Positions 1-46,184 of a stretch of DNA of 46,184 bases are shown piece after piece; position 1 is the stretch's first letter, and each line of letters begins with the position of its first letter. The notes beneath the pieces were generated by a model. That model was given only the letters and a program-made list of their open reading frames with translations, ran no database searches and was not told the origin of the DNA. Source of the DNA: a virus; the IMG/VR virus record IMGVR_UViG_3300044632_001495, positions 1 through 46,184 of that record; one strand, given 5' to 3'. A program made the position numbers and the translations under genes.

Positions 1-3000
1 GGGAGATTTAGTAATCCGCCATCTGCAAACCCTAATGATTTTCTTATTTTCTTAATAAGGTTTCTTAACTGTTTATCATTTTCTTTTCTTCTTTTTTCTT
101 TTATTTCGTTAGGACTTAATTTTAAGTCTTTAAACAAATCAGTTTTTAACTTATTTTTAAATTCATCAAAGTAACCAGGTAGATTTACTATCCCACCATC
201 TGCAAACTTTTGTGCATTTAATGCATCAAATGTTCCTACGCCATATTTTTTGACGGAATCTGCTTTAATTACATATTCACCATTTGAAAGATATGCAGGA
301 ATAGAATCAGATGTTCCAGTTCCTGGACCCTTTACTCCGCCTGTGCTTCCTTCTCCGTAATGTCTTATGTATCCTCCAACTGCTTTTTTAATTGGAGAAA
401 CATCCTTTTTCGTTAAATCATTTAATTTCTTTTCTGCAGCAGTAACTTTGGCATTAGCATTTAATGCTGAAATTCTATTTTCTAGAGCTGTTATTTTTTT
501 ATTAAGAGCTAATGAGTCTGTCTCTTTATTAAATTGTGTAGCTTCAAATGATTTTTGTTGCTCAATAATACTTGCACCAATATAATCTCCAGAGATTTTT
601 GCTTGTGTTGCATCTTTGGATAGCTGCATTAGTTTTTGCTGATATTCGTATTGACGTTTTAATCCATCGTTTGCTTCATCTATAAGGTCACGTTTTGTTT
701 TTAATCCATCAAGTTCTTTTTGTAGTCTTGCAATTGTAAGTTTTGCTTGAGCAGAAAGAGCAGCTCCGTCTGGGCTAGGGTTTCTAGCATCTAGATCTGT
801 TTGGTCTATCTCATCAGTTGCTTTTTTTATAGAGGTAAGATAACGATTATACCTTTTTGCAAGTTGGTTTTCGCCTCTTCTGCGAGTCATATAGTCATCA
901 GATCCTAGGGCTTTAAATATTGGGTTATCTTTGTCCAAGATTCCAGAACTAAGCAAAGCTAGACCCATCATCTGTTCCTTTGCACTTTTTAAGACCGATA
1001 GAAGTGCTCCTGAACCTTTTCCAAGTGATTCAAATACCCTGGTAAGAACAAGCTTTTTATTGGCTGCATTAAGACTGTCTGTCATTGATATAACACCGTA
1101 AAGACTACCTGTGTATGTTTCTGAATTAATAAGTCCTAGACTAAACATTCCTGCAGAAGATTTTGCCGTTTCAGACATAAAAGCTGTTATTGCATTAAGA
1201 GATTTTTCTGTTTCAGCAGTAAACTGTTTAAGTTTTGGCTGTCTTCCAAGCATTTGGTCTATAGCACCACTTATAAATTTTTGAAATCCAGTTGGCTTAA
1301 TCTTTGATGATTTAGTAAAGTTTGCAAATATTAAAGCTATTTGTCCTTGCAACTTTTTAATTGATTCTGGTGAAAGGTTTAAAGACTTAACATCAATCAC
1401 TACATCTGTTTTACCTGATTCTTCACGCAGTGCATCAATTATTGTTTGAACCTGCTCAGTTGCAAACCCTTGCGCTTTAAGGTTTAATGCTAAAGAAGAA
1501 AATACTATCTGTGCTTCTTCTGCTGTTGCTGTAGACAAAGTTTTTATTGTATTTTTAAACTGTGATTTAAATCCACTATCTAGCTTTAATGATTCTCTTT
1601 GTGATCTTACCTGCGGAGCAACAATTTCACTTCCTGGTTTTAGATCAAATGGAAGCTTAGATGGTACAACACTAAAAAAATCTCCCAAAGTTTTTACTTG
1701 GTTAGTTGTTGTTTTAATGGCATCTGATAGTCCATTGATCTGTTTGATTTCACGATCTCTAACAGAGTTTAGTGTTTGGAAAACACCCACCGTTATTCCT
1801 ACTGATGCAAAAAGTCTACCTGCTATTCCTACAAACCGTGATAAAAATTTGGCTGCAATCTTTATTCTTGCACCAAAGCCTGAAACTCCAATAAATAATT
1901 CCTTAAAGCTTGCTGCTCCCATTGCACCTGCAACTGTATTTGCTCTAGTTGCTATTTTTTGTAATAACATCTCTTGTGTTAATAACTGAGTTACTGTTTG
2001 TAGTCCAAATAGTGCACCAGATACACCAAAGATTATTGATGAAACTTTTCCTAATGATCCACCAAACATTTGTGCTACACCAGACAAACCCATTAGAGCA
2101 AAAGATCCACTTTGTAGAGCACCGTTGAATTTACCCATTCTTGCCATTGAAGCTTGACGTGCTGCTGTTTCTTTTTGTGCTGCTAATGTAAGTGCTTCTT
2201 GTTGTTGTATTTGCTGTTGGGCTGCCTTTTTCGCTGCTTCAGCACGTTGTGCAGCCATCTTTGCTTCTGTTTCTCTAAGAACTGCTGCTGGAACATCTGA
2301 TGGTCCTTGAGGTCTATATGCAGCACCAGGTCTACGTGTTCTTGGGGAGCCAGCCATTACCATGTTGTCTATGTTTGGAGCACCTACAGGTCTTGTTGCA
2401 ACTCTTCTTACTCTCTTGGTTGCTCCAGCTACCGCTCCATCTGCAAGATTTTGTCCAGAACGAGCAACGTCATCTTGTCTATTTGCCATTCCAACTTCAA
2501 GGCCACGAGCAATATCTTCTCCAATTGGAATTGTTTTCTTTGATGGAGATGCTGTTCCTGCACCCTTTGCGGTTGCGTCTACTGCTTTCTGTGCTGTTAA
2601 TTCTGCATCTCTTTGAATTCTTTCCATAATAAGATTATGGGTACGTCTATAGTTTGCTCCACTTCTTGCAGAAGATCCTGGTGCTCCAGTTAAGTCAATT
2701 TTTCTTTCATACTGTGGTGAGTTTGCAAAAGGTTGAGGAGCTGATGATTGAGATGCAAGAGCCAGAGCCTGACTTTCTTCAAGCATTGCCTGTCTACCTA
2801 GAATATCTTTTTTACGTAATGGAGTTCCTTTAACTCTAACCATTGTAGATGCTGGTTTACCACTTGCTCCACGAACCAATATTGATTCACGTGAAGTTCC
2901 TTCATTGACTATTAACTCTGGTCTTTCTGCCTTAACTTTATCTACAAATCTAGTAGAGAGATTTACTCTAAGTTCATCAACTTTAGCCTCTGCTCTATCA

Positions 3001-5681
3001 AGTGCTTTTCTTAACTTTGAAGTTGCTGGCAATGCTAATCTTAATTCTTTTTCTAATCTTTGATATTGTTCTCCAGTAAGAGTCTTATCTTTGGTTAAGT
3101 TTGCTTCTTTGATTACTGCTTCTTTTAATGATGCATGATACTGAGGTAGTTCATCTGCAACTTCTTCTAGGCTTGATCCACCATCTATAAGTGCAGGAAT
3201 AAACATGCCAGGACCAAAATGGTCAAAGTCATCCAAGAAAGTTTGAACTGGTACCATTGATGTACCTGCTCCAATTGCGTCATTTAGTGTCTTGGATTGC
3301 TGAGTTGCAAGACCTGTGTAGGCATTTACAGTTTCTTGTCCACCACCCAAGTCTTTAAGATCCTGTAACTTATAAATATCTGCTTGTCTTGCTCTTCTTA
3401 GCTCTTCTGGTAGTGCTAAAAGCTCAGCCAAGACAGCATCAACAGTTGATTTAATTCTTAATGTTATGTGTCCCCACACTGCTGGTGCATTATCTGGTCC
3501 TATTGCATCTGCTCCGTATTTACCTAAGCTATACCCTGGAATATTTCCAGCAATCATGCCGTTAATTAATGGAGCATACTTCTTTGCCATTGCTGCAGGA
3601 ATTACTGCTTCTCCTGGGCTAAGCATTGCTGGAACTATATCTCCAGCTCCCTTTGGACCAGGAACAGAAACAACACCTGATGCATACTTCTTTCTTGTTG
3701 GTGGAGTAACCATCATGCCAGGGTTTAGAGATGCAAACTTTGCTCCTGCTACTGTTGCTGCTGTATAAGATGCTATAAGCTTCTGGAGGGCCTCTGCCTC
3801 TACTGTAAACTGTTGGGTAAGGTTTGCATGTGCCTGATTAAGTGAATGGGCTGCAGCAGCTGCATCTATCTGCTCCATGGTCATGTACTGTGTTTGTTCA
3901 CCTAGATTTTGTGACTGCCCCGTTAATCTTTGATACCCCATGCGTAGTGTTAAAAATAGTTTAATAATATTTGCAACACCGTTAGCAAGCAAACCAAATG
4001 TCATTAGGAGAACAGGCCCAAGGCCACCAATGACTGTGACCATTAAAGTTATAGCTTTTTTAGTTCCATCAGAAAGATTACCAAACTTTTCTGCAATGCC
4101 ACCAATAAAATCAATAATTGGAGTTACTGCTTTTAGAAAAGCCTCTCCAACTGGAACAAGTGCAAACTTTAAATCTTCAACAGATTTTTTAAATTTATTC
4201 ATTGCAGAGTCTGCGGTCTTGCCTAATTCTTGTTCTGATAGATTTGCTAGGTCTTCTACTGAAGATGTAGCAAGTTTAAGTACACGAGATGCTTGTGTTC
4301 CATCTCTTGTTACGTTTGCAAATAGTGCAGATAAACGAGCAAACTGAAACTTTCCAAACATTTGTTCAATTGCTCTTGCTCTTTCAAGAGGTGCAAGTGT
4401 GTCAAGAGCTTTAGCAAAACCAATAACTGTTCCTCTGATGTCTCCACTGTTATTATTAACAATTGCATTAATGTCAATTCCCAAACCTTGAAGCATATCC
4501 CTTGCTCTTGTGCTTGGATTAATTAATGATGCAAGACCAGACTTGAGAGCGTTAGCTCCTTCGGATGCATTAATTCCACCTTCCTTCATTGCTGTAAGGA
4601 AGAAGGCTAAATCTTTTACATCTCCACCAAGTTGCTTAATGACTGGTGCAACTTTTGGAATTGCAATAGTAACGTCATCTAGGGATACAACAGTTTGGTT
4701 TTCAACTGCGTTAAGAAAGTCAATACTTTCAGCCAGTTCTTCGCTTGAAATCTTAAATGCATTTTGAAGAGCAATAGTTGTTTCAAGCGCCTGCTGGTTA
4801 TCAATTTGACCAAGTACGGAAAGTCTTGTTGCTTGTGCTGTTTGACGTTGTAGGTCTAATCCCTGAAAGCCTGCAGCTGCAGCATCTGCTGCGAGTCCAA
4901 CAGTATCCGAAACTGCAACTCCATATTTTGTAAACTCTCTTGCCAGCGCTTGTATATTTTCAAGTGCTTGCTGTGTTTCTTCTTGTGGTGTAAATAAATC
5001 TCCGTAAACCTTTTTAAACTTAAGGGCTTGTGCTTCCATCTCCATAAATGATTTTGATGCAGCAGCTCCTGCTGCCATAAGTGGCAATGTAAATCCAACC
5101 ATAAGTTGGCGACCAGCCCACTGTGTATTTTTACCAAAGTTTAGAAGATTGGTAGATCCTTGTCTCATTAACTGATTAAATAATGCTTGCCTCTGTGCCG
5201 TTAGCTGTAGCTGTGTTGAATAATTGTCTAAGTCCAATTGATTAGGAATAATAGCAATAGCCTTCATTGCTCCAGTGGCATCTCTGCCCATCTTAATGTA
5301 TTGTGTTTGTAGCTTCTTTACACGATCTTCTGCTACCTTGCCAATTGTGTCATACTCTGATTTAAATAAGCGACCAAATGTTTTTGTAGATGCCCCAGCA
5401 TATCGGAAATATTCTCGCATTGAGAATTTATTCTTCTCAAGAGAATTTGTAAAGGACTCAGAGGTTGTTCTTACAGTGCGGAGTTCTGCAGAGAAAGCTC
5501 CAATAGAATTTACGCTATTAAGAAAATTTCTCTGCAGATCCCTCTGTGCAAGAGCTGCTGCTTCACTAGACTTAGAAATTGAAGAGTGAAACTGTGATAT
5601 CTGGCGTTGTAGGCTTTTTAGTTGAGCCAATGCTGCAGACGTATCAATATTTACGCCAATATTAGCATTTACATCAGCCAT
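1..5681 (-). CDS. Tail tape measure protein (C-terminus beyond the window)
   Basis: An open frame of about 1,890 codons starts at 5681 (ATG behind AAGAGGTG) and runs off the left edge. Its length and its place after the tail chaperones identify the tape measure, which sets tail length and is threaded through the tail tube. A TP901-like core is visible near residues 330-420 (the phrase LKSGLASLINPS is typical), followed by hydrophobic helices near 530-570. Two copies of the tape-measure phrase S-x-GE-x-VI occur, near residues 680 and 1,790, with Gly-rich FADGG segments at the end of the visible part. Long Ala/Gln/Lys helices fill the rest. No lysozyme or peptidase motif was seen in the visible part. 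Several short open frames inside it are shadows. Confidence 0.95.
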   Translation of the reverse strand, partial: MADVNANIGVNIDTSAALAQLKSLQRQISQFHSSISKSSEAAALAQRDLQRNFLNSVNSIGAFSAELRTVRTTSESFTNSLEKNKFSMREYFRYAGASTKTFGRLFKSEYDTIGKVAEDRVKKLQTQYIKMGRDATGAMKAIAIIPNQLDLDNYSTQLQLTAQRQALFNQLMRQGSTNLLNFGKNTQWAGRQLMVGFTLPLMAAGAAASKSFMEMEAQALKFKKVYGDLFTPQEETQQALENIQALAREFTKYGVAVSDTVGLAADAAAAGFQGLDLQRQTAQATRLSVLGQIDNQQALETTIALQNAFKISSEELAESIDFLNAVENQTVVSLDDVTIAIPKVAPVIKQLGGDVKDLAFFLTAMKEGGINASEGANALKSGLASLINPSTRARDMLQGLGIDINAIVNNNSGDIRGTVIGFAKALDTLAPLERARAIEQMFGKFQFARLSALFANVTRDGTQASRVLKLATSSVEDLANLSEQELGKTADSAMNKFKKSVEDLKFALVPVGEAFLKAVTPIIDFIGGIAEKFGNLSDGTKKAITLMVTVIGGLGPVLLMTFGLLANGVANIIKLFLTLRMGYQRLTGQSQNLGEQTQYMTMEQIDAAAAAHSLNQAHANLTQQFTVEAEALQKLIASYTAATVAGAKFASLNPGMMVTPPTRKKYASGVVSVPGPKGAGDIVPAMLSPGEAVIPAAMAKKYAPLINGMIAGNIPGYSLGKYGADAIGPDNAPAVWGHITLRIKSTVDAVLAELLALPEELRRARQADIYKLQDLKDLGGGQETVNAYTGLATQQSKTLNDAIGAGTSMVPVQTFLDDFDHFGPGMFIPALIDGGSSLEEVADELPQYHASLKEAVIKEANLTKDKTLTGEQYQRLEKELRLALPATSKLRKALDRAEAKVDELRVNLSTRFVDKVKAERPELIVNEGTSRESILVRGASGKPASTMVRVKGTPLRKKDILGRQAMLEESQALALASQSSAPQPFANSPQYERKIDLTGAPGSSARSGANYRRTHNLIMERIQRDAELTAQKAVDATAKGAGTASPSKKTIPIGEDIARGLEVGMANRQDDVARSGQNLADGAVAGATKRVRRVATRPVGAPNIDNMVMAGSPRTRRPGAAYRPQGPSDVPAAVLRETEAKMAAQRAEAAKKAAQQQIQQQEALTLAAQKETAARQASMARMGKFNGALQSGSFALMGLSGVAQMFGGSLGKVSSIIFGVSGALFGLQTVTQLLTQEMLLQKIATRANTVAGAMGAASFKELFIGVSGFGARIKIAAKFLSRFVGIAGRLFASVGITVGVFQTLNSVRDREIKQINGLSDAIKTTTNQVKTLGDFFSVVPSKLPFDLKPGSEIVAPQVRSQRESLKLDSGFKSQFKNTIKTLSTATAEEAQIVFSSLALNLKAQGFATEQVQTIIDALREESGKTDVVIDVKSLNLSPESIKKLQGQIALIFANFTKSSKIKPTGFQKFISGAIDQMLGRQPKLKQFTAETEKSLNAITAFMSETAKSSAGMFSLGLINSETYTGSLYGVISMTDSLNAANKKLVLTRVFESLGKGSGALLSVLKSAKEQMMGLALLSSGILDKDNPIFKALGSDDYMTRRRGENQLAKRYNRYLTSIKKATDEIDQTDLDARNPSPDGAALSAQAKLTIARLQKELDGLKTKRDLIDEANDGLKRQYEYQQKLMQLSKDATQAKISGDYIGASIIEQQKSFEATQFNKETDSLALNKKITALENRISALNANAKVTAAEKKLNDLTKKDVSPIKKAVGGYIRHYGEGSTGGVKGPGTGTSDSIPAYLSNGEYVIKADSVKKYGVGTFDALNAQKFADGGIVNLPGYFDEFKNKLKTDLFKDLKLSPNEIKEKRRKENDKQLRNLIKKIRKSLGFADGGLLNL

Positions 5682-5706
5682 GTATCACCTCTTTTAAGTT
5701 TTATCT

Positions 5707-6021
5707 TTAGCCAAGAATATCGTTTACAGAACCAAGCTCAATACCTGATGCTGCTTCAACAATCTTGTAGACAGTTGGAAGATCAAGAATTTCTTCTAGA
5801 GCTCCCAAGTCTTTAGCCAGTTCTGGCTTATACTGCTCCATAGCAATCTGTACGCATTCAAGTAGAAGAGTCATTGACTTTTCATTGTTGTCTGCCACCG
5901 CTGCCACACCTTCAAACTTCTTCATAAATGGGCGAAGTAGAGAAATCTTAAGAGGTCTAACCTCAATCTCTGTCCCATCAATAAGTGTAAGTTTGTTACC
6001 CTCATGTACTTTTGTTGCCAT
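5707..6021 (-). CDS. Tail assembly chaperone, short form (G-like)
   Basis: A 104-aa protein with a strong AGGAGG site. It aligns along its whole length with the N-terminal 100 residues of the upstream 236-aa chaperone: both have MAT-x-V, DGTE-x-E, PLKI, LR-x-FM, LL-x-ECV-x-IAM-x-QY and DLP-x-x-Y. It lies directly before the tape measure gene, where phages keep the chaperone that coats the tape measure during tail assembly. In most siphoviruses the short and long forms come from one gene by programmed frameshifting; here the short form is a separate diverged gene. The paralogy is seen; the chaperone role is inferred from position and similarity. Confidence 0.8.
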   Translation of the reverse strand: MATKVHEGNKLTLIDGTEIEVRPLKISLLRPFMKKFEGVAAVADNNEKSMTLLLECVQIAMEQYKPELAKDLGALEEILDLPTVYKIVEAASGIELGSVNDILG

Positions 6022-6047
6022 TTTTCCTCCTATATAGGCTTAGTCAA

Positions 6048-6758
6048 TTATAGCATAACCGCAGGGTCACGGAAGTCTTCATAGTCAAGTCCCAGACCTA
6101 TTCCAAACCCTGCCTTTGTTGCATTAACACCCTGCAAGGCAAGTACATCATCGCTGTCAGATGTGGCTCCACCACTAAATACTCTAGCCTTCATGTCTTC
6201 CCATTCTTTTTGTCCCCTATCACTGCCATTTTCTGCATCCAGATCAACGCCTTGTATTGCTGCTAAAAATTTCTTTTCTTCATAATCTAGCTCTCTTTTA
6301 CTTGCCAATGTTGCTAATAGCTCTGGCATGGATAAAGATAATTCTAGTTCATGATAGTCTTTCCATATACCCAGCAAAAATACTTCTGATTCTAACTTTG
6401 CTAAATCTAATGTATCCCAGGTAACACCACTATCATTTGCTTGAGATTTTACAGACTCTTCCGAACTAGCCTTTATTTTTATTCCACCTGCGATATCAAG
6501 AGTTTCATATATATTTGGTAGATCAATATTGTCTTCAATATCTTCCACACTTCTAGATATGCGTGGGCAATATTGTTTCATGGCTATTCTTACACATTCA
6601 ACCAAAAGACCAATAGCTTCATCATCATTGTTTGCTTTTTGAACAACCTGAAAAGCATCCATAAACTCACGAAGGTACTTAATTTTTAAAGGCATAGCCT
6701 CTAATTCAGTTCCATCGGTGAGCATAATTATTTTATTATTATAAACAGTTGTAGCCAT
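6048..6758 (-). CDS. Tail assembly chaperone, long form (GT-like)
   Basis: A 236-aa protein. Residues 1-100 form the G-like domain shared with the next gene. The rest carries the actinophage chaperone extension: a D-x-LDLA-x-LESEVFLLG-x-W helix, SLSMPELL, KRELDYEEKKF and AAIQGVDLD. It is therefore made as an uninterrupted G+T-type protein. The frame can be opened at a GTG (6776), but ATG 6758 is preferred because an extended -10 (TGATAAAAT) ends 8 nt before it and neither start has a Shine-Dalgarno. A terminator sits just upstream, so this start may be a new transcription point after the major tail gene. Confidence 0.8.
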   Translation of the reverse strand: MATTVYNNKIIMLTDGTELEAMPLKIKYLREFMDAFQVVQKANNDDEAIGLLVECVRIAMKQYCPRISRSVEDIEDNIDLPNIYETLDIAGGIKIKASSEESVKSQANDSGVTWDTLDLAKLESEVFLLGIWKDYHELELSLSMPELLATLASKRELDYEEKKFLAAIQGVDLDAENGSDRGQKEWEDMKARVFSGGATSDSDDVLALQGVNATKAGFGIGLGLDYEDFRDPAVML

Positions 6759-6766
6759 ATGATTCA

Positions 6767-6775
6767 ATTTTATCA
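6767..6775 (-). promoter_or_regulatory. Extended -10 before the long tail chaperone
   Basis: TGATAAAAT ends 8 nt before ATG 6758, just after the terminator at 6792-6811. A transcript from here would be essentially leaderless. Confidence 0.45.
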
Positions 6776-6791
6776 CATAGAAACAACAAAA

Positions 6792-6811
6792 CCCACTACT
6801 TTTGTAGTGGG
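6792..6811 (-). terminator. Terminator after major tail protein
   Basis: Perfect 8-bp stem (CCCACTAC/GTAGTGGG) with an AAAA loop, followed on the minus strand by TTTTGTTGTTT. It separates the highly expressed tail tube gene from the chaperones. Confidence 0.85.
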
Positions 6812-6835
6812 CTCAGTCGTATAATTTGTATTAAA

Positions 6836-7474
6836 TTATGATGCTGGTGTCCAGGTGCGATCTACGATCTTACCATATGAACCAGATACGTCCTCTGGGA
6901 GTAGACGGAATGAAACTTCAAACATTGAAGCCTCATCACGCTTTGCAGATACTGTAACATTTTCAATTGAAAGTGCACGGTATGCTGTGTAAACACGCTC
7001 TACTGTTGCTGAATCTACGCAATCGCCTGTTCCTGGGCCTACTGCAACGATACCACGCTCAACTGGACATTCTCCAATGTCTCCAGCAGAAAGATCAAGT
7101 GCACGGCCATTTGAAGATGACTTTGTTCCTGATAGCTTTGAATCGCTGTAAGCAAGTGCAAGAAGAAGGTTCTCTAGTGTTGCTTCAGCAAATGCTGTTG
7201 CAAGAGAAACCTGCATGCCCTGCTTGTAAAGCTTTGCAACGTCAAGAATCTGATCAACCTGTACTTCACCGAAGTCAGGCTGGAACTGCAATTCAAGACC
7301 GTTCATTGTATAACCAACGTTTGTATAATCAGTATCATTAGTGAGTGTGTCTCTGAAAGTCTTTGAAGACTCAAAGGCAGTTAATGATTCTGCATCCAAA
7401 GTTGTGTCAGCAACGAAAATTGCTGCTGCACCAACGATAATGTTGGTTGATGTACCACGACTATAATTAGCCAT
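6836..7474 (-). CDS. Major tail protein
   Basis: A 212-aa tail tube subunit. Evidence is its position between the tail terminator candidate and the chaperones, its length, its compact beta-rich composition with a MANYSRGTSTNI start, and its own promoter, long leader and terminator, as expected for a very abundant protein. The start at 7474 has AGAGGTG eight bases upstream. No extra C-terminal Ig-like domain is visible; the protein ends soon after a conserved LLPEDVSGSYGKIVDR region. Identification is by context and resemblance to actinophage tail tubes. Confidence 0.8.
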   Translation of the reverse strand: MANYSRGTSTNIIVGAAAIFVADTTLDAESLTAFESSKTFRDTLTNDTDYTNVGYTMNGLELQFQPDFGEVQVDQILDVAKLYKQGMQVSLATAFAEATLENLLLALAYSDSKLSGTKSSSNGRALDLSAGDIGECPVERGIVAVGPGTGDCVDSATVERVYTAYRALSIENVTVSAKRDEASMFEVSFRLLPEDVSGSYGKIVDRTWTPAS

Positions 7475-7535
7475 TTATTCACCTCTTTTTCTAAATAGGG
7501 ATATTAAGTTGTTTGGCGTTTGTTTCCTCAAAAAT

Positions 7536-7544
7536 AGTATATCA
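7536..7544 (-). promoter_or_regulatory. Promoter of major tail protein (extended -10)
   Basis: TGATATACT on the minus strand, about 60 nt before ATG 7474. Unlike most late promoters here it drives a transcript with a leader and a good Shine-Dalgarno. Confidence 0.55.
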
Positions 7545-7551
7545 TCATTTT

Positions 7552-8091
7552 TTAGGTGTATAATGAGGTCTTTGTATGATAGTCATACTCAACAATAATC
7601 TTATTTCTATAGTTGAACTTGACCGATCCTAGCTCAATAATGTCTCTGGTCTCATCAACCTGAAAGACCCTAAAACCATGAAAAAATACATTGTGATTTA
7701 AAGTACCTAGTTTTTCTGGGTTTTCAATTAGCCACTGATTTACGTCTTGGCCTGCTGCATCTTGTCTGTCTAAAGCCTCTATGATTACTCTTGATATGTC
7801 AAAACCCTTTTCATCACTAAGTGCATGAATGGTATAAACAAGCTGTTCTCTTTTATGTCTGTAAAATGAATTTGGCTTATATCTTACTAGCCTATCGTAT
7901 ACTACTAAAAATGGGTATGGCTCTGGGTTAAGCTCATCAAATAGATCATCAATGCTTGTTGACTGCACTGGGATAAATGGCTCAAAATTTTCTCCTACTG
8001 GGTTATATAGTTCATGAAGCTCTAGCTGAGCAAGTAGGTATTTATTTATAAGTGTTGGTGGAAACCCTGTCGTTTCTTTTACTGTAGCCAT
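7552..8091 (-). CDS. Probable tail terminator protein
   Basis: A 179-aa protein directly upstream of the major tail protein, the usual place of the tail terminator (gpU-like), the ring that ends tail tube polymerisation. The sequence is an alpha/beta protein without recognisable catalytic motifs. The central stretch PYPFLVVYDRLV and the closing VKFNYRNKIIVEYDYHT fit the strand-rich fold of this class. There is no Shine-Dalgarno; a possible -10 (TAGAAT) ends 6 nt before the start inside the previous gene. The assignment is by synteny. Confidence 0.55.
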   Translation of the reverse strand: MATVKETTGFPPTLINKYLLAQLELHELYNPVGENFEPFIPVQSTSIDDLFDELNPEPYPFLVVYDRLVRYKPNSFYRHKREQLVYTIHALSDEKGFDISRVIIEALDRQDAAGQDVNQWLIENPEKLGTLNHNVFFHGFRVFQVDETRDIIELGSVKFNYRNKIIVEYDYHTKTSLYT

Positions 8092-8095
8092 AGTC

Positions 8096-8773
8096 TTATT
8101 CTACACCAATCTGTGCATTAGCAATCCATTTAAATCCCGTTGAAACTCCAACTGTCTTACCACCTACTGATCCTGCTCTAAAATTTTTCTTGTATATTAC
8201 TGGCCTTTTAATGTATGCATATAATCCAGAAGACTTTAGAAACGATTGCTTAAAGTAAATTCCAAAAAACTCATCAACAATTTTTTCAAAAGATCCAGCC
8301 ACTTCATCTCCACCAGGGTTGTCTACAGTTACTTCCTGAGAGGTAAATACTGTTTCGCCATCTATTTTAAAGGCAAGAACCTTAGCTTTTTTAGGAGATA
8401 TTTTTACTGGAACTCCTTCTTCCATTATTTTTGCTTTATTATAAAAAGGAACAGATGCTCCATTAGATAGGGTTGTTGACTGTTTAAAGCTTGACTTAAA
8501 GGAAAGTCCTAGATTGCTAATTGTATAATCAAAATCATAGAGTCTAGAATTTGGACTTCCAGTCTTATACCATTCATATATATGATGTAATGCTTTTGGG
8601 TTTGATCTTGCCGATGAGTCTACGTACTGCTTTAATACATTTACTACTTCTAGTCCCATGTTATTTAAAAATATAGTTTTGCCTTTATTAGCACCATCTA
8701 AAAATCCAATAGAATAATTTGTTATATTAAGAAGTTGTTTTTCTAAACTTTTCGTATTAACTGATACTCTCAT
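8096..8773 (-). CDS. Probable neck/tail-completion protein (HK97 gp10-like)
   Basis: A 225-aa protein whose ATG overlaps the stop of the previous gene (TAATG). An N-terminal helix with many Asn, Lys and Leu is followed by basic, aromatic-rich sequence ending in K-x-FRAGSVGG. Proteins in this slot, between the head-closure protein and the tail terminator, usually complete the neck. No motif proves the assignment. Confidence 0.45.
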   Translation of the reverse strand: MRVSVNTKSLEKQLLNITNYSIGFLDGANKGKTIFLNNMGLEVVNVLKQYVDSSARSNPKALHHIYEWYKTGSPNSRLYDFDYTISNLGLSFKSSFKQSTTLSNGASVPFYNKAKIMEEGVPVKISPKKAKVLAFKIDGETVFTSQEVTVDNPGGDEVAGSFEKIVDEFFGIYFKQSFLKSSGLYAYIKRPVIYKKNFRAGSVGGKTVGVSTGFKWIANAQIGVE

Positions 8774-9240
8774 TACTCACCAACTGTCTGGTTTTCTGAT
8801 CTACGCAACATTAAATTATAATACTCAATTGATTGAAGGCCACCTACGAACGGCTCAAAAGAAGAAATTTCATATATTGTTCCTCTTCCAGTACGTGGTC
8901 CTGCTGTTTCTCTATAAACAATATTATCTCCAGGAAGTCGTATATTTGTTATCAATATATTAGTTATTGAATTATTTTCATTATTTGAGGATATGCGGAT
9001 GTCTGATCTGGATCTTCCAGTTAGTCTTCCTTCATATTGCAAAAATACTGCTGGTGTCATTTCTTCTTTTATACGACTGCTAATTGATTCTATGTTGCAT
9101 ACAACTGTTCTGTCAAATATCCATTCTTTTACTGCCTTGCCATATTCACTTTGTTTTATGATTGCATAATAAACATCAGCAAGCATCGGATACATAAAGT
9201 CTGTTGTCTCGCATGGGTTGGAATATGCCCCATACATCAT
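8773..9240 (-). CDS. Probable head-closure (stopper) protein
   Basis: A 155-aa protein overlapping both neighbours by a few bases, so it is translationally coupled. It is largely predicted beta (runs such as NSITNILITNIRL). Its position third after the capsid-side connector suggests the stopper that seals the capsid before tail joining. Function is inferred from gene order only. Confidence 0.45.
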   Translation of the reverse strand: MMYGAYSNPCETTDFMYPMLADVYYAIIKQSEYGKAVKEWIFDRTVVCNIESISSRIKEEMTPAVFLQYEGRLTGRSRSDIRISSNNENNSITNILITNIRLPGDNIVYRETAGPRTGRGTIYEISSFEPFVGGLQSIEYYNLMLRRSENQTVGE

Positions 9241-10217
9241 AAAATTCCTGGGGTCAATATATTTGTTTTGTATTTGTCAATAATAGTATCAACAAGAATA
9301 TTTCCTGTTCCAGTAAATTTAGATGGATTATATTTTAGTTTGAATTGATCTGTTTCATACTCTAGAACGTATGACTTATAATGGTCTATTTTTCCGCAAG
9401 CAATGTCATCCATAAGCATTAGAGTTGCCTCACGTATGTCATTAGGGATTACTTTGTATCCTACTTCATATATAAAAATATAATCTTGTCCTTCTGGAAA
9501 AGCAACTGATTGATTTCTTGTGTTTATCCACATGTTGTCAAAATTTTCATATGGGGCATATGCATAAAAAGAATCTGATGCTCCCTCTCTGTAGTTTAAA
9601 GGTTTTCTTTCTGCACGATTAAAAGAATCTGTTGAGAATGCATCTGTTGGAACTTTAACTATTGCAGTTTTATCTTTTGTAACTATATAATTATATCCGT
9701 CAAGCGCTGGCTCATCTAAAGAAGAGTCAAAAACTAATTTACCATTTTCATAAGCCTGGTTAACCTTGTACAAAGAATCCCAAACTGGCATATAGTCTGT
9801 TCCCTGTCCAACTGTTTCAAATATTTTTTTCTCAAATGTAAATCTGCTTCCTACCACAGAGTCAATTATTGCTCGGGCAATTCTTTCATTATGGGTTGCA
9901 GATGCAATATCTGATGCAGTTGTTCCTAATGTTTTTGGATTTACGTACGGTCTAACTACTGTTAAAATATCTTCAACTACCAGATCTCCTGGCTCATCAT
10001 CAATGGAATCATAAATTGTTACGTTGTAGTCATTATCGTATTTTGTAAAATCTTCATCAAGCGTATATGTAATTTGAGAGTTTTCGTCTGACGTTACTGT
10101 ATTTGATCCAAATACGGTATCTTCTTCGTTTTCAATATAAAATAAGTAATCTGTGTCTGGTTCTGGTACATCGTACTTAATCTCAATTGGATATGGTGGG
10201 AGTCTAAGAATTATCAT
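9237..10217 (-). CDS. Probable head-tail connector (adaptor) protein
   Basis: A 326-aa protein. The C-terminal half looks like a helical gp6-type adaptor, with helices around D-x-REATLMLMDDIACGKIDHY. The N-terminal third (residues 1-90) is an acidic, Tyr/Asp/Thr-rich beta domain that could sit on the outside of the neck. No clear Shine-Dalgarno precedes it; translation probably couples to the gene before it, whose stop is 2 nt away. The connector role comes from position and the helical segment. Confidence 0.5.
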   Translation of the reverse strand: MIILRLPPYPIEIKYDVPEPDTDYLFYIENEEDTVFGSNTVTSDENSQITYTLDEDFTKYDNDYNVTIYDSIDDEPGDLVVEDILTVVRPYVNPKTLGTTASDIASATHNERIARAIIDSVVGSRFTFEKKIFETVGQGTDYMPVWDSLYKVNQAYENGKLVFDSSLDEPALDGYNYIVTKDKTAIVKVPTDAFSTDSFNRAERKPLNYREGASDSFYAYAPYENFDNMWINTRNQSVAFPEGQDYIFIYEVGYKVIPNDIREATLMLMDDIACGKIDHYKSYVLEYETDQFKLKYNPSKFTGTGNILVDTIIDKYKTNILTPGIL

Positions 10218-10219
10218 AA

Positions 10220-10564
10220 TTATTTACCGTAGTGTTTTGCTACCTCTTGAGGTGTCGCTATGCGAACCTTGCTGTGGGTAAGCCACTTTTCGGAAACCTC
10301 CTTGGTTACAATGTTATAGCCTTTTACGACTTCTCCAACACCATTCCAGAATATATTACGTTCTGAAAACAGTGCTACTTTATCTTCTACTGTCTTTTTT
10401 GCTTTTGGTTCGGCTACTGGTTCTTCTTCTTTTGGTGTCCAGCTAGCAATAACCTCAAGCATATTTAACTTTGTAGTTGCCCCAAATAAATCAATGTTGT
10501 TTTGTTTTGCATAAGACTTTATTTCCATAACAGTCTTCTTAGATAAATCTTGAATAATAGACAT
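10220..10564 (-). CDS. Small SAP-like head/connector protein
   Basis: A 114-aa protein. Residues 8-42 form two short helices around K-x-TV-x-EIKSYAKQNNIDL that resemble a SAP/HeH-like fold, followed by an acidic Lys/Glu linker and a compact C-terminal domain with NIFWNGVGEV. Such proteins are common between capsid and adaptor genes in actinophages; their role is unknown. AGGAGG precedes the start. Confidence 0.5.
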   Translation of the reverse strand: MSIIQDLSKKTVMEIKSYAKQNNIDLFGATTKLNMLEVIASWTPKEEEPVAEPKAKKTVEDKVALFSERNIFWNGVGEVVKGYNIVTKEVSEKWLTHSKVRIATPQEVAKHYGK

Positions 10565-10580
10565 TAATTCCTCCTAAGTT

Positions 10581-10589
10581 ATTATACCA
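10581..10589 (-). promoter_or_regulatory. Extended -10 with short leader
   Basis: TGGTATAAT on the minus strand; ATG 10564 follows after 16 nt that contain TTAGGAGG. Confidence 0.5.
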
Positions 10590-10592
10590 GAA

Positions 10593-10832
10593 TTAGCGTC
10601 GTCTTCCTCTGCCAAAATTATTTTGTGATGGTAAACGAATTCCGTGTGGTGCTCCAGATGGATTCACTGCGTTTGGTCCTGATGTATCACCCATGTTTGC
10701 TTCACCATTAGTTCCCATAATATTGGCTTGCAAACCATTTGTACCCATAACAATTACTCCTGGGTTTCCAAGAGTAACAATTGCACCTTCTGAAGCATGT
10801 GAGTGTCCTTGAGGTGTTCCTGGATATGACAT
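10593..10832 (-). CDS. Free-standing copy of the capsid N-terminal arm
   Basis: A 79-aa protein with AAGGAG before the start. Nearly all of it aligns with residues 9-70 of the major capsid protein: YPGT-x-QGH-x-H-x-x-EGA, a Gly/Asn-rich middle with GVIV, and VNP-x-G-x-P-x-GI-x-LP-x-Q. It then ends in a basic RGRRR tail instead of the HK97 fold. The gene lies directly downstream of the capsid gene behind two hairpins, so it may be made in a set ratio to capsid. Possible roles are decoration, assembly control or a delta-domain-like aid. The similarity is seen directly; function is unknown. Confidence 0.75.
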   Translation of the reverse strand: MSYPGTPQGHSHASEGAIVTLGNPGVIVMGTNGLQANIMGTNGEANMGDTSGPNAVNPSGAPHGIRLPSQNNFGRGRRR

Positions 10833-10856
10833 TTATTCTCCTTATAAATGACTGAA

Positions 10857-10880
10857 GGGGACAGATTTTACTCCGTCCCC
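10857..10880 (-). terminator. Hairpin between capsid and arm-copy genes
   Basis: GGGGAC/GTCCCC stem with a 12-nt loop and only a weak T tract on the minus strand. Probably a partial terminator or an mRNA stabiliser. Confidence 0.45.
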
Positions 10881-10886
10881 CAAGTC

Positions 10887-10901
10887 AATCGTTTTACGAT
10901 T
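10887..10901 (-). other. Small hairpin over the capsid stop codon
   Basis: AATCGT/ACGATT with a 3-nt loop, overlapping the last bases of the capsid gene. Confidence 0.4.
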
Positions 10902-12012
10902 ATGAGTTGTTTGCTGCTGTTGCGAATGCAACTGCGTCAAGCTCTTCCCACTGAAGACCAAAGCGGACGAATACTGTGTACTCAATTGTGTCCTTCTTTG
11001 GCTGGTAGAAACGGTTTACAGTGATATCACGCTGGAATCCCCATACACGGTTCTGAGGGAATGTAAGATCTACATAGCCTGCAGGGTAGTAAGGAACTTC
11101 CTGAACCTCAACACCGAGAACACGAGTTGTACGTGCTCCACCAAATGTCTGAGCTCCACCATCAAGGTATGCCTGACGGTTTTGTGGTGTACCTGCTGGT
11201 GTACCAGCAAATGCCTCTGCGATTGCATCAGCAAGTGTACCGTTGTTCTTGACAATACCCTGGAATGCATCTGTGCCAGCATAGAACTTAAGGTTGTTCT
11301 TGATTGCACGATACTTACGTGGCATTGCTAGGATAATATCCTGAAGAACTGGAGTTGTCCAGTTGTTGTCTGCTACAGTAACAAGTGACTCGTGTGAGTC
11401 TCCGCCCTGTACCTTTGAAACAAAGCCTTCCATAATGTTAAGGAATGCGTTGTTGCCAGCTCCTGTACCATTAATTGCAAGATCTTCAATGTCGTTTGCA
11501 AAAGCGCTTGTCATAAGACGAACTAGGTGATCTTCAAGAGCTCCACCTTCAATGTTGTCTTCAAGTGCTTCTGTTGATACTTCCCAGTCCAGACGAATCT
11601 TCTTAGTAGTCAATTCAACCTTTGAGAAAGTTGCGCCTGCATTTGTGAATGTAGGGTCTGCCTGTGCTGCTGCACGAATTACACGCTCACCAACGTTAAC
11701 CTTTTCAAGTTCCATTGTGTTAGCTCGCATAGTAACTCTACGTCCATCTTTAGCGAGAACTGTAGCATCCCACACATAATCAATGAAGCGACGAGCTTGT
11801 TCAGGCAATAGGATACCTCCAGGTGTACCAACTGGATTTACTCCGAGTTGTGCATCACCGTAGTTTGCACCATCTGTATTACCAAGAACACCTACACGGC
11901 CTCCTACGATAACACCTGCGTCTGCTGTAGAACCAGATGCTACTGCGCCCTCACCTGTATGAGTGTGGCCCTGAGCTGTACCTGGATAGTTTTTTACGAT
12001 ATCTTCTGACAT
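10900..12012 (-). CDS. Major capsid protein (HK97 fold)
   Basis: A 370-aa protein. ATG 12012 is chosen over the in-frame GTG at 12021 because GGAGG sits eight bases before it and abuts the GTG. Residues 9-70 form an unusual Gly/His arm (YPGT, GHTHTGEG). The HK97-type body follows: E-loop and P-domain region (RANTMELEKVNVGERV to about 160), A-domain, and a beta-rich end with V-x-RFGLQWEELDA. The protease-scaffold gene precedes it. The arm may be a processed delta-like region; no cleavage site can be named from sequence. Confidence 0.85.
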   Translation of the reverse strand: MSEDIVKNYPGTAQGHTHTGEGAVASGSTADAGVIVGGRVGVLGNTDGANYGDAQLGVNPVGTPGGILLPEQARRFIDYVWDATVLAKDGRRVTMRANTMELEKVNVGERVIRAAAQADPTFTNAGATFSKVELTTKKIRLDWEVSTEALEDNIEGGALEDHLVRLMTSAFANDIEDLAINGTGAGNNAFLNIMEGFVSKVQGGDSHESLVTVADNNWTTPVLQDIILAMPRKYRAIKNNLKFYAGTDAFQGIVKNNGTLADAIAEAFAGTPAGTPQNRQAYLDGGAQTFGGARTTRVLGVEVQEVPYYPAGYVDLTFPQNRVWGFQRDITVNRFYQPKKDTIEYTVFVRFGLQWEELDAVAFATAANNS

Positions 12013-12039
12013 ATTGTTCACCTCCTAGTGATTTTTATG

Positions 12040-12588
12040 TTAGTTGTATAGGTCGGAGAATTTGAGGAAACGTCCGCCCCATAGGGATTTTTGAATTGGA
12101 GTTTCGTCCAACTCCTGCACGATCTCGCCTAGATCGCCAGACTTGCGGAAAGCGGTGTCCTTTTCTACGGAATCAACTCTCTTTCCAATTTCATTAAAAG
12201 TACCCTTGATCTGATTTACATCAGTTGTTGTGGCATCAAGAGACTTCTTTAGGTTTGCAACTTCATCACCAAGTGACTTAATTGTTGCTGTTAGATCGCC
12301 AAAGGCATTAGTAACAGATTCCTTGATGTCTGCAATTGCATTTGCAATTACCTCATCAGCCTTTGCAGCATCTTCTGCTGCTGGTGCTTCAGGAGTCTGA
12401 ATTGCATCTTCTGTTGAAGATGTAGCACTATCTTCTGAATCAGACTTTTCAATTGCTTCTGGAGTTGCTTCTGCAACTACTTCAGCCTTTTCTGTTTCTT
12501 CTGTTGGTTGTGCCTCTGGAGTGACCTCTACTGATACTGCTTCTGCTTCTGCAACTGGTGCATCTACTGTCGTTGTATCTTCTGACAT
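12040..12588 (-). CDS. Nested scaffold protein (internal in-frame start)
   Basis: Within the protease gene an in-frame ATG at 12588 is preceded at 7 nt by AAAGGAGGT, close to the best possible ribosome site, encoded by the codons for T-K-E-V. It would make a 182-aa product without the protease domain: an acidic Ala/Glu/Pro/Thr segment followed by a coiled coil. This is the classic protease/scaffold arrangement of lambda C/Nu3. The ribosome site and frame are seen; production of the short protein is inferred. Confidence 0.75.
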   Translation of the reverse strand: MSEDTTTVDAPVAEAEAVSVEVTPEAQPTEETEKAEVVAEATPEAIEKSDSEDSATSSTEDAIQTPEAPAAEDAAKADEVIANAIADIKESVTNAFGDLTATIKSLGDEVANLKKSLDATTTDVNQIKGTFNEIGKRVDSVEKDTAFRKSGDLGEIVQELDETPIQKSLWGGRFLKFSDLYN

Positions 12589-13347
12589 AGGGTTTACCTC
12601 CTTTGTAATCTTAATTGTACTAATGCCTTTAGCACTATCAACTAAGAACTTTATCATGTTTGCTTTATCTGAGTCATTTTTTTCTACGAAACCAATGTTC
12701 TTCATTTCATTACCACTTGTTGGGCTAATGTATGTTTCTTCATCAGAGGTTAGAACAATTCCTGATTCTTCATCGTAGAATACATTTTCTACAACTACAT
12801 CTGCAAGGTCACCCTTGATTGTATCTACTCCGTCAACTTTTTCAACTGACATAATGCTTGCGAACTGATTTGCTGGGGAATCTACAAGACTCAACTCAAC
12901 AAGATCATAGTCCTTAATAATTCTGATTGACTTATCTAGTTCTTCGTTATATGCATCATCCCACTTGTTCATTTTACCGCCGATAGAAAAACCAGTGTAT
13001 GTTCCATCAAGAACTTTCTCCCATGCATCTGCTGCACCCTTGGAGATATATGTAGATACATAAATACCTTTGTAAAACTTCTTTGATTCTGGATCAAAAT
13101 ACTTTTCTTCTTTAAATGAAATCATCTTACCTACTGCTGATGGCTGATGCATTTCTCTGATGTTACCACGGAACTTTGCAAAAGCACTTAGAGATGCTTC
13201 TGTGGTTACAATGTCATACTGCTTATCAACGTTGTCCAATGATGCAAAGCCAGAGACGATTCTCTTCTCAATGTCTACTTTGCCAAAGGGCATTGATAAG
13301 CGAACATTGTCGCCGTCAGTGGTCCAAAAAGCCTTATTTATGTTCAT
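12040..13347 (-). CDS. Prohead protease-scaffold fusion
   Basis: A 435-aa protein. Residues 1-170 resemble the XkdF/S78-type capsid maturation serine protease: catalytic His in REMHQPS (H67), the GFSIGG serine (S121) and the ELSLVDSPAN block near 151-160. An acidic Glu/Ala/Thr linker (254-330) and a long C-terminal coiled coil (about 330-400) form the scaffold. ATG 13347 is preferred over 13359, because the latter lies inside the -10 element TATAATG. The scaffold is also encoded separately from an internal start. The protease cleaves scaffold and probably capsid during head maturation. Confidence 0.8.
   Translation of the reverse strand: MNINKAFWTTDGDNVRLSMPFGKVDIEKRIVSGFASLDNVDKQYDIVTTEASLSAFAKFRGNIREMHQPSAVGKMISFKEEKYFDPESKKFYKGIYVSTYISKGAADAWEKVLDGTYTGFSIGGKMNKWDDAYNEELDKSIRIIKDYDLVELSLVDSPANQFASIMSVEKVDGVDTIKGDLADVVVENVFYDEESGIVLTSDEETYISPTSGNEMKNIGFVEKNDSDKANMIKFLVDSAKGISTIKITKEVNPMSEDTTTVDAPVAEAEAVSVEVTPEAQPTEETEKAEVVAEATPEAIEKSDSEDSATSSTEDAIQTPEAPAAEDAAKADEVIANAIADIKESVTNAFGDLTATIKSLGDEVANLKKSLDATTTDVNQIKGTFNEIGKRVDSVEKDTAFRKSGDLGEIVQELDETPIQKSLWGGRFLKFSDLYN
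12596..12604 (-). promoter_or_regulatory. Strong internal ribosome binding site
   Basis: AAAGGAGGT inside the protease gene, placed to start the nested scaffold at 12588. Confidence 0.8.
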
Positions 13348-13357
13348 ATCGTATTCC

Positions 13358-13366
13358 ATTATACCA
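13358..13366 (-). promoter_or_regulatory. Extended -10 before protease gene
   Basis: TGGTATAAT; ATG 13347 follows after 10 nt with no Shine-Dalgarno. Confidence 0.5.
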
Positions 13367-13388
13367 AACTTTTATGTAGATTTCTCAA

Positions 13389-15023
13389 TTATTGAGACGC
13401 TCTACCTTCACCCTTCGGATTACGTCCAGATACCGTTGCAGATCCATCAGATTGATTATTTGTTCGCTCTGAATCTCTTGAACGATTTCCATTTGCCCTT
13501 GAATCTGCAGCTTGTCTTGGGCTTAACTCAAGTGGTTCATCGCCGTGTTCTGCTTGAGGCAAATCAAGAATTTCACGTGCTTCGTTAGGAAGCATAATCT
13601 GATTTTTAACATAACGCTCAAGAATCTGTGACTGTGCAATTTCGTCTGTGAGAGTAAGTTCATTAAACTTAAACTGCAAAATGTCTGTTCTTTCCTTGAT
13701 AATCTTGCTGATTATTTTCTCAAGATGCTGTTGTTCTGGGCGAGAAACTTGCTCTTTGAATGTACGGTCCTGTGCCAAGGCTGCTGCAATCGCTCCAGAA
13801 TCTGAACCGCCTAGCTTAGATATTGGAACCTGATGAGCAATAAGAATATCATCACGGTTTTGCTTTCGGTACTCTTTAAATGAACCATCTTGAATACCGT
13901 TTTCAATAGGCTTCATCTCAAACTCAACCTTAGACTGATCACTGTCACCAGGAAGTGGGATATAAAGAGTTCTATGTGACTGAGACTTTAGTCCTGTCTG
14001 CAAGAATCTAAACATCTTATCTTCAGCATCTGCTGATAGCTTTGCACCCTTTAGAGTGATTACATATCTTGGTACCGCTTTGTTTTCAAAATAATCAATG
14101 TTGTATTGTGAAGCTAGCTGATCACCAATAAGAGATGGAAGCGCTGCAATAATATCTGGAACACCATAGTAGGTGTTTAGTGGTGAATAATCTTTGAAGT
14201 GAATAATTTCATTTGGACGATTGTCTGCTGTTAGTGGGTTTTTGTTTGTGGCACCAAAGTTACGGAAGTAAACAACCTTTGGCCCAATGATTTGAACATA
14301 GCCATCACGGATACGACGAACTCGCATTGTTGTTGATGGGATGTGTCCGATGTATCCAATATCACCACTTACGGTTCTACCAACTTCTAGGTATCCATTT
14401 CCAGTTGCTTGAAGGTCTGTATAAATCTTTTCCATTGTTCGTGTAAAACTATCATCATCATTTAGTGATTCAAGCCAGTCACGAAGTTCTAGCTTAGCTC
14501 TTTCAATTCTCTTACGTGCACGATCTGTTGCACCTCTGTCTGCATTATTTTCAAGACTCATCATTGTGCGGTCTGTTACATCAAAACGGTAGCCAAGACC
14601 AACAACATTTTCTACTTTTGCATCAATAGCAGCATGATTAGCAAAAGATGTGTCATAAAAGTTAGCCAACTCATATAAGTTATATGGTGGTGTGATTACA
14701 TCAAAAAGACCATAACCATTTCGGTAAACTAGTCCAGGATTAATTGCCTTAGAACCAGAATCTTTTAATCCCTTTGGATCTGCATTTGCTGAATCAAGAT
14801 AAGGAGTACTAAGAAGATCAATGTTTGAATTAGTAGCAAGGTAACCTTCTTGTGTCATTGCTTTATTTACTTGTCTAGTAATACGACGTTTGGTATTTTC
14901 TTCAAGTCCCGCTAAAGTTTTTAGTTCATCCCAGGTTTTATTAAATGGGTCACTATTTTTAAATTGGCTTTCTGGTTTTTCTGTTGTGCCAAGTCTGGCC
15001 TCTAGGTAATCGCTATTACTCAT
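13389..15023 (-). CDS. Portal protein
   Basis: A 544-aa portal, the dodecameric ring for DNA entry and exit. Typical portal features are V-x-P-x-x-MRV, the N-EIIHFKDYSP-x-N-x-YYGVPD-I motif near residues 270-290 and the SRPEQQHLEKII helix near 430, which mark the PBSX/SPP1-like family. The C-terminal 50 residues are Ser/Arg/Asn-rich and disordered. The start is ATG 15023 inside the stop region of the upstream gene (GATGAGTAA), so translation is coupled; a TTG one codon earlier is less likely. Confidence 0.9.
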   Translation of the reverse strand: MSNSDYLEARLGTTEKPESQFKNSDPFNKTWDELKTLAGLEENTKRRITRQVNKAMTQEGYLATNSNIDLLSTPYLDSANADPKGLKDSGSKAINPGLVYRNGYGLFDVITPPYNLYELANFYDTSFANHAAIDAKVENVVGLGYRFDVTDRTMMSLENNADRGATDRARKRIERAKLELRDWLESLNDDDSFTRTMEKIYTDLQATGNGYLEVGRTVSGDIGYIGHIPSTTMRVRRIRDGYVQIIGPKVVYFRNFGATNKNPLTADNRPNEIIHFKDYSPLNTYYGVPDIIAALPSLIGDQLASQYNIDYFENKAVPRYVITLKGAKLSADAEDKMFRFLQTGLKSQSHRTLYIPLPGDSDQSKVEFEMKPIENGIQDGSFKEYRKQNRDDILIAHQVPISKLGGSDSGAIAAALAQDRTFKEQVSRPEQQHLEKIISKIIKERTDILQFKFNELTLTDEIAQSQILERYVKNQIMLPNEAREILDLPQAEHGDEPLELSPRQAADSRANGNRSRDSERTNNQSDGSATVSGRNPKGEGRASQ

Positions 15024-15411
15024 CAAAGGCTGCCTTTCCTGCTTTATTCAAAGTCTGCTGTGCAGCATGCCATGCACCAAGATCGTTCATAGACGGAATT
15101 AATCCAGACTTCATACGATCCATTTGCTCTGAATGCTCTTCTTCTGAAATGCGAGTAAGGCCAGGAACAAATACTGCTTCCCCGTCACCTTCATCACCAT
15201 AATGTTTTGCTGCTGCTTTTAGTTCCGCTATCTTTGTCAAGTCATTACGCATTGACTCAATATTGAGAACATTGCCTTCTCCGTCAGTAAACCATTTTCC
15301 AGTTGATTTCTTATATACGTATAGACCCCAGTTATATTTCTTTTCTATAACTTGTCTACGTACATTTTTGACAATTGGTTCGCCAGTTTCAGGGTTGATT
15401 AAAGAATCCAT
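15016..15411 (-). CDS. Conserved protein upstream of portal, unknown function
   Basis: A 131-aa protein, not recognised as an enzyme. It has an N-terminal KKYNWGLYVYKK-x-TGKW beta region, a helix with an ELKAAAKHYGDEGDGEAVFVPG stretch, and an amphipathic C-terminus ending in AGKAAFDE. It overlaps the portal gene and has an extended -10 (TGGTATACT) 7 nt before ATG 15411; an ATG two codons earlier almost touches the -10. Position suggests a head or packaging accessory. It is not a terminase: no Walker motif. Confidence 0.6.
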   Translation of the reverse strand: MDSLINPETGEPIVKNVRRQVIEKKYNWGLYVYKKSTGKWFTDGEGNVLNIESMRNDLTKIAELKAAAKHYGDEGDGEAVFVPGLTRISEEEHSEQMDRMKSGLIPSMNDLGAWHAAQQTLNKAGKAAFDE

Positions 15412-15418
15412 AACCATC

Positions 15419-15427
15419 AGTATACCA
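15419..15427 (-). promoter_or_regulatory. Extended -10 opening the head gene block
   Basis: TGGTATACT, 7 nt before ATG 15411; leaderless-type start for the portal operon. Confidence 0.55.
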
Positions 15428-15463
15428 TATTCCCACTAGATAAGTATTTAAAGAACCACTATT

Positions 15464-17497
15464 TTAATAGAACTTGATCTCACATGCGTCTGTTGAACAA
15501 TAACTCTCTCCAGCTGCTTCAAGATTTTCTACACCATCATAAATGGCAGACCAGTCAATCTTGCCAATCTTGCCTACGTATGAGTTGTATTCTTCTCGTG
15601 TGATTTCTGAGTATGGCTGCTGAGGATAAACCTTGTCTCCCATTGGTAGGAAGGATACTGCCTTTAATTGTCCCTCGTACATATTTAGAGCGGGAGCAAT
15701 AAACTTCTTCTCAGTCTCTTTATCAAATGAAAGTGTCACAGAAACACCATTATCTGACCAATACTTCTGAGCAGTTGCTGCTAAACCAATCTTTTCAAAT
15801 AAGCTTACCTCCTTCTCAGAACGCTTATGTCCTGATGCTACTGGGAAATATACTACTTGTGTATTTGCTGATACCAAATCATCTTCAATTTTATATCCCG
15901 CTGCTCTAAACAAGTGAACCATAGGATCTGTATTTCCAAATCTAATAGCACGAAGATAGAACTCTCCACCAGGTCCCCAGTGAACTCCAGGTGTTGCACC
16001 AGAAAGAAGTGAAACTGATCCTGAAGGCTTAACAGTTGTTACACGAACCGATTCACGAACACATAGCCACTCAGAATATGAATGATCATATTTACGAATT
16101 GTGCTGTACCCTTCGTCCATCCACTCACGAATAATGGGAAGACCATGCTGATCAGCAAATGCAGCAATACCTGTAAGGGATGTACCAATACGACGATTAC
16201 GTTGCATAATACCGTTTGTCTGTTGCCAATGTGTTGGCATAAGTGTTACAGTCTTTCCATAAAGATAAGCAAACTTCAACGTCTTGAGGAAGTCCTCCTT
16301 GGATTCGTGACGGTTAAGGTGCACTTCTACAAGCGTACATAATTCGTAACTTTCCAATGGCTGCTCCGCACAAGGGTTAAAGCCCATAATTCGAGCATCT
16401 TTATAATCAGGTGCATCTGCAAGACGACCATAATTTCGAGCAACATCAAGCCAGATAAAACCTGGTTCTCCGTTGTCTGCAATTAAATCTACATAGTCTT
16501 CATATTTAGTTCCAACCTCAGCAGCTATTGAATTATTACTCATCCATGCCCAACCTGGTTTTGATGGATCATATGAATTTCTTTCGGGAAATACTTCTGG
16601 ATTCTTAAGATTAATAAAACCATCATCTTCTGGAACTCCAAGTGCAAGGGTAGCAGAACGACGAACATTTCCTGAAACTACGCATGTGCCAATAAGATTT
16701 ACCATATCAACAATTGCACGACTATCTAGCTGCTCTCCCGCTCTAGAACCGATTACTTTTTTAATGCGTGTATGAAGATCAATAAGTGGTGCTGGACCGC
16801 TTGCTACCCCTCCAAAGCCCTTGATAGGTGCTCCTAGGGGACGGATAAGATCATAGTCAAACTCTTGGATTGATTGGTTTTGGCGAAGAAATGAGTTAAT
16901 AAGTAATCTAACAGATTCTACCCAACCTTCACGGGTATCTGGAATTTCATAAATAGATACTGGCTCTGTAGGTGCATAAATAGACATTTGTTTGTCTTGT
17001 CCAAGAGTGTCAAATCCTACACCAATACCTAACATTAATGCATCCATTACCCAAGCAAATAGGGCTCCTGGATCATTACGATCAATATCACGAGTAGAAA
17101 CCATTGCACAATTTTGAAGGGATGCAGAGTTACGCTTCTCCATAGTCATAGGAGTTCCAAATGCCCATAGGCCTCTTCCTGGTGGTGTCCACTTTAGCTC
17201 AAACATTCTTTGGAATGCTTCTTGAGCTGACTTCTGAGCCTTGTTATCATTCCAGGGTAGACGGTTATCTTTAGCGTGATTCTTTTGAACTGAGTACATA
17301 CCCTCAATTACACGACGGCATACCTCATGCCAGCGTTCCTTTGTTCCGTCTTCTTTTACACGAGAATAAGTGCGAATAAACGTAATCTCTCCCAGTGAGT
17401 TAGAGCCTGCATCTGAGAATCCAAATGGTGCTGGGATAGTAGAGTACTTATTTACAAAGTCCTCTGATAGACGGAATGAGAATACGCTTTCTGACAT
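15464..17497 (-). CDS. nrdJ: Class II (adenosylcobalamin) ribonucleoside-triphosphate reductase
   Basis: A 677-aa monomeric RNR that makes deoxynucleotides from NTPs using adenosylcobalamin. Diagnostic residues: C130 (LQNCAMV) and C387 (ELCTLVE), the redox pair; the radical cysteine C376 in F-NPCAEQP with E378; and the C-terminal relay pair C667/C672 in CSTDAC near the end. TTVKPSGSVSLLSGATPGVHWGPGGEFYLR-type sequence near 490-520 is the phosphate-binding region typical of RTPR. Length matches the monomeric Lactobacillus-type enzyme, not dimeric NrdJ. It needs B12 from the host. Its leader has GAAAGG and a small hairpin. Confidence 0.95.
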   Translation of the reverse strand: MSESVFSFRLSEDFVNKYSTIPAPFGFSDAGSNSLGEITFIRTYSRVKEDGTKERWHEVCRRVIEGMYSVQKNHAKDNRLPWNDNKAQKSAQEAFQRMFELKWTPPGRGLWAFGTPMTMEKRNSASLQNCAMVSTRDIDRNDPGALFAWVMDALMLGIGVGFDTLGQDKQMSIYAPTEPVSIYEIPDTREGWVESVRLLINSFLRQNQSIQEFDYDLIRPLGAPIKGFGGVASGPAPLIDLHTRIKKVIGSRAGEQLDSRAIVDMVNLIGTCVVSGNVRRSATLALGVPEDDGFINLKNPEVFPERNSYDPSKPGWAWMSNNSIAAEVGTKYEDYVDLIADNGEPGFIWLDVARNYGRLADAPDYKDARIMGFNPCAEQPLESYELCTLVEVHLNRHESKEDFLKTLKFAYLYGKTVTLMPTHWQQTNGIMQRNRRIGTSLTGIAAFADQHGLPIIREWMDEGYSTIRKYDHSYSEWLCVRESVRVTTVKPSGSVSLLSGATPGVHWGPGGEFYLRAIRFGNTDPMVHLFRAAGYKIEDDLVSANTQVVYFPVASGHKRSEKEVSLFEKIGLAATAQKYWSDNGVSVTLSFDKETEKKFIAPALNMYEGQLKAVSFLPMGDKVYPQQPYSEITREEYNSYVGKIGKIDWSAIYDGVENLEAAGESYCSTDACEIKFY

Positions 17498-17529
17498 TTA
17501 TATACCTTTCAAAGTAAAATTAAGTGAGT

Positions 17530-17548
17530 ACTTCATGTTTTCTGAAGT
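17530..17548 (-). other. Leader hairpin of nrdJ
   Basis: ACTTCA/TGAAGT with a 7-nt loop, between the -10 and the ribosome site. The leader (about 55 nt) is far too short for a cobalamin riboswitch. Confidence 0.4.
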
Positions 17549-17555
17549 AGTGTTA

Positions 17556-17564
17556 AGTATATCA
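17556..17564 (-). promoter_or_regulatory. Promoter of nrdJ (extended -10)
   Basis: TGATATACT on the minus strand, about 58 nt before ATG 17497. The rest of 17565-17678 holds an ACACG/CGTGT repeat (about 17580-17602) and no gene. Confidence 0.5.
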
Positions 17565-17678
17565 TAGATTTAAAAACAAAAACACGCTCAAAATAAACGT
17601 GTGAATGTGTAGTTTAGGGTTAGTGCTTTTTATAACTTAGTCTACTGTGCTAAATCAAGTTGTAAAAATTATTTTAAA

Positions 17679-18215
17679 TTATACAGATTCATAACTACCT
17701 GAGATAGTAATGTTATCTGCGTCTCCCCAAGTAAAAGGTCCACCATTTCCCACCACAACCCAGCTTGCTACATTGTGATTTGGGCTAGTCACATTCACTG
17801 CAAAACTTGTGGTTGATCCTGTATAGTTCCCATTGCCAATACCACCATACCAAGCAGCACCAGAATCAAGTATTGCTGCAGAAAATGTAAAGTTTGAACT
17901 TTGGGCTTGAACTGGAAGTGAAAAATTCCAATGACCAGAGCCTGGACTTGTTGTTGATCCATAGACAAGCTTCGCATAAAAGTGAACAGTTTTTCCTAAT
18001 TGCTTATATCTACCAGAAGCTGTTCCATTTCCTAAAGAAAATCCACCACCATCTGCAGTAATTGTTGGCGTATAAGCGGTCCATGCGTTAAGAATATCAA
18101 TACCATCAATAGAAATACTTGCAGCGTCTACATTACCGTCAAATGTAACATCGTCATTAAATATTGAGGTGGTATTGGAGTCTAATCCATTTACCTGAAA
18201 TTGTACTTTGCCCAT
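17679..18215 (-). CDS. Fibre-tip/receptor-binding-like structural protein
   Basis: A 178-aa protein. A short N-terminal segment with D-x-VTFDGNVD-AAS (typical of fibre stem-to-tip linkers) is followed by a Ser/Thr/Gly/Trp/Phe beta domain beginning W-x-AYTPTITADGGG-FSLGNGT and continuing with G-x-Y-x-x-GKTVHFYAKL. The C-terminal domain of the collagen-like fibre (32869-34386) has the same layout, so the two tips are probably related. The start has an extended -10 eight nt upstream and no Shine-Dalgarno. Confidence 0.6.
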   Translation of the reverse strand: MGKVQFQVNGLDSNTTSIFNDDVTFDGNVDAASISIDGIDILNAWTAYTPTITADGGGFSLGNGTASGRYKQLGKTVHFYAKLVYGSTTSPGSGHWNFSLPVQAQSSNFTFSAAILDSGAAWYGGIGNGNYTGSTTSFAVNVTSPNHNVASWVVVGNGGPFTWGDADNITISGSYESV

Positions 18216-18223
18216 AATATGTT

Positions 18224-18232
18224 ATTATACCA
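18224..18232 (-). promoter_or_regulatory. Extended -10, leaderless-type
   Basis: TGGTATAAT, 8 nt before ATG 18215. Confidence 0.55.
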
Positions 18233-18239
18233 GACTGTG

Positions 18240-18467
18240 TTACTTCTTGGTTTTAGAAGGCTTTGTTTCTTTGGGTAACACTATTTGAGACTCAAGACTT
18301 TGAATTTTTTGATTAAGACTAGCTATTTGAGACTTTAAGCTGTTTACCTCTCCAGAAAGAGCATTACTCTTTATCTGTCCAGTCAAAACATTCATCTCTA
18401 GATCTGATGACTTCTTGATATAAAATGCAATAATCTGCTTTGCTTCTTCTAAGGTTAAATTGTCCAT
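18240..18467 (-). CDS. Small coiled-coil protein
   Basis: A 75-aa protein. Residues 1-25 form a helix (NLTLEEAKQIIAFYIKKS), residues 30-60 a heptad-type coiled coil (LKSQIASLNQKIQSLESQI) and the tail is basic (KPSKTKK). It sits between the glycosyltransferases and the fibre-tip gene; a fibre-associated trimerisation or adaptor role is possible but unproven. Confidence 0.65.
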   Translation of the reverse strand: MDNLTLEEAKQIIAFYIKKSSDLEMNVLTGQIKSNALSGEVNSLKSQIASLNQKIQSLESQIVLPKETKPSKTKK

Positions 18468-18472
18468 ACTTT

Positions 18473-18481
18473 ATTATATCA
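18473..18481 (-). promoter_or_regulatory. Extended -10, leaderless-type
   Basis: TGATATAAT, 5 nt before ATG 18467; its TGA is also the stop codon of the upstream gene. Confidence 0.5.
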
Positions 18482-19192
18482 TCTAAACCAGTATGTTCCA
18501 GCATGAGTTACTTTTACATATGGAGCTAGATATATTTTTCCACCTAAGTCCCGCCATATTTTGCAGAAGTGATAATCTTCAGACAAAAGCTGTCCTGATT
18601 CGTCTATTGATAGATCCCAAAAATTATACATACCATCATTAATGCCAATGTTTCCTATTGATGGTTGGTTATTACGATATGATTTGACATAAGGTTTCAT
18701 TTGCTCAAATACATTTCTTTTAATTAAAATAAGCCCTGTTCCAGCATTATTTATTTCAACAAGCTGTTCTCTGGTTTTAGATATAATTGCTTTTGCTTCA
18801 TCTGTTAATCCATTAAAATTCCATATAGCCGTATGATTTTCTACATCTTCTACGCCCATCTTTGTAACCTGTTTTACTCTTTCCCAATTTATTCCTTTCA
18901 TTGGAACTGGAGCTGCAACAATATCAAGATCTTCATTTATCATTCTTAAAATTCCAGGTGCATCAAAACCTTCATCAGCATCAATAAAAAGAAGGTAGTC
19001 AAAATGACTTCTTAAAAATAATTCAGTTAAAGCATTTCTTGCCCTATGGATAAGGCTTTCATTTGATATATCAATAAAATCAACCCTATGCCCATCTGCT
19101 CTAAGAACATCAAAAAGGACCAACATACTTTTCATAAATGATCCATGACATACTCCACCATACATGGGGGTTGCTATCATAATGCTTGCCAT
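18479..19192 (-). CDS. GT-A-type glycosyltransferase
   Basis: A 237-aa protein with an N-terminal IMIATPMYGG strand, a nucleotide-binding Rossmann-like half and the metal-binding D-x-D in LLFIDADEGF (D71, D73). Later AGTGLILIKRNVF and LLSEDYHFCKIWRDLGGKIYLAP match the acceptor side of small phage glycosyltransferases. Its ATG overlaps the stop of the GT25 gene (TAATG), so the two are coupled. It likely adds sugar to a virion protein or to host surface material; the donor is unknown. Confidence 0.75.
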   Translation of the reverse strand: MASIMIATPMYGGVCHGSFMKSMLVLFDVLRADGHRVDFIDISNESLIHRARNALTELFLRSHFDYLLFIDADEGFDAPGILRMINEDLDIVAAPVPMKGINWERVKQVTKMGVEDVENHTAIWNFNGLTDEAKAIISKTREQLVEINNAGTGLILIKRNVFEQMKPYVKSYRNNQPSIGNIGINDGMYNFWDLSIDESGQLLSEDYHFCKIWRDLGGKIYLAPYVKVTHAGTYWFR

Positions 19193-19914
19193 TAATTTAA
19201 TCTCCTATACAAAGTTTTTGGCTTTGTTTTCCAAAAATCCAACACCTCATTATGTGACTTTTCATGAAGGGTGTTAACATGTTCCTGATTTATTGAAGAA
19301 TCAAAAGCTAAAGAATATGTTAACAATGGAAATGATAGGCATATTGCTCCACTGTAGACTAAACCATCAGCAACTAGTCGTGACCTATCTTTACCATCAA
19401 ATATAAACTTATTGTTTACAATATGCTTACTAATAAGTTTTTTTGCCCAATCCCTTTTAATTAAATAGGATGTTGCACAAGAATCTCTATTTTCTCTATA
19501 ATGCAAGCTTGTATTTATTGTGTAGTTGTTTTGAATTGATAGCTGCAGCATTTCATAGTGTGTGTCAATTTTTGATAAAAACTCTTTCCATGTCCATTGC
19601 CAATTATTAACTGTTTCTAGTGTTAAGTCATCTTCTACAATAATTGCATACTCTGATTTTGATGTATCCAGCCAATGTTTAATTGCTTTAAGGTGAGATA
19701 TAGAGCATGCTATTTCATTTTTAGAAAGAGGGATGGAGTCAATATTATCTACTAACAAGGATAAATCTTCATCTGATCCATTTACCGCTTCAATAATAGT
19801 GTAATCTTTAATATTATATTTGCTAAACTCTTTCTTAATGTGTTCTAGTCTATCTTCTCTAGATTTAAGATTAATTACGTATATTGGACCAAAGTCTTTT
19901 AATGCATTTTTCAT
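19192..19914 (-). CDS. Glycosyltransferase family 25 protein
   Basis: A 240-aa GT25-type enzyme: I-x-VINLKSREDR at the N-terminus, IACSISHLKAIKHW near 68-81 and the E-D-D metal site (94-96) in YAIIVEDDLTL. Family 25 includes bacterial LPS galactosyltransferases and the animal collagen galactosyltransferases. In this genome it accompanies collagen-like fibre genes and prolyl-hydroxylase-like enzymes, so a fibre protein is a plausible acceptor. The start has a GGGGGAA ribosome site and an extended -10 17 nt upstream. Confidence 0.8.
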   Translation of the reverse strand: MKNALKDFGPIYVINLKSREDRLEHIKKEFSKYNIKDYTIIEAVNGSDEDLSLLVDNIDSIPLSKNEIACSISHLKAIKHWLDTSKSEYAIIVEDDLTLETVNNWQWTWKEFLSKIDTHYEMLQLSIQNNYTINTSLHYRENRDSCATSYLIKRDWAKKLISKHIVNNKFIFDGKDRSRLVADGLVYSGAICLSFPLLTYSLAFDSSINQEHVNTLHEKSHNEVLDFWKTKPKTLYRRLN

Positions 19915-19931
19915 TATTCCCCCTTTTATAT

Positions 19932-19940
19932 ATTATATCA
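19932..19940 (-). promoter_or_regulatory. Promoter of the glycosyltransferase pair
   Basis: TGATATAAT, 17 nt before ATG 19914, just after the upstream terminator. Confidence 0.5.
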
Positions 19941-19954
19941 GATAAAAGAAAAAA

Positions 19955-19972
19955 GGCCCAGTTTCCTGGGCC
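19955..19972 (-). terminator. Terminator after fibre gene
   Basis: GGCCCAG-GAAA-CTGGGCC stem with a GNRA loop, followed on the minus strand by TTTTTTCTTTT. Confidence 0.9.
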
Positions 19973-19991
19973 CTTTAACTTATTTATATTT

Positions 19992-21413
19992 TTATGACAC
20001 TAGAGAGATTATTTGTGAATTAACAACCACATAAAGTGAATCTACATCAAGAGTAGCCTTAGCCTTAATAGTAGAAAGATTATTTATAAGATCGTGTTGT
20101 ATATAAAAATCTGGTGCGGTAATCGGTGTATCAGTATCTACAATTGCATACTCTGAATATTGTGCAAGTCCTAGGCTATCTGTAACACCAGATATTGTTG
20201 ATTTTCTTAAGAGAGAACCCACATTCATCAAAACGTCAAATGTAAATGCTTTGTTTGCTCCGATTGTGCCAAGAGTTACATATGTATTTGAAGTTGCTGT
20301 AGTAGCATATAGTGTATCAACTGTTACTGATGCATTTCCACCAGAACCAGAAGTTCCATCATATCTAACACCAGCAGCATATTGATCAAGTCCTAGGGTA
20401 TATCCACCAACAAGACCTGTTCCTGCAATAGCATTTACGTTTACAGTAACATAGTCTTGCTCAATAAAGATTCCAGTACCTGCGTTTACAGAAATTTGAC
20501 CATAGTCATTTGATAATCCTGAACCAGCAAGAGCGTTTACGTTTGCAGTAATTGCTCCATTGACAAAGTAAATGCCAGAACCAGCAGTTAGTGCACCAGT
20601 ATCAGAGAACTGAGTCCAAGTGGCACTAAATCCTAATACTGGGGATCCAGAAACACTAGCAACAAATCCCTTTCCAGCGTTTTCTGTTCCACCTTCAACA
20701 AATGTAAATGCACCTGATGTTAAATCAAGTCCTAGGTCATTTGCATCTGCTGATCGTACTAGGCTATAGTTTGGACCTGCAGCTTCTAATACATAAATAC
20801 CGTTTTCAGTTGCATTTGTTTGATTCTTAAGCAGAACTCTATCTCCAGGAACTAGGGAAATTCCATCAATAGTGGCAGGGGCAGCAACAGTTAAATCAAT
20901 ATTCTCAGTTGAAGCAACTATTACAGAAGCCTTAACATCTAGACCTTGTGCTAGTGAGTCTACATAGCCCTTTGTTGCAAAAACGTTTGTGTTTACAGCA
21001 AGTGTAACTCCATTTACATAAAGTCCTGTGCCAGCTAGATCTCCAACAAAAGCGTTTACGTTTACGTTTAGATTATCGCCCTCAGAAACCCAAAGTGTTC
21101 CGCTAGCAAGGGAATCTGCAATTGCGTTGGTGTTAACTGCAAGAGTTACGCCATCAACATAAAGTCCTAAACCGTCTAGTTCTGAAACAAAAGCGTTTAC
21201 GTTTACGTTTAGATTATCGCCCTCAGAAATCCAAAGTGTTGCGCTAGCAAGGGATTCTGCAATTGCGTTGGTGTTAACTGTAGGTGTAGCGGAATCTACA
21301 TATGCTTGGGTAGCAATAGCATTGCCATCCCAAAGTAGTGAGAGTGCATTAGCTGTAAGTGCATAATCGCCTAAAGCTAAGCCTCCCGTAATTTTAAAGT
21401 TTTTTTCAGCCAT
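19992..21413 (-). CDS. Tail fibre protein with tandem repeats
   Basis: A 473-aa fibre. Residues 1-30 are the attachment end (NFKITGGLALGDY). Two near-identical 47-residue repeats follow (about 52-145; SLAS-x-TLW, NLNVNVNAF, GLYV-x-GVTLAVNTN), then KGYVDSLAQGLDVKASV, a hallmark of phage fibre stems, with VAAPATIDGISLV-x-GDRVLLKNQ and ENGIYVL. More VNVNA beta-helix-like turns precede a C-terminal globular tip ending in a long-strand region. Low-complexity Val/Asn repeats suggest a trimeric beta stem. It probably contacts the host receptor. Confidence 0.85.
   Translation of the reverse strand: MAEKNFKITGGLALGDYALTANALSLLWDGNAIATQAYVDSATPTVNTNAIAESLASATLWISEGDNLNVNVNAFVSELDGLGLYVDGVTLAVNTNAIADSLASGTLWVSEGDNLNVNVNAFVGDLAGTGLYVNGVTLAVNTNVFATKGYVDSLAQGLDVKASVIVASTENIDLTVAAPATIDGISLVPGDRVLLKNQTNATENGIYVLEAAGPNYSLVRSADANDLGLDLTSGAFTFVEGGTENAGKGFVASVSGSPVLGFSATWTQFSDTGALTAGSGIYFVNGAITANVNALAGSGLSNDYGQISVNAGTGIFIEQDYVTVNVNAIAGTGLVGGYTLGLDQYAAGVRYDGTSGSGGNASVTVDTLYATTATSNTYVTLGTIGANKAFTFDVLMNVGSLLRKSTISGVTDSLGLAQYSEYAIVDTDTPITAPDFYIQHDLINNLSTIKAKATLDVDSLYVVVNSQIISLVS
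20979..21260 (-). repeat. Tandem 141-bp repeat (47 aa) in fibre stem
   Basis: Two direct copies (20979-21119, 21120-21260) are almost identical over long stretches; a degenerate part-copy extends on either side. They lengthen the fibre stem. Confidence 0.85.
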
Positions 21414-21439
21414 TTCTTACTTCTCCTATAGGGGTTGTG

Positions 21440-21904
21440 CTATGTTATAGATGTTTTAATGACCTTAACATTAGCATTTGTTACGTTGGCGTCTGATATT
21501 TGAACTACCAGTCTTCCAAGACCCCCACTTGAATTAGCTATAACAGATAGTCCAGTTATATCATTGCCATTGCTAATTATACCATAATTTGAGTAATTAA
21601 TTGAACTATTATTTGCTAAAACCAAAATTTTAGAACAATATTGCTTTGCTCCTTGTGTAATTTGAACTAAGTATTCAGCTGTTGTTAATGTTCCCAATGT
21701 CCAAGAGTCTATAACTGTTGGTGATGTAGAATTAACTACCCCCGTTATCAAAGTATTGTCTGCTTGTTCTAAAGCTTCGATTCTTGATTCTAAAGATACC
21801 GCATAATAGGAAGTGGTATCAATAAGATCTAGATAGTCAGCACCTGTAGGTCTGTCACCAGTTTCAAATTTAGTCTTGAGTAGGGGTATGGAGATTACAG
21901 GCAT
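21440..21904 (-). CDS. Short tail-fibre-associated protein
   Basis: A 154-aa protein. The N-terminus carries LKTKFETGDRPTGADYLDLIDT, a segment found at the base of many phage fibres, then a short coiled coil (SLESRIEALEQ, 37-47) and a beta-rich C-terminal domain. It lies just upstream of the repeat fibre. A role as fibre adaptor or small fibre is likely; no enzyme motif is visible. Confidence 0.65.
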   Translation of the reverse strand: MPVISIPLLKTKFETGDRPTGADYLDLIDTTSYYAVSLESRIEALEQADNTLITGVVNSTSPTVIDSWTLGTLTTAEYLVQITQGAKQYCSKILVLANNSSINYSNYGIISNGNDITGLSVIANSSGGLGRLVVQISDANVTNANVKVIKTSIT

Positions 21905-21910
21905 TTTTCA

Positions 21911-21919
21911 AGTATATCA
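21911..21919 (-). promoter_or_regulatory. Extended -10, leaderless-type
   Basis: TGATATACT, 6 nt before ATG 21904. Its TGA doubles as the stop of the 54-aa gene. Confidence 0.55.
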
Positions 21920-22081
21920 CAGGATATAGTTGCTCACACCAATAATGGCTATGCCAATTGGTGGAACTAACGCCTGAGCCCCTGGTACTCCGATTGCAGA
22001 AAATCTTACTCTAAAAGGCAAAACCTCATTAATTCTAATAACCTTTGGATAGTCTGAGGTCTTGATTACTATTCCTGCCAT
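21917..22081 (-). CDS. 54-aa structural microprotein
   Basis: The ATG overlaps the stop of the BppU-like gene (TAATG). The protein reads as strands (IVIKTSDYPKVIRINEVLPF, RVRFSAIGVPG) with a hydrophobic end GIAIIGVSNYIL. It belongs to the fibre module; function unknown. The tight coupling and clean codon pattern make it likely real. Confidence 0.65.
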   Translation of the reverse strand: MAGIVIKTSDYPKVIRINEVLPFRVRFSAIGVPGAQALVPPIGIAIIGVSNYIL

Positions 22082-22491
22082 TAGTTTGTCACATCCTCAA
22101 GAACTACAAAACTTCCTTGTGCTACAGTCCAAATTCTAAAACCATCTGTAAGTTCAATATCAAAAATATCACCAGTCTCAACTAGTCCTGAGTTTATTGA
22201 GTTTAAAAATACTGTAAATTCTCCGTCTGAGTCTGCGGTTGTTTGTATTGGATATAACTCAGTTACTGCAGTTGCGTCATCTGTAATTACCCCTTTATTT
22301 ATTGCAAGGTTTGGGCGTTTAATTTCTAGTGCAATAGTCCACTCAGAAATAACAAGTGGAACACCAGCATCATCTTGAACATATACACGAAAAGCTGCGG
22401 TGTCGCCTTTAACTACGGTCCAGCGAACTAGAGGTGGTCTCAAACCAACATCATATGTGTCTTTTACTTCTTGCCCTCTATATGTAGCCAT
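22081..22491 (-). CDS. BppU-like N-terminal-domain protein 1
   Basis: A 136-aa beta-sandwich-like protein. The phrase RWTVVKGDTAAFRVYV near residue 23 and the following W-T-IALEIKRP resemble the baseplate upper protein N-terminal domain (Ig-like), which anchors receptor-binding proteins. A paralogue with the same phrase lies at 31864-32259. Each is followed by a small overlapping gene and fibre material. An extended -10 lies 9 nt before the start. Confidence 0.6.
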   Translation of the reverse strand: MATYRGQEVKDTYDVGLRPPLVRWTVVKGDTAAFRVYVQDDAGVPLVISEWTIALEIKRPNLAINKGVITDDATAVTELYPIQTTADSDGEFTVFLNSINSGLVETGDIFDIELTDGFRIWTVAQGSFVVLEDVTN

Positions 22492-22500
22492 AGTTCTTTT

Positions 22501-22509
22501 ATTATATCA
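22501..22509 (-). promoter_or_regulatory. Extended -10, leaderless-type
   Basis: TGATATAAT, 9 nt before ATG 22491. Confidence 0.5.
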
Positions 22510-22576
22510 CATAACTAATGGTATATTTTGTTATCAAAAAGTTATAATAGCATTTTAGTACAAAACGGACATTTAC

Positions 22577-22606
22577 TTGTACTTGTGAGTAGAATCGTGC
22601 TATACT
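22577..22606 (+). promoter_or_regulatory. Endolysin promoter
   Basis: TTGTAC, 18-bp spacer, TATACT (22601-22606) with an upstream TGC. The transcript would begin near the GAGACC/GGTCTC hairpin (22613-22630). A TGTCCG-type motif lies at 22566-22571. Confidence 0.65.
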
Positions 22607-22612
22607 TAATTT

Positions 22613-22630
22613 GAGACCTAAACGGGTCTC
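22613..22630 (+). other. 5' hairpin of endolysin mRNA
   Basis: GAGACC-TAAACG-GGTCTC close to the predicted start of transcription, 12 nt before AGGAGG. It may stabilise the message. Confidence 0.45.
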
Positions 22631-22655
22631 ATTCGTTTCTTAGGAGGTAAAAACT

Positions 22656-23204
22656 ATGAGAGAAACTAAAGCGTGGTTTGGGGTATTGTTAATGGTGGTA
22701 GTGTCTGCTGTATTTGCAAATAATGCAAATGCTACACCCAAGAATAATTTACTAAAACAGTCATCGCTCCAGAAGTCAGTTACCGCCCACAAAGCGGTTT
22801 TTTTGGTTTCTAGAGCAGAAATATTAAAAAAGTATGAAAACAAACCAACTTTCTCAGACAGAGATTTGGCTTTGATGTTAAAGGCAGTAGGGTTTAAAGG
22901 TCAGGACTTAAAAGAGGCCTGGGCAGTAGCAAAGAAAGAGTCTAATGGGCAACCAATTAGATTCAATGGAAATACAAATACTGGAGACAACTCTTATGGC
23001 CTATTCCAGATTAATATGATTAGTCAGCTAGGTCCTGATCGTCGTGAGAAGTTTAATCTTAGATCAAACTTTGACCTACTTAATCCAGTAACAAATGCAA
23101 AAATAGCATACCATATGAGCAAAGGTGGTACGAACTGGTCTGCTTGGAAAGGCATAACTGCCAAAACCAAGATGTGGATGAACAAGTTCCCACAAAACAT
23201 TTAA
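22656..23204 (+). CDS. Secreted lytic transglycosylase/lysozyme-like endolysin
   Basis: A 182-aa protein with a strong AGGAGG. Residues 1-27 form a signal peptide (positive start, hydrophobic 8-20, ANANA cleavage region). The C-terminal half is an SLT/goose-lysozyme-like domain: catalytic Glu95 in AVAKKESNG, then NSYGLFQINM, and a helical end with KIAYHMSKGG. It should cut peptidoglycan for lysis. It is the only plus-strand gene in the late block, with its own promoter and terminator. The signal peptide implies export by the host Sec system. Confidence 0.85.
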   Translation: MRETKAWFGVLLMVVVSAVFANNANATPKNNLLKQSSLQKSVTAHKAVFLVSRAEILKKYENKPTFSDRDLALMLKAVGFKGQDLKEAWAVAKKESNGQPIRFNGNTNTGDNSYGLFQINMISQLGPDRREKFNLRSNFDLLNPVTNAKIAYHMSKGGTNWSAWKGITAKTKMWMNKFPQNI

Positions 23205-23215
23205 ATAAAATAAAA

Positions 23216-23254
23216 AATCCCCCATTGGCTATATGCTTTTGGGGGTATTTTTTT
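23216..23254. terminator. Bidirectional terminator
   Basis: ATCCCCC/GGGGGTAT stem flanked by AAAAAA on one side and TTTTTTTT on the other. It serves the endolysin and the carbamoyltransferase, which converge. Confidence 0.85.
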
Positions 23255-24681
23255 TATGTCAAGACTTCAAACCCTTTATACATAACTTGCCAATTCTTTA
23301 TGTCGTTTTCATCATTTATTAGTGGCTGCCCTTTAATATTTAAGCTGGTGTTAAGAAGAACTGGGACACCAGTATTTATATAAAATTTACTAATTGCCTC
23401 ATATAATCCTGGATGCTGCTCAACTGTAACGGTTTGAACCCTAGATGTACCATCTTCATGAACAACTGAAGGAATTTTTTCTGGTTGTAGACACTTAACT
23501 GTGTACTGCATATAGGGGCTCTCAAAGTCCATATCAAACCATTTATTGGCATGCTCTGCAAGAACTACTGGAGCAAAAGGCCTAAACAGTTCACGCTGCT
23601 TAATTAAGTTAACCTTGTCTTTAATGTTTGGATCTCTAGGGTCAGCAAGGATTGATCTATTTCCTAGCGCTCTTGGACCATACTCTGCCCTACCTGTTGC
23701 TACTGCTACCATTCCATCTTTTAATATGCCGTCAACAATTTCTTGAACTGGATATGTACCGCCCAAATTATATCCAAGGTATGGATCTTTCCACTCTAAA
23801 TGTTTTCCGTATAAAGCTGCTGCTGCTCCCAAAGAACTACCAGCATCTCCTGGGTTTGGCATAATCCAAATGTCTTTGAATATTCCCCAGAGTACCGTAT
23901 TGGCTGATGAGTTTAATGCACAACCACCCATAAATACTAAGTTATCTTTACCAGTAATTGATTTGGCCATACGCATAAATTCATTAAGTCTTTGCTCGTA
24001 CACTACCTGAACTGCTGCAGCGATGTCAAACCTATCTTGCTCTGTTATGGTCATATTCCAATCATTAATGCCTTTATGGAAGTTGTATTTTTGTTTATAA
24101 TATCTTGGGAAGTAATTGTCTACTTCTTTGTAATATTTTTTATAGTCACCGTAAGCTGCCATGCCCATCATGATGTATTCTTCTTGGTTGGGCATAAGTC
24201 CTATGAGTTGTGTAAAAGCAGAATAAAACAAACCAAAACTTACTGGATAGTTTTGTTTCATTTTTAAAGTAATTTTTTCTTCCTCACCCACCCAAATTGT
24301 TGAGGTATTGTATTCACCTATAGCATCTAATACTACGATTACTGCATTATCAAATTTGCTTGTGTAGTAGCCAGAACAGGCGTGTGAATAATGATGTTTA
24401 AATGATTTTCTTGGTATACCGTCAATATTAAACTTTGGCATCCATTCTCCAGCACCGCCCCTTAAAAGCAGTCTAGATGCCTTTAGGATGGGTTTCTCGT
24501 AGTAGGCAATAGAATCAGGTCTACCGTATTCCAATGCATTGTTAATCAGATCATCATTGACGTACCAATCATTTTTTTGCTTGCTATATCTTTCGGCATG
24601 CCCTGCAAATAATATGTTTCCGTTTTCAATTAATGACACAGATGCATCGTGTGAGGTTTCGTTTATTCCTAAAATTATCAC
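23254..24681 (-). CDS. Carbamoyltransferase (NodU/TobZ family)
   Basis: A 475-aa protein. The N-terminal Kae1-like domain has ILGINETSHDAS, a His-rich metal site in KHHYSHACSGYY (H96-H100), and F-MGGCALN near 253-259. The C-terminal domain has GRAEYGPRALGNRSILADPR, LFRPFAPVVL and LNTSLN, all hallmarks of carbamoyl-phosphate-dependent O-carbamoyltransferases. These modify sugars of Nod factors, antibiotics and surface glycans. Here it neighbours sugar-modifying genes, so carbamoylation of a virion or host glycan is likely. It overlaps the next gene by 4 bases. Confidence 0.9.
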   Translation of the reverse strand: MIILGINETSHDASVSLIENGNILFAGHAERYSKQKNDWYVNDDLINNALEYGRPDSIAYYEKPILKASRLLLRGGAGEWMPKFNIDGIPRKSFKHHYSHACSGYYTSKFDNAVIVVLDAIGEYNTSTIWVGEEEKITLKMKQNYPVSFGLFYSAFTQLIGLMPNQEEYIMMGMAAYGDYKKYYKEVDNYFPRYYKQKYNFHKGINDWNMTITEQDRFDIAAAVQVVYEQRLNEFMRMAKSITGKDNLVFMGGCALNSSANTVLWGIFKDIWIMPNPGDAGSSLGAAAALYGKHLEWKDPYLGYNLGGTYPVQEIVDGILKDGMVAVATGRAEYGPRALGNRSILADPRDPNIKDKVNLIKQRELFRPFAPVVLAEHANKWFDMDFESPYMQYTVKCLQPEKIPSVVHEDGTSRVQTVTVEQHPGLYEAISKFYINTGVPVLLNTSLNIKGQPLINDENDIKNWQVMYKGFEVLT

Positions 24682-25613
24682 TTAGTTAGCTCCTCATAAA
24701 AAAAATTAGCCCAATGAATGTTTCTGTGCATTCCAGGATGAGGTTGAAATATCTTTGTGTTTCCATTAAATCTTGGAAGTCTATCATATCCATAATAAAA
24801 ATAATCTTTGTGTTTTTCTAAATATTCTTTATGACATAGCATATCTTCGTATTCAAAATATCTATTTTTTTTGTTTTCGTCTTCTGTCCAATGTTTTTCT
24901 GTATCTTGGTCTGGAAACTCATCTATTGTTTTATCTTTTCTGTAATATAAAAACTTATAGCTAAATGAATTAATTTCATTGTTAACTGTTGACCAAGTAC
25001 TCCATATCAAATTAATTCCCTTTAACTTACAGTATATCTCTAATGTTTTTACATAGTCTAGTGCTCTAAAGTATGCCCACTCTGGTGGCAGTATAGATGA
25101 CAGGCTGTCCTTTTCTTCATCATAAGAAAATTTTTGTTGAGTGGGATTTATTGAAGACCCTATTACACCACTGCTTTCTTTATTTTTTAAATAAGATACC
25201 CTTAAGAAGTCTGGCAATAGTACCGCAATATATTTTGGGTCTTTATTTTTTAACTTTAAATATTTAAATAAATTTCCCAATATCATTTCTGTTGGTGCTC
25301 CAGGAAAAGATAAATTTGCCATGGAAACGTTAAGTTTTTCGGCAAGGATATCGCTCCATCTTGCATATTCTGGAATTCCAGTACCATATGTAAAAGAACA
25401 CCCAGCTACAACAAGTTCGTGATCTAAATTAAACTCTTTAGATCTAATTCCATAAGAATTAAGATTATATTCTATTTTGCCTGGCTCTTCAAAATCCTTT
25501 TCTCCAAAAACTCTGTAGTACCCATTTTCATTTCTATCTATTCCACGGTTTGGTTCAACTGTTGAAAAAAAATTATTCATGGCATAGCCTTGGGCTTTAT
25601 GAGAAACAGACAT
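24678..25613 (-). CDS. SGNH-hydrolase-like protein A
   Basis: A 311-aa protein. Block I is VVAGCSFTYGTGIP (Ser73), then NLSFPGAP and a late HPGMHRNIHWANFFYEEL that supplies the block V His. The fold matches SGNH/GDSL esterases and acyl- or acetyltransferase partners acting on sugars. It lies one base after its paralogue at 25614-26579, sharing GCS-x-T-x-GTG, LIWSTWST and HPG-x-HR-x-HW. It overlaps the carbamoyltransferase start. Likely a glycan O-acyl editing enzyme; exact chemistry unknown. Confidence 0.65.
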   Translation of the reverse strand: MSVSHKAQGYAMNNFFSTVEPNRGIDRNENGYYRVFGEKDFEEPGKIEYNLNSYGIRSKEFNLDHELVVAGCSFTYGTGIPEYARWSDILAEKLNVSMANLSFPGAPTEMILGNLFKYLKLKNKDPKYIAVLLPDFLRVSYLKNKESSGVIGSSINPTQQKFSYDEEKDSLSSILPPEWAYFRALDYVKTLEIYCKLKGINLIWSTWSTVNNEINSFSYKFLYYRKDKTIDEFPDQDTEKHWTEDENKKNRYFEYEDMLCHKEYLEKHKDYFYYGYDRLPRFNGNTKIFQPHPGMHRNIHWANFFYEELTK

Positions 25614-26579
25614 CTAAAGTCCAATAGTTTTTAAAACATTAAAATAAAATTCTGACCAGTGTGCATGCCTATGAGTTCCTGGATGAGGGTGAATTGCAGC
25701 AAGACCATCAATATAATCAACCTTAACTTGATGATAGTCATAGGCATAATTAAAAATTTCTAAATTATTTTCTTTTAATTCTTTGTGGCACAAAACATTG
25801 TTATAGTCATTCATTGTGTAAAACTTATCAAGATCTTTAATTGATTCACAATAAAAATTATACTCAAATTCAGGAGGAAATTCTTTTCTTGTTGTGTCTG
25901 GAAAATAATTGCTAAACTTTGTAGATAAAAAAATTTCCATCTCATCAGATAAATTAGTTGACCAGGTACTCCATATTAATTTAATATCATTCTTACTACA
26001 AAATATTTCAAGAATTTTTATATACTCTAGGTTTAAAAAGTATATCCATTCAACTGGCAATATTTCACTAAAGTTAAATGGTGCCTTGGCTTTAGTTGCT
26101 ACTTTATCTGAATACCAAAATAAATCACTCATGTGATCAATTGTAGAGTTTGGAAAGTATAGTCTTTCTAAATTAGAAAAATTACATATTACATATTTTG
26201 GCAAATAATCCATTTGCTTTATGTAGTTAAAAAAAGATATTATATTTTTAACTGGAGCTGCTCCATTGTATGATAAATCACCTATTAATAGATCAAAACC
26301 ATTATCATTAAGTTTTTGTTGAAGCATAGTATTCCATCTGGAGTCATTGGGCAATCCAGTTCCGAATGTAATTGAACATCCCATTGTTAATATTTCAGGC
26401 TTTAGATCAAAGTCTATAGACCTAAGACCATGCTTGTTCCATAGGTAAGAGTATTCTTCTCTGGGTATTTCGTTGTGTCTAGATAGTACCCTTTGTATTC
26501 CGTCATGAAGTGGATAGTTCACATTGTCATGCGGAATTATTTCATCAGTATATAGCTTGTATAAATCTGGTGTTTTCAT
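25614..26579 (-). CDS. SGNH-hydrolase-like protein B
   Basis: A 321-aa paralogue of the next gene: MGCSITFGTGLP (Ser69), GDLSYNGAAP, LIWSTWST and HPHPGTHRHAHW near the C-terminus. The tandem pair is diverged, suggesting two substrates or a heterodimer. The start is preceded by no clear Shine-Dalgarno, and 78 bases without a gene separate it from the gene before. Confidence 0.65.
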   Translation of the reverse strand: MKTPDLYKLYTDEIIPHDNVNYPLHDGIQRVLSRHNEIPREEYSYLWNKHGLRSIDFDLKPEILTMGCSITFGTGLPNDSRWNTMLQQKLNDNGFDLLIGDLSYNGAAPVKNIISFFNYIKQMDYLPKYVICNFSNLERLYFPNSTIDHMSDLFWYSDKVATKAKAPFNFSEILPVEWIYFLNLEYIKILEIFCSKNDIKLIWSTWSTNLSDEMEIFLSTKFSNYFPDTTRKEFPPEFEYNFYCESIKDLDKFYTMNDYNNVLCHKELKENNLEIFNYAYDYHQVKVDYIDGLAAIHPHPGTHRHAHWSEFYFNVLKTIGL

Positions 26580-26657
26580 TAATACAAAAACCCTGATTTT
26601 TTAACATTCTTATATTTTCTTTTTTGTTTTCTAATAAATATTATTCTTTTAAAAAAA

Positions 26658-27692
26658 TTAAACATTTAGCTTAGATTCTTTCCACTCTCTGTCCCATGTC
26701 ATACCTTTTTCATAAAGGATGCTGTTCCAGCTGTATGGCAAATGGTTTTCATCGTATTCAGGAAATGGGTTTCCAAAATACTTAAATGATGGTAGATTAT
26801 TTACACATCTTTCTTGGTGTATCCAGATAGTAAATGTGGACCTTAAGGACCCAACAAAATCATTAGCCATTGACATAACCAGGGCACTAAGCAAGCCGAG
26901 TATATTGTTGTCGTGGTACGGTAACTGCTTAAAGTCTTCATAGAATTCATCTAATATCAACTCATGAATAAATTTTACATCTTTATTGATTGTTTTTAAT
27001 AATGGACTATTCCAGTCATCAACGCTTATGTATATTGGCAAAGTGTTATCCTTAAAAGAAGACAACCCTTCGTTTAGGTTATTTTCATTAAATCTAAAAT
27101 ATTTATAATGATCAATCATTGTTCTAATGTGTGCCCCATTAAAATCTCCTAAATGATTTTTGATTTTTTTGGCAAGATCATAATATTCCTTTTTAAATCT
27201 AACAGACTTAACCTTTTGATCTATGTTTGCTGTTCTGTTAAAGAAAAATTTAGAATACCACATTAATGTTATTGTTAATATGTTATTTTTGTTTTTATCT
27301 AATTGAAGTAATGATCTGCCGTCTGAAAAATAATTTTCATTTGTTGTGTCTGATGTACAATTTACATATTTTTGCTGAACATTAACTATATTGCAGTTTA
27401 ATCGGTTTGTTAAAAATGTATCGTTTGGATGAAACTCAACGTTAGGAAAATCATAATCAACCAGATCTCTTAAGTCTGGGTCTGCCTCAAAAAATTTTAA
27501 CTTATCATTAAATCTAGAAATGTCTATTGACCTATCAAATTGAGGATTTTCAATTCTTCTATTTTCCATTTCTTCCCACACTGCATCAATCTTATAATCT
27601 TTATAAAATTCTGATACCGCCCCAAGCATTTGAAAACTTGCAAACTGATTAAAAAGACCATTATGAGAATATCCAATGTAAGTAATTTTCAC
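26658..27692 (-). CDS. O-fucosyltransferase-like glycosyltransferase
   Basis: A 344-aa protein. The N-terminal half has ITYIGYSHNGLFNQFASFQML, the usual N-Q donor loop. The C-terminal half has GAHIRTMIDHYKYF and DFVGSLRSTFTIWIHQER, resembling the GDP-fucose O-fucosyltransferase motifs (an Arg in a strand-loop, then S-T-F followed by a conserved Arg). It overlaps the dehydrogenase start by 4 bases. The acceptor may be a fibre protein or glycan. The class is moderately sure; the sugar is unknown. Confidence 0.55.
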   Translation of the reverse strand: MKITYIGYSHNGLFNQFASFQMLGAVSEFYKDYKIDAVWEEMENRRIENPQFDRSIDISRFNDKLKFFEADPDLRDLVDYDFPNVEFHPNDTFLTNRLNCNIVNVQQKYVNCTSDTTNENYFSDGRSLLQLDKNKNNILTITLMWYSKFFFNRTANIDQKVKSVRFKKEYYDLAKKIKNHLGDFNGAHIRTMIDHYKYFRFNENNLNEGLSSFKDNTLPIYISVDDWNSPLLKTINKDVKFIHELILDEFYEDFKQLPYHDNNILGLLSALVMSMANDFVGSLRSTFTIWIHQERCVNNLPSFKYFGNPFPEYDENHLPYSWNSILYEKGMTWDREWKESKLNV

Positions 27693-29017
27693 AGAAGTCC
27701 CTTTTCTATTTTTTCTAGTACTGATTCAACTTCAAGAGGATCTCTATACCAGAATCTTCCTCTTCCTAGGTTTGCACCCATAACACCATACTGAGGGGTT
27801 GTTGAATCTCCCCACGGGTCTATGACCTGTGACCTCATTGGCATTGATAAGTTTTTAAATACATCGTGAGGTGTAGCAACAAAAAATATTTTTCTATCAT
27901 CAAAAGTTATTTTTTCGTCTGACATAAATGGGTCTATTACCCTATATTTTACATTAAGTTCATCTAAGTAAAACTGTAAAAGCTTTGATGGACTTCCAAC
28001 TGTTAGTCCAATATTCTTTTTGTAAGACTCACCAAGGATTATTACTTCTGATCCTTTATGAGTAACGTTTTGCATATTGTGTAAAATTTCTGCATGTCTT
28101 CTAGTTTGACTATCTCTTGCTTTTGAAATAAACTCAAAAATATCAAATGACATATTAATTTTTTTAGCAAGCCATGACATTGCAATCTGATCACGTGGAT
28201 GGCATCCGCCACCATCACCCATACCAGCCTTCATGTATGCTGGAGATATAATTCTTTTTGTTGCAGAAGAAAGCACATCAGTAACTTCATCAACGTTACC
28301 TCCAGTGGCTTCTGTTATCTCTGCAAGAGCGTTAGCAAAAATAATTTTCATTCCAATAAAAGTATTATATGAAACTTTTGCAAGTTCTGCAGATTCAATA
28401 GAAACTCTTTTTACTGGTGCAGATAAAAATGTTCTATAAAAACTTTCTATTTGATCTGCCTCTCCCCAAGCACTACCTAAAAGTATAAATTCGGGATTTA
28501 AAAAGTCTTCAATGGTAGTTCCCATAGCAATAAAATATGGGTTATATACAAGATTTATTCTGCTTTTAACATTCTTAATAATAGGAAGTATGTGCTCATT
28601 GACTGTTCCTGGCAAAACTGTTGAAATTATAACAAGATTAACTTTTTTGTTTTTATTGATTTCTAAAAATGACGCTACATTTAAAACTGCAGACTTTAAG
28701 TATGAATAGTCAAAGTCAGATCTTTCTTCTGGAATTGGAGTAATTCCTTCAAACATTGGATCGTGTGGTGTTTGAACTGCAATAAAAATAGTGTCAGAGT
28801 TTTTTACTACATCGTCTATTGAATCAAGAAACTCTATATTAGACTTAGATAAAAAATCTTCCACATCTTTTTCTACATAAGGAACTGAATTTGTATTAAT
28901 GTATTTTTTTATTTTTTTATTATGATCGTAACCAAAAATTTTTTTATTGGCTTTAACACTAATTGCTGCTGCACATGGTAGTCCTAGTTTCCCCAAACCA
29001 ATAAAACCAATATTCAT
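27689..29017 (-). CDS. UDP-glucose/GDP-mannose dehydrogenase family protein
   Basis: A 442-aa NAD-dependent nucleotide-sugar dehydrogenase making a uronic acid donor. The N-terminal Rossmann motif is GFIGLGKLGLP, followed by TPHDP near 83-87, STVLPGT near 132-138, YNPYFIAMGTTIEDF, the E-x-AK-x-x-YN-TF helix (211-220), and the catalytic Cys272 in GGGCHPRDQ (family form GGSCFPKD). The C-terminal UDP-binding domain is present. It supplies activated sugar to the neighbouring transferases. GGGC in place of GGSC is a conservative change. Confidence 0.85.
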   Translation of the reverse strand: MNIGFIGLGKLGLPCAAAISVKANKKIFGYDHNKKIKKYINTNSVPYVEKDVEDFLSKSNIEFLDSIDDVVKNSDTIFIAVQTPHDPMFEGITPIPEERSDFDYSYLKSAVLNVASFLEINKNKKVNLVIISTVLPGTVNEHILPIIKNVKSRINLVYNPYFIAMGTTIEDFLNPEFILLGSAWGEADQIESFYRTFLSAPVKRVSIESAELAKVSYNTFIGMKIIFANALAEITEATGGNVDEVTDVLSSATKRIISPAYMKAGMGDGGGCHPRDQIAMSWLAKKINMSFDIFEFISKARDSQTRRHAEILHNMQNVTHKGSEVIILGESYKKNIGLTVGSPSKLLQFYLDELNVKYRVIDPFMSDEKITFDDRKIFFVATPHDVFKNLSMPMRSQVIDPWGDSTTPQYGVMGANLGRGRFWYRDPLEVESVLEKIEKGLL

Positions 29018-29604
29018 TAGACTATTTCCTTTAAGTATGTTGAATATCTATACCAATTAACAACTGCATACCTTACTCCTTCGGTAACTGGAGAAACCCT
29101 ATGCATATATGGAAAAGCACTGCAGAAAAAAACAATATCTCCAGCAATTGGTTTATGAACTATATTGAAGTTGTTAAACTCAAGCTCTCCGCCCGAGTAT
29201 TCATCATTAATGTATGCGCTTACAGAAACAGTTCTTGGAAACTTTCCACCGTCGTCAACATGATTATCAAATTTTCCTTCATTTCCATACTTTAGCAAAA
29301 GGTAAGAATCTGAAACAACCTTTTCTACAAAATATGTGTCTGTAAAATCTTTAAGTGCTGGCTTAATCCAGTTATCTATTTTTTCATAGAGTGGCTGTAC
29401 TTGTTGATCTCCCTCTTGAATAACAAAATCAAAACATTTTCTTCCCTCACTTGTTTCTGCTTCGTATGTCTCAGTATTTACAACCTTAGCCTCATTCCAG
29501 GAATCACTAAAGCGAGACTCAATATCATCCACAAATCCTTCTACAGCTTCTTTACCTGTTCTATACAGAATAATGCCAGGTGCTAGTATGTGCTTCTCGT
29601 ACAT
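29017..29604 (-). CDS. 2OG-Fe(II) oxygenase, prolyl-4-hydroxylase type (1)
   Basis: A 195-aa enzyme with the complete facial triad: H115 and D117 in NHVDDGG, H168 in YMHRVSPV, plus R178 in VRYAVVNWY for 2-oxoglutarate. YINDEYSGGELEF and P-x-AGDIVFF are typical of P4H-like hydroxylases. It is one of three such genes in a 2.5-kb stretch, next to collagen-like fibre genes. Substrate unproven; prolyl or lysyl residues of a virion protein, or a sugar, are candidates. Confidence 0.85.
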   Translation of the reverse strand: MYEKHILAPGIILYRTGKEAVEGFVDDIESRFSDSWNEAKVVNTETYEAETSEGRKCFDFVIQEGDQQVQPLYEKIDNWIKPALKDFTDTYFVEKVVSDSYLLLKYGNEGKFDNHVDDGGKFPRTVSVSAYINDEYSGGELEFNNFNIVHKPIAGDIVFFCSAFPYMHRVSPVTEGVRYAVVNWYRYSTYLKEIV

Positions 29605-29605
29605 T

Positions 29606-30163
29606 TTAGTTGTTTGAGCCTTCCTGTTGTTTTTTTTCTCTTAATACATTTAGGTACTCTGGTCCTTTTGTAAAAAACCAATGATCTGGTTCCACATAAT
29701 GAAAAAATATTACAGCTACAACACCATCGTTGTTTTCTATTCTTTCTCTCCAATGTTCTTGATCTACTCCCCAAAATAAAACTGCTTCATTTTCTTCTAA
29801 GATATACTCTTTACCTTCAACCCAAATTCCCCAAGGTTTATCTTGGTAAACAACAAGATCTATGGTGTAGGTACAAGCGTTGTCATCTTTGTGCTTGAAG
29901 AGACTAATATTTTTATCTGAGTACTCAGAAAACAATGAATACGAATGCAAAAGTGTATTACTTTTAAAAAAATCTCTAGCCAAAGGAAGCAACTTATCTG
30001 CATATTCAGCTAAGATATCTGGTGAAAAAATTTTTCTTCCAAGGTCATCGTAAGGTACATCTTCTGTTAGAATTTTTTCTTTTAAAGTGTTTTTAAGTCT
30101 GTTAAAATCTTCTTCAGACAATACATTTTTTTTAATCTCGGGAATCATGGTATTTTTACTCAT
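29606..30163 (-). CDS. 2OG-Fe(II) oxygenase-like protein (2)
   Basis: A 185-aa protein. The first metal ligands are H91 and D93 in FKHKDD, the second His is probably H137 (DQEHWRER), and the strands VVYQDKPWGIWVEG and ENEAVLFWG take the place of the usual G-GEL and GD-LFF motifs. The 2-oxoglutarate-binding Arg is less clear than in its neighbours. The leaderless-type start has TGATACAAT 6 nt upstream, so this gene begins a transcription unit. Confidence 0.65.
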   Translation of the reverse strand: MSKNTMIPEIKKNVLSEEDFNRLKNTLKEKILTEDVPYDDLGRKIFSPDILAEYADKLLPLARDFFKSNTLLHSYSLFSEYSDKNISLFKHKDDNACTYTIDLVVYQDKPWGIWVEGKEYILEENEAVLFWGVDQEHWRERIENNDGVVAVIFFHYVEPDHWFFTKGPEYLNVLREKKQQEGSNN

Positions 30164-30169
30164 ATTCTT

Positions 30170-30178
30170 ATTGTATCA
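30170..30178 (-). promoter_or_regulatory. Extended -10, leaderless-type
   Basis: TGATACAAT, 6 nt before ATG 30163. Confidence 0.55.
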
Positions 30179-30937
30179 TATTAGCTTTTTTTGATGATCT
30201 TTATATCTTTTACCATCAAAATGAATGCCATTGAAATATCTTCTTCCCGATTCATGTGCCTTATCTTTGTCTGATGTCATTCTTTCTTGAGACAAATTAT
30301 GTGATTCAGCATGTTCATTACCAATTATTTCATCATTAAAATAATTAGTTGCTATATCAATTTCAAACTTATCAACATATCTTCTGGGCATGGGAATAAA
30401 AGCACCTAAAGCATCTCCTTTTCTAACACTAATCTTTAAATTTGGTATTGTTATTTTTAAGTTAAAAGTAAAGTCTCTTCTTATTTGATCAGTTTCTATC
30501 ATTCCAGTCATAGCAATGGTTCCTGGAACATACATGTTTGGGGGTTGAATAGTCATCAAGTTAATTCCTGGTGGAGTTTTTAGATGGAAGTTATTTTGTA
30601 TTGTAAGAATTCCTTGGCTAAATCCTGCCTGAAAATGCTGATCTCCTTCATTATCATTATTAAGAAAATCAATATGAACATCTTGTGCTTCATTTTCTCT
30701 GCCATCCCAATACATATCAAAATCTCGCAATGATTTAATAATAAACCCTTGTTGATTTCCAATGTTTAATGGAAGACAATAATAAAAATGTGAGTTAAAC
30801 CATTCTCTTTTTGGTTTTCCCTTTAATGGCTCAATAATATCTTTATATCTACAATCATGAGTCAAGCTATTAGGAACAACTAAAATTTTATGTTCAGGTA
30901 CTTCGTAACCTAAATCATTTATATATTTTTTTATCAT
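30176..30937 (-). CDS. DUF6065-like protein
   Basis: A 253-aa protein. It contains LKTPPGINLMTIQPPN, a switch to D-x-IRRDFTFNLKITIPN and GDALGAFIPMPRRYV near 190-200. This order resembles DUF6065, seen beside oxygenase genes in phages and bacteria; function is unknown. The ATG 30937 overlaps the stop of the oxygenase gene (ATGA); a GTG three codons earlier is possible. The C-terminal 50 residues are His/Arg/Lys-rich. Confidence 0.55.
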   Translation of the reverse strand: MIKKYINDLGYEVPEHKILVVPNSLTHDCRYKDIIEPLKGKPKREWFNSHFYYCLPLNIGNQQGFIIKSLRDFDMYWDGRENEAQDVHIDFLNNDNEGDQHFQAGFSQGILTIQNNFHLKTPPGINLMTIQPPNMYVPGTIAMTGMIETDQIRRDFTFNLKITIPNLKISVRKGDALGAFIPMPRRYVDKFEIDIATNYFNDEIIGNEHAESHNLSQERMTSDKDKAHESGRRYFNGIHFDGKRYKDHQKKLI

Positions 30938-31497
30938 AGTACCCACTTATCTGAATACTCTTCTTCTCTTGTCCAAAAACTTGCAACGGTATATCTTTTT
31001 GAATTTTTAATTTTAGTAACACCGTGCAGGTGGTCTGGATCTCCAGGGTGTATTGCAAGGGTTCCAGCTTTTGGAATAATTTCAAAATTATGCTGGGGAT
31101 AAAATGTATGTCCACCTTCATAGTCATCGTTTAAGTAAAGAATTACCCCGTAATGTCTATGGTGAAACCAATCATTTCCTTCTGAGTTAGTCATGTCATC
31201 TGCATGTGGTGGTTGTTCCATTTCTGGGAACCAGCGAACTATTTGAAACAAGTCTGAATAAATAACTGGCTCATTGTATAGCTCTAAAATACTAACTTCT
31301 ATTTTTTGTTTAATTTTATACAAAAGTTCTCCTGCAGCTTTATCTATATTGTTATATATGTTAATAGCATTTAAACTTCTGTTGTCCCAAAAATCAGACC
31401 CTCCTGCTTCCCAAGGCTCTACATTTTTAACAGTATTAACCAGATAATCGCATTCTTCTTTAGATATAAAATTATCTATTGTTTTTGCATTAAACAT
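30934..31497 (-). CDS. 2OG-Fe(II) oxygenase, prolyl-4-hydroxylase type (3)
   Basis: A 187-aa enzyme: H98 and D100 in PPHADD, H158 in HLHGV, R168 in SKRYTVASFW, with YLNDDYEGGHTFYP and P-x-AGTLAIHPG. The frame is open for another 46 codons upstream, but that extension is the tail of a decayed fibre gene. ATG 31497, preceded by a G-rich site (GGGGGG, about 9 nt upstream), begins the real domain (MFNAKTIDNFISKEECDYL). It heads the oxygenase block. Confidence 0.85.
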   Translation of the reverse strand: MFNAKTIDNFISKEECDYLVNTVKNVEPWEAGGSDFWDNRSLNAINIYNNIDKAAGELLYKIKQKIEVSILELYNEPVIYSDLFQIVRWFPEMEQPPHADDMTNSEGNDWFHHRHYGVILYLNDDYEGGHTFYPQHNFEIIPKAGTLAIHPGDPDHLHGVTKIKNSKRYTVASFWTREEEYSDKWVL

Positions 31498-31779
31498 TTT
31501 ACTTACCCCCCCGATTTTTATTGTTTTTTTAAAATCCTCTACTTGCTTAGACAAATCTTGGATTGCCTTGACTAAGATAGGTATTAATCTATCTTGAGAT
31601 ATCATAAGTTTATCATGATTTTCACGATGCGTCAATCTGAGTCTCTCATGTACCTTGAGGGCCTATTGGTCCAGGAACAGGAAGGAATAATAGTTGGTTT
31701 GTGCCTTCTTGTGATTGTTCTACTTTGCTAGCGTAGTTATTTTTTTAGCTGGGCCATCCATACTTTTAGGTATAGCCAC
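31498..31779 (-). pseudogene. Decayed collagen-like tail fibre with S74-type chaperone remnant
   Basis: Three fragments in changing frames read as one broken fibre. First, GTG 31779 starts AIPKSMDGPAKKITTLAK, which hits a stop. Next, one frame away and without a gap, comes VEQSQEGTNQLLFLPVPGPIGPQGT, the beginning of a collagen-like stem, ending at TGA 31646. Directly after, in a third frame, is ERLRLTHRENHDK followed by IPILVKAIQDLSKQVE, the usual closing helix of intramolecular-chaperone (peptidase S74) tails. A single lost A in a poly-A run would explain the first shift, and a large internal deletion the second join. The last part is fused in frame to the oxygenase. Confidence 0.7.
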
Positions 31780-31783
31780 AAGT

Positions 31784-31867
31784 TTACTTCTTTACTTTAA
31801 AGATTGTCCCATTTATTTTTATAAGTGGCGGGAGTTTTATATTTTTATCATTAATTTTAATTATCAT
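31784..31867 (-). CDS. 27-aa ORF after BppU-like protein 2
   Basis: ATG 31867 overlaps the stop of the BppU-like gene (ATGA). The short product has IKIND and KLPPLIKINGTIFKVKK. It mirrors the placement of the 54-aa gene after BppU-like protein 1. It may be a shortened fibre-module gene or a remnant. Confidence 0.35.
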   Translation of the reverse strand: MIIKINDKNIKLPPLIKINGTIFKVKK

Positions 31868-32259
31868 AAACTACCCCCAGGTGTAACATCCCCAAGAACG
31901 CATATAGTTCCAATTACGGGAGTCCAGGTAATTGTTGAATTACCGTCTGGCACTACTGCCTGTAAATCAAATGAAAGTTCTGCAACTACTGATTTGTACT
32001 TTGTTCCCCAATTTGCTGTAATTTCTTCGGGGGCCGTAACGGTAACTATGCTTCCGTCAACTGTTACTGGAAGGTCATCTAGAACATCTGAGGTTGGATC
32101 GTAGGCTGTTGCAGAGAAAGTCCAGCCCTCAGTATCAAACTCTGTAACTTCGTCATTCTCAAGAAGGGATACCGTAAATGATGCATAGTCACCACGAACT
32201 ACTGTCCACTGTATGTTTGCTGGGGTGGCCCCAAATTTTTCTATCGTAGGTGAGCACAT
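31864..32259 (-). CDS. BppU-like N-terminal-domain protein 2
   Basis: A 131-aa paralogue of the gene at 22081-22491: QWTVVRGDYASFTVSL, then EGWTFSATAYDP and a beta-rich remainder. The domain probably anchors a fibre or spike to the baseplate. A leaderless-type start with TGGTATAAT lies 7 nt upstream. Its downstream fibre partner has decayed, so it may now be idle or serve the collagen-like fibre upstream. Confidence 0.6.
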   Translation of the reverse strand: MCSPTIEKFGATPANIQWTVVRGDYASFTVSLLENDEVTEFDTEGWTFSATAYDPTSDVLDDLPVTVDGSIVTVTAPEEITANWGTKYKSVVAELSFDLQAVVPDGNSTITWTPVIGTICVLGDVTPGGSL

Positions 32260-32266
32260 ATAATTG

Positions 32267-32275
32267 ATTATACCA
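32267..32275 (-). promoter_or_regulatory. Extended -10, leaderless-type
   Basis: TGGTATAAT, 7 nt before ATG 32259. Confidence 0.55.
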
Positions 32276-32561
32276 TAATAAATAGGACTGACTCCTAGGG
32301 GCAGTGGGGTGGGTAGAGAGCAACCTAGGAGTCAATCGTTATGATTATAACATTGTATTATTAAAAATACCCAGAGTATAAAGGTTTTATAAACTTTTGT
32401 TATATACTAAATTGTTATCAAAGAGTTATAAATAGATATATACCTTATGTCCGTTTTGTCTCAATAGTCCAGGGTATTGATAGTGTATACTTAAAAATAT
32501 AAAGAAAAGAAATAACTAACTAGTAAGGTTTTTAAGATATCTTATATATTATATATAGTAG
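32276..32561. other. Non-coding stretch with a long inverted repeat
   Basis: No gene found. It holds the 11-bp inverted repeat at 32289-32334, a segment at 32413-32430 resembling the endolysin upstream region (TTGTTATCAAA), a TGTCCG motif (32448-32453), a TATACT (near 32488) with no plus-strand gene after it, and an AT-rich repeat of TATA near 32545. It may be the remains of a displaced plus-strand gene. Confidence 0.5.
32289..32334. repeat. Perfect 11-bp inverted repeat, 24-nt G-rich loop
   Basis: TGACTCCTAGG (32289-32299) pairs with CCTAGGAGTCA (32324-32334). The plus-strand loop has GGGG and GGG runs. There is no T tract on either side, so it is not a standard terminator. Confidence 0.7.
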
Positions 32562-32846
32562 TTATTTAGAACGAGAAACATACTCAAGCAATATATCATA
32601 CATATGATCTAGTTTATCACTAGTTGCTTTACGAAGTTGCTTGGCTTCTTCTTGTTCCGACTTAATTGCCTTGATCTCATCACGCATACTGGTTCCGCCG
32701 TTAGTTTTGGTTTCGGCACGAATATCGCAAACCGCTTCGTGAATTGGCTTGATCTGGACTTTAATATACCAACGAATAGCACCAACTATGATTGCTCCAA
32801 TTGAAAGCAAAGCAAGAATAAATTGTGCCCAATCGGTAGTAGTCAT
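32562..32846 (-). CDS. Holin-like membrane protein
   Basis: A 94-aa protein with one membrane segment (residues 7-25, FILALLSIGAIIVGAI), then a basic turn and a long charged helix (50-90). It matches the small actinophage holins with one membrane span and a cytoplasmic coiled coil. It lies next to the tail fibre, apart from the endolysin. The leaderless-type start has TGATATAAT 9 nt upstream. Confidence 0.65.
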   Translation of the reverse strand: MTTTDWAQFILALLSIGAIIVGAIRWYIKVQIKPIHEAVCDIRAETKTNGGTSMRDEIKAIKSEQEEAKQLRKATSDKLDHMYDILLEYVSRSK

Positions 32847-32855
32847 AATGAGATT

Positions 32856-32864
32856 ATTATATCA
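32856..32864 (-). promoter_or_regulatory. Extended -10, leaderless-type
   Basis: TGATATAAT, 9 nt before ATG 32846. Confidence 0.5.
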
Positions 32865-32868
32865 TTAT

Positions 32869-34386
32869 TTAAGACGATGTTATATAAGTGCCGTTAACAT
32901 AAATTTTGCTAATAGTTGAAAGTGTTACTGGTGTACCCTGCAAGAAAAGTCCTTCTCTAATTGGAGAGTTTGCACCACCAGATTGCTTTAGGTAATGTAA
33001 ATCTAAAACATCAGTAATTCCTGCTGTATCAGCATTAAGAATTGTGTGACCAGTTCCAGTATCTGGATCTACGTTTGGATCAGCCCATATCCAACCAGAG
33101 AAATGGTTAAATCCAAATTGTGGAGTGAATGGTAATTGAAGTTTGTATTGACCAGTTCCAAAGTTTGTCACGGTAGATAAGTTAACTTCAATATTAAAAC
33201 TTACCATACGACCATTCTTAACATAATTTGAATTATATGTTGGATATGTAGCCCCTGACCCAGTAAATGTTAAACCAGTTGCTGTAAAGGTTGGAGACCA
33301 TCTTGTTACTTCTCCGTTACTACCAGTTCCAATAGATGTTGTCACATAGTCCCAAGTAGCAATTCTTGTTTCTCCACCGATAGTTGGTGTGCCAATATAT
33401 GCATATGTACTTCCTGGATTAAGAATAATGTCATTGTTTGCATCTAAAGAAAGATTTGATCCATATGATGAAACTTGTTCAGTTTTATTGTCACCAAGAA
33501 CAATTCCACCTTGTGTTGAATCTTGATTTCCAACAATTACTAAGTGGTTTGCAATATTTCCATCACCAATAAGTACATCATCGCCAATTGTGATGTTATC
33601 TATTGCCCCGTTACTTGTAAGTGTAATCTTGCTAAATGTTGGGCTGTCTGTTGTTCCTAAATCCTGTGGAAGAACTGCATCTTCTCCATCAACACCCTTT
33701 GGAAGGAATATGCTCCACTCTGCACTATTTCCAACTGGATCTCCTAATCCACCACTTGATGTTGCTATGTAAAGATTGTTATCGCTTCCTTTTACAACAG
33801 CAATGTTTGCAATGTATCCATTACCAGAAACATAACTGCCTAAATAAACAAGTCCTGGACTACCAGGGTCGCCTTGTGCTCCATCAGTACCATCTGCACC
33901 TTTTGCTGCAAGCAAATCCCAATAAGTATTTCCAACACCAGGGGCATATCCAGCAGATGTATAAACATTTCTATACCAAAGTTGTCCATCGTATGTAACA
34001 ACTGCTCCAGCCCCGTATATTACTCCGCCGTTATATTCTCCAAGGTAATCCCATAGTGCGTCTGTACCATTTTCTCCATCTGCTCCATCAGCACCTGCTT
34101 CACCTTGAGGTAAAATAAAACTTTCGTTATCATCAATTACCCAACCAGTTGCAGAATTAGGATCTTCACGAACTACATAAACTTTATTTTGATCAGTGTT
34201 ATCTTTTACAAAAGCCCACCAATCACCATCTGCTAAACCAACTGGACCACCTTGATATATTGCAAGAAATTCAGTTACGCTATTCCATGTACCAAGAAAT
34301 AGTGAGTCTTTGCCATCTGCTCCATCAGCACCTGGTGCACCTGGAGTTCCATCTCCACTACCACCTGCTGTAGTAAACCGTGCCAT
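32869..34386 (-). CDS. Collagen-like tail fibre with carbohydrate-binding-like modules
   Basis: A 505-aa fibre. Three Gly-X-Y segments (about 13-27, 95-109, 163-178) separate small Trp/Tyr-rich modules. The second (110-160: LGEYNGG-x-IYGAGAVVTYDGQLWYR, then TYWDLLA) resembles CBM5/12 sugar-binding modules, and the first and third look similar. A stem with I-x-DNITIGDDVLIGDG and a left-handed-helix-like region (230-330) leads to a C-terminal tip related to the 178-aa tip protein. Proline fills the Y position of some triplets (GTP, GAP, GDP, GSP). Its ATG overlaps the stop of the previous gene. Confidence 0.85.
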   Translation of the reverse strand: MARFTTAGGSGDGTPGAPGADGADGKDSLFLGTWNSVTEFLAIYQGGPVGLADGDWWAFVKDNTDQNKVYVVREDPNSATGWVIDDNESFILPQGEAGADGADGENGTDALWDYLGEYNGGVIYGAGAVVTYDGQLWYRNVYTSAGYAPGVGNTYWDLLAAKGADGTDGAQGDPGSPGLVYLGSYVSGNGYIANIAVVKGSDNNLYIATSSGGLGDPVGNSAEWSIFLPKGVDGEDAVLPQDLGTTDSPTFSKITLTSNGAIDNITIGDDVLIGDGNIANHLVIVGNQDSTQGGIVLGDNKTEQVSSYGSNLSLDANNDIILNPGSTYAYIGTPTIGGETRIATWDYVTTSIGTGSNGEVTRWSPTFTATGLTFTGSGATYPTYNSNYVKNGRMVSFNIEVNLSTVTNFGTGQYKLQLPFTPQFGFNHFSGWIWADPNVDPDTGTGHTILNADTAGITDVLDLHYLKQSGGANSPIREGLFLQGTPVTLSTISKIYVNGTYITSS

Positions 34387-34667
34387 TAGTTGCCTGTATC
34401 TAAGCTAGTATGTAAAGCTGCAACCTTTGAACCATTAACACTTGAAATTGCATAAATTGAATCTTTACTAGGAAGCTCAATAGACCATGCAGATCCTGGA
34501 GCAAGTCGGTATCCATAATTAAGAGATGTAACTCCCTCTCCGCCGATATAAACATAGGCAGATTCGTGTACATTTTGAATAGTAATATCCATTCCGCTGT
34601 GAAGTCCAATTGGAGTCAAGCGGGTAGCAGAAGAGCTGCTAAGAGTAGTAAGGGCATGCTGAGTCAT
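34386..34667 (-). CDS. Small baseplate/fibre-associated protein
   Basis: A 93-aa beta-rich protein with MDITIQNV, YVYIGGEGVTS and GYRLAPGSAWSIELP. Such one-domain proteins occur near fibre genes and may cap or link them. No enzyme residues. A leaderless-type start follows TGATACAAT. Confidence 0.55.
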   Translation of the reverse strand: MTQHALTTLSSSSATRLTPIGLHSGMDITIQNVHESAYVYIGGEGVTSLNYGYRLAPGSAWSIELPSKDSIYAISSVNGSKVAALHTSLDTGN

Positions 34668-34673
34668 GTCTAG

Positions 34674-34682
34674 ATTGTATCA
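34674..34682 (-). promoter_or_regulatory. Extended -10, leaderless-type
   Basis: TGATACAAT, 6 nt before ATG 34667. Confidence 0.55.
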
Positions 34683-34729
34683 TTATTTAAATAAGTAATT
34701 AGAGTTCGCCCGATATAGCTTCGCCGTTT

Positions 34730-34918
34730 TTAAGTCCGCCGAAATAGAGATATCAAACCACCCTTGTACAAACCTTGCATTAAAAATGCTATATGTACAC
34801 GTATTGGTAACAAATTGTTATACTGGACAAATAAAGGTTTGTACGATACAATTGAGTAATGGTAGATAGCATCAAAGATACGCTTAAACTTTTTCTTATT
34901 AGCAAACTTAGGCTTCAT
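34730..34918 (-). CDS. Basic 62-aa protein, first gene of the late arm
   Basis: Starts at ATG 34918 (a GTG lies one codon earlier). Lys/Phe/Arg-rich N-terminus (KPKFANKKKFKRIF), then a Leu/Ile/Tyr stretch and a basic end FRRT. No family recognised. It is supported by a consensus promoter five nt upstream. A short DNA-binding or membrane-edge protein is possible. Confidence 0.5.
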   Translation of the reverse strand: MKPKFANKKKFKRIFDAIYHYSIVSYKPLFVQYNNLLPIRVHIAFLMQGLYKGGLISLFRRT

Positions 34919-34923
34919 CACAT

Positions 34924-34952
34924 GCTATACCGGACTACTGTGGATACATCAA
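34924..34952 (-). promoter_or_regulatory. Late-arm promoter with -35
   Basis: TTGATG (34947-34952), 17-bp spacer, TATAGC (34924-34929), 5 nt before ATG 34918. Confidence 0.6.
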
Positions 34953-34980
34953 TTATTGGCGAACCAGAGAGGATTGTTGT

Positions 34981-35196
34981 ATGAGTGAGGAAACTAATGT
35001 TCCTGATGTTTCTTTTATAGATTGGGTTAAACCTTCTACGCCTAGAGCCAGTGATGATCTGGCTGAATACCGTTTGAAAATTTGTCAAGCGTGTGAATTC
35101 TTTAAGGTTAATGGATCCCGCTGTAAGAAGTGTGGATGTTTTATGAAGGCTAAAACCTCACTTGAGATGGCTAAATGCCCAATTGGTAAATGGTAG
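34981..35196 (+). CDS. Zinc-ribbon microprotein
   Basis: A 71-aa protein with GAGAGGA upstream. Cysteines pair as ICQAC (35, 38), SRCKKCGCF (47, 50, 52) and CPIGKW at the end. This C-x2-C/C-x2-C-x-C ribbon with a CPIGKW ending is common in phages that also carry 2OG oxygenases; function unknown. It ends head-to-head with the minus-strand Cys-rich gene without a gap. Confidence 0.75.
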   Translation: MSEETNVPDVSFIDWVKPSTPRASDDLAEYRLKICQACEFFKVNGSRCKKCGCFMKAKTSLEMAKCPIGKW

Positions 35197-35358
35197 CTAG
35201 CAGCTACAAACCTCACTGCCACAAACACAGCTTGATTCTAGCTTATGGTCTTTAGTAGACTGGCATGTACATCCATTACAGCAAGTTTCTGAGAATATTT
35301 TTACAGCCAGGTTTTCTGATTCTGTACCCTGCATTTTATTGAAGTCTGATATTTCCAT
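35197..35358 (-). CDS. Cysteine-rich metallothionein-like microprotein
   Basis: A 53-aa protein with eight cysteines in the last 28 residues (ETCCNGCTC, then SSCVCGSEVCSC), arranged CC-x2-C-x-C ... C-x-C-x4-C-x-C. The density suggests metal binding. The N-terminus is EISDFNKMQGTESENLAVKI. The start has TATACT 6 nt upstream and no Shine-Dalgarno. It fully faces the zinc-ribbon gene. Naming it metallothionein is an analogy only. Confidence 0.65.
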   Translation of the reverse strand: MEISDFNKMQGTESENLAVKIFSETCCNGCTCQSTKDHKLESSCVCGSEVCSC

Positions 35359-35364
35359 GGTTTT

Positions 35365-35370
35365 AGTATA
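35365..35370 (-). promoter_or_regulatory. -10 of Cys-rich gene, leaderless-type
   Basis: TATACT, 6 nt before ATG 35358, without the usual TGR. Confidence 0.5.
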
Positions 35371-35412
35371 CCGCAAAATCTGAAAAATTATTTAAAAACC
35401 ACTTTTGACAAA

Positions 35413-35433
35413 ATCTGAATATTTTTATCAGAT
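35413..35433 (-). terminator. Possible terminator of minus-strand early cluster
   Basis: ATCTGA/TCAGAT stem with a 9-nt loop, followed on the minus strand by TTTTG. Confidence 0.4.
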
Positions 35434-35499
35434 GTACGATACATGATTTAAAAATAGCTATTTAAATACAATAGTGAGCACACATTGGAGAGATCTCTG

Positions 35500-35670
35500 C
35501 TATCCCCCTTGCAGATATCCGTCAATTCCTAACAGGTCGCATGTAATTTTCACACGCTGATTAGATTTTAGTTTTGATTTATACAATTCAATAAAGTCAT
35601 ACACCTCTTGCTTGCTCATGAGGTTCATATTGTGTGTGTTGCCTGACATTGATGTTAGTGTTACCTTCAT
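35500..35670 (-). CDS. 56-aa protein, paralogue of 39503-39688
   Basis: AAGGAG precedes ATG 35670. The end RVKITCDLLGIDGYLQGG matches SVKLSCDALGVRGTLRGK of the plus-strand gene at 39503, and both are predicted alpha/beta. Last gene of a four-gene minus-strand cluster. Function unknown. Confidence 0.7.
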   Translation of the reverse strand: MKVTLTSMSGNTHNMNLMSKQEVYDFIELYKSKLKSNQRVKITCDLLGIDGYLQGG

Positions 35671-35672
35671 TG

Positions 35673-35774
35673 TTAATTCTCCTTAGAACAGTTGCATGAA
35701 TTGATTGTGATTGTAGTACCGTCAAACTTAACGATACCTAATGTGTTGCATGAGTCGCATAGAAAGATATTCAT
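35673..35774 (-). CDS. 33-aa zinc-finger-like microprotein
   Basis: FLCDSCNTLG with C6/C9 and SCNCSKEN with C27/C29. Its ATG overlaps the previous stop (ATGA), and its last codons (AAG GAG) are the ribosome site of the next gene. Related in layout to the CxxC...TCxxCW family on the plus strand. Confidence 0.65.
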   Translation of the reverse strand: MNIFLCDSCNTLGIVKFDGTTITINSCNCSKEN

Positions 35775-35938
35775 TTATTTAATCCTTCATACATAAAATC
35801 CCATGCCTTGCGACATATCAAAATGCTTTCGCAATTGTCGCAACAGATTGACCCGTGAGGGTTGAGGTTATGGTCATACATATCTACATATGCGATTGTG
35901 TTACCGCATACAGAGTAAAGTGCGTATAGGTCACTCAT
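35771..35938 (-). CDS. 55-aa Cys-containing microprotein
   Basis: Begins SDLYALYSVCGNTIAY and contains SICCDNCESILIC (C32, C33, C36, C42). Possible metal finger. Its start lies directly before the stop region of the previous gene (TAA ATG). Function unknown. Confidence 0.6.
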   Translation of the reverse strand: MSDLYALYSVCGNTIAYVDMYDHNLNPHGSICCDNCESILICRKAWDFMYEGLNK

Positions 35939-36118
35939 TTAGTTACTCACTCTCCATTGACCCCAAAATGGTAATCGGTCATAGTCATCATCAACATAGA
36001 ATCGCTCTATGTTATTCTCACACTCTGTGCAGAATGTGTATTGCGTAGATGAATAGGTATCTACTATCGTGGACACAGCCTCTAGTTGAGGTGTGTGTGT
36101 ATGTGTTAGTGTAGTCAT
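35939..36118 (-). CDS. 59-aa zinc-finger-like protein, paralogue of 37568-37744
   Basis: His/Thr-rich start, then YTFCTECENNIERFYVDDD and DRLPFWGQWRVSN. The plus-strand protein at 37568 has YTFCEMCEHNIESFY and DRLSMWSDWKVSQ, so the two are plain paralogues on opposite strands. First gene of the cluster, behind a TGTCAG-N10 promoter and a GAAAGG site. Confidence 0.75.
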   Translation of the reverse strand: MTTLTHTHTPQLEAVSTIVDTYSSTQYTFCTECENNIERFYVDDDYDRLPFWGQWRVSN

Positions 36119-36165
36119 GTGAGACCACCTTTCTTTAGTTAGTTATATTTAATTGTTATAGTAGA

Positions 36166-36187
36166 ATACTACCATGTACCCCTGACA
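36166..36187 (-). promoter_or_regulatory. TGTCRG-N10 promoter, minus strand
   Basis: TGTCAG (36182-36187), exactly 10 bp, TAGTAT (36166-36171). Drives the four-gene cluster ending at 35500. Confidence 0.6.
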
Positions 36188-36215
36188 TTTTGGGGGATAT
36201 AGAGGGGTGTGTCTA

Positions 36216-36231
36216 TGTGATATAGGTCACT
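36216..36231. promoter_or_regulatory. CRP/GlxR-like palindrome
   Basis: TGTGA-TATAGG-TCACT, one mismatch. Overlaps the end of the 36-aa minus-strand gene. Confidence 0.4.
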
Positions 36232-36337
36232 TATCTGAGTAGGTATCCTTAGCGATAAGTGCGTCTAACAGTGCGTAATCTGCTAGGGTCTGCTCAGGTG
36301 TCTGAGCGAGTACTTCATTTTGCTTAACAGTGTTCAT
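36227..36337 (-). CDS. 36-aa microprotein
   Basis: GAAAGG precedes ATG 36337. Helical: N-TVKQNEVLAQTPEQTLADYALLDALIAK. No cysteine. It has its own -35/-10 promoter. Function unknown. Confidence 0.55.
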   Translation of the reverse strand: MNTVKQNEVLAQTPEQTLADYALLDALIAKDTYSDK

Positions 36338-36383
36338 ATTGAACCTTTCTTTTTAACCACCTTGGTTAATTTCTTATAAGAGA

Positions 36384-36412
36384 ATAATAACATACAATAG
36401 TCCAAAAGTCAA
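36384..36412 (-). promoter_or_regulatory. Consensus -35/-10 promoter
   Basis: TTGACT (36407-36412), 17 bp, TATTAT (36384-36389). The leader contains the TTAACCA/TGGTTAA hairpin, a possible operator. Confidence 0.65.
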
Positions 36413-36433
36413 GTCCTAACACGGCGTGTCGCA

Positions 36434-36449
36434 TGTGATGTGCACCACA
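36434..36449. promoter_or_regulatory. CRP-like palindrome
   Basis: TGTGA-TGTGCA-CCACA, one mismatch. Confidence 0.4.
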
Positions 36450-36473
36450 CTGCCCGGCGCCCATGGGCGTGTC

Positions 36474-36494
36474 TGTGGATAGATCTGTGGATAA
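36474..36494 (-). promoter_or_regulatory. Paired DnaA-box-like 9-mers, 12-bp step
   Basis: TGTGGATAG (36474) and TGTGGATAA (36486): complements of TTATCCACA, the first with one mismatch. Confidence 0.6.
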
Positions 36495-36498
36495 CTAA

Positions 36499-36514
36499 TG
36501 TGGTCTATATCACA
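36499..36514. promoter_or_regulatory. CRP/GlxR-like palindrome
   Basis: TGTGG-TCTATA-TCACA, centre 86.5 bp before the -10 at 36593. Confidence 0.5.
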
Positions 36515-36576
36515 AAAGAATTTTTGTCCACAATGTCCGATTTATTCCGTAATGTCCAAGTAGAAATGTCAGACCC

Positions 36577-36598
36577 CTCTGTTATACTTCTAGTATTA
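36577..36598 (+). promoter_or_regulatory. TGTCRG-N10 early promoter
   Basis: TGTCAG-N10-TATACT (36593-36598), with TGT before the -10. Confidence 0.7.
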
Positions 36599-36635
36599 GA
36601 AAGTTGCTAAAGGTTAGCAAAAGAAAGGAGTCAAA

Positions 36636-36860
36636 ATGACTCAAACAATTAAAAATACAGAATTCTATGTATGCCCTGAAGGGTTCTACTACATAGGTTC
36701 ACTCGCAGGAGACATCTCCTGTTCACATACTGAATTTACTTTAGAGCGTGGCTCTAAAAATGTAAAGGGGCAATATCGCCTACAGCGTCAATGCAAAGGT
36801 TGCATGGCGTATCGTACATACTACCTATACGCTAAGGTAGCAAAGAAAGGTCGTGCATAA
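36636..36860 (+). CDS. 74-aa Cys-containing early protein
   Basis: AAAGGAG precedes the start. Cysteines at YVCPEG, DISCSH and RQCKGCMAYR, and a basic end KKGRA. The CxxC-x-AYRTYYLYAK stretch looks like a phage zinc-finger DNA/RNA-binding protein. First gene of the first plus-strand early operon. Confidence 0.65.
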   Translation: MTQTIKNTEFYVCPEGFYYIGSLAGDISCSHTEFTLERGSKNVKGQYRLQRQCKGCMAYRTYYLYAKVAKKGRA

Positions 36861-36861
36861 C

Positions 36862-37026
36862 ATGACAAACAAAATGCTAGTTCCCTCTGATTCTCTAAAG
36901 AGAGTCCTTCACTTCCCTAATCGCGATGGAGATTGCTTTTTCTGTAATGAAGCAATAACTTTCATCGCAGGTCTCAACCGCTATGTAGGCAAAGATGGAA
37001 TTCTTTGCACACAGAAAGGAGAATAG
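36862..37026 (+). CDS. 54-aa HFPN zinc-finger protein, copy 1
   Basis: LVPSDSLKRVLHFPNRDGDCFFCNE (C25, C28), then ITFIAGLNRYVGKDGILCT (C49). About 70% identical by eye to the gene at 38285-38446. It lies 1 nt after the previous gene, and its last codons (AAA GGA GAA) provide the next ribosome site. Confidence 0.75.
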   Translation: MTNKMLVPSDSLKRVLHFPNRDGDCFFCNEAITFIAGLNRYVGKDGILCTQKGE

Positions 37027-37030
37027 TTAT

Positions 37031-37210
37031 ATGAGTATTTTAATTTCATCTGAAGTAGAGCAAAATCGTCTACTGTCTAAATCAGAGCCAGGCGTTTATC
37101 GCTTGTACCCAACTTTCTTAGTTGCGTGTTCTGTTTGCGACAATAACTTTTTAGAGATACTTCTAAAAGATAGAGACTTCACAAAATTTACTTGTGAAAA
37201 TTGTTGGTAA
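37031..37210 (+). CDS. 59-aa CxxC...CxxCW protein
   Basis: ATG 37031 is used because AAAGGAG lies upstream; an earlier in-frame ATG falls within the previous gene. VACSVCDN and FTCENCW end form two zinc-type pairs. Same ending as genes 37978 and 38446. Confidence 0.7.
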   Translation: MSILISSEVEQNRLLSKSEPGVYRLYPTFLVACSVCDNNFLEILLKDRDFTKFTCENCW

Positions 37211-37223
37211 TAGCTAACACTGA

Positions 37224-37253
37224 ATTTTTATGCAGTAACATGCATAAAATTTT
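37224..37253 (+). terminator. Terminator hairpin, spacer type A
   Basis: TTTTATGCA-GTAACA-TGCATAAAA then TTTTCC. Nearly the same sequence follows gene 37978-38076. Confidence 0.6.
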
Positions 37254-37271
37254 CCGGTGATCTCCGGGCGG

Positions 37272-37292
37272 TTATCCACAGGTTTATGCACA
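37272..37292 (+). promoter_or_regulatory. Paired DnaA-box-like 9-mers, 12-bp step
   Basis: TTATCCACA (37272) and TTATGCACA (37284); a third perfect TTATCCACA lies at 37325-37333. Confidence 0.6.
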
Positions 37293-37306
37293 TGATATAC
37301 ATCACA
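37291..37306. promoter_or_regulatory. CRP-like palindrome (weak)
   Basis: CATGA-TATACA-TCACA. Confidence 0.35.
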
Positions 37307-37331
37307 CTAAGAATTGAGCGTAAGTTATCCA

Positions 37332-37347
37332 CATGACCTACCTCACA
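37332..37347. promoter_or_regulatory. CRP/GlxR-like palindrome
   Basis: CATGA-CCTACC-TCACA, centre 64.5 bp before the -10 at 37404. Confidence 0.4.
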
Positions 37348-37387
37348 TTTCCAAATGTCCGAATTGTACACATTACTCGCTGGTAGA

Positions 37388-37409
37388 TGTCAGACCCCTC
37401 TGTTACACT
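37388..37409 (+). promoter_or_regulatory. TGTCRG-N10 early promoter
   Basis: TGTCAG-N10-TACACT (37404-37409). Its N10 is the same as in the promoter at 36577. Confidence 0.7.
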
Positions 37410-37460
37410 TACAGTATCAAAAGAAAAAAAAGAAAGTATCTTAGAAAGGATAACTAAAAA

Positions 37461-37571
37461 ATGATAAATTTCGTTAAAGAATTAGAAGTAAATAATTACC
37501 TTGCAGACGAGCAAGCAGACCCACTAGCAAAAATGCTAGATGAACTTATCTCTAAAGGAGAATATAAATGA
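37461..37571 (+). CDS. 36-aa acidic helical microprotein
   Basis: INFVKELEVNNYLADEQADP, then a helix LAKMLDELISKGEYK. The last codons (TCT AAA GGA GAA) form the ribosome site for the next gene, whose ATG overlaps (ATGA). Confidence 0.65.
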   Translation: MINFVKELEVNNYLADEQADPLAKMLDELISKGEYK

Positions 37572-37744
37572 TAACAATAAATAAAGTGTGTGATTCACAT
37601 ACACCTAATAAAATAGCTAAGTCATTCCATAATGACACATGCTACACATTCTGCGAAATGTGTGAACATAATATAGAAAGTTTCTATATTGAAAATGACT
37701 CAGACCGCTTGTCTATGTGGTCAGATTGGAAGGTCTCACAATGA
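37568..37744 (+). CDS. 58-aa zinc-finger-like protein, paralogue of 35939-36118
   Basis: YTFCEMCEHNIESFY (C29, C32), with DRLSMWSDWKVSQ at the end. The ATG and stop overlap both neighbours by 4 bases. Confidence 0.75.
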   Translation: MITINKVCDSHTPNKIAKSFHNDTCYTFCEMCEHNIESFYIENDSDRLSMWSDWKVSQ

Positions 37745-37977
37745 GCCTAACACTTGCTAATGAAATCGCTAAAGATAAATTCTTTCAGCCCCCTTCAAAA
37801 TTCTACAATCACAAAATTGTAGAAATCATTTCACTAAATGATGAAACAGAAATTGCTTCTGTAATTCTTGAGAAGTACGGAATCTCTCGCCGTGCTAATG
37901 CAACTAAAAATGGCAACACATTCACAATTGAATTGCCATATTCAGAATTCCAAAATTTGAAAGGTTGGTATAAATAA
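37741..37977 (+). CDS. 78-aa early protein
   Basis: ATG 37741 overlaps the previous stop. SLTLANEIAKDKFFQ helix, then KIVEIISLNDETEIASVILEKYG and a strand-rich end FTIELPYSEFQNLKGWYK. No cysteine motif. Not recognised. Confidence 0.65.
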   Translation: MSLTLANEIAKDKFFQPPSKFYNHKIVEIISLNDETEIASVILEKYGISRRANATKNGNTFTIELPYSEFQNLKGWYK

Positions 37978-38076
37978 ATGATAAATTTATATTGCGTTGC
38001 TTGCGATACTCATGTCACCACTGTTACAGAGAAAGATGCAGAATTTTTAACTGTAACATGTGATGAGTGTTGGTAA
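37978..38076 (+). CDS. 32-aa CxxC...CxxCW microprotein
   Basis: LYCVACDTHVTT and TVTCDECW end. Starts at the base after the previous stop. The same small finger as genes 37031 and 38446. Confidence 0.7.
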   Translation: MINLYCVACDTHVTTVTEKDAEFLTVTCDECW

Positions 38077-38089
38077 TAGCTAACAGTGA

Positions 38090-38118
38090 ATTTTTATGCA
38101 GATCATTGCATAAAATTT
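38090..38118 (+). terminator. Terminator hairpin, spacer type A
   Basis: TTTTATGCA-GATCAT-TGCATAAAA then TTTACCGG; duplicate of the hairpin at 37224. Confidence 0.6.
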
Positions 38119-38129
38119 ACCGGGGGCCC

Positions 38130-38150
38130 TGTGGATAACTCTGTGGATAA
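38130..38150 (-). promoter_or_regulatory. Paired DnaA-box-like 9-mers, 12-bp step
   Basis: Two perfect TGTGGATAA copies at 38130 and 38142. Confidence 0.65.
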
Positions 38151-38154
38151 CTTA

Positions 38155-38170
38155 TGTGGTGTAAATCACA
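38155..38170. promoter_or_regulatory. CRP/GlxR-like palindrome
   Basis: TGTGG-TGTAAA-TCACA, centre 62.5 bp before the -10 at 38225. Confidence 0.5.
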
Positions 38171-38208
38171 AAAATAGTTTCACGAAACACCCCAAATATC
38201 CCCCAAAA

Positions 38209-38230
38209 TGTCACACCCCTATGGTAAACT
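38209..38230 (+). promoter_or_regulatory. TGTCRG-N10 early promoter
   Basis: TGTCAC-N10-TAAACT (38225-38230). Confidence 0.65.
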
Positions 38231-38284
38231 TCTATGTATAGAAGGTTGAACTAGAAGTAAGCCTCTTAACGAAAGGAGTTCTCT

Positions 38285-38446
38285 ATGAACTCACTCCTTG
38301 TCCCTGCGGATAGCCTAAAGGCTACGCTTCACTTTCCAAATCGCAATGGCGATTGCTTCTACTGTAACGAAAAAATTACTTTCGTTGCAGGACTTAATCG
38401 CTATGTTGGCAACGATGGTATTCGTTGCACGAAAGTAGGTGCATAA
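38285..38446 (+). CDS. 53-aa HFPN zinc-finger protein, copy 2
   Basis: LLVPADSLKATLHFPNRNGDCFYCNE and ITFVAGLNRYVGNDGIRCT; copy of 36862-37026. GAAAGGAG upstream. Confidence 0.75.
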   Translation: MNSLLVPADSLKATLHFPNRNGDCFYCNEKITFVAGLNRYVGNDGIRCTKVGA

Positions 38447-38559
38447 TGAATAACACCATGATAATGCTCTCATGCCAAATTTGCGAGGAGCCAACTGTAG
38501 AAGTTGCTCTTGCAGATGCAAAATTACTAGTGGCTACATGCCAAGAATGTTGGGGGTAA
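38446..38559 (+). CDS. 37-aa CxxC...CxxCW microprotein
   Basis: LSCQICEEPTVEV and ATCQECWG end; start overlaps the previous stop (TAATG). Matches the C-terminal half of 37031-37210, so the two-gene cassette is duplicated. Confidence 0.7.
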   Translation: MNNTMIMLSCQICEEPTVEVALADAKLLVATCQECWG

Positions 38560-38565
38560 TCTATA

Positions 38566-38676
38566 ATGGATTTCTACGATGAATACTATGAGAACGATAT
38601 GCTCGTTCCAAATGCTGCAGCATGCTACTGCAAACTTCATTCAATCTGCACTAACTGTAAGGAGAGTTACAACTAA
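38566..38676 (+). CDS. 36-aa Cys microprotein
   Basis: Acidic start DFYDEYYEND, then ACYCKLHSICTNCKESYN (CxC ... CxxC). Similar ending to gene 40416 (CSCTTNTLCRSCEREQN). Confidence 0.65.
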   Translation: MDFYDEYYENDMLVPNAAACYCKLHSICTNCKESYN

Positions 38677-38777
38677 TGAACGAAATAATTGAATCATTTG
38701 AAAATGCAATTCAACTAGACCATCTTAACTTAAAACAGTTAAAAGAATTAGAAAAGATTTTGGAGAAAATTAAATGA
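38676..38777 (+). CDS. 33-aa helical microprotein
   Basis: NEIIESFENAIQLDHLNLK, then QLKELEKILEKIK: an amphipathic helix. TAATG and ATGA overlaps on both sides. Confidence 0.6.
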   Translation: MNEIIESFENAIQLDHLNLKQLKELEKILEKIK

Positions 38778-38953
38778 ATACAGACTTAAAATTACTGCAA
38801 GATGTAAAAGTAATGTCCACTAAAATTCGTGGAGATGAGGATAGTGGTAAATCTTTTCTCATGGGATACATATGGGCTTCACTAACACAGAAGCAACAAA
38901 AAGAAATTGCAAAATCATTCCGTGAACAGTTAGCAGAGGTTAGTGAACTATGA
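38774..38953 (+). CDS. 59-aa helical early protein
   Basis: Starts in the ATGA overlap. KIRGDEDSGKSFLMGYIWASLTQKQQ resembles a short loop-helix unit, but DSGKS is not a full P-loop. Function unknown. Confidence 0.6.
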   Translation: MNTDLKLLQDVKVMSTKIRGDEDSGKSFLMGYIWASLTQKQQKEIAKSFREQLAEVSEL

Positions 38954-39039
38954 AACAATTTTTAGAAACAGGTAACGCAGCTTTCTTTTTTTGCTTTGCA
39001 ATTTTAATTTATTCTGCATGGCTACACTTAACAGAATAA
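38950..39039 (+). CDS. 29-aa membrane microprotein
   Basis: One hydrophobic span (NAAFFFCFAILIYSAWLHL). ATGA overlap with the previous gene. Possibly a membrane peptide acting on the host early in infection. Confidence 0.55.
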   Translation: MKQFLETGNAAFFFCFAILIYSAWLHLTE

Positions 39040-39051
39040 AAATTCATGATC

Positions 39052-39067
39052 GTGCATAAAAATGCAC
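39052..39067 (+). terminator. Terminator-like hairpin
   Basis: GTGCAT-AAAA-ATGCAC, shorter relative of the type A hairpin, followed by CGGCGGGG. Confidence 0.45.
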
Positions 39068-39115
39068 CGGCGGGGTCGGGCGTGTCGTGTGTCAGATTGC
39101 TCACATGCTATTAAG

Positions 39116-39131
39116 TGTGATGTAAATCATA
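39116..39131. promoter_or_regulatory. CRP/GlxR-like palindrome
   Basis: TGTGA-TGTAAA-TCATA, centre 62.5 bp before the -10 at 39186. Followed by two TCGGAC motifs (39141, 39150). Confidence 0.5.
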
Positions 39132-39169
39132 TCCCGAAAATCGGACATATCGGACTTTGGATTTGTTTT

Positions 39170-39191
39170 TGTCAGTTAATTTTGGTACACT
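39170..39191 (+). promoter_or_regulatory. TGTCRG-N10 early promoter
   Basis: TGTCAG-N10-TACACT (39186-39191). Confidence 0.7.
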
Positions 39192-39234
39192 TACATAGTA
39201 AGAAATTCACAAAAAAGAAAAGAAGGTGACGCCC

Positions 39235-39450
39235 ATGTCAGCCAATGTATACACAGTCCAGTCCTTGCTAGTAGGAACAGAGTACGCTTCTAGTTCCCTG
39301 CGTGGAAAAATTATCTCTGCCGAGCCTCACCCTAAAGCCGTATGGTATGAGGGGTGCGATACCTATCTAGTAGAGGTTGCCCCTAATAGTGGCTTCGGTG
39401 CATGGCGTGGCTCTACCTATCGCACAGTAGCCGTAAAAACATCTGCCTAA
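39235..39450 (+). CDS. 71-aa early protein
   Basis: ATG 39235 follows AGAAGGTG. SLLVGTEYASSSLRGKIIS, YEGCDTYLVEVAP and GFGAWRGSTYRTVAV suggest a small beta-barrel. A GTG three codons earlier is less likely. Confidence 0.65.
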   Translation: MSANVYTVQSLLVGTEYASSSLRGKIISAEPHPKAVWYEGCDTYLVEVAPNSGFGAWRGSTYRTVAVKTSA

Positions 39451-39451
39451 T

Positions 39452-39473
39452 TGTCAGTGCCCCCTGTTATACT
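39452..39473 (+). promoter_or_regulatory. TGTCRG-N10 early promoter
   Basis: TGTCAG-N10-TATACT (39468-39473) in the 50-nt gap between two genes, without a CRP or DnaA element. Confidence 0.7.
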
Positions 39474-39502
39474 TACTATAAAGAAAAAGAAGGAGACAAC
39501 CT

Positions 39503-39688
39503 ATGTCATATAAAGTAAACCTAGAAACCTTTAACGGAACAGTTAAAGTAATTTCGCTTCCGTCAAAAGGTGCTGTTGCACAATTTATCAGCACTTACCC
39601 TAACACGCTACCTGTTGGCGTATCTGTTAAACTCTCATGCGACGCACTCGGCGTTCGTGGAACACTTCGTGGAAAGGCTTCACTCTAA
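39503..39688 (+). CDS. 61-aa protein, paralogue of 35500-35670
   Basis: AAGGAG upstream. GTVKVISLPSKGAVAQF, then SVKLSCDALGVRGTLRGK. Its minus-strand relative shares the last part. Confidence 0.7.
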   Translation: MSYKVNLETFNGTVKVISLPSKGAVAQFISTYPNTLPVGVSVKLSCDALGVRGTLRGKASL

Positions 39689-39894
39689 TGGTAAAAGTTG
39701 AACACTCTCTAAAGTTCGTTACAGAATTTGACGAAACTCACCCTGTAGCAATTCGCCTGCTCTCTCTTGAAAAAGAAATGCAAGTAACATTCCTTGAACG
39801 CATGCTAAAAGAAATGCTTGCACCACGTATTCAGCCAGCACTTGATGAAATCAATGAAGGTGGCTCATATGCAATTCTAAAGGTGGCAGAATAA
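39688..39894 (+). CDS. 68-aa early protein
   Basis: ATG 39688 in a TAATG overlap. VEHSLKFVTEFDETHPVAI, a helix LLSLEKEMQVTFLERMLKEML, and an end YAILKVAE. Not recognised. Confidence 0.65.
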   Translation: MVKVEHSLKFVTEFDETHPVAIRLLSLEKEMQVTFLERMLKEMLAPRIQPALDEINEGGSYAILKVAE

Positions 39895-40070
39895 TGATGA
39901 CACGCAAGGACTATGTAGCGGTTGCAGAAATTCTAAAAGGCTATGAAGTTGCAATGATTGATAGCTTTTGGTTTGAGGATTTGGTAAATGATTTTGCAGA
40001 TTTATTTTCTGCTGATAATCCAAATTTCAAAATGGAAAAATTTACACACGCATGCGGTCTAACTAAATAA
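39894..40070 (+). CDS. 58-aa conserved phage protein
   Basis: TRKDYVAVAEILKGY, then FADLFSADNPNFKMEKFTHACGL. This pattern (helix, FAD-L-F-x-ADNP-x-F, CGL end) is a widespread small phage protein of unknown role. Overlaps the previous stop. Confidence 0.7.
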   Translation: MMTRKDYVAVAEILKGYEVAMIDSFWFEDLVNDFADLFSADNPNFKMEKFTHACGLTK

Positions 40071-40082
40071 AATAAAAAATCC

Positions 40083-40110
40083 TGAGCAAGATCTAAAACT
40101 GCTCATTTTT
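40083..40110 (+). terminator. Terminator, spacer type B
   Basis: TGAGCA ... TGCTCA followed by TTTTT. Relatives of this hairpin occur near 43632 and 44315. Confidence 0.7.
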
Positions 40111-40121
40111 GGGCCGGGGGG

Positions 40122-40142
40122 TTATCCACAGCTTTATCCACA
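40122..40142 (+). promoter_or_regulatory. Paired DnaA-box-like 9-mers, 12-bp step
   Basis: Two perfect TTATCCACA copies at 40122 and 40134. Confidence 0.65.
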
Positions 40143-40154
40143 GGGGGCATTACG

Positions 40155-40170
40155 TGTGATTAAAAACACA
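40155..40170. promoter_or_regulatory. CRP/GlxR-like palindrome
   Basis: TGTGA-TTAAAA-ACACA, centre 63.5 bp before the -10 at 40226. Confidence 0.45.
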
Positions 40171-40209
40171 TTCCAAAATCTCCCGAAACTAGGGTTAAGA
40201 AGTTGAGTT

Positions 40210-40231
40210 TGTCACCCCCGTAGTGTAGGAT
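40210..40231 (+). promoter_or_regulatory. TGTCRG-N10 early promoter
   Basis: TGTCAC-N10-TAGGAT (40226-40231), also TTGAGT 17 bp before the -10. Confidence 0.6.
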
Positions 40232-40266
40232 ATTTATATCAAGTTAATTAAAGAAAGAAGGCTCCC

Positions 40267-40416
40267 ATGACCGCACATGTATGTATGCAATGTAATGAAA
40301 ATGCTGTAGATGTAACTGAACTTTATTGCTTCCGTTGCTATCTTGACCGAGAGGTAGAAGCCATGCTAGAGTATGACTTAATAAATCAACTATTCGTAAC
40401 AGGAGAGGCTAACTAA
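40267..40416 (+). CDS. 49-aa zinc-finger-like protein
   Basis: HVCMQCNE and LYCFRCYLDREVE give a C-x2-C/C-x2-C finger with an acidic helical tail. GAAGG upstream; TAATG overlap at the end. Confidence 0.7.
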   Translation: MTAHVCMQCNENAVDVTELYCFRCYLDREVEAMLEYDLINQLFVTGEAN

Positions 40417-40514
40417 TGTACTACGACTTTGATAATCAGATTAGCATGACAATATCTAATTGCTCATGCACCACTAACACACTATGCCGTTCATGCGAAA
40501 GAGAGCAAAACTAA
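40416..40514 (+). CDS. 32-aa Cys microprotein
   Basis: YYDFDNQISMTISNCSCTTNTLC followed by RSCEREQN (CxC ... CxxC). Relative of 38566-38676. Confidence 0.65.
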   Translation: MYYDFDNQISMTISNCSCTTNTLCRSCEREQN

Positions 40515-40729
40515 TGGAATACAACTTCTCAATTACTGCAACCTATGACAACGAGACTACACCTTATTGGGTTGGTCGCTATACAGACGCTATCTCTGCC
40601 GTAACAGAGTGGAACAAGATTGTTGATTGGGGATTCGCAGATGAATTCGCAACTTACAATTTCTCAGAGCCAACAGGCAAAATGCACACTAAGATATTCT
40701 ATCGTAATGGAAATGTAGGGGGTAAGTAA
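40514..40729 (+). CDS. 71-aa early protein
   Basis: ATG 40514 in a TAATG overlap. FSITATYDNETTPYWVGRY, DAISAVTEWNKIVDWGFADEF and TKIFYRNGN: an alpha/beta protein rich in Trp and Tyr. Not recognised. Confidence 0.65.
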   Translation: MEYNFSITATYDNETTPYWVGRYTDAISAVTEWNKIVDWGFADEFATYNFSEPTGKMHTKIFYRNGNVGGK

Positions 40730-40730
40730 T

Positions 40731-41057
40731 ATGGGTAATGTAACAGCACTTGGTATTCAGGAAATGGTACTTGACTTGGAGACTCAGATTCTCTACCACC
40801 TTAAAGGTAATCACTATCCACCTGTACCCGCAGAAATGGTACAGCCATGTATTGAAGCGATTGACGCCTTCTATGACGAGGACTTTGACCGCATGATTGA
40901 TATGCCAAAGGTTGGTGACTTTCAGATTCTATACAAGGGTTCAACAGTTGCACCTGCAAGCGCTATCGTACAGCAACACCACCTTGAAGTGTTCATTGAA
41001 CCCGATGAGGATTTCTCAGATGACTTCCCTATGTCTCTAGAATATGACGAGGGGTAA
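40731..41057 (+). CDS. 108-aa acidic early protein
   Basis: AGGGGGT upstream. Begins VTALGIQEMVLDLETQILYHL, then PPVPAEMVQPCIEAIDAFY and a very acidic end. The charge pattern suits a DNA-mimic or binding partner, but there is no proof. Confidence 0.65.
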   Translation: MGNVTALGIQEMVLDLETQILYHLKGNHYPPVPAEMVQPCIEAIDAFYDEDFDRMIDMPKVGDFQILYKGSTVAPASAIVQQHHLEVFIEPDEDFSDDFPMSLEYDEG

Positions 41058-41058
41058 A

Positions 41059-41244
41059 ATGAATACTGAGATAAATATTCGCCAACTTTCAAGAAAGAAT
41101 TTATATACAGAGTGTATTTATTGTGATAGCCCTATTGAAAAGGGGCTCTTTGACGAACTAGATAATACCATGTATCTAGATTGTGCCTCATGTAAAGAGG
41201 AAAGTACCGTATGGGATTGGTATGACGATTGGGAGAAGCCATAA
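41059..41244 (+). CDS. 61-aa zinc-finger-like protein
   Basis: YTECIYCDSPIEKG and YLDCASCKEES give two CxxC pairs; acidic Trp-rich end. ATG 41059 lies just after the previous stop. Confidence 0.7.
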   Translation: MNTEINIRQLSRKNLYTECIYCDSPIEKGLFDELDNTMYLDCASCKEESTVWDWYDDWEKP

Positions 41245-41363
41245 TGGAATGCTTGCAGCTAAATGAAGGTCTAACACCATGCTTTAATCACCTAGATGGA
41301 ACTAAATGTTTCATTACCTTCTGCGTTGATTGCGGTAAAGATATTAAACGAGATTGCGACTAA
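41244..41363 (+). CDS. 39-aa Cys-rich microprotein
   Basis: Six cysteines: ECLQ, PCFN, KCFITFCVDCGK and DCD, with CxxC near the end. TAATG overlap. Confidence 0.65.
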   Translation: MECLQLNEGLTPCFNHLDGTKCFITFCVDCGKDIKRDCD

Positions 41364-41372
41364 GGAGATAAA

Positions 41373-41615
41373 ATGACTGCTACAATAAACAACATGGAAC
41401 TAGTATGGGCAGATAAATTAACACCAGGATCATTGATGATTGATGACATGATAAAAATTGATGATGAGTTAATTGAAATCGTTAGCATTGATTCTGATGC
41501 AACAGGTGATAATTATTTTATTGAATATGCTGATGTATATGGTGAATCAGACACAGCAATAATTGCACATGACACATATGTTGATTTATATGTGTATATA
41601 GAATCAGAGGATTAG
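41373..41615 (+). CDS. 80-aa acidic beta protein
   Basis: AAGGAG upstream. LVWADKLTPGSLMIDDMIKIDDELIEI looks like a small intein-/Hedgehog-like or phage beta barrel start; the rest is acidic (IIAHDTYVDLYVYIESED). Not recognised. Confidence 0.6.
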   Translation: MTATINNMELVWADKLTPGSLMIDDMIKIDDELIEIVSIDSDATGDNYFIEYADVYGESDTAIIAHDTYVDLYVYIESED

Positions 41616-41634
41616 CAGCTGGGGCCGGGGGCCC

Positions 41635-41650
41635 TGTGAGATTCATCACA
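41635..41650. promoter_or_regulatory. Perfect CRP/GlxR consensus palindrome
   Basis: TGTGA-GATTCA-TCACA, centre 42.5 bp before the -10 at 41685. A GGGGCC block precedes it. Confidence 0.6.
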
Positions 41651-41661
41651 ATTAAGATGAG

Positions 41662-41690
41662 TTGTATTTTTCCCCCATAAATGCTAAGAT
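41662..41690 (+). promoter_or_regulatory. -35/-10 promoter, leaderless
   Basis: TTGTAT, 17 bp, TAAGAT (41685-41690), 6 nt before ATG 41697, with TGC before the -10. Confidence 0.55.
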
Positions 41691-41696
41691 TAGTAT

Positions 41697-41849
41697 ATGA
41701 AAAAGACACCTGAGGAATTACGCAGACTAATGGAACTTCGCCGTTCTAATGCTGCCTCTGCGGTGCCTAATCAAAAGAAATATGACAGAAAGAAATGTCA
41801 GTCCCTAATGCTAAAATTAAAGAAAGAAAGCGAGTCCCACCATGACTAA
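41697..41849 (+). CDS. 50-aa basic helical protein
   Basis: PEELRRLMELRRSNAASAVP, then KKYDRKKCQSLMLKLKKE. Leaderless start after TAAGAT; overlaps the next gene out of frame by 8 bases. Possible nucleic-acid-binding helix. Confidence 0.6.
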   Translation: MKKTPEELRRLMELRRSNAASAVPNQKKYDRKKCQSLMLKLKKESESHHD

Positions 41850-42564
41850 ATTACTCAGAAGCAAAGATAGAAAAGTAGCCAACCTTGTCACACCTAATGG
41901 TAAGCAAGCAAGCATGGCTAATACATTCGGATTACCTGCAGGCAAGGCTTACTCATGCCCTGGTGCTACTAGCGTATGCGAAACAGTATGCTATGCAGGC
42001 AAGTTAGAAAAGGTATTCCCAACAGTTAAAAAGAATCTACTTCATAACTGGGAGTTACTAAAAGACGCAGACGGTGAAACTATGGTGCGTTTACTTAATG
42101 AAATGATTAGTGAATTTAATGCAGAGTGCGAGAAGCGCAATGCACCTAAGCAATTCCGTATCCATTGGGATGGCGACTTCTTTAATGATACATATACATA
42201 TGCATGGAAGATGATTATTGATAAGTACCCTGATATTCAGTTCTGGGTATATACCCGTGTTAAATCGGCTGCCATAATTCTAAACCATGTGCCTAATCTA
42301 TCTTTATACTATTCTACAGATAGCGAGAATAAGGCTATAGGTATCACTCTTAAAAATGATCATGGGGTATCCCTTGCATACCTTGCAAAAAACTTCCAAA
42401 TAGGACAGGCAGACATGAAGGAGTTGACAGGCAAGGTAGGAGCTAAATGTCCTGAGAATAAAAAGGCTATTCCCCTAATCTCTCAGAAAGGGTCTGCCTG
42501 CGCTACCTGCAAGTTGTGTATTTATGAGAAATCTGATATAGTTTTCAGTGCAACCAAAAAGTAA
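41842..42564 (+). CDS. Gp88-like phage protein
   Basis: A 240-aa protein. AYSCPGATSVCETVCYAGK (C39, C46, C50), FRIHWDGDFF near 105, FWVYTRVKS and a late CATCKLC cluster match the Gp88 family known from mycobacteriophages. The Cys pattern suggests metal binding; the biochemical role is not settled. Ribosome site GAAAG upstream. The largest gene of this part of the early arm. Confidence 0.75.
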   Translation: MTKLLRSKDRKVANLVTPNGKQASMANTFGLPAGKAYSCPGATSVCETVCYAGKLEKVFPTVKKNLLHNWELLKDADGETMVRLLNEMISEFNAECEKRNAPKQFRIHWDGDFFNDTYTYAWKMIIDKYPDIQFWVYTRVKSAAIILNHVPNLSLYYSTDSENKAIGITLKNDHGVSLAYLAKNFQIGQADMKELTGKVGAKCPENKKAIPLISQKGSACATCKLCIYEKSDIVFSATKK

Positions 42565-42573
42565 GGGAAACCT

Positions 42574-42642
42574 ATGCTAACAATAACTATATTAACTATC
42601 ATAATCGCCATATTCCTCTTTGCAGGGCTAGGGCATAAGTGA
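42574..42642 (+). CDS. 22-aa membrane microprotein
   Basis: AAGGGA precedes ATG 42574. LTITILTIIIAIFLFAGLGHK is one hydrophobic span. Short, so only moderately sure. Confidence 0.4.
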   Translation: MLTITILTIIIAIFLFAGLGHK

Positions 42643-42653
42643 CGCAAATCACA
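42638..42653. promoter_or_regulatory. CRP/GlxR-like palindrome
   Basis: AGTGA-CGCAAA-TCACA, centre 72.5 bp before the -10 at 42718. Confidence 0.5.
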
Positions 42654-42717
42654 CTAGAAAGGGTCTCAATATATGAGATTTTCTAGGGCAGGAATTGTAT
42701 TTCTGAGATTTTTCAGA

Positions 42718-42723
42718 TATACT
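42718..42723 (+). promoter_or_regulatory. -10 of small YKVGD gene
   Basis: TATACT, 42 nt before ATG 42766; no clear TGTCRG. Confidence 0.45.
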
Positions 42724-42765
42724 AGAAATATAAGCAAAACCAACCAAACTAACAAGGAGAAGCAA

Positions 42766-42927
42766 ATGACAGTATCAACAGCAACATACAAGGTCGGCGA
42801 CCTATTCACAACACAGAAGTCAAAGGTCACAGGAACAATCGTGGAAATCAAGCCAACAGACAAGAACACAGTTCGTGTTAAGTTAGATGTAAATGGCAAT
42901 ATCCGTTGGACAACTTGGAAGGCATAA
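42766..42927 (+). CDS. 53-aa conserved actinophage-type protein
   Basis: ATG 42766 is chosen for its AAGGAG site; earlier in-frame starts lie in the promoter. YKVGDLFTTQKSKVTGTIVEI and VRVKLDVNGNIRWTTW form an SH3-like small barrel common in actinophages. Function unknown. Confidence 0.7.
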   Translation: MTVSTATYKVGDLFTTQKSKVTGTIVEIKPTDKNTVRVKLDVNGNIRWTTWKA

Positions 42928-42956
42928 ACCTTTCATAACGAAACAGGGGCAGTTTA

Positions 42957-43010
42957 GGAGAGTGTTCTAGCCCAATGTCGTAAGTAAGAACTCTCCCCCC
43001 TTCGGGGGAA
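42957..43010 (+). terminator. Double hairpin terminator
   Basis: GGAGAGTGTTCT/AGAACTCTCC inverted repeat overlapping a tight CCCCC-TTC-GGGGG hairpin (42996-43008). Confidence 0.55.
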
Positions 43011-43011
43011 A

Positions 43012-43033
43012 TGTCAGTACCACCCCCTATAAT
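43012..43033 (+). promoter_or_regulatory. TGTCRG-N10 early promoter
   Basis: TGTCAG-N10-TATAAT (43028-43033), directly after the hairpin. Confidence 0.7.
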
Positions 43034-43069
43034 AGAAATATCAACCACCAAAGAAAAGAGAGCAAAACA

Positions 43070-43495
43070 ATGGCAACAAGAGGAAAAGCAATCTCAGTAA
43101 AAATCGCAACACCAAAGGTAATCAAGGCACTAGAAGCATCACTCGCTAAAATTGAAGCAGACTACGCATCACAAGAAGCAAGCGAAGCAAAGTATCAGAA
43201 GGCTATGGAAAAGTATAGAAAAGAACTTGGTGCATTTGCGGTAAAGCATATCGCTAAGGCAGAAAATCTACGCTCATCATATCGCTCATGGAATAATCAA
43301 CTAAACATTGACTTTGACCTAACAGTTACTAAGGACTCGCTTCCAACTGAACCTGAGCGTGATTTCGTATCATTGAACGAATACGAATATCGTAATCAGA
43401 AAGAGGAAATTGCAAACGCAATTCGTATCCTCAAGATGACAGATGAGGAAGTAGTAAATACTTCAACATACAATGCGGTGGCTCGCTACCTCTAG
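43070..43495 (+). CDS. 141-aa coiled-coil protein
   Basis: Residues 15-70 form a long charged helix (KALEASLAKIEADYASQEASEAKYQKAMEKYRKELGAF), then RSSYRSWNNQLNIDFDLTV and a C-terminal helix pair. No enzymatic motif. Alone under its own promoter and terminator, so probably needed in quantity. Confidence 0.7.
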   Translation: MATRGKAISVKIATPKVIKALEASLAKIEADYASQEASEAKYQKAMEKYRKELGAFAVKHIAKAENLRSSYRSWNNQLNIDFDLTVTKDSLPTEPERDFVSLNEYEYRNQKEEIANAIRILKMTDEEVVNTSTYNAVARYL

Positions 43496-43504
43496 CAAAG
43501 TTGG

Positions 43505-43524
43505 GTGGGGTGTAAAAGCCCCAC
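43505..43524 (+). terminator. Terminator after coiled-coil gene
   Basis: GTGGGG-TGTAAAAG-CCCCAC-type stem, then TCATTT. Confidence 0.6.
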
Positions 43525-43701
43525 TCATTTCGCCAGGCTGATTAGGGCGATTATAGAAATACTATAGAGCACGATCTCGCATATCGTTGAAATTGCGAAC
43601 AGTTCTCACCAACTGCAAGAGGTGAAAATTCCTGAGTACGAATCAAAACTGCTCACCAATATTTATTCAGCTGACTGCATAAGTATGCGGGGCCGGGATC
43701 G

Positions 43702-43717
43702 TGTGATATTAATCACA
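43702..43717. promoter_or_regulatory. Perfect CRP/GlxR consensus palindrome
   Basis: TGTGA-TATTAA-TCACA, centre 63.5 bp before the -10 at 43773. Confidence 0.6.
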
Positions 43718-43756
43718 TCTCAATATGTAAGACTATTAAGGGTATTAAGTTGCATT

Positions 43757-43778
43757 TGTCGGAACCCGCTGCTAGACT
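43757..43778 (+). promoter_or_regulatory. TGTCRG-N10 early promoter with -35
   Basis: TGTCGG-N10-TAGACT (43773-43778); TTGCAT lies 17 bp before the -10. Confidence 0.65.
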
Positions 43779-43807
43779 TATATTAACAACAACAGAAAGA
43801 GGCCCCC

Positions 43808-44266
43808 ATGGACCAGCAAACACAACTAACCAACGAGCACTATCTTACACGAGAGTTTCTTGAGAATCAGGTTGCAGCACTATCAGAAGCAATCTCAAGA
43901 AAAGATGCATTAATCATCTCATTGCAGGACCGTTCATCCGAACACTCAAACAATCTATTTACAGAACGTCGTGCACACCAAGAAATCATTGACTCAATTA
44001 AAAACTACGTAATTGATGCAGTGCGTGATGGAACCATTAGCGCAGAGGTTGCAGAAGCACTTTCTGAGATTTGTAACTTTGAACTAACTAAGACTGTAAC
44101 TATTAACGCAGTTGTAGAATTTGAAGTTGAAATTGAAGTACCATTTGATGCTGACGCAGATGATGTGGCCAACACACTTGAATTCAGTGTTGACTCATTT
44201 GATTATTCAATCGATGACTACAACGTTGATACACGTCAGTTAAATGCAGAGGATAATATTTCGTAG
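43808..44266 (+). CDS. 152-aa early protein, coiled coil plus acidic beta domain
   Basis: Residues 10-70 are helical (REFLENQVAALSEAISRKDALIISL). Residues 95-150 are acidic strands (TKTVTINAVVEFEVEIEVPF, then DADDVANTLEFSV). AGAAAGAGG upstream. Not recognised. Confidence 0.65.
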   Translation: MDQQTQLTNEHYLTREFLENQVAALSEAISRKDALIISLQDRSSEHSNNLFTERRAHQEIIDSIKNYVIDAVRDGTISAEVAEALSEICNFELTKTVTINAVVEFEVEIEVPFDADADDVANTLEFSVDSFDYSIDDYNVDTRQLNAEDNIS

Positions 44267-44314
44267 GGGGCTATGGAATAGACCTACCGAATGTCTATAA
44301 ACTAGGTTACGGAC

Positions 44315-44351
44315 CTGAGCATTGTCCATGTAAACGGCTCACTTTTTATTT
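44315..44351 (+). terminator. Terminator, spacer type B
   Basis: TGAGC ... GCTCA followed by CTTTTTATTTT. The rest of 44267-44520 holds a CGGCCCC block, a half CRP palindrome (44401), TGTCCGA (44427) and the next promoter. Confidence 0.6.
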
Positions 44352-44466
44352 TCCCAATTTTCCCGGCCCCACGAACTTGATCTTGTCAAGCGACACGCCA
44401 TGTGAATTACGACACCTTTAAGAAAATGTCCGATTTATCCCATATCTAACTAGCCTGGCTTGCATT

Positions 44467-44488
44467 TGTCGGTGGCTGGGTGTATGAT
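44467..44488 (+). promoter_or_regulatory. TGTCRG-N10 early promoter with -35
   Basis: TGTCGG-N10-TATGAT (44483-44488); TTGCAT at 17 bp. The CTTGCATTTGTCGG core is shared with the promoter at 43757. Confidence 0.65.
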
Positions 44489-44520
44489 TAGATTAACAAC
44501 AAACAGAAAAGAGAAAACTC

Positions 44521-45537
44521 ATGGCACATGACCTAGAAATACAAAACGGTAAGACATCTTTCGCATCTTTCCGTGAACCTGCATGGCATGGATTGGGTAC
44601 CGTATTCACAGAGGAAAAGACCACAGCAGAAATGCTAGAGGCTGCAAGCCTTAACAAGTGGAATGTCCGTCTTGAGGATATGCCAATTCCTGCACACCTA
44701 ACAAGCGATAAAGAATATCAATATGTTATTCGCACAAATCCTACAGACAATTCACAGAACGATGTTCTTGGTGTTGTAGGTGAACGCTACCATGTATTAC
44801 AGAATGAGGATTTATTTTCATTCGGTGACAATATTCTTGACGGTGGTGGTCGTTGGGAAACCGCTGGTTCAATCAAGGGTGGGCGTGTAGTATTTGGCGC
44901 TCTTGCTCTTGAGCGTGAGACTGTACTAGACCCTAACGGTGTTGCAGATAAGGTAAAGACTTATCTCCTCATCAATACATCACACGATGGTTCAATCGCA
45001 ATTCAAGCAAGCATCACACCAGTGCGTGTTGTGTGCGCTAATACTCTTAACCTTGCATTAGGTTCAATCAAGAAAAAGAATGGCATCAAGCAATCATTCA
45101 AGATTCGCCATACACAGACCGCTAATGGCAAGGTACAGATTGCTCGTCAGACTCTTGGTCTTGCTAATGCTTACATGGATGAATTTGACATCATGGCTAA
45201 GGCTATGATTGAGAAGGAAGTCAATGCTAAGACTTTTAACGATATTATTCTCGCTGCTTACCCTAAGCCAGAAAAAGATTCTAAGGGTGCTGTAAAGAAG
45301 TGGGAAAATAAAGTAGATGTTATCAATGACATTTACACAGGTGAATTTAATGGCATGATTGCGGGTAACGCATGGGGAGCCTTTAACGCACTTACAGAAC
45401 GCCTTGATTGGTACCGCACAGCCCGTGGTGGTAACAATGAATCTATCCTTGCATCAGCATCAGGATTTGACCCTGCAATTAACGCAGAGAAAAATCGTTT
45501 GCTAAAAGTTGTGCAGAATGTTATGCAACTAGCATGA
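44521..45537 (+). CDS. DUF932 (TIGR03299-like) phage/plasmid protein
   Basis: A 338-aa protein. FREPAWHGLG near 19-28 followed by T-x-AEMLEAASLNKWNV, GVVGERYHVLQNEDLF, then LLINTSHDGSIAIQASITPVRVVCANTLNLAL and RHTQTANGKVQIARQTLGL are the standard order of this family, found in phages and plasmids and often tied to replication or DNA repair genes. Function is unknown. Length is typical. Confidence 0.85.
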   Translation: MAHDLEIQNGKTSFASFREPAWHGLGTVFTEEKTTAEMLEAASLNKWNVRLEDMPIPAHLTSDKEYQYVIRTNPTDNSQNDVLGVVGERYHVLQNEDLFSFGDNILDGGGRWETAGSIKGGRVVFGALALERETVLDPNGVADKVKTYLLINTSHDGSIAIQASITPVRVVCANTLNLALGSIKKKNGIKQSFKIRHTQTANGKVQIARQTLGLANAYMDEFDIMAKAMIEKEVNAKTFNDIILAAYPKPEKDSKGAVKKWENKVDVINDIYTGEFNGMIAGNAWGAFNALTERLDWYRTARGGNNESILASASGFDPAINAEKNRLLKVVQNVMQLA

Positions 45538-45573
45538 TACAATTTCCTAGGCATGAAGTAAAACTGCCTGCAA

Positions 45574-45650
45574 GATCTCATAGCTCAATTGGTTAGAGCG
45601 CTACCCTGTCACGGTAGAGGTTGCGAGTTCAAGTCTCGTTGGGGTCGCCA
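45574..45650 (+). tRNA. tRNA-Asp (GTC)
   Basis: 77 nt including encoded CCA. Acceptor GATCTCA/TGGGGTC with two wobble pairs, D arm GCTC/GAGC, anticodon stem CTACC/GGTAG around loop CTGTCAC (anticodon GTC at 45608-45610), T arm GCGAG/CTCGT. It lies 36 nt after the DUF932 gene. Probably supplements host decoding of GAC/GAT codons. Confidence 0.9.
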
Positions 45651-45732
45651 AGCTTAAATGGGGCCCCGGAAAAATTTGGACAAATAGGACATATAGCTAA
45701 TTAGATTAATGTAAAACCTTTATTAAGAAGGC

Positions 45733-45761
45733 TTGATATTTTCTCCCGAAACCTGTACAAT
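45733..45761 (+). promoter_or_regulatory. Consensus promoter, leaderless
   Basis: TTGATA, 17 bp, TACAAT (45756-45761), 7 nt before ATG 45769. GGGGCCCC and TTTGGACA elements lie upstream. Confidence 0.65.
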
Positions 45762-45768
45762 TAATATT

Positions 45769-45930
45769 ATGACCACAACATACAAACCATACACCATATC
45801 AGAACTCGTAATGGAAATTTATGAGGACAACCTATCGCACTTTGAGTTTGAGGAGAACATGGGGGGAGACCCTTGTGATTGTAATCTCCATATCACAATG
45901 AACACTATTATGCAATACTGGGGAGAGTAA
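45769..45930 (+). CDS. 53-aa early protein
   Basis: TYKPYTISELVMEIYEDNL helix, acidic FEFEENMGGDPCDCN and ITMNTIMQYWGE. ATG 45769 is used; an upstream in-frame ATG lies in the promoter. C-x-C is a possible metal site. Confidence 0.65.
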   Translation: MTTTYKPYTISELVMEIYEDNLSHFEFEENMGGDPCDCNLHITMNTIMQYWGE

Positions 45931-46046
45931 TGCATACTCATATTTGGCAATGCTCTGATACCCCTGGAGTTTTCATTTGTCACTGCCATGCGGTAGCATT
46001 TTATAATAGTGTAACTCAAGAAAAAGAGGTTCAACAAATACTATGA
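45930..46046 (+). CDS. 38-aa His/Cys microprotein
   Basis: HTHIWQCSDTPGVFICHCHAV: His and Cys clustered at both ends of a short loop, possible metal binding. TAATG and ATGA overlaps with its neighbours. Confidence 0.6.
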   Translation: MHTHIWQCSDTPGVFICHCHAVAFYNSVTQEKEVQQIL

Positions 46047-46184
46047 TGTGGATTAAGTATGATTATCTCTGCACTGATTGTGATGCCCTTATAGAGATTA
46101 CTGCTTGTGCTGATAAGGTTTTAGATCCCGCCTGTATTTGTGCAGGGCAGGGAGTAGTTATCCTATTAGAACAATCAAATGCAA
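46043..46184 (+). CDS. Zinc-finger-like protein (cut by window end)
   Basis: Start overlaps the previous stop. DYLCTDCDALIEITAC and ACICAG give a CxxC ... C ... CxC pattern. 47 residues visible, no stop. Confidence 0.6.
   Translation, partial: MMWIKYDYLCTDCDALIEITACADKVLDPACICAGQGVVILLEQSNA

Follow-up and report, generated by a model that had tools for sequence, protein, structure and literature searches.

A promoter-phased array of CRP/GlxR-type palindromes suggests early-gene activation by host regulators in a virus

Comparison with described systems

In the usual view, phages start with strong, regulator-free promoters. Phage lambda pR is activated by host DnaA, T4 middle promoters combine a MotA box with an extended -10, and the class-I promoters of E. 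coli CRP have an upstream site at permitted positions one helical turn apart, with about 49.5, 59.5 or 70.5 bp between the site centre and the -10. The array described here lies in a window of 46,184 nt (IMG/VR virus record IMGVR_UViG_3300044632_001495, positions 1 to 46,184) and resembles each of these systems in part. As at lambda pR, a host global DNA-binding protein would be sited at a phage early promoter, but CRP-type sites dominate here, and the DnaA boxes lie upstream of them, unphased, at many promoters. With T4 the phage promoters share an extended -10 and, around -30, a short conserved element; here this element (TGTCAG) lies just downstream of a degenerate -35. Class-I type activation, as first proposed for the window, agrees with the E. 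coli arrangement in the upstream location of the site and in the steps of one helical turn, but not in the spacing itself: the phage distances to the -10 (52.5, 62.5 or 72.5 bp) are about 2–4 bp longer and in another helical register, and the phage spacer carries a conserved TTGTCAG element.

The consensus operator of the actinobacterial GlxR/CRP(Mt) regulon, TGTGA-N6-TCACA (PMC7999487), is common to both systems. Here, however, a phage genome carries the sites and uses them in series, and the candidate hosts have neither a class III adenylate cyclase nor an enrichment of the site. Streptomyces BE phage Samisti12 (Stanwilliamsviridae) is similar in its DUF932 protein (53% identity), its portal (~46% identity) and its early arm, made up of small genes that have a promoter each; that arm has no CRP-type site at ≤1 mismatch. 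The open-access literature searched yielded no earlier report of CRP arrays at actinophage early promoters. If the reading developed below is true, a conserved, phased host-regulator array would make the onset of infection depend on the physiology of the host in one of the commonest groups of lake viruses.

Sites and promoters in the window

The first-pass annotation listed at least ten sites resembling TGTGA-N6-TCACA, two of them perfect and nearly all in early-arm spacers, and every listed site is present in the sequence. The window has two perfect palindromes and eight with one mismatch, and three two-mismatch sites were also noted (Table 1). All ten of the sites with ≤1 mismatch fall in the early arm (34.9–46.2 kb; 0.42 expected), and none in the remaining 34.9 kb (1.9 expected), whereas relaxing the limit to ≤2 mismatches leaves the window as a whole without an excess (33 vs 30.3 expected). 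On a hand-made gene map, 10/10 of the ≤1-mismatch sites occupy spacers rather than coding DNA, although that at 42638 overlaps the terminal part of a 22-aa ORF; the coding/spacer split from a simple gene caller was left out because it overcalled ORFs in the spacers.

The distances to the -10 that had been given for seven promoters were reproduced on re-measurement from site centre to first base of the -10, at sites 37332, 38155, 39116, 40155, 41635, 42638 and 43702, and three more were obtained, for 36216 (at a leftward promoter), 36499 and 44401. The gene behind the promoter at 41662..41690 is probably leaderless, and relatives have TTGACA as the -35. The early promoters at 39452, 41796 and 43012 have no CRP-type site within 100 bp.

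Table 1. CRP-type sites, DnaA boxes and promoters of the early arm. Distances (bp) are from the site centre; fractions are the orthologous upstream regions of relatives that have a site.
Feature	Position	Strand	Arrangement	Relatives with site
Leftward early promoter	36166..36187	-	TGTCAG starting 36187 (minus strand), -10 TAGTAT	
CRP-type site, 1 mismatch	36216..36231	-	serves leftward promoter; 36.5 to TGTCAG, 52.5 to -10	59/73 (≤1 mismatch)
CRP-type site, 1 mismatch	36434..36449	+	preceded by GGCGTGTCG	
Perfect DnaA box	36486..36494	-		
CRP-type site, 1 mismatch	36499..36514	+	60.5 to TGTCAG, 76.5 to -10	
Early promoter	36567..36588	+	TGTCAG...TGTTATACT	
Perfect DnaA box	37272..37280	+		
CRP-type site, 2 mismatches	37291..37306	+		
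Perfect DnaA box	37325..37333	+	overlaps site 37332 by 2 bp	
CRP-type site, 2 mismatches	37332..37347	+	48.5 to TGTCAG, 64.5 to -10	
Early promoter	37388..37409	+	TGTCAG...TGTTACACT	
Two perfect DnaA boxes (38130, 38142)	38130..38150	-		
CRP-type site, 1 mismatch	38155..38170	+	46.5 to TGTC, 62.5 to -10	
Early promoter	38209..38230	+	TGTCAC...TGGTAAACT	
CRP-type site, 1 mismatch	39090..39105	+	72.5 to TGTCAG	
CRP-type site, 1 mismatch	39116..39131	+	46.5 to TGTCAG, 62.5 to -10	17/17 (≤1 mismatch)
Early promoter	39170..39191	+	TGTCAG...TGGTACACT	
Two perfect DnaA boxes (40122, 40134)	40122..40142	+		
CRP-type site, 1 mismatch	40155..40170	+	47.5 to TGTC, 63.5 to -10	16/17
Early promoter	40210..40231	+	TGTCAC...TGTAGGAT	
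CRP-type site, perfect	41635..41650	+	TGTGAGATTCATCACA; 42.5 to -10	64/100
Promoter	41662..41690	+	TTGTAT-N17-TAAGAT with extended TG; ATG start codon at 41697	
CRP-type site, 1 mismatch	42638..42653	+	72.5 to -10 TATACT at 42718	83/105
CRP-type site, perfect	43702..43717	+	TGTGATATTAATCACA; 47.5 to TGTCGG, 63.5 to -10	
Early promoter	43757..43778	+	TGTCGG...TGCTAGACT	
CRP-type site, 2 mismatches, DUF932 gene	44401..44416	+	58.5 to TGTCGG, 74.5 to -10	84/103 (≤1 mismatch)
Early promoter of DUF932 gene	44467..44488	+	TGTCGG...TGTATGAT	

Conservation and helical phasing in related viruses

The virus family that carries the array is widespread in freshwater and has near-perfect CRP-type sites at most of its early promoters. 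In related viral contigs, 160 early-arm loci together contain 769 copies of the exact palindrome, where 4.8 would be expected, and it tops the ranking of 13,312 palindromes tested; in six relatives of 108–118 kb the sites are confined almost wholly to one block of about 10 kb. The consensus of the relatives, TGTGA[TGC]NTWN[ACG]TCACA, has a GlxR-like TA centre, excludes A at the sixth position and agrees with the published GlxR operator (PMC7999487), which bears out the initial assignment of the motif to the CRP/GlxR type.

Downstream of the palindrome is a conserved early promoter consisting of a weak -35, TTGTCAG and an extended -10; an alignment of contexts by nothing but the extended -10 also brings out the TGTCAG element. 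Distances from the site centre to TGTC are mostly 36.5, 46.5 or 56.5 bp, and the helical phase proposed for the window is seen independently in the related phages, where a 10.25-bp periodicity emerges from 101 family-level distances (R 0.56, against 0.35 at the 99.9th percentile of the null). Phasing is also seen among 44 contexts that are less than 55% identical (R 0.62, p 4e-8). In one gene family (family 9), orthologous promoters have the site at 36.5, 46.5 or 56.5 bp depending on the phage, and the commonest shift within families is 10 bp, although site positions differ by 18 bp in some orthologues, and some promoters have tandem sites 16 bp apart, that is, on opposite faces of the helix. 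Of the promoters that have a site, 81% carry an extended TG, compared with 34% of the site-less promoters. Core promoters with a site are not clearly weaker than those without, a comparison blurred by false promoters that the site-less set may include.

Perfect DnaA boxes are in 24-fold excess (782 vs 33 expected) and are concentrated immediately upstream of the CRP-type palindromes, an association that is new here; their spacing relative to the CRP-type site shows no convincing phase. Other elements are also repeated (TGTC[AG]G, TGTCCG and GGCGTGTCG), making further binders likely.

Candidate binder and alternative readings

Searches for a cNMP-binding domain (25 relatives) and for a Crp HTH domain (the same relatives and the window) found none, so the palindrome probably binds the host CRP/GlxR orthologue. 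A phage-encoded CRP or cyclase was rejected, none being found in the phage records, and among those searched no Crp-type repressor of the phage emerged as owner of the site. In the candidate host order, 75 of 81 genomes encode a CRP, and the candidate protein can be aligned over its full length to the CRP of M. tuberculosis, RETVNKALADFA included, and has the same recognition helix. The host assignment is weak: one phage contig lies inside a MAG of this order, and a tRNA-Asp match is marginally better there (78.8 bits) than the best in a phylum sample (73.4 bits). The palindrome is not enriched in ten candidate host genomes (147 sites with ≤1 mismatch, against 127 for the control), and host genomes were accordingly rejected as the source of the motif. 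The suggestion that the phage reads host cAMP or carbon status was not upheld, since class III adenylate cyclase was found in 0/18 candidate-host genomes and 0/26 phage records and the motif lacks host enrichment.

The array suggests that the earliest genes of the virus are turned on by regulators of the host. In the mechanism we propose, the palindromes are predicted sites for the single CRP/GlxR-type transcription factor of the host, which would bind at one of several discrete positions, spaced by a helical turn, ahead of a promoter with a degenerate -35 and an extended -10. The bound protein would recruit host RNA polymerase as soon as the DNA has entered, when the phage as yet has no regulator of its own. 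That host CRP/GlxR serves in this way as a class-I-like co-activator of the early promoters has, in our judgement, somewhat better than an even chance of being correct; the face-of-helix rule favours an activator that touches RNA polymerase.

Another reading, which we consider unlikely, gives the palindrome to a phage protein of non-CRP fold, either an activator or a repressor that shuts off the early genes. The phage is rich in these sites while the candidate host shows no enrichment of them, the early-arm proteins are mostly small and without Pfam match, so that an unfamiliar DNA-binding protein could escape detection, and the other repeated elements point to additional binders. Against this reading, the Pfam families listed for one 115.7-kb relative (25 of 31 in one table) include no clear transcription factor other than WhiB and no HTH repressor, novel folds being possible. 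The motif is the known CRP/GlxR operator, centre included, the candidate host order has a GlxR orthologue whose recognition helix is that of M. tuberculosis CRP, and the phasing is that expected of an activator rather than of a simple steric repressor. Host CRP might instead act as a repressor or timing brake, which seems quite unlikely. Some promoters are repressed by actinobacterial CRP-family proteins, and tandem sites do occur; in M. tuberculosis, CRP binding near the start site goes with repression and upstream binding with activation (PMC4117774). The phage sites are in the latter position, upstream of the core promoter, and steric repression has no need of a 10-bp rule with several permitted positions.

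Replicating phage DNA could also titrate host CRP, as well as DnaA by way of the DnaA boxes, upsetting host gene control and replication initiation. Several consensus-grade sites per genome, the excess of DnaA boxes and the few near-perfect CRP sites of the candidate host would suit such decoys, but a decoy requires no fixed promoter phase, whereas the CRP-type sites are phased and located in promoter spacers, and we regard this as very unlikely. Chance or base composition, to which the lack of excess at two mismatches might point, has a negligible probability: conservation of the sites in relatives already refutes it, as do their enrichment in the early arm and in the relatives, their clustering in one block and their phasing, also among divergent contexts.

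Returning to host CRP/GlxR as co-activator, many promoters have perfect DnaA boxes just upstream of the CRP site, so that CRP and DnaA may both be needed for early transcription. An extension that we hold to be possible but doubtful is that CRP/GlxR and DnaA jointly license the early promoters of a lytic actinophage family, with a host CRP that perhaps works without cAMP and for which the host genome offers few consensus sites, and with the virus as main user of the consensus operator. In an Rfam scan of the early arm, the only match was to tRNA.

CRP-type sites in the early arm

The window, a viral contig of 46 kb, has its structural half oriented leftward; small early genes, GP88 and DUF932 genes among them, lie in a rightward arm from about 36.6 kb. 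Its closest sequenced relatives are the Streptomyces BE phages of the Stanwilliamsviridae (about 53% identity for DUF932, 46% for portal), and its early arm is common to hundreds of viral contigs of up to 118 kb. A WhiB protein encoded by one 115.7-kb relative points to an actinobacterial host. Between the tail and early genes lie ORFs whose translations, judged by eye, resemble a 2OG-Fe(II) oxygenase, a carbamoyltransferase and a UDP-sugar dehydrogenase, a block probably concerned with surface or DNA modification.

The early arm (34.9–46.2 kb) carries ten matches to the CRP/GlxR palindrome TGTGA-N6-TCACA at no more than one mismatch (0.42 expected from dinucleotide shuffles), and the remaining 34.9 kb has none (1.9 expected by the same measure); at two mismatches, the whole window shows no excess. 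In 160 early-arm loci of relatives, some of which share a contig, 769 copies of the exact palindrome were counted where 4.8 were expected; the motif ranks first among 13,312 five-base palindromes tested, and 279 to 314 exact sites are left once similar contexts are dropped. The consensus in relatives is TGTGA[TGC]NTWN[ACG]TCACA, and in six relatives of 108–118 kb the sites are nearly confined to a single block of about 10 kb. Since no CRP-type sites were found in the early arm of the Streptomyces BE phage Samisti12, the motif is specific to the window's clade. The Samisti12 early promoters (L279, 1-10000) differ in having another repeated near-palindrome, TGTCGGGCCCGGACA-like, in place of CRP-type sites.

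Promoter architecture and helical phasing

Alignment of contexts on the extended -10 alone gave a shared early promoter with a degenerate -35 (TTGAAW), 17 bp spacing and TTGTCAG right behind the -35, followed by TGnTAnaaT. The core of promoters with CRP-type sites is not clearly weaker. From the first of the window's early promoters (36567) to the second (37388) is exactly 821 bp, and the third (38209) follows after another 821 bp. In relatives, TGTCCG and GGCGTGTCG elements occur near the TTGTC[AG]G of early promoters.

Coordinates of early-arm and neighboring features in the window
Feature	Position	Remark
TTGTC[AG]G element	36567, 37388, 38209, 39170, 39452, 40210, 41796, 43012, 43757, 44467	Between -35 and -10; conserved, early promoters
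Perfect DnaA boxes	36486, 37272, 37325, 38130, 38142, 40122, 40134	Same spacers as CRP-type sites
Hairpin TCCTGAGCA...AAACTGCTCA	40080-40105, 43627-43655, 45545-45567	Where spacers begin
Products resembling paralogues	36863-37026, 38285-38446	
Oxygenase-, carbamoyltransferase- and dehydrogenase-like ORFs	23254-31635	Between tail and early genes

The first-pass annotation had placed site centers 62.5–64.5 bp before the -10 at five of the window's promoters, 72.5 bp at another and 42.5 bp at another, in steps of one or two DNA turns, and our re-measured distances agree. The phase is also conserved in related phages, where distances from site center to TGTC are chiefly 36.5, 46.5 and 56.5, with a best period of 10.25 bp (R 0.56; 99.9th percentile of the null maximum 0.35), every gene family and distance being counted once and the null comprising 2000 jittered sets. 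Phasing persists among contexts less than 55% identical (R 0.62, p 4e-8, n=44) and less than 45% identical (p 0.003, n=26). Orthologous promoters show whole-turn shifts, one family having the site at 36.5 (12 times), 46.5 (9 times) and 56.5 (11 times); tandem sites 16 bp apart break this rule, as do the DUF932 promoters (56 vs 74).

A helical rule with several permitted positions relative to the promoter favors class-I-like activation, in which host CRP/GlxR would bind at phage early promoters and contact RNA polymerase; taken as a whole, this is a statement towards which we lean slightly. Steric repression, or a role of the sites as decoys, is less favored, as neither needs a helical rule. 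Class-I CRP promoters of E. coli form a spacing series of their own, compared with which the phage spacing is 2–4 bp longer.

Candidate binder, host and signal

No cNMP-binding domain was found in 25 relatives, and neither a Crp-type HTH nor a class III cyclase in these relatives and the window. Among the Pfam families listed, the only clear transcription factor is WhiB (one full-length relative); small family-less phage proteins are possible binders of the sites. A candidate actinobacterial order is thinly suggested as host by a 4.7-kb phage contig inside an Actinomycetota MAG, the sole strong DUF932 match in 296 genomes of that order, and by a tRNA-Asp match marginally better there than in a phylum sample. 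Genomes of this order are small, as in Nanopelagicales, and 75 of 81 encode a cNMP-binding regulator; one such regulator, when compared, closely resembles M. tuberculosis CRP and has an identical recognition helix.

The further suggestion that the phage senses host cAMP or carbon status was not supported, because the palindrome is not enriched in the candidate order and the cyclase is missing from the genomes searched. Beyond one copy inside the phage contig itself, only two exact palindromes occur in 19 genomes; at one mismatch, ten genomes hold 147 against 127 for the control, and sampled intergenic DNA of one genome has none. The order (genomes G027–G051) retains a CRP/GlxR orthologue, yet class III adenylate cyclase was found in 0 of 18 genomes (C. 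glutamicum, the control, was positive). Either another actinobacterium is the host, or the host CRP responds to another signal or to none.

DnaA boxes and hairpins

Perfect DnaA boxes (TTATCCACA) number 782 in relatives against 33 expected, a 24-fold excess, with single-base variants at 7 to 97 copies each. The perfect boxes show no clear phasing; a CRP-type site is found no more than 150 bp from 431 of them, with the box usually immediately upstream. The early arm of the window has seven (0.13 expected), all sharing spacers with CRP-type sites. The hairpin that recurs where spacers begin has no Rfam match, and the loci of relatives contain 394 copies of TCCTGAGCA and 544 of AAACTGCTC.
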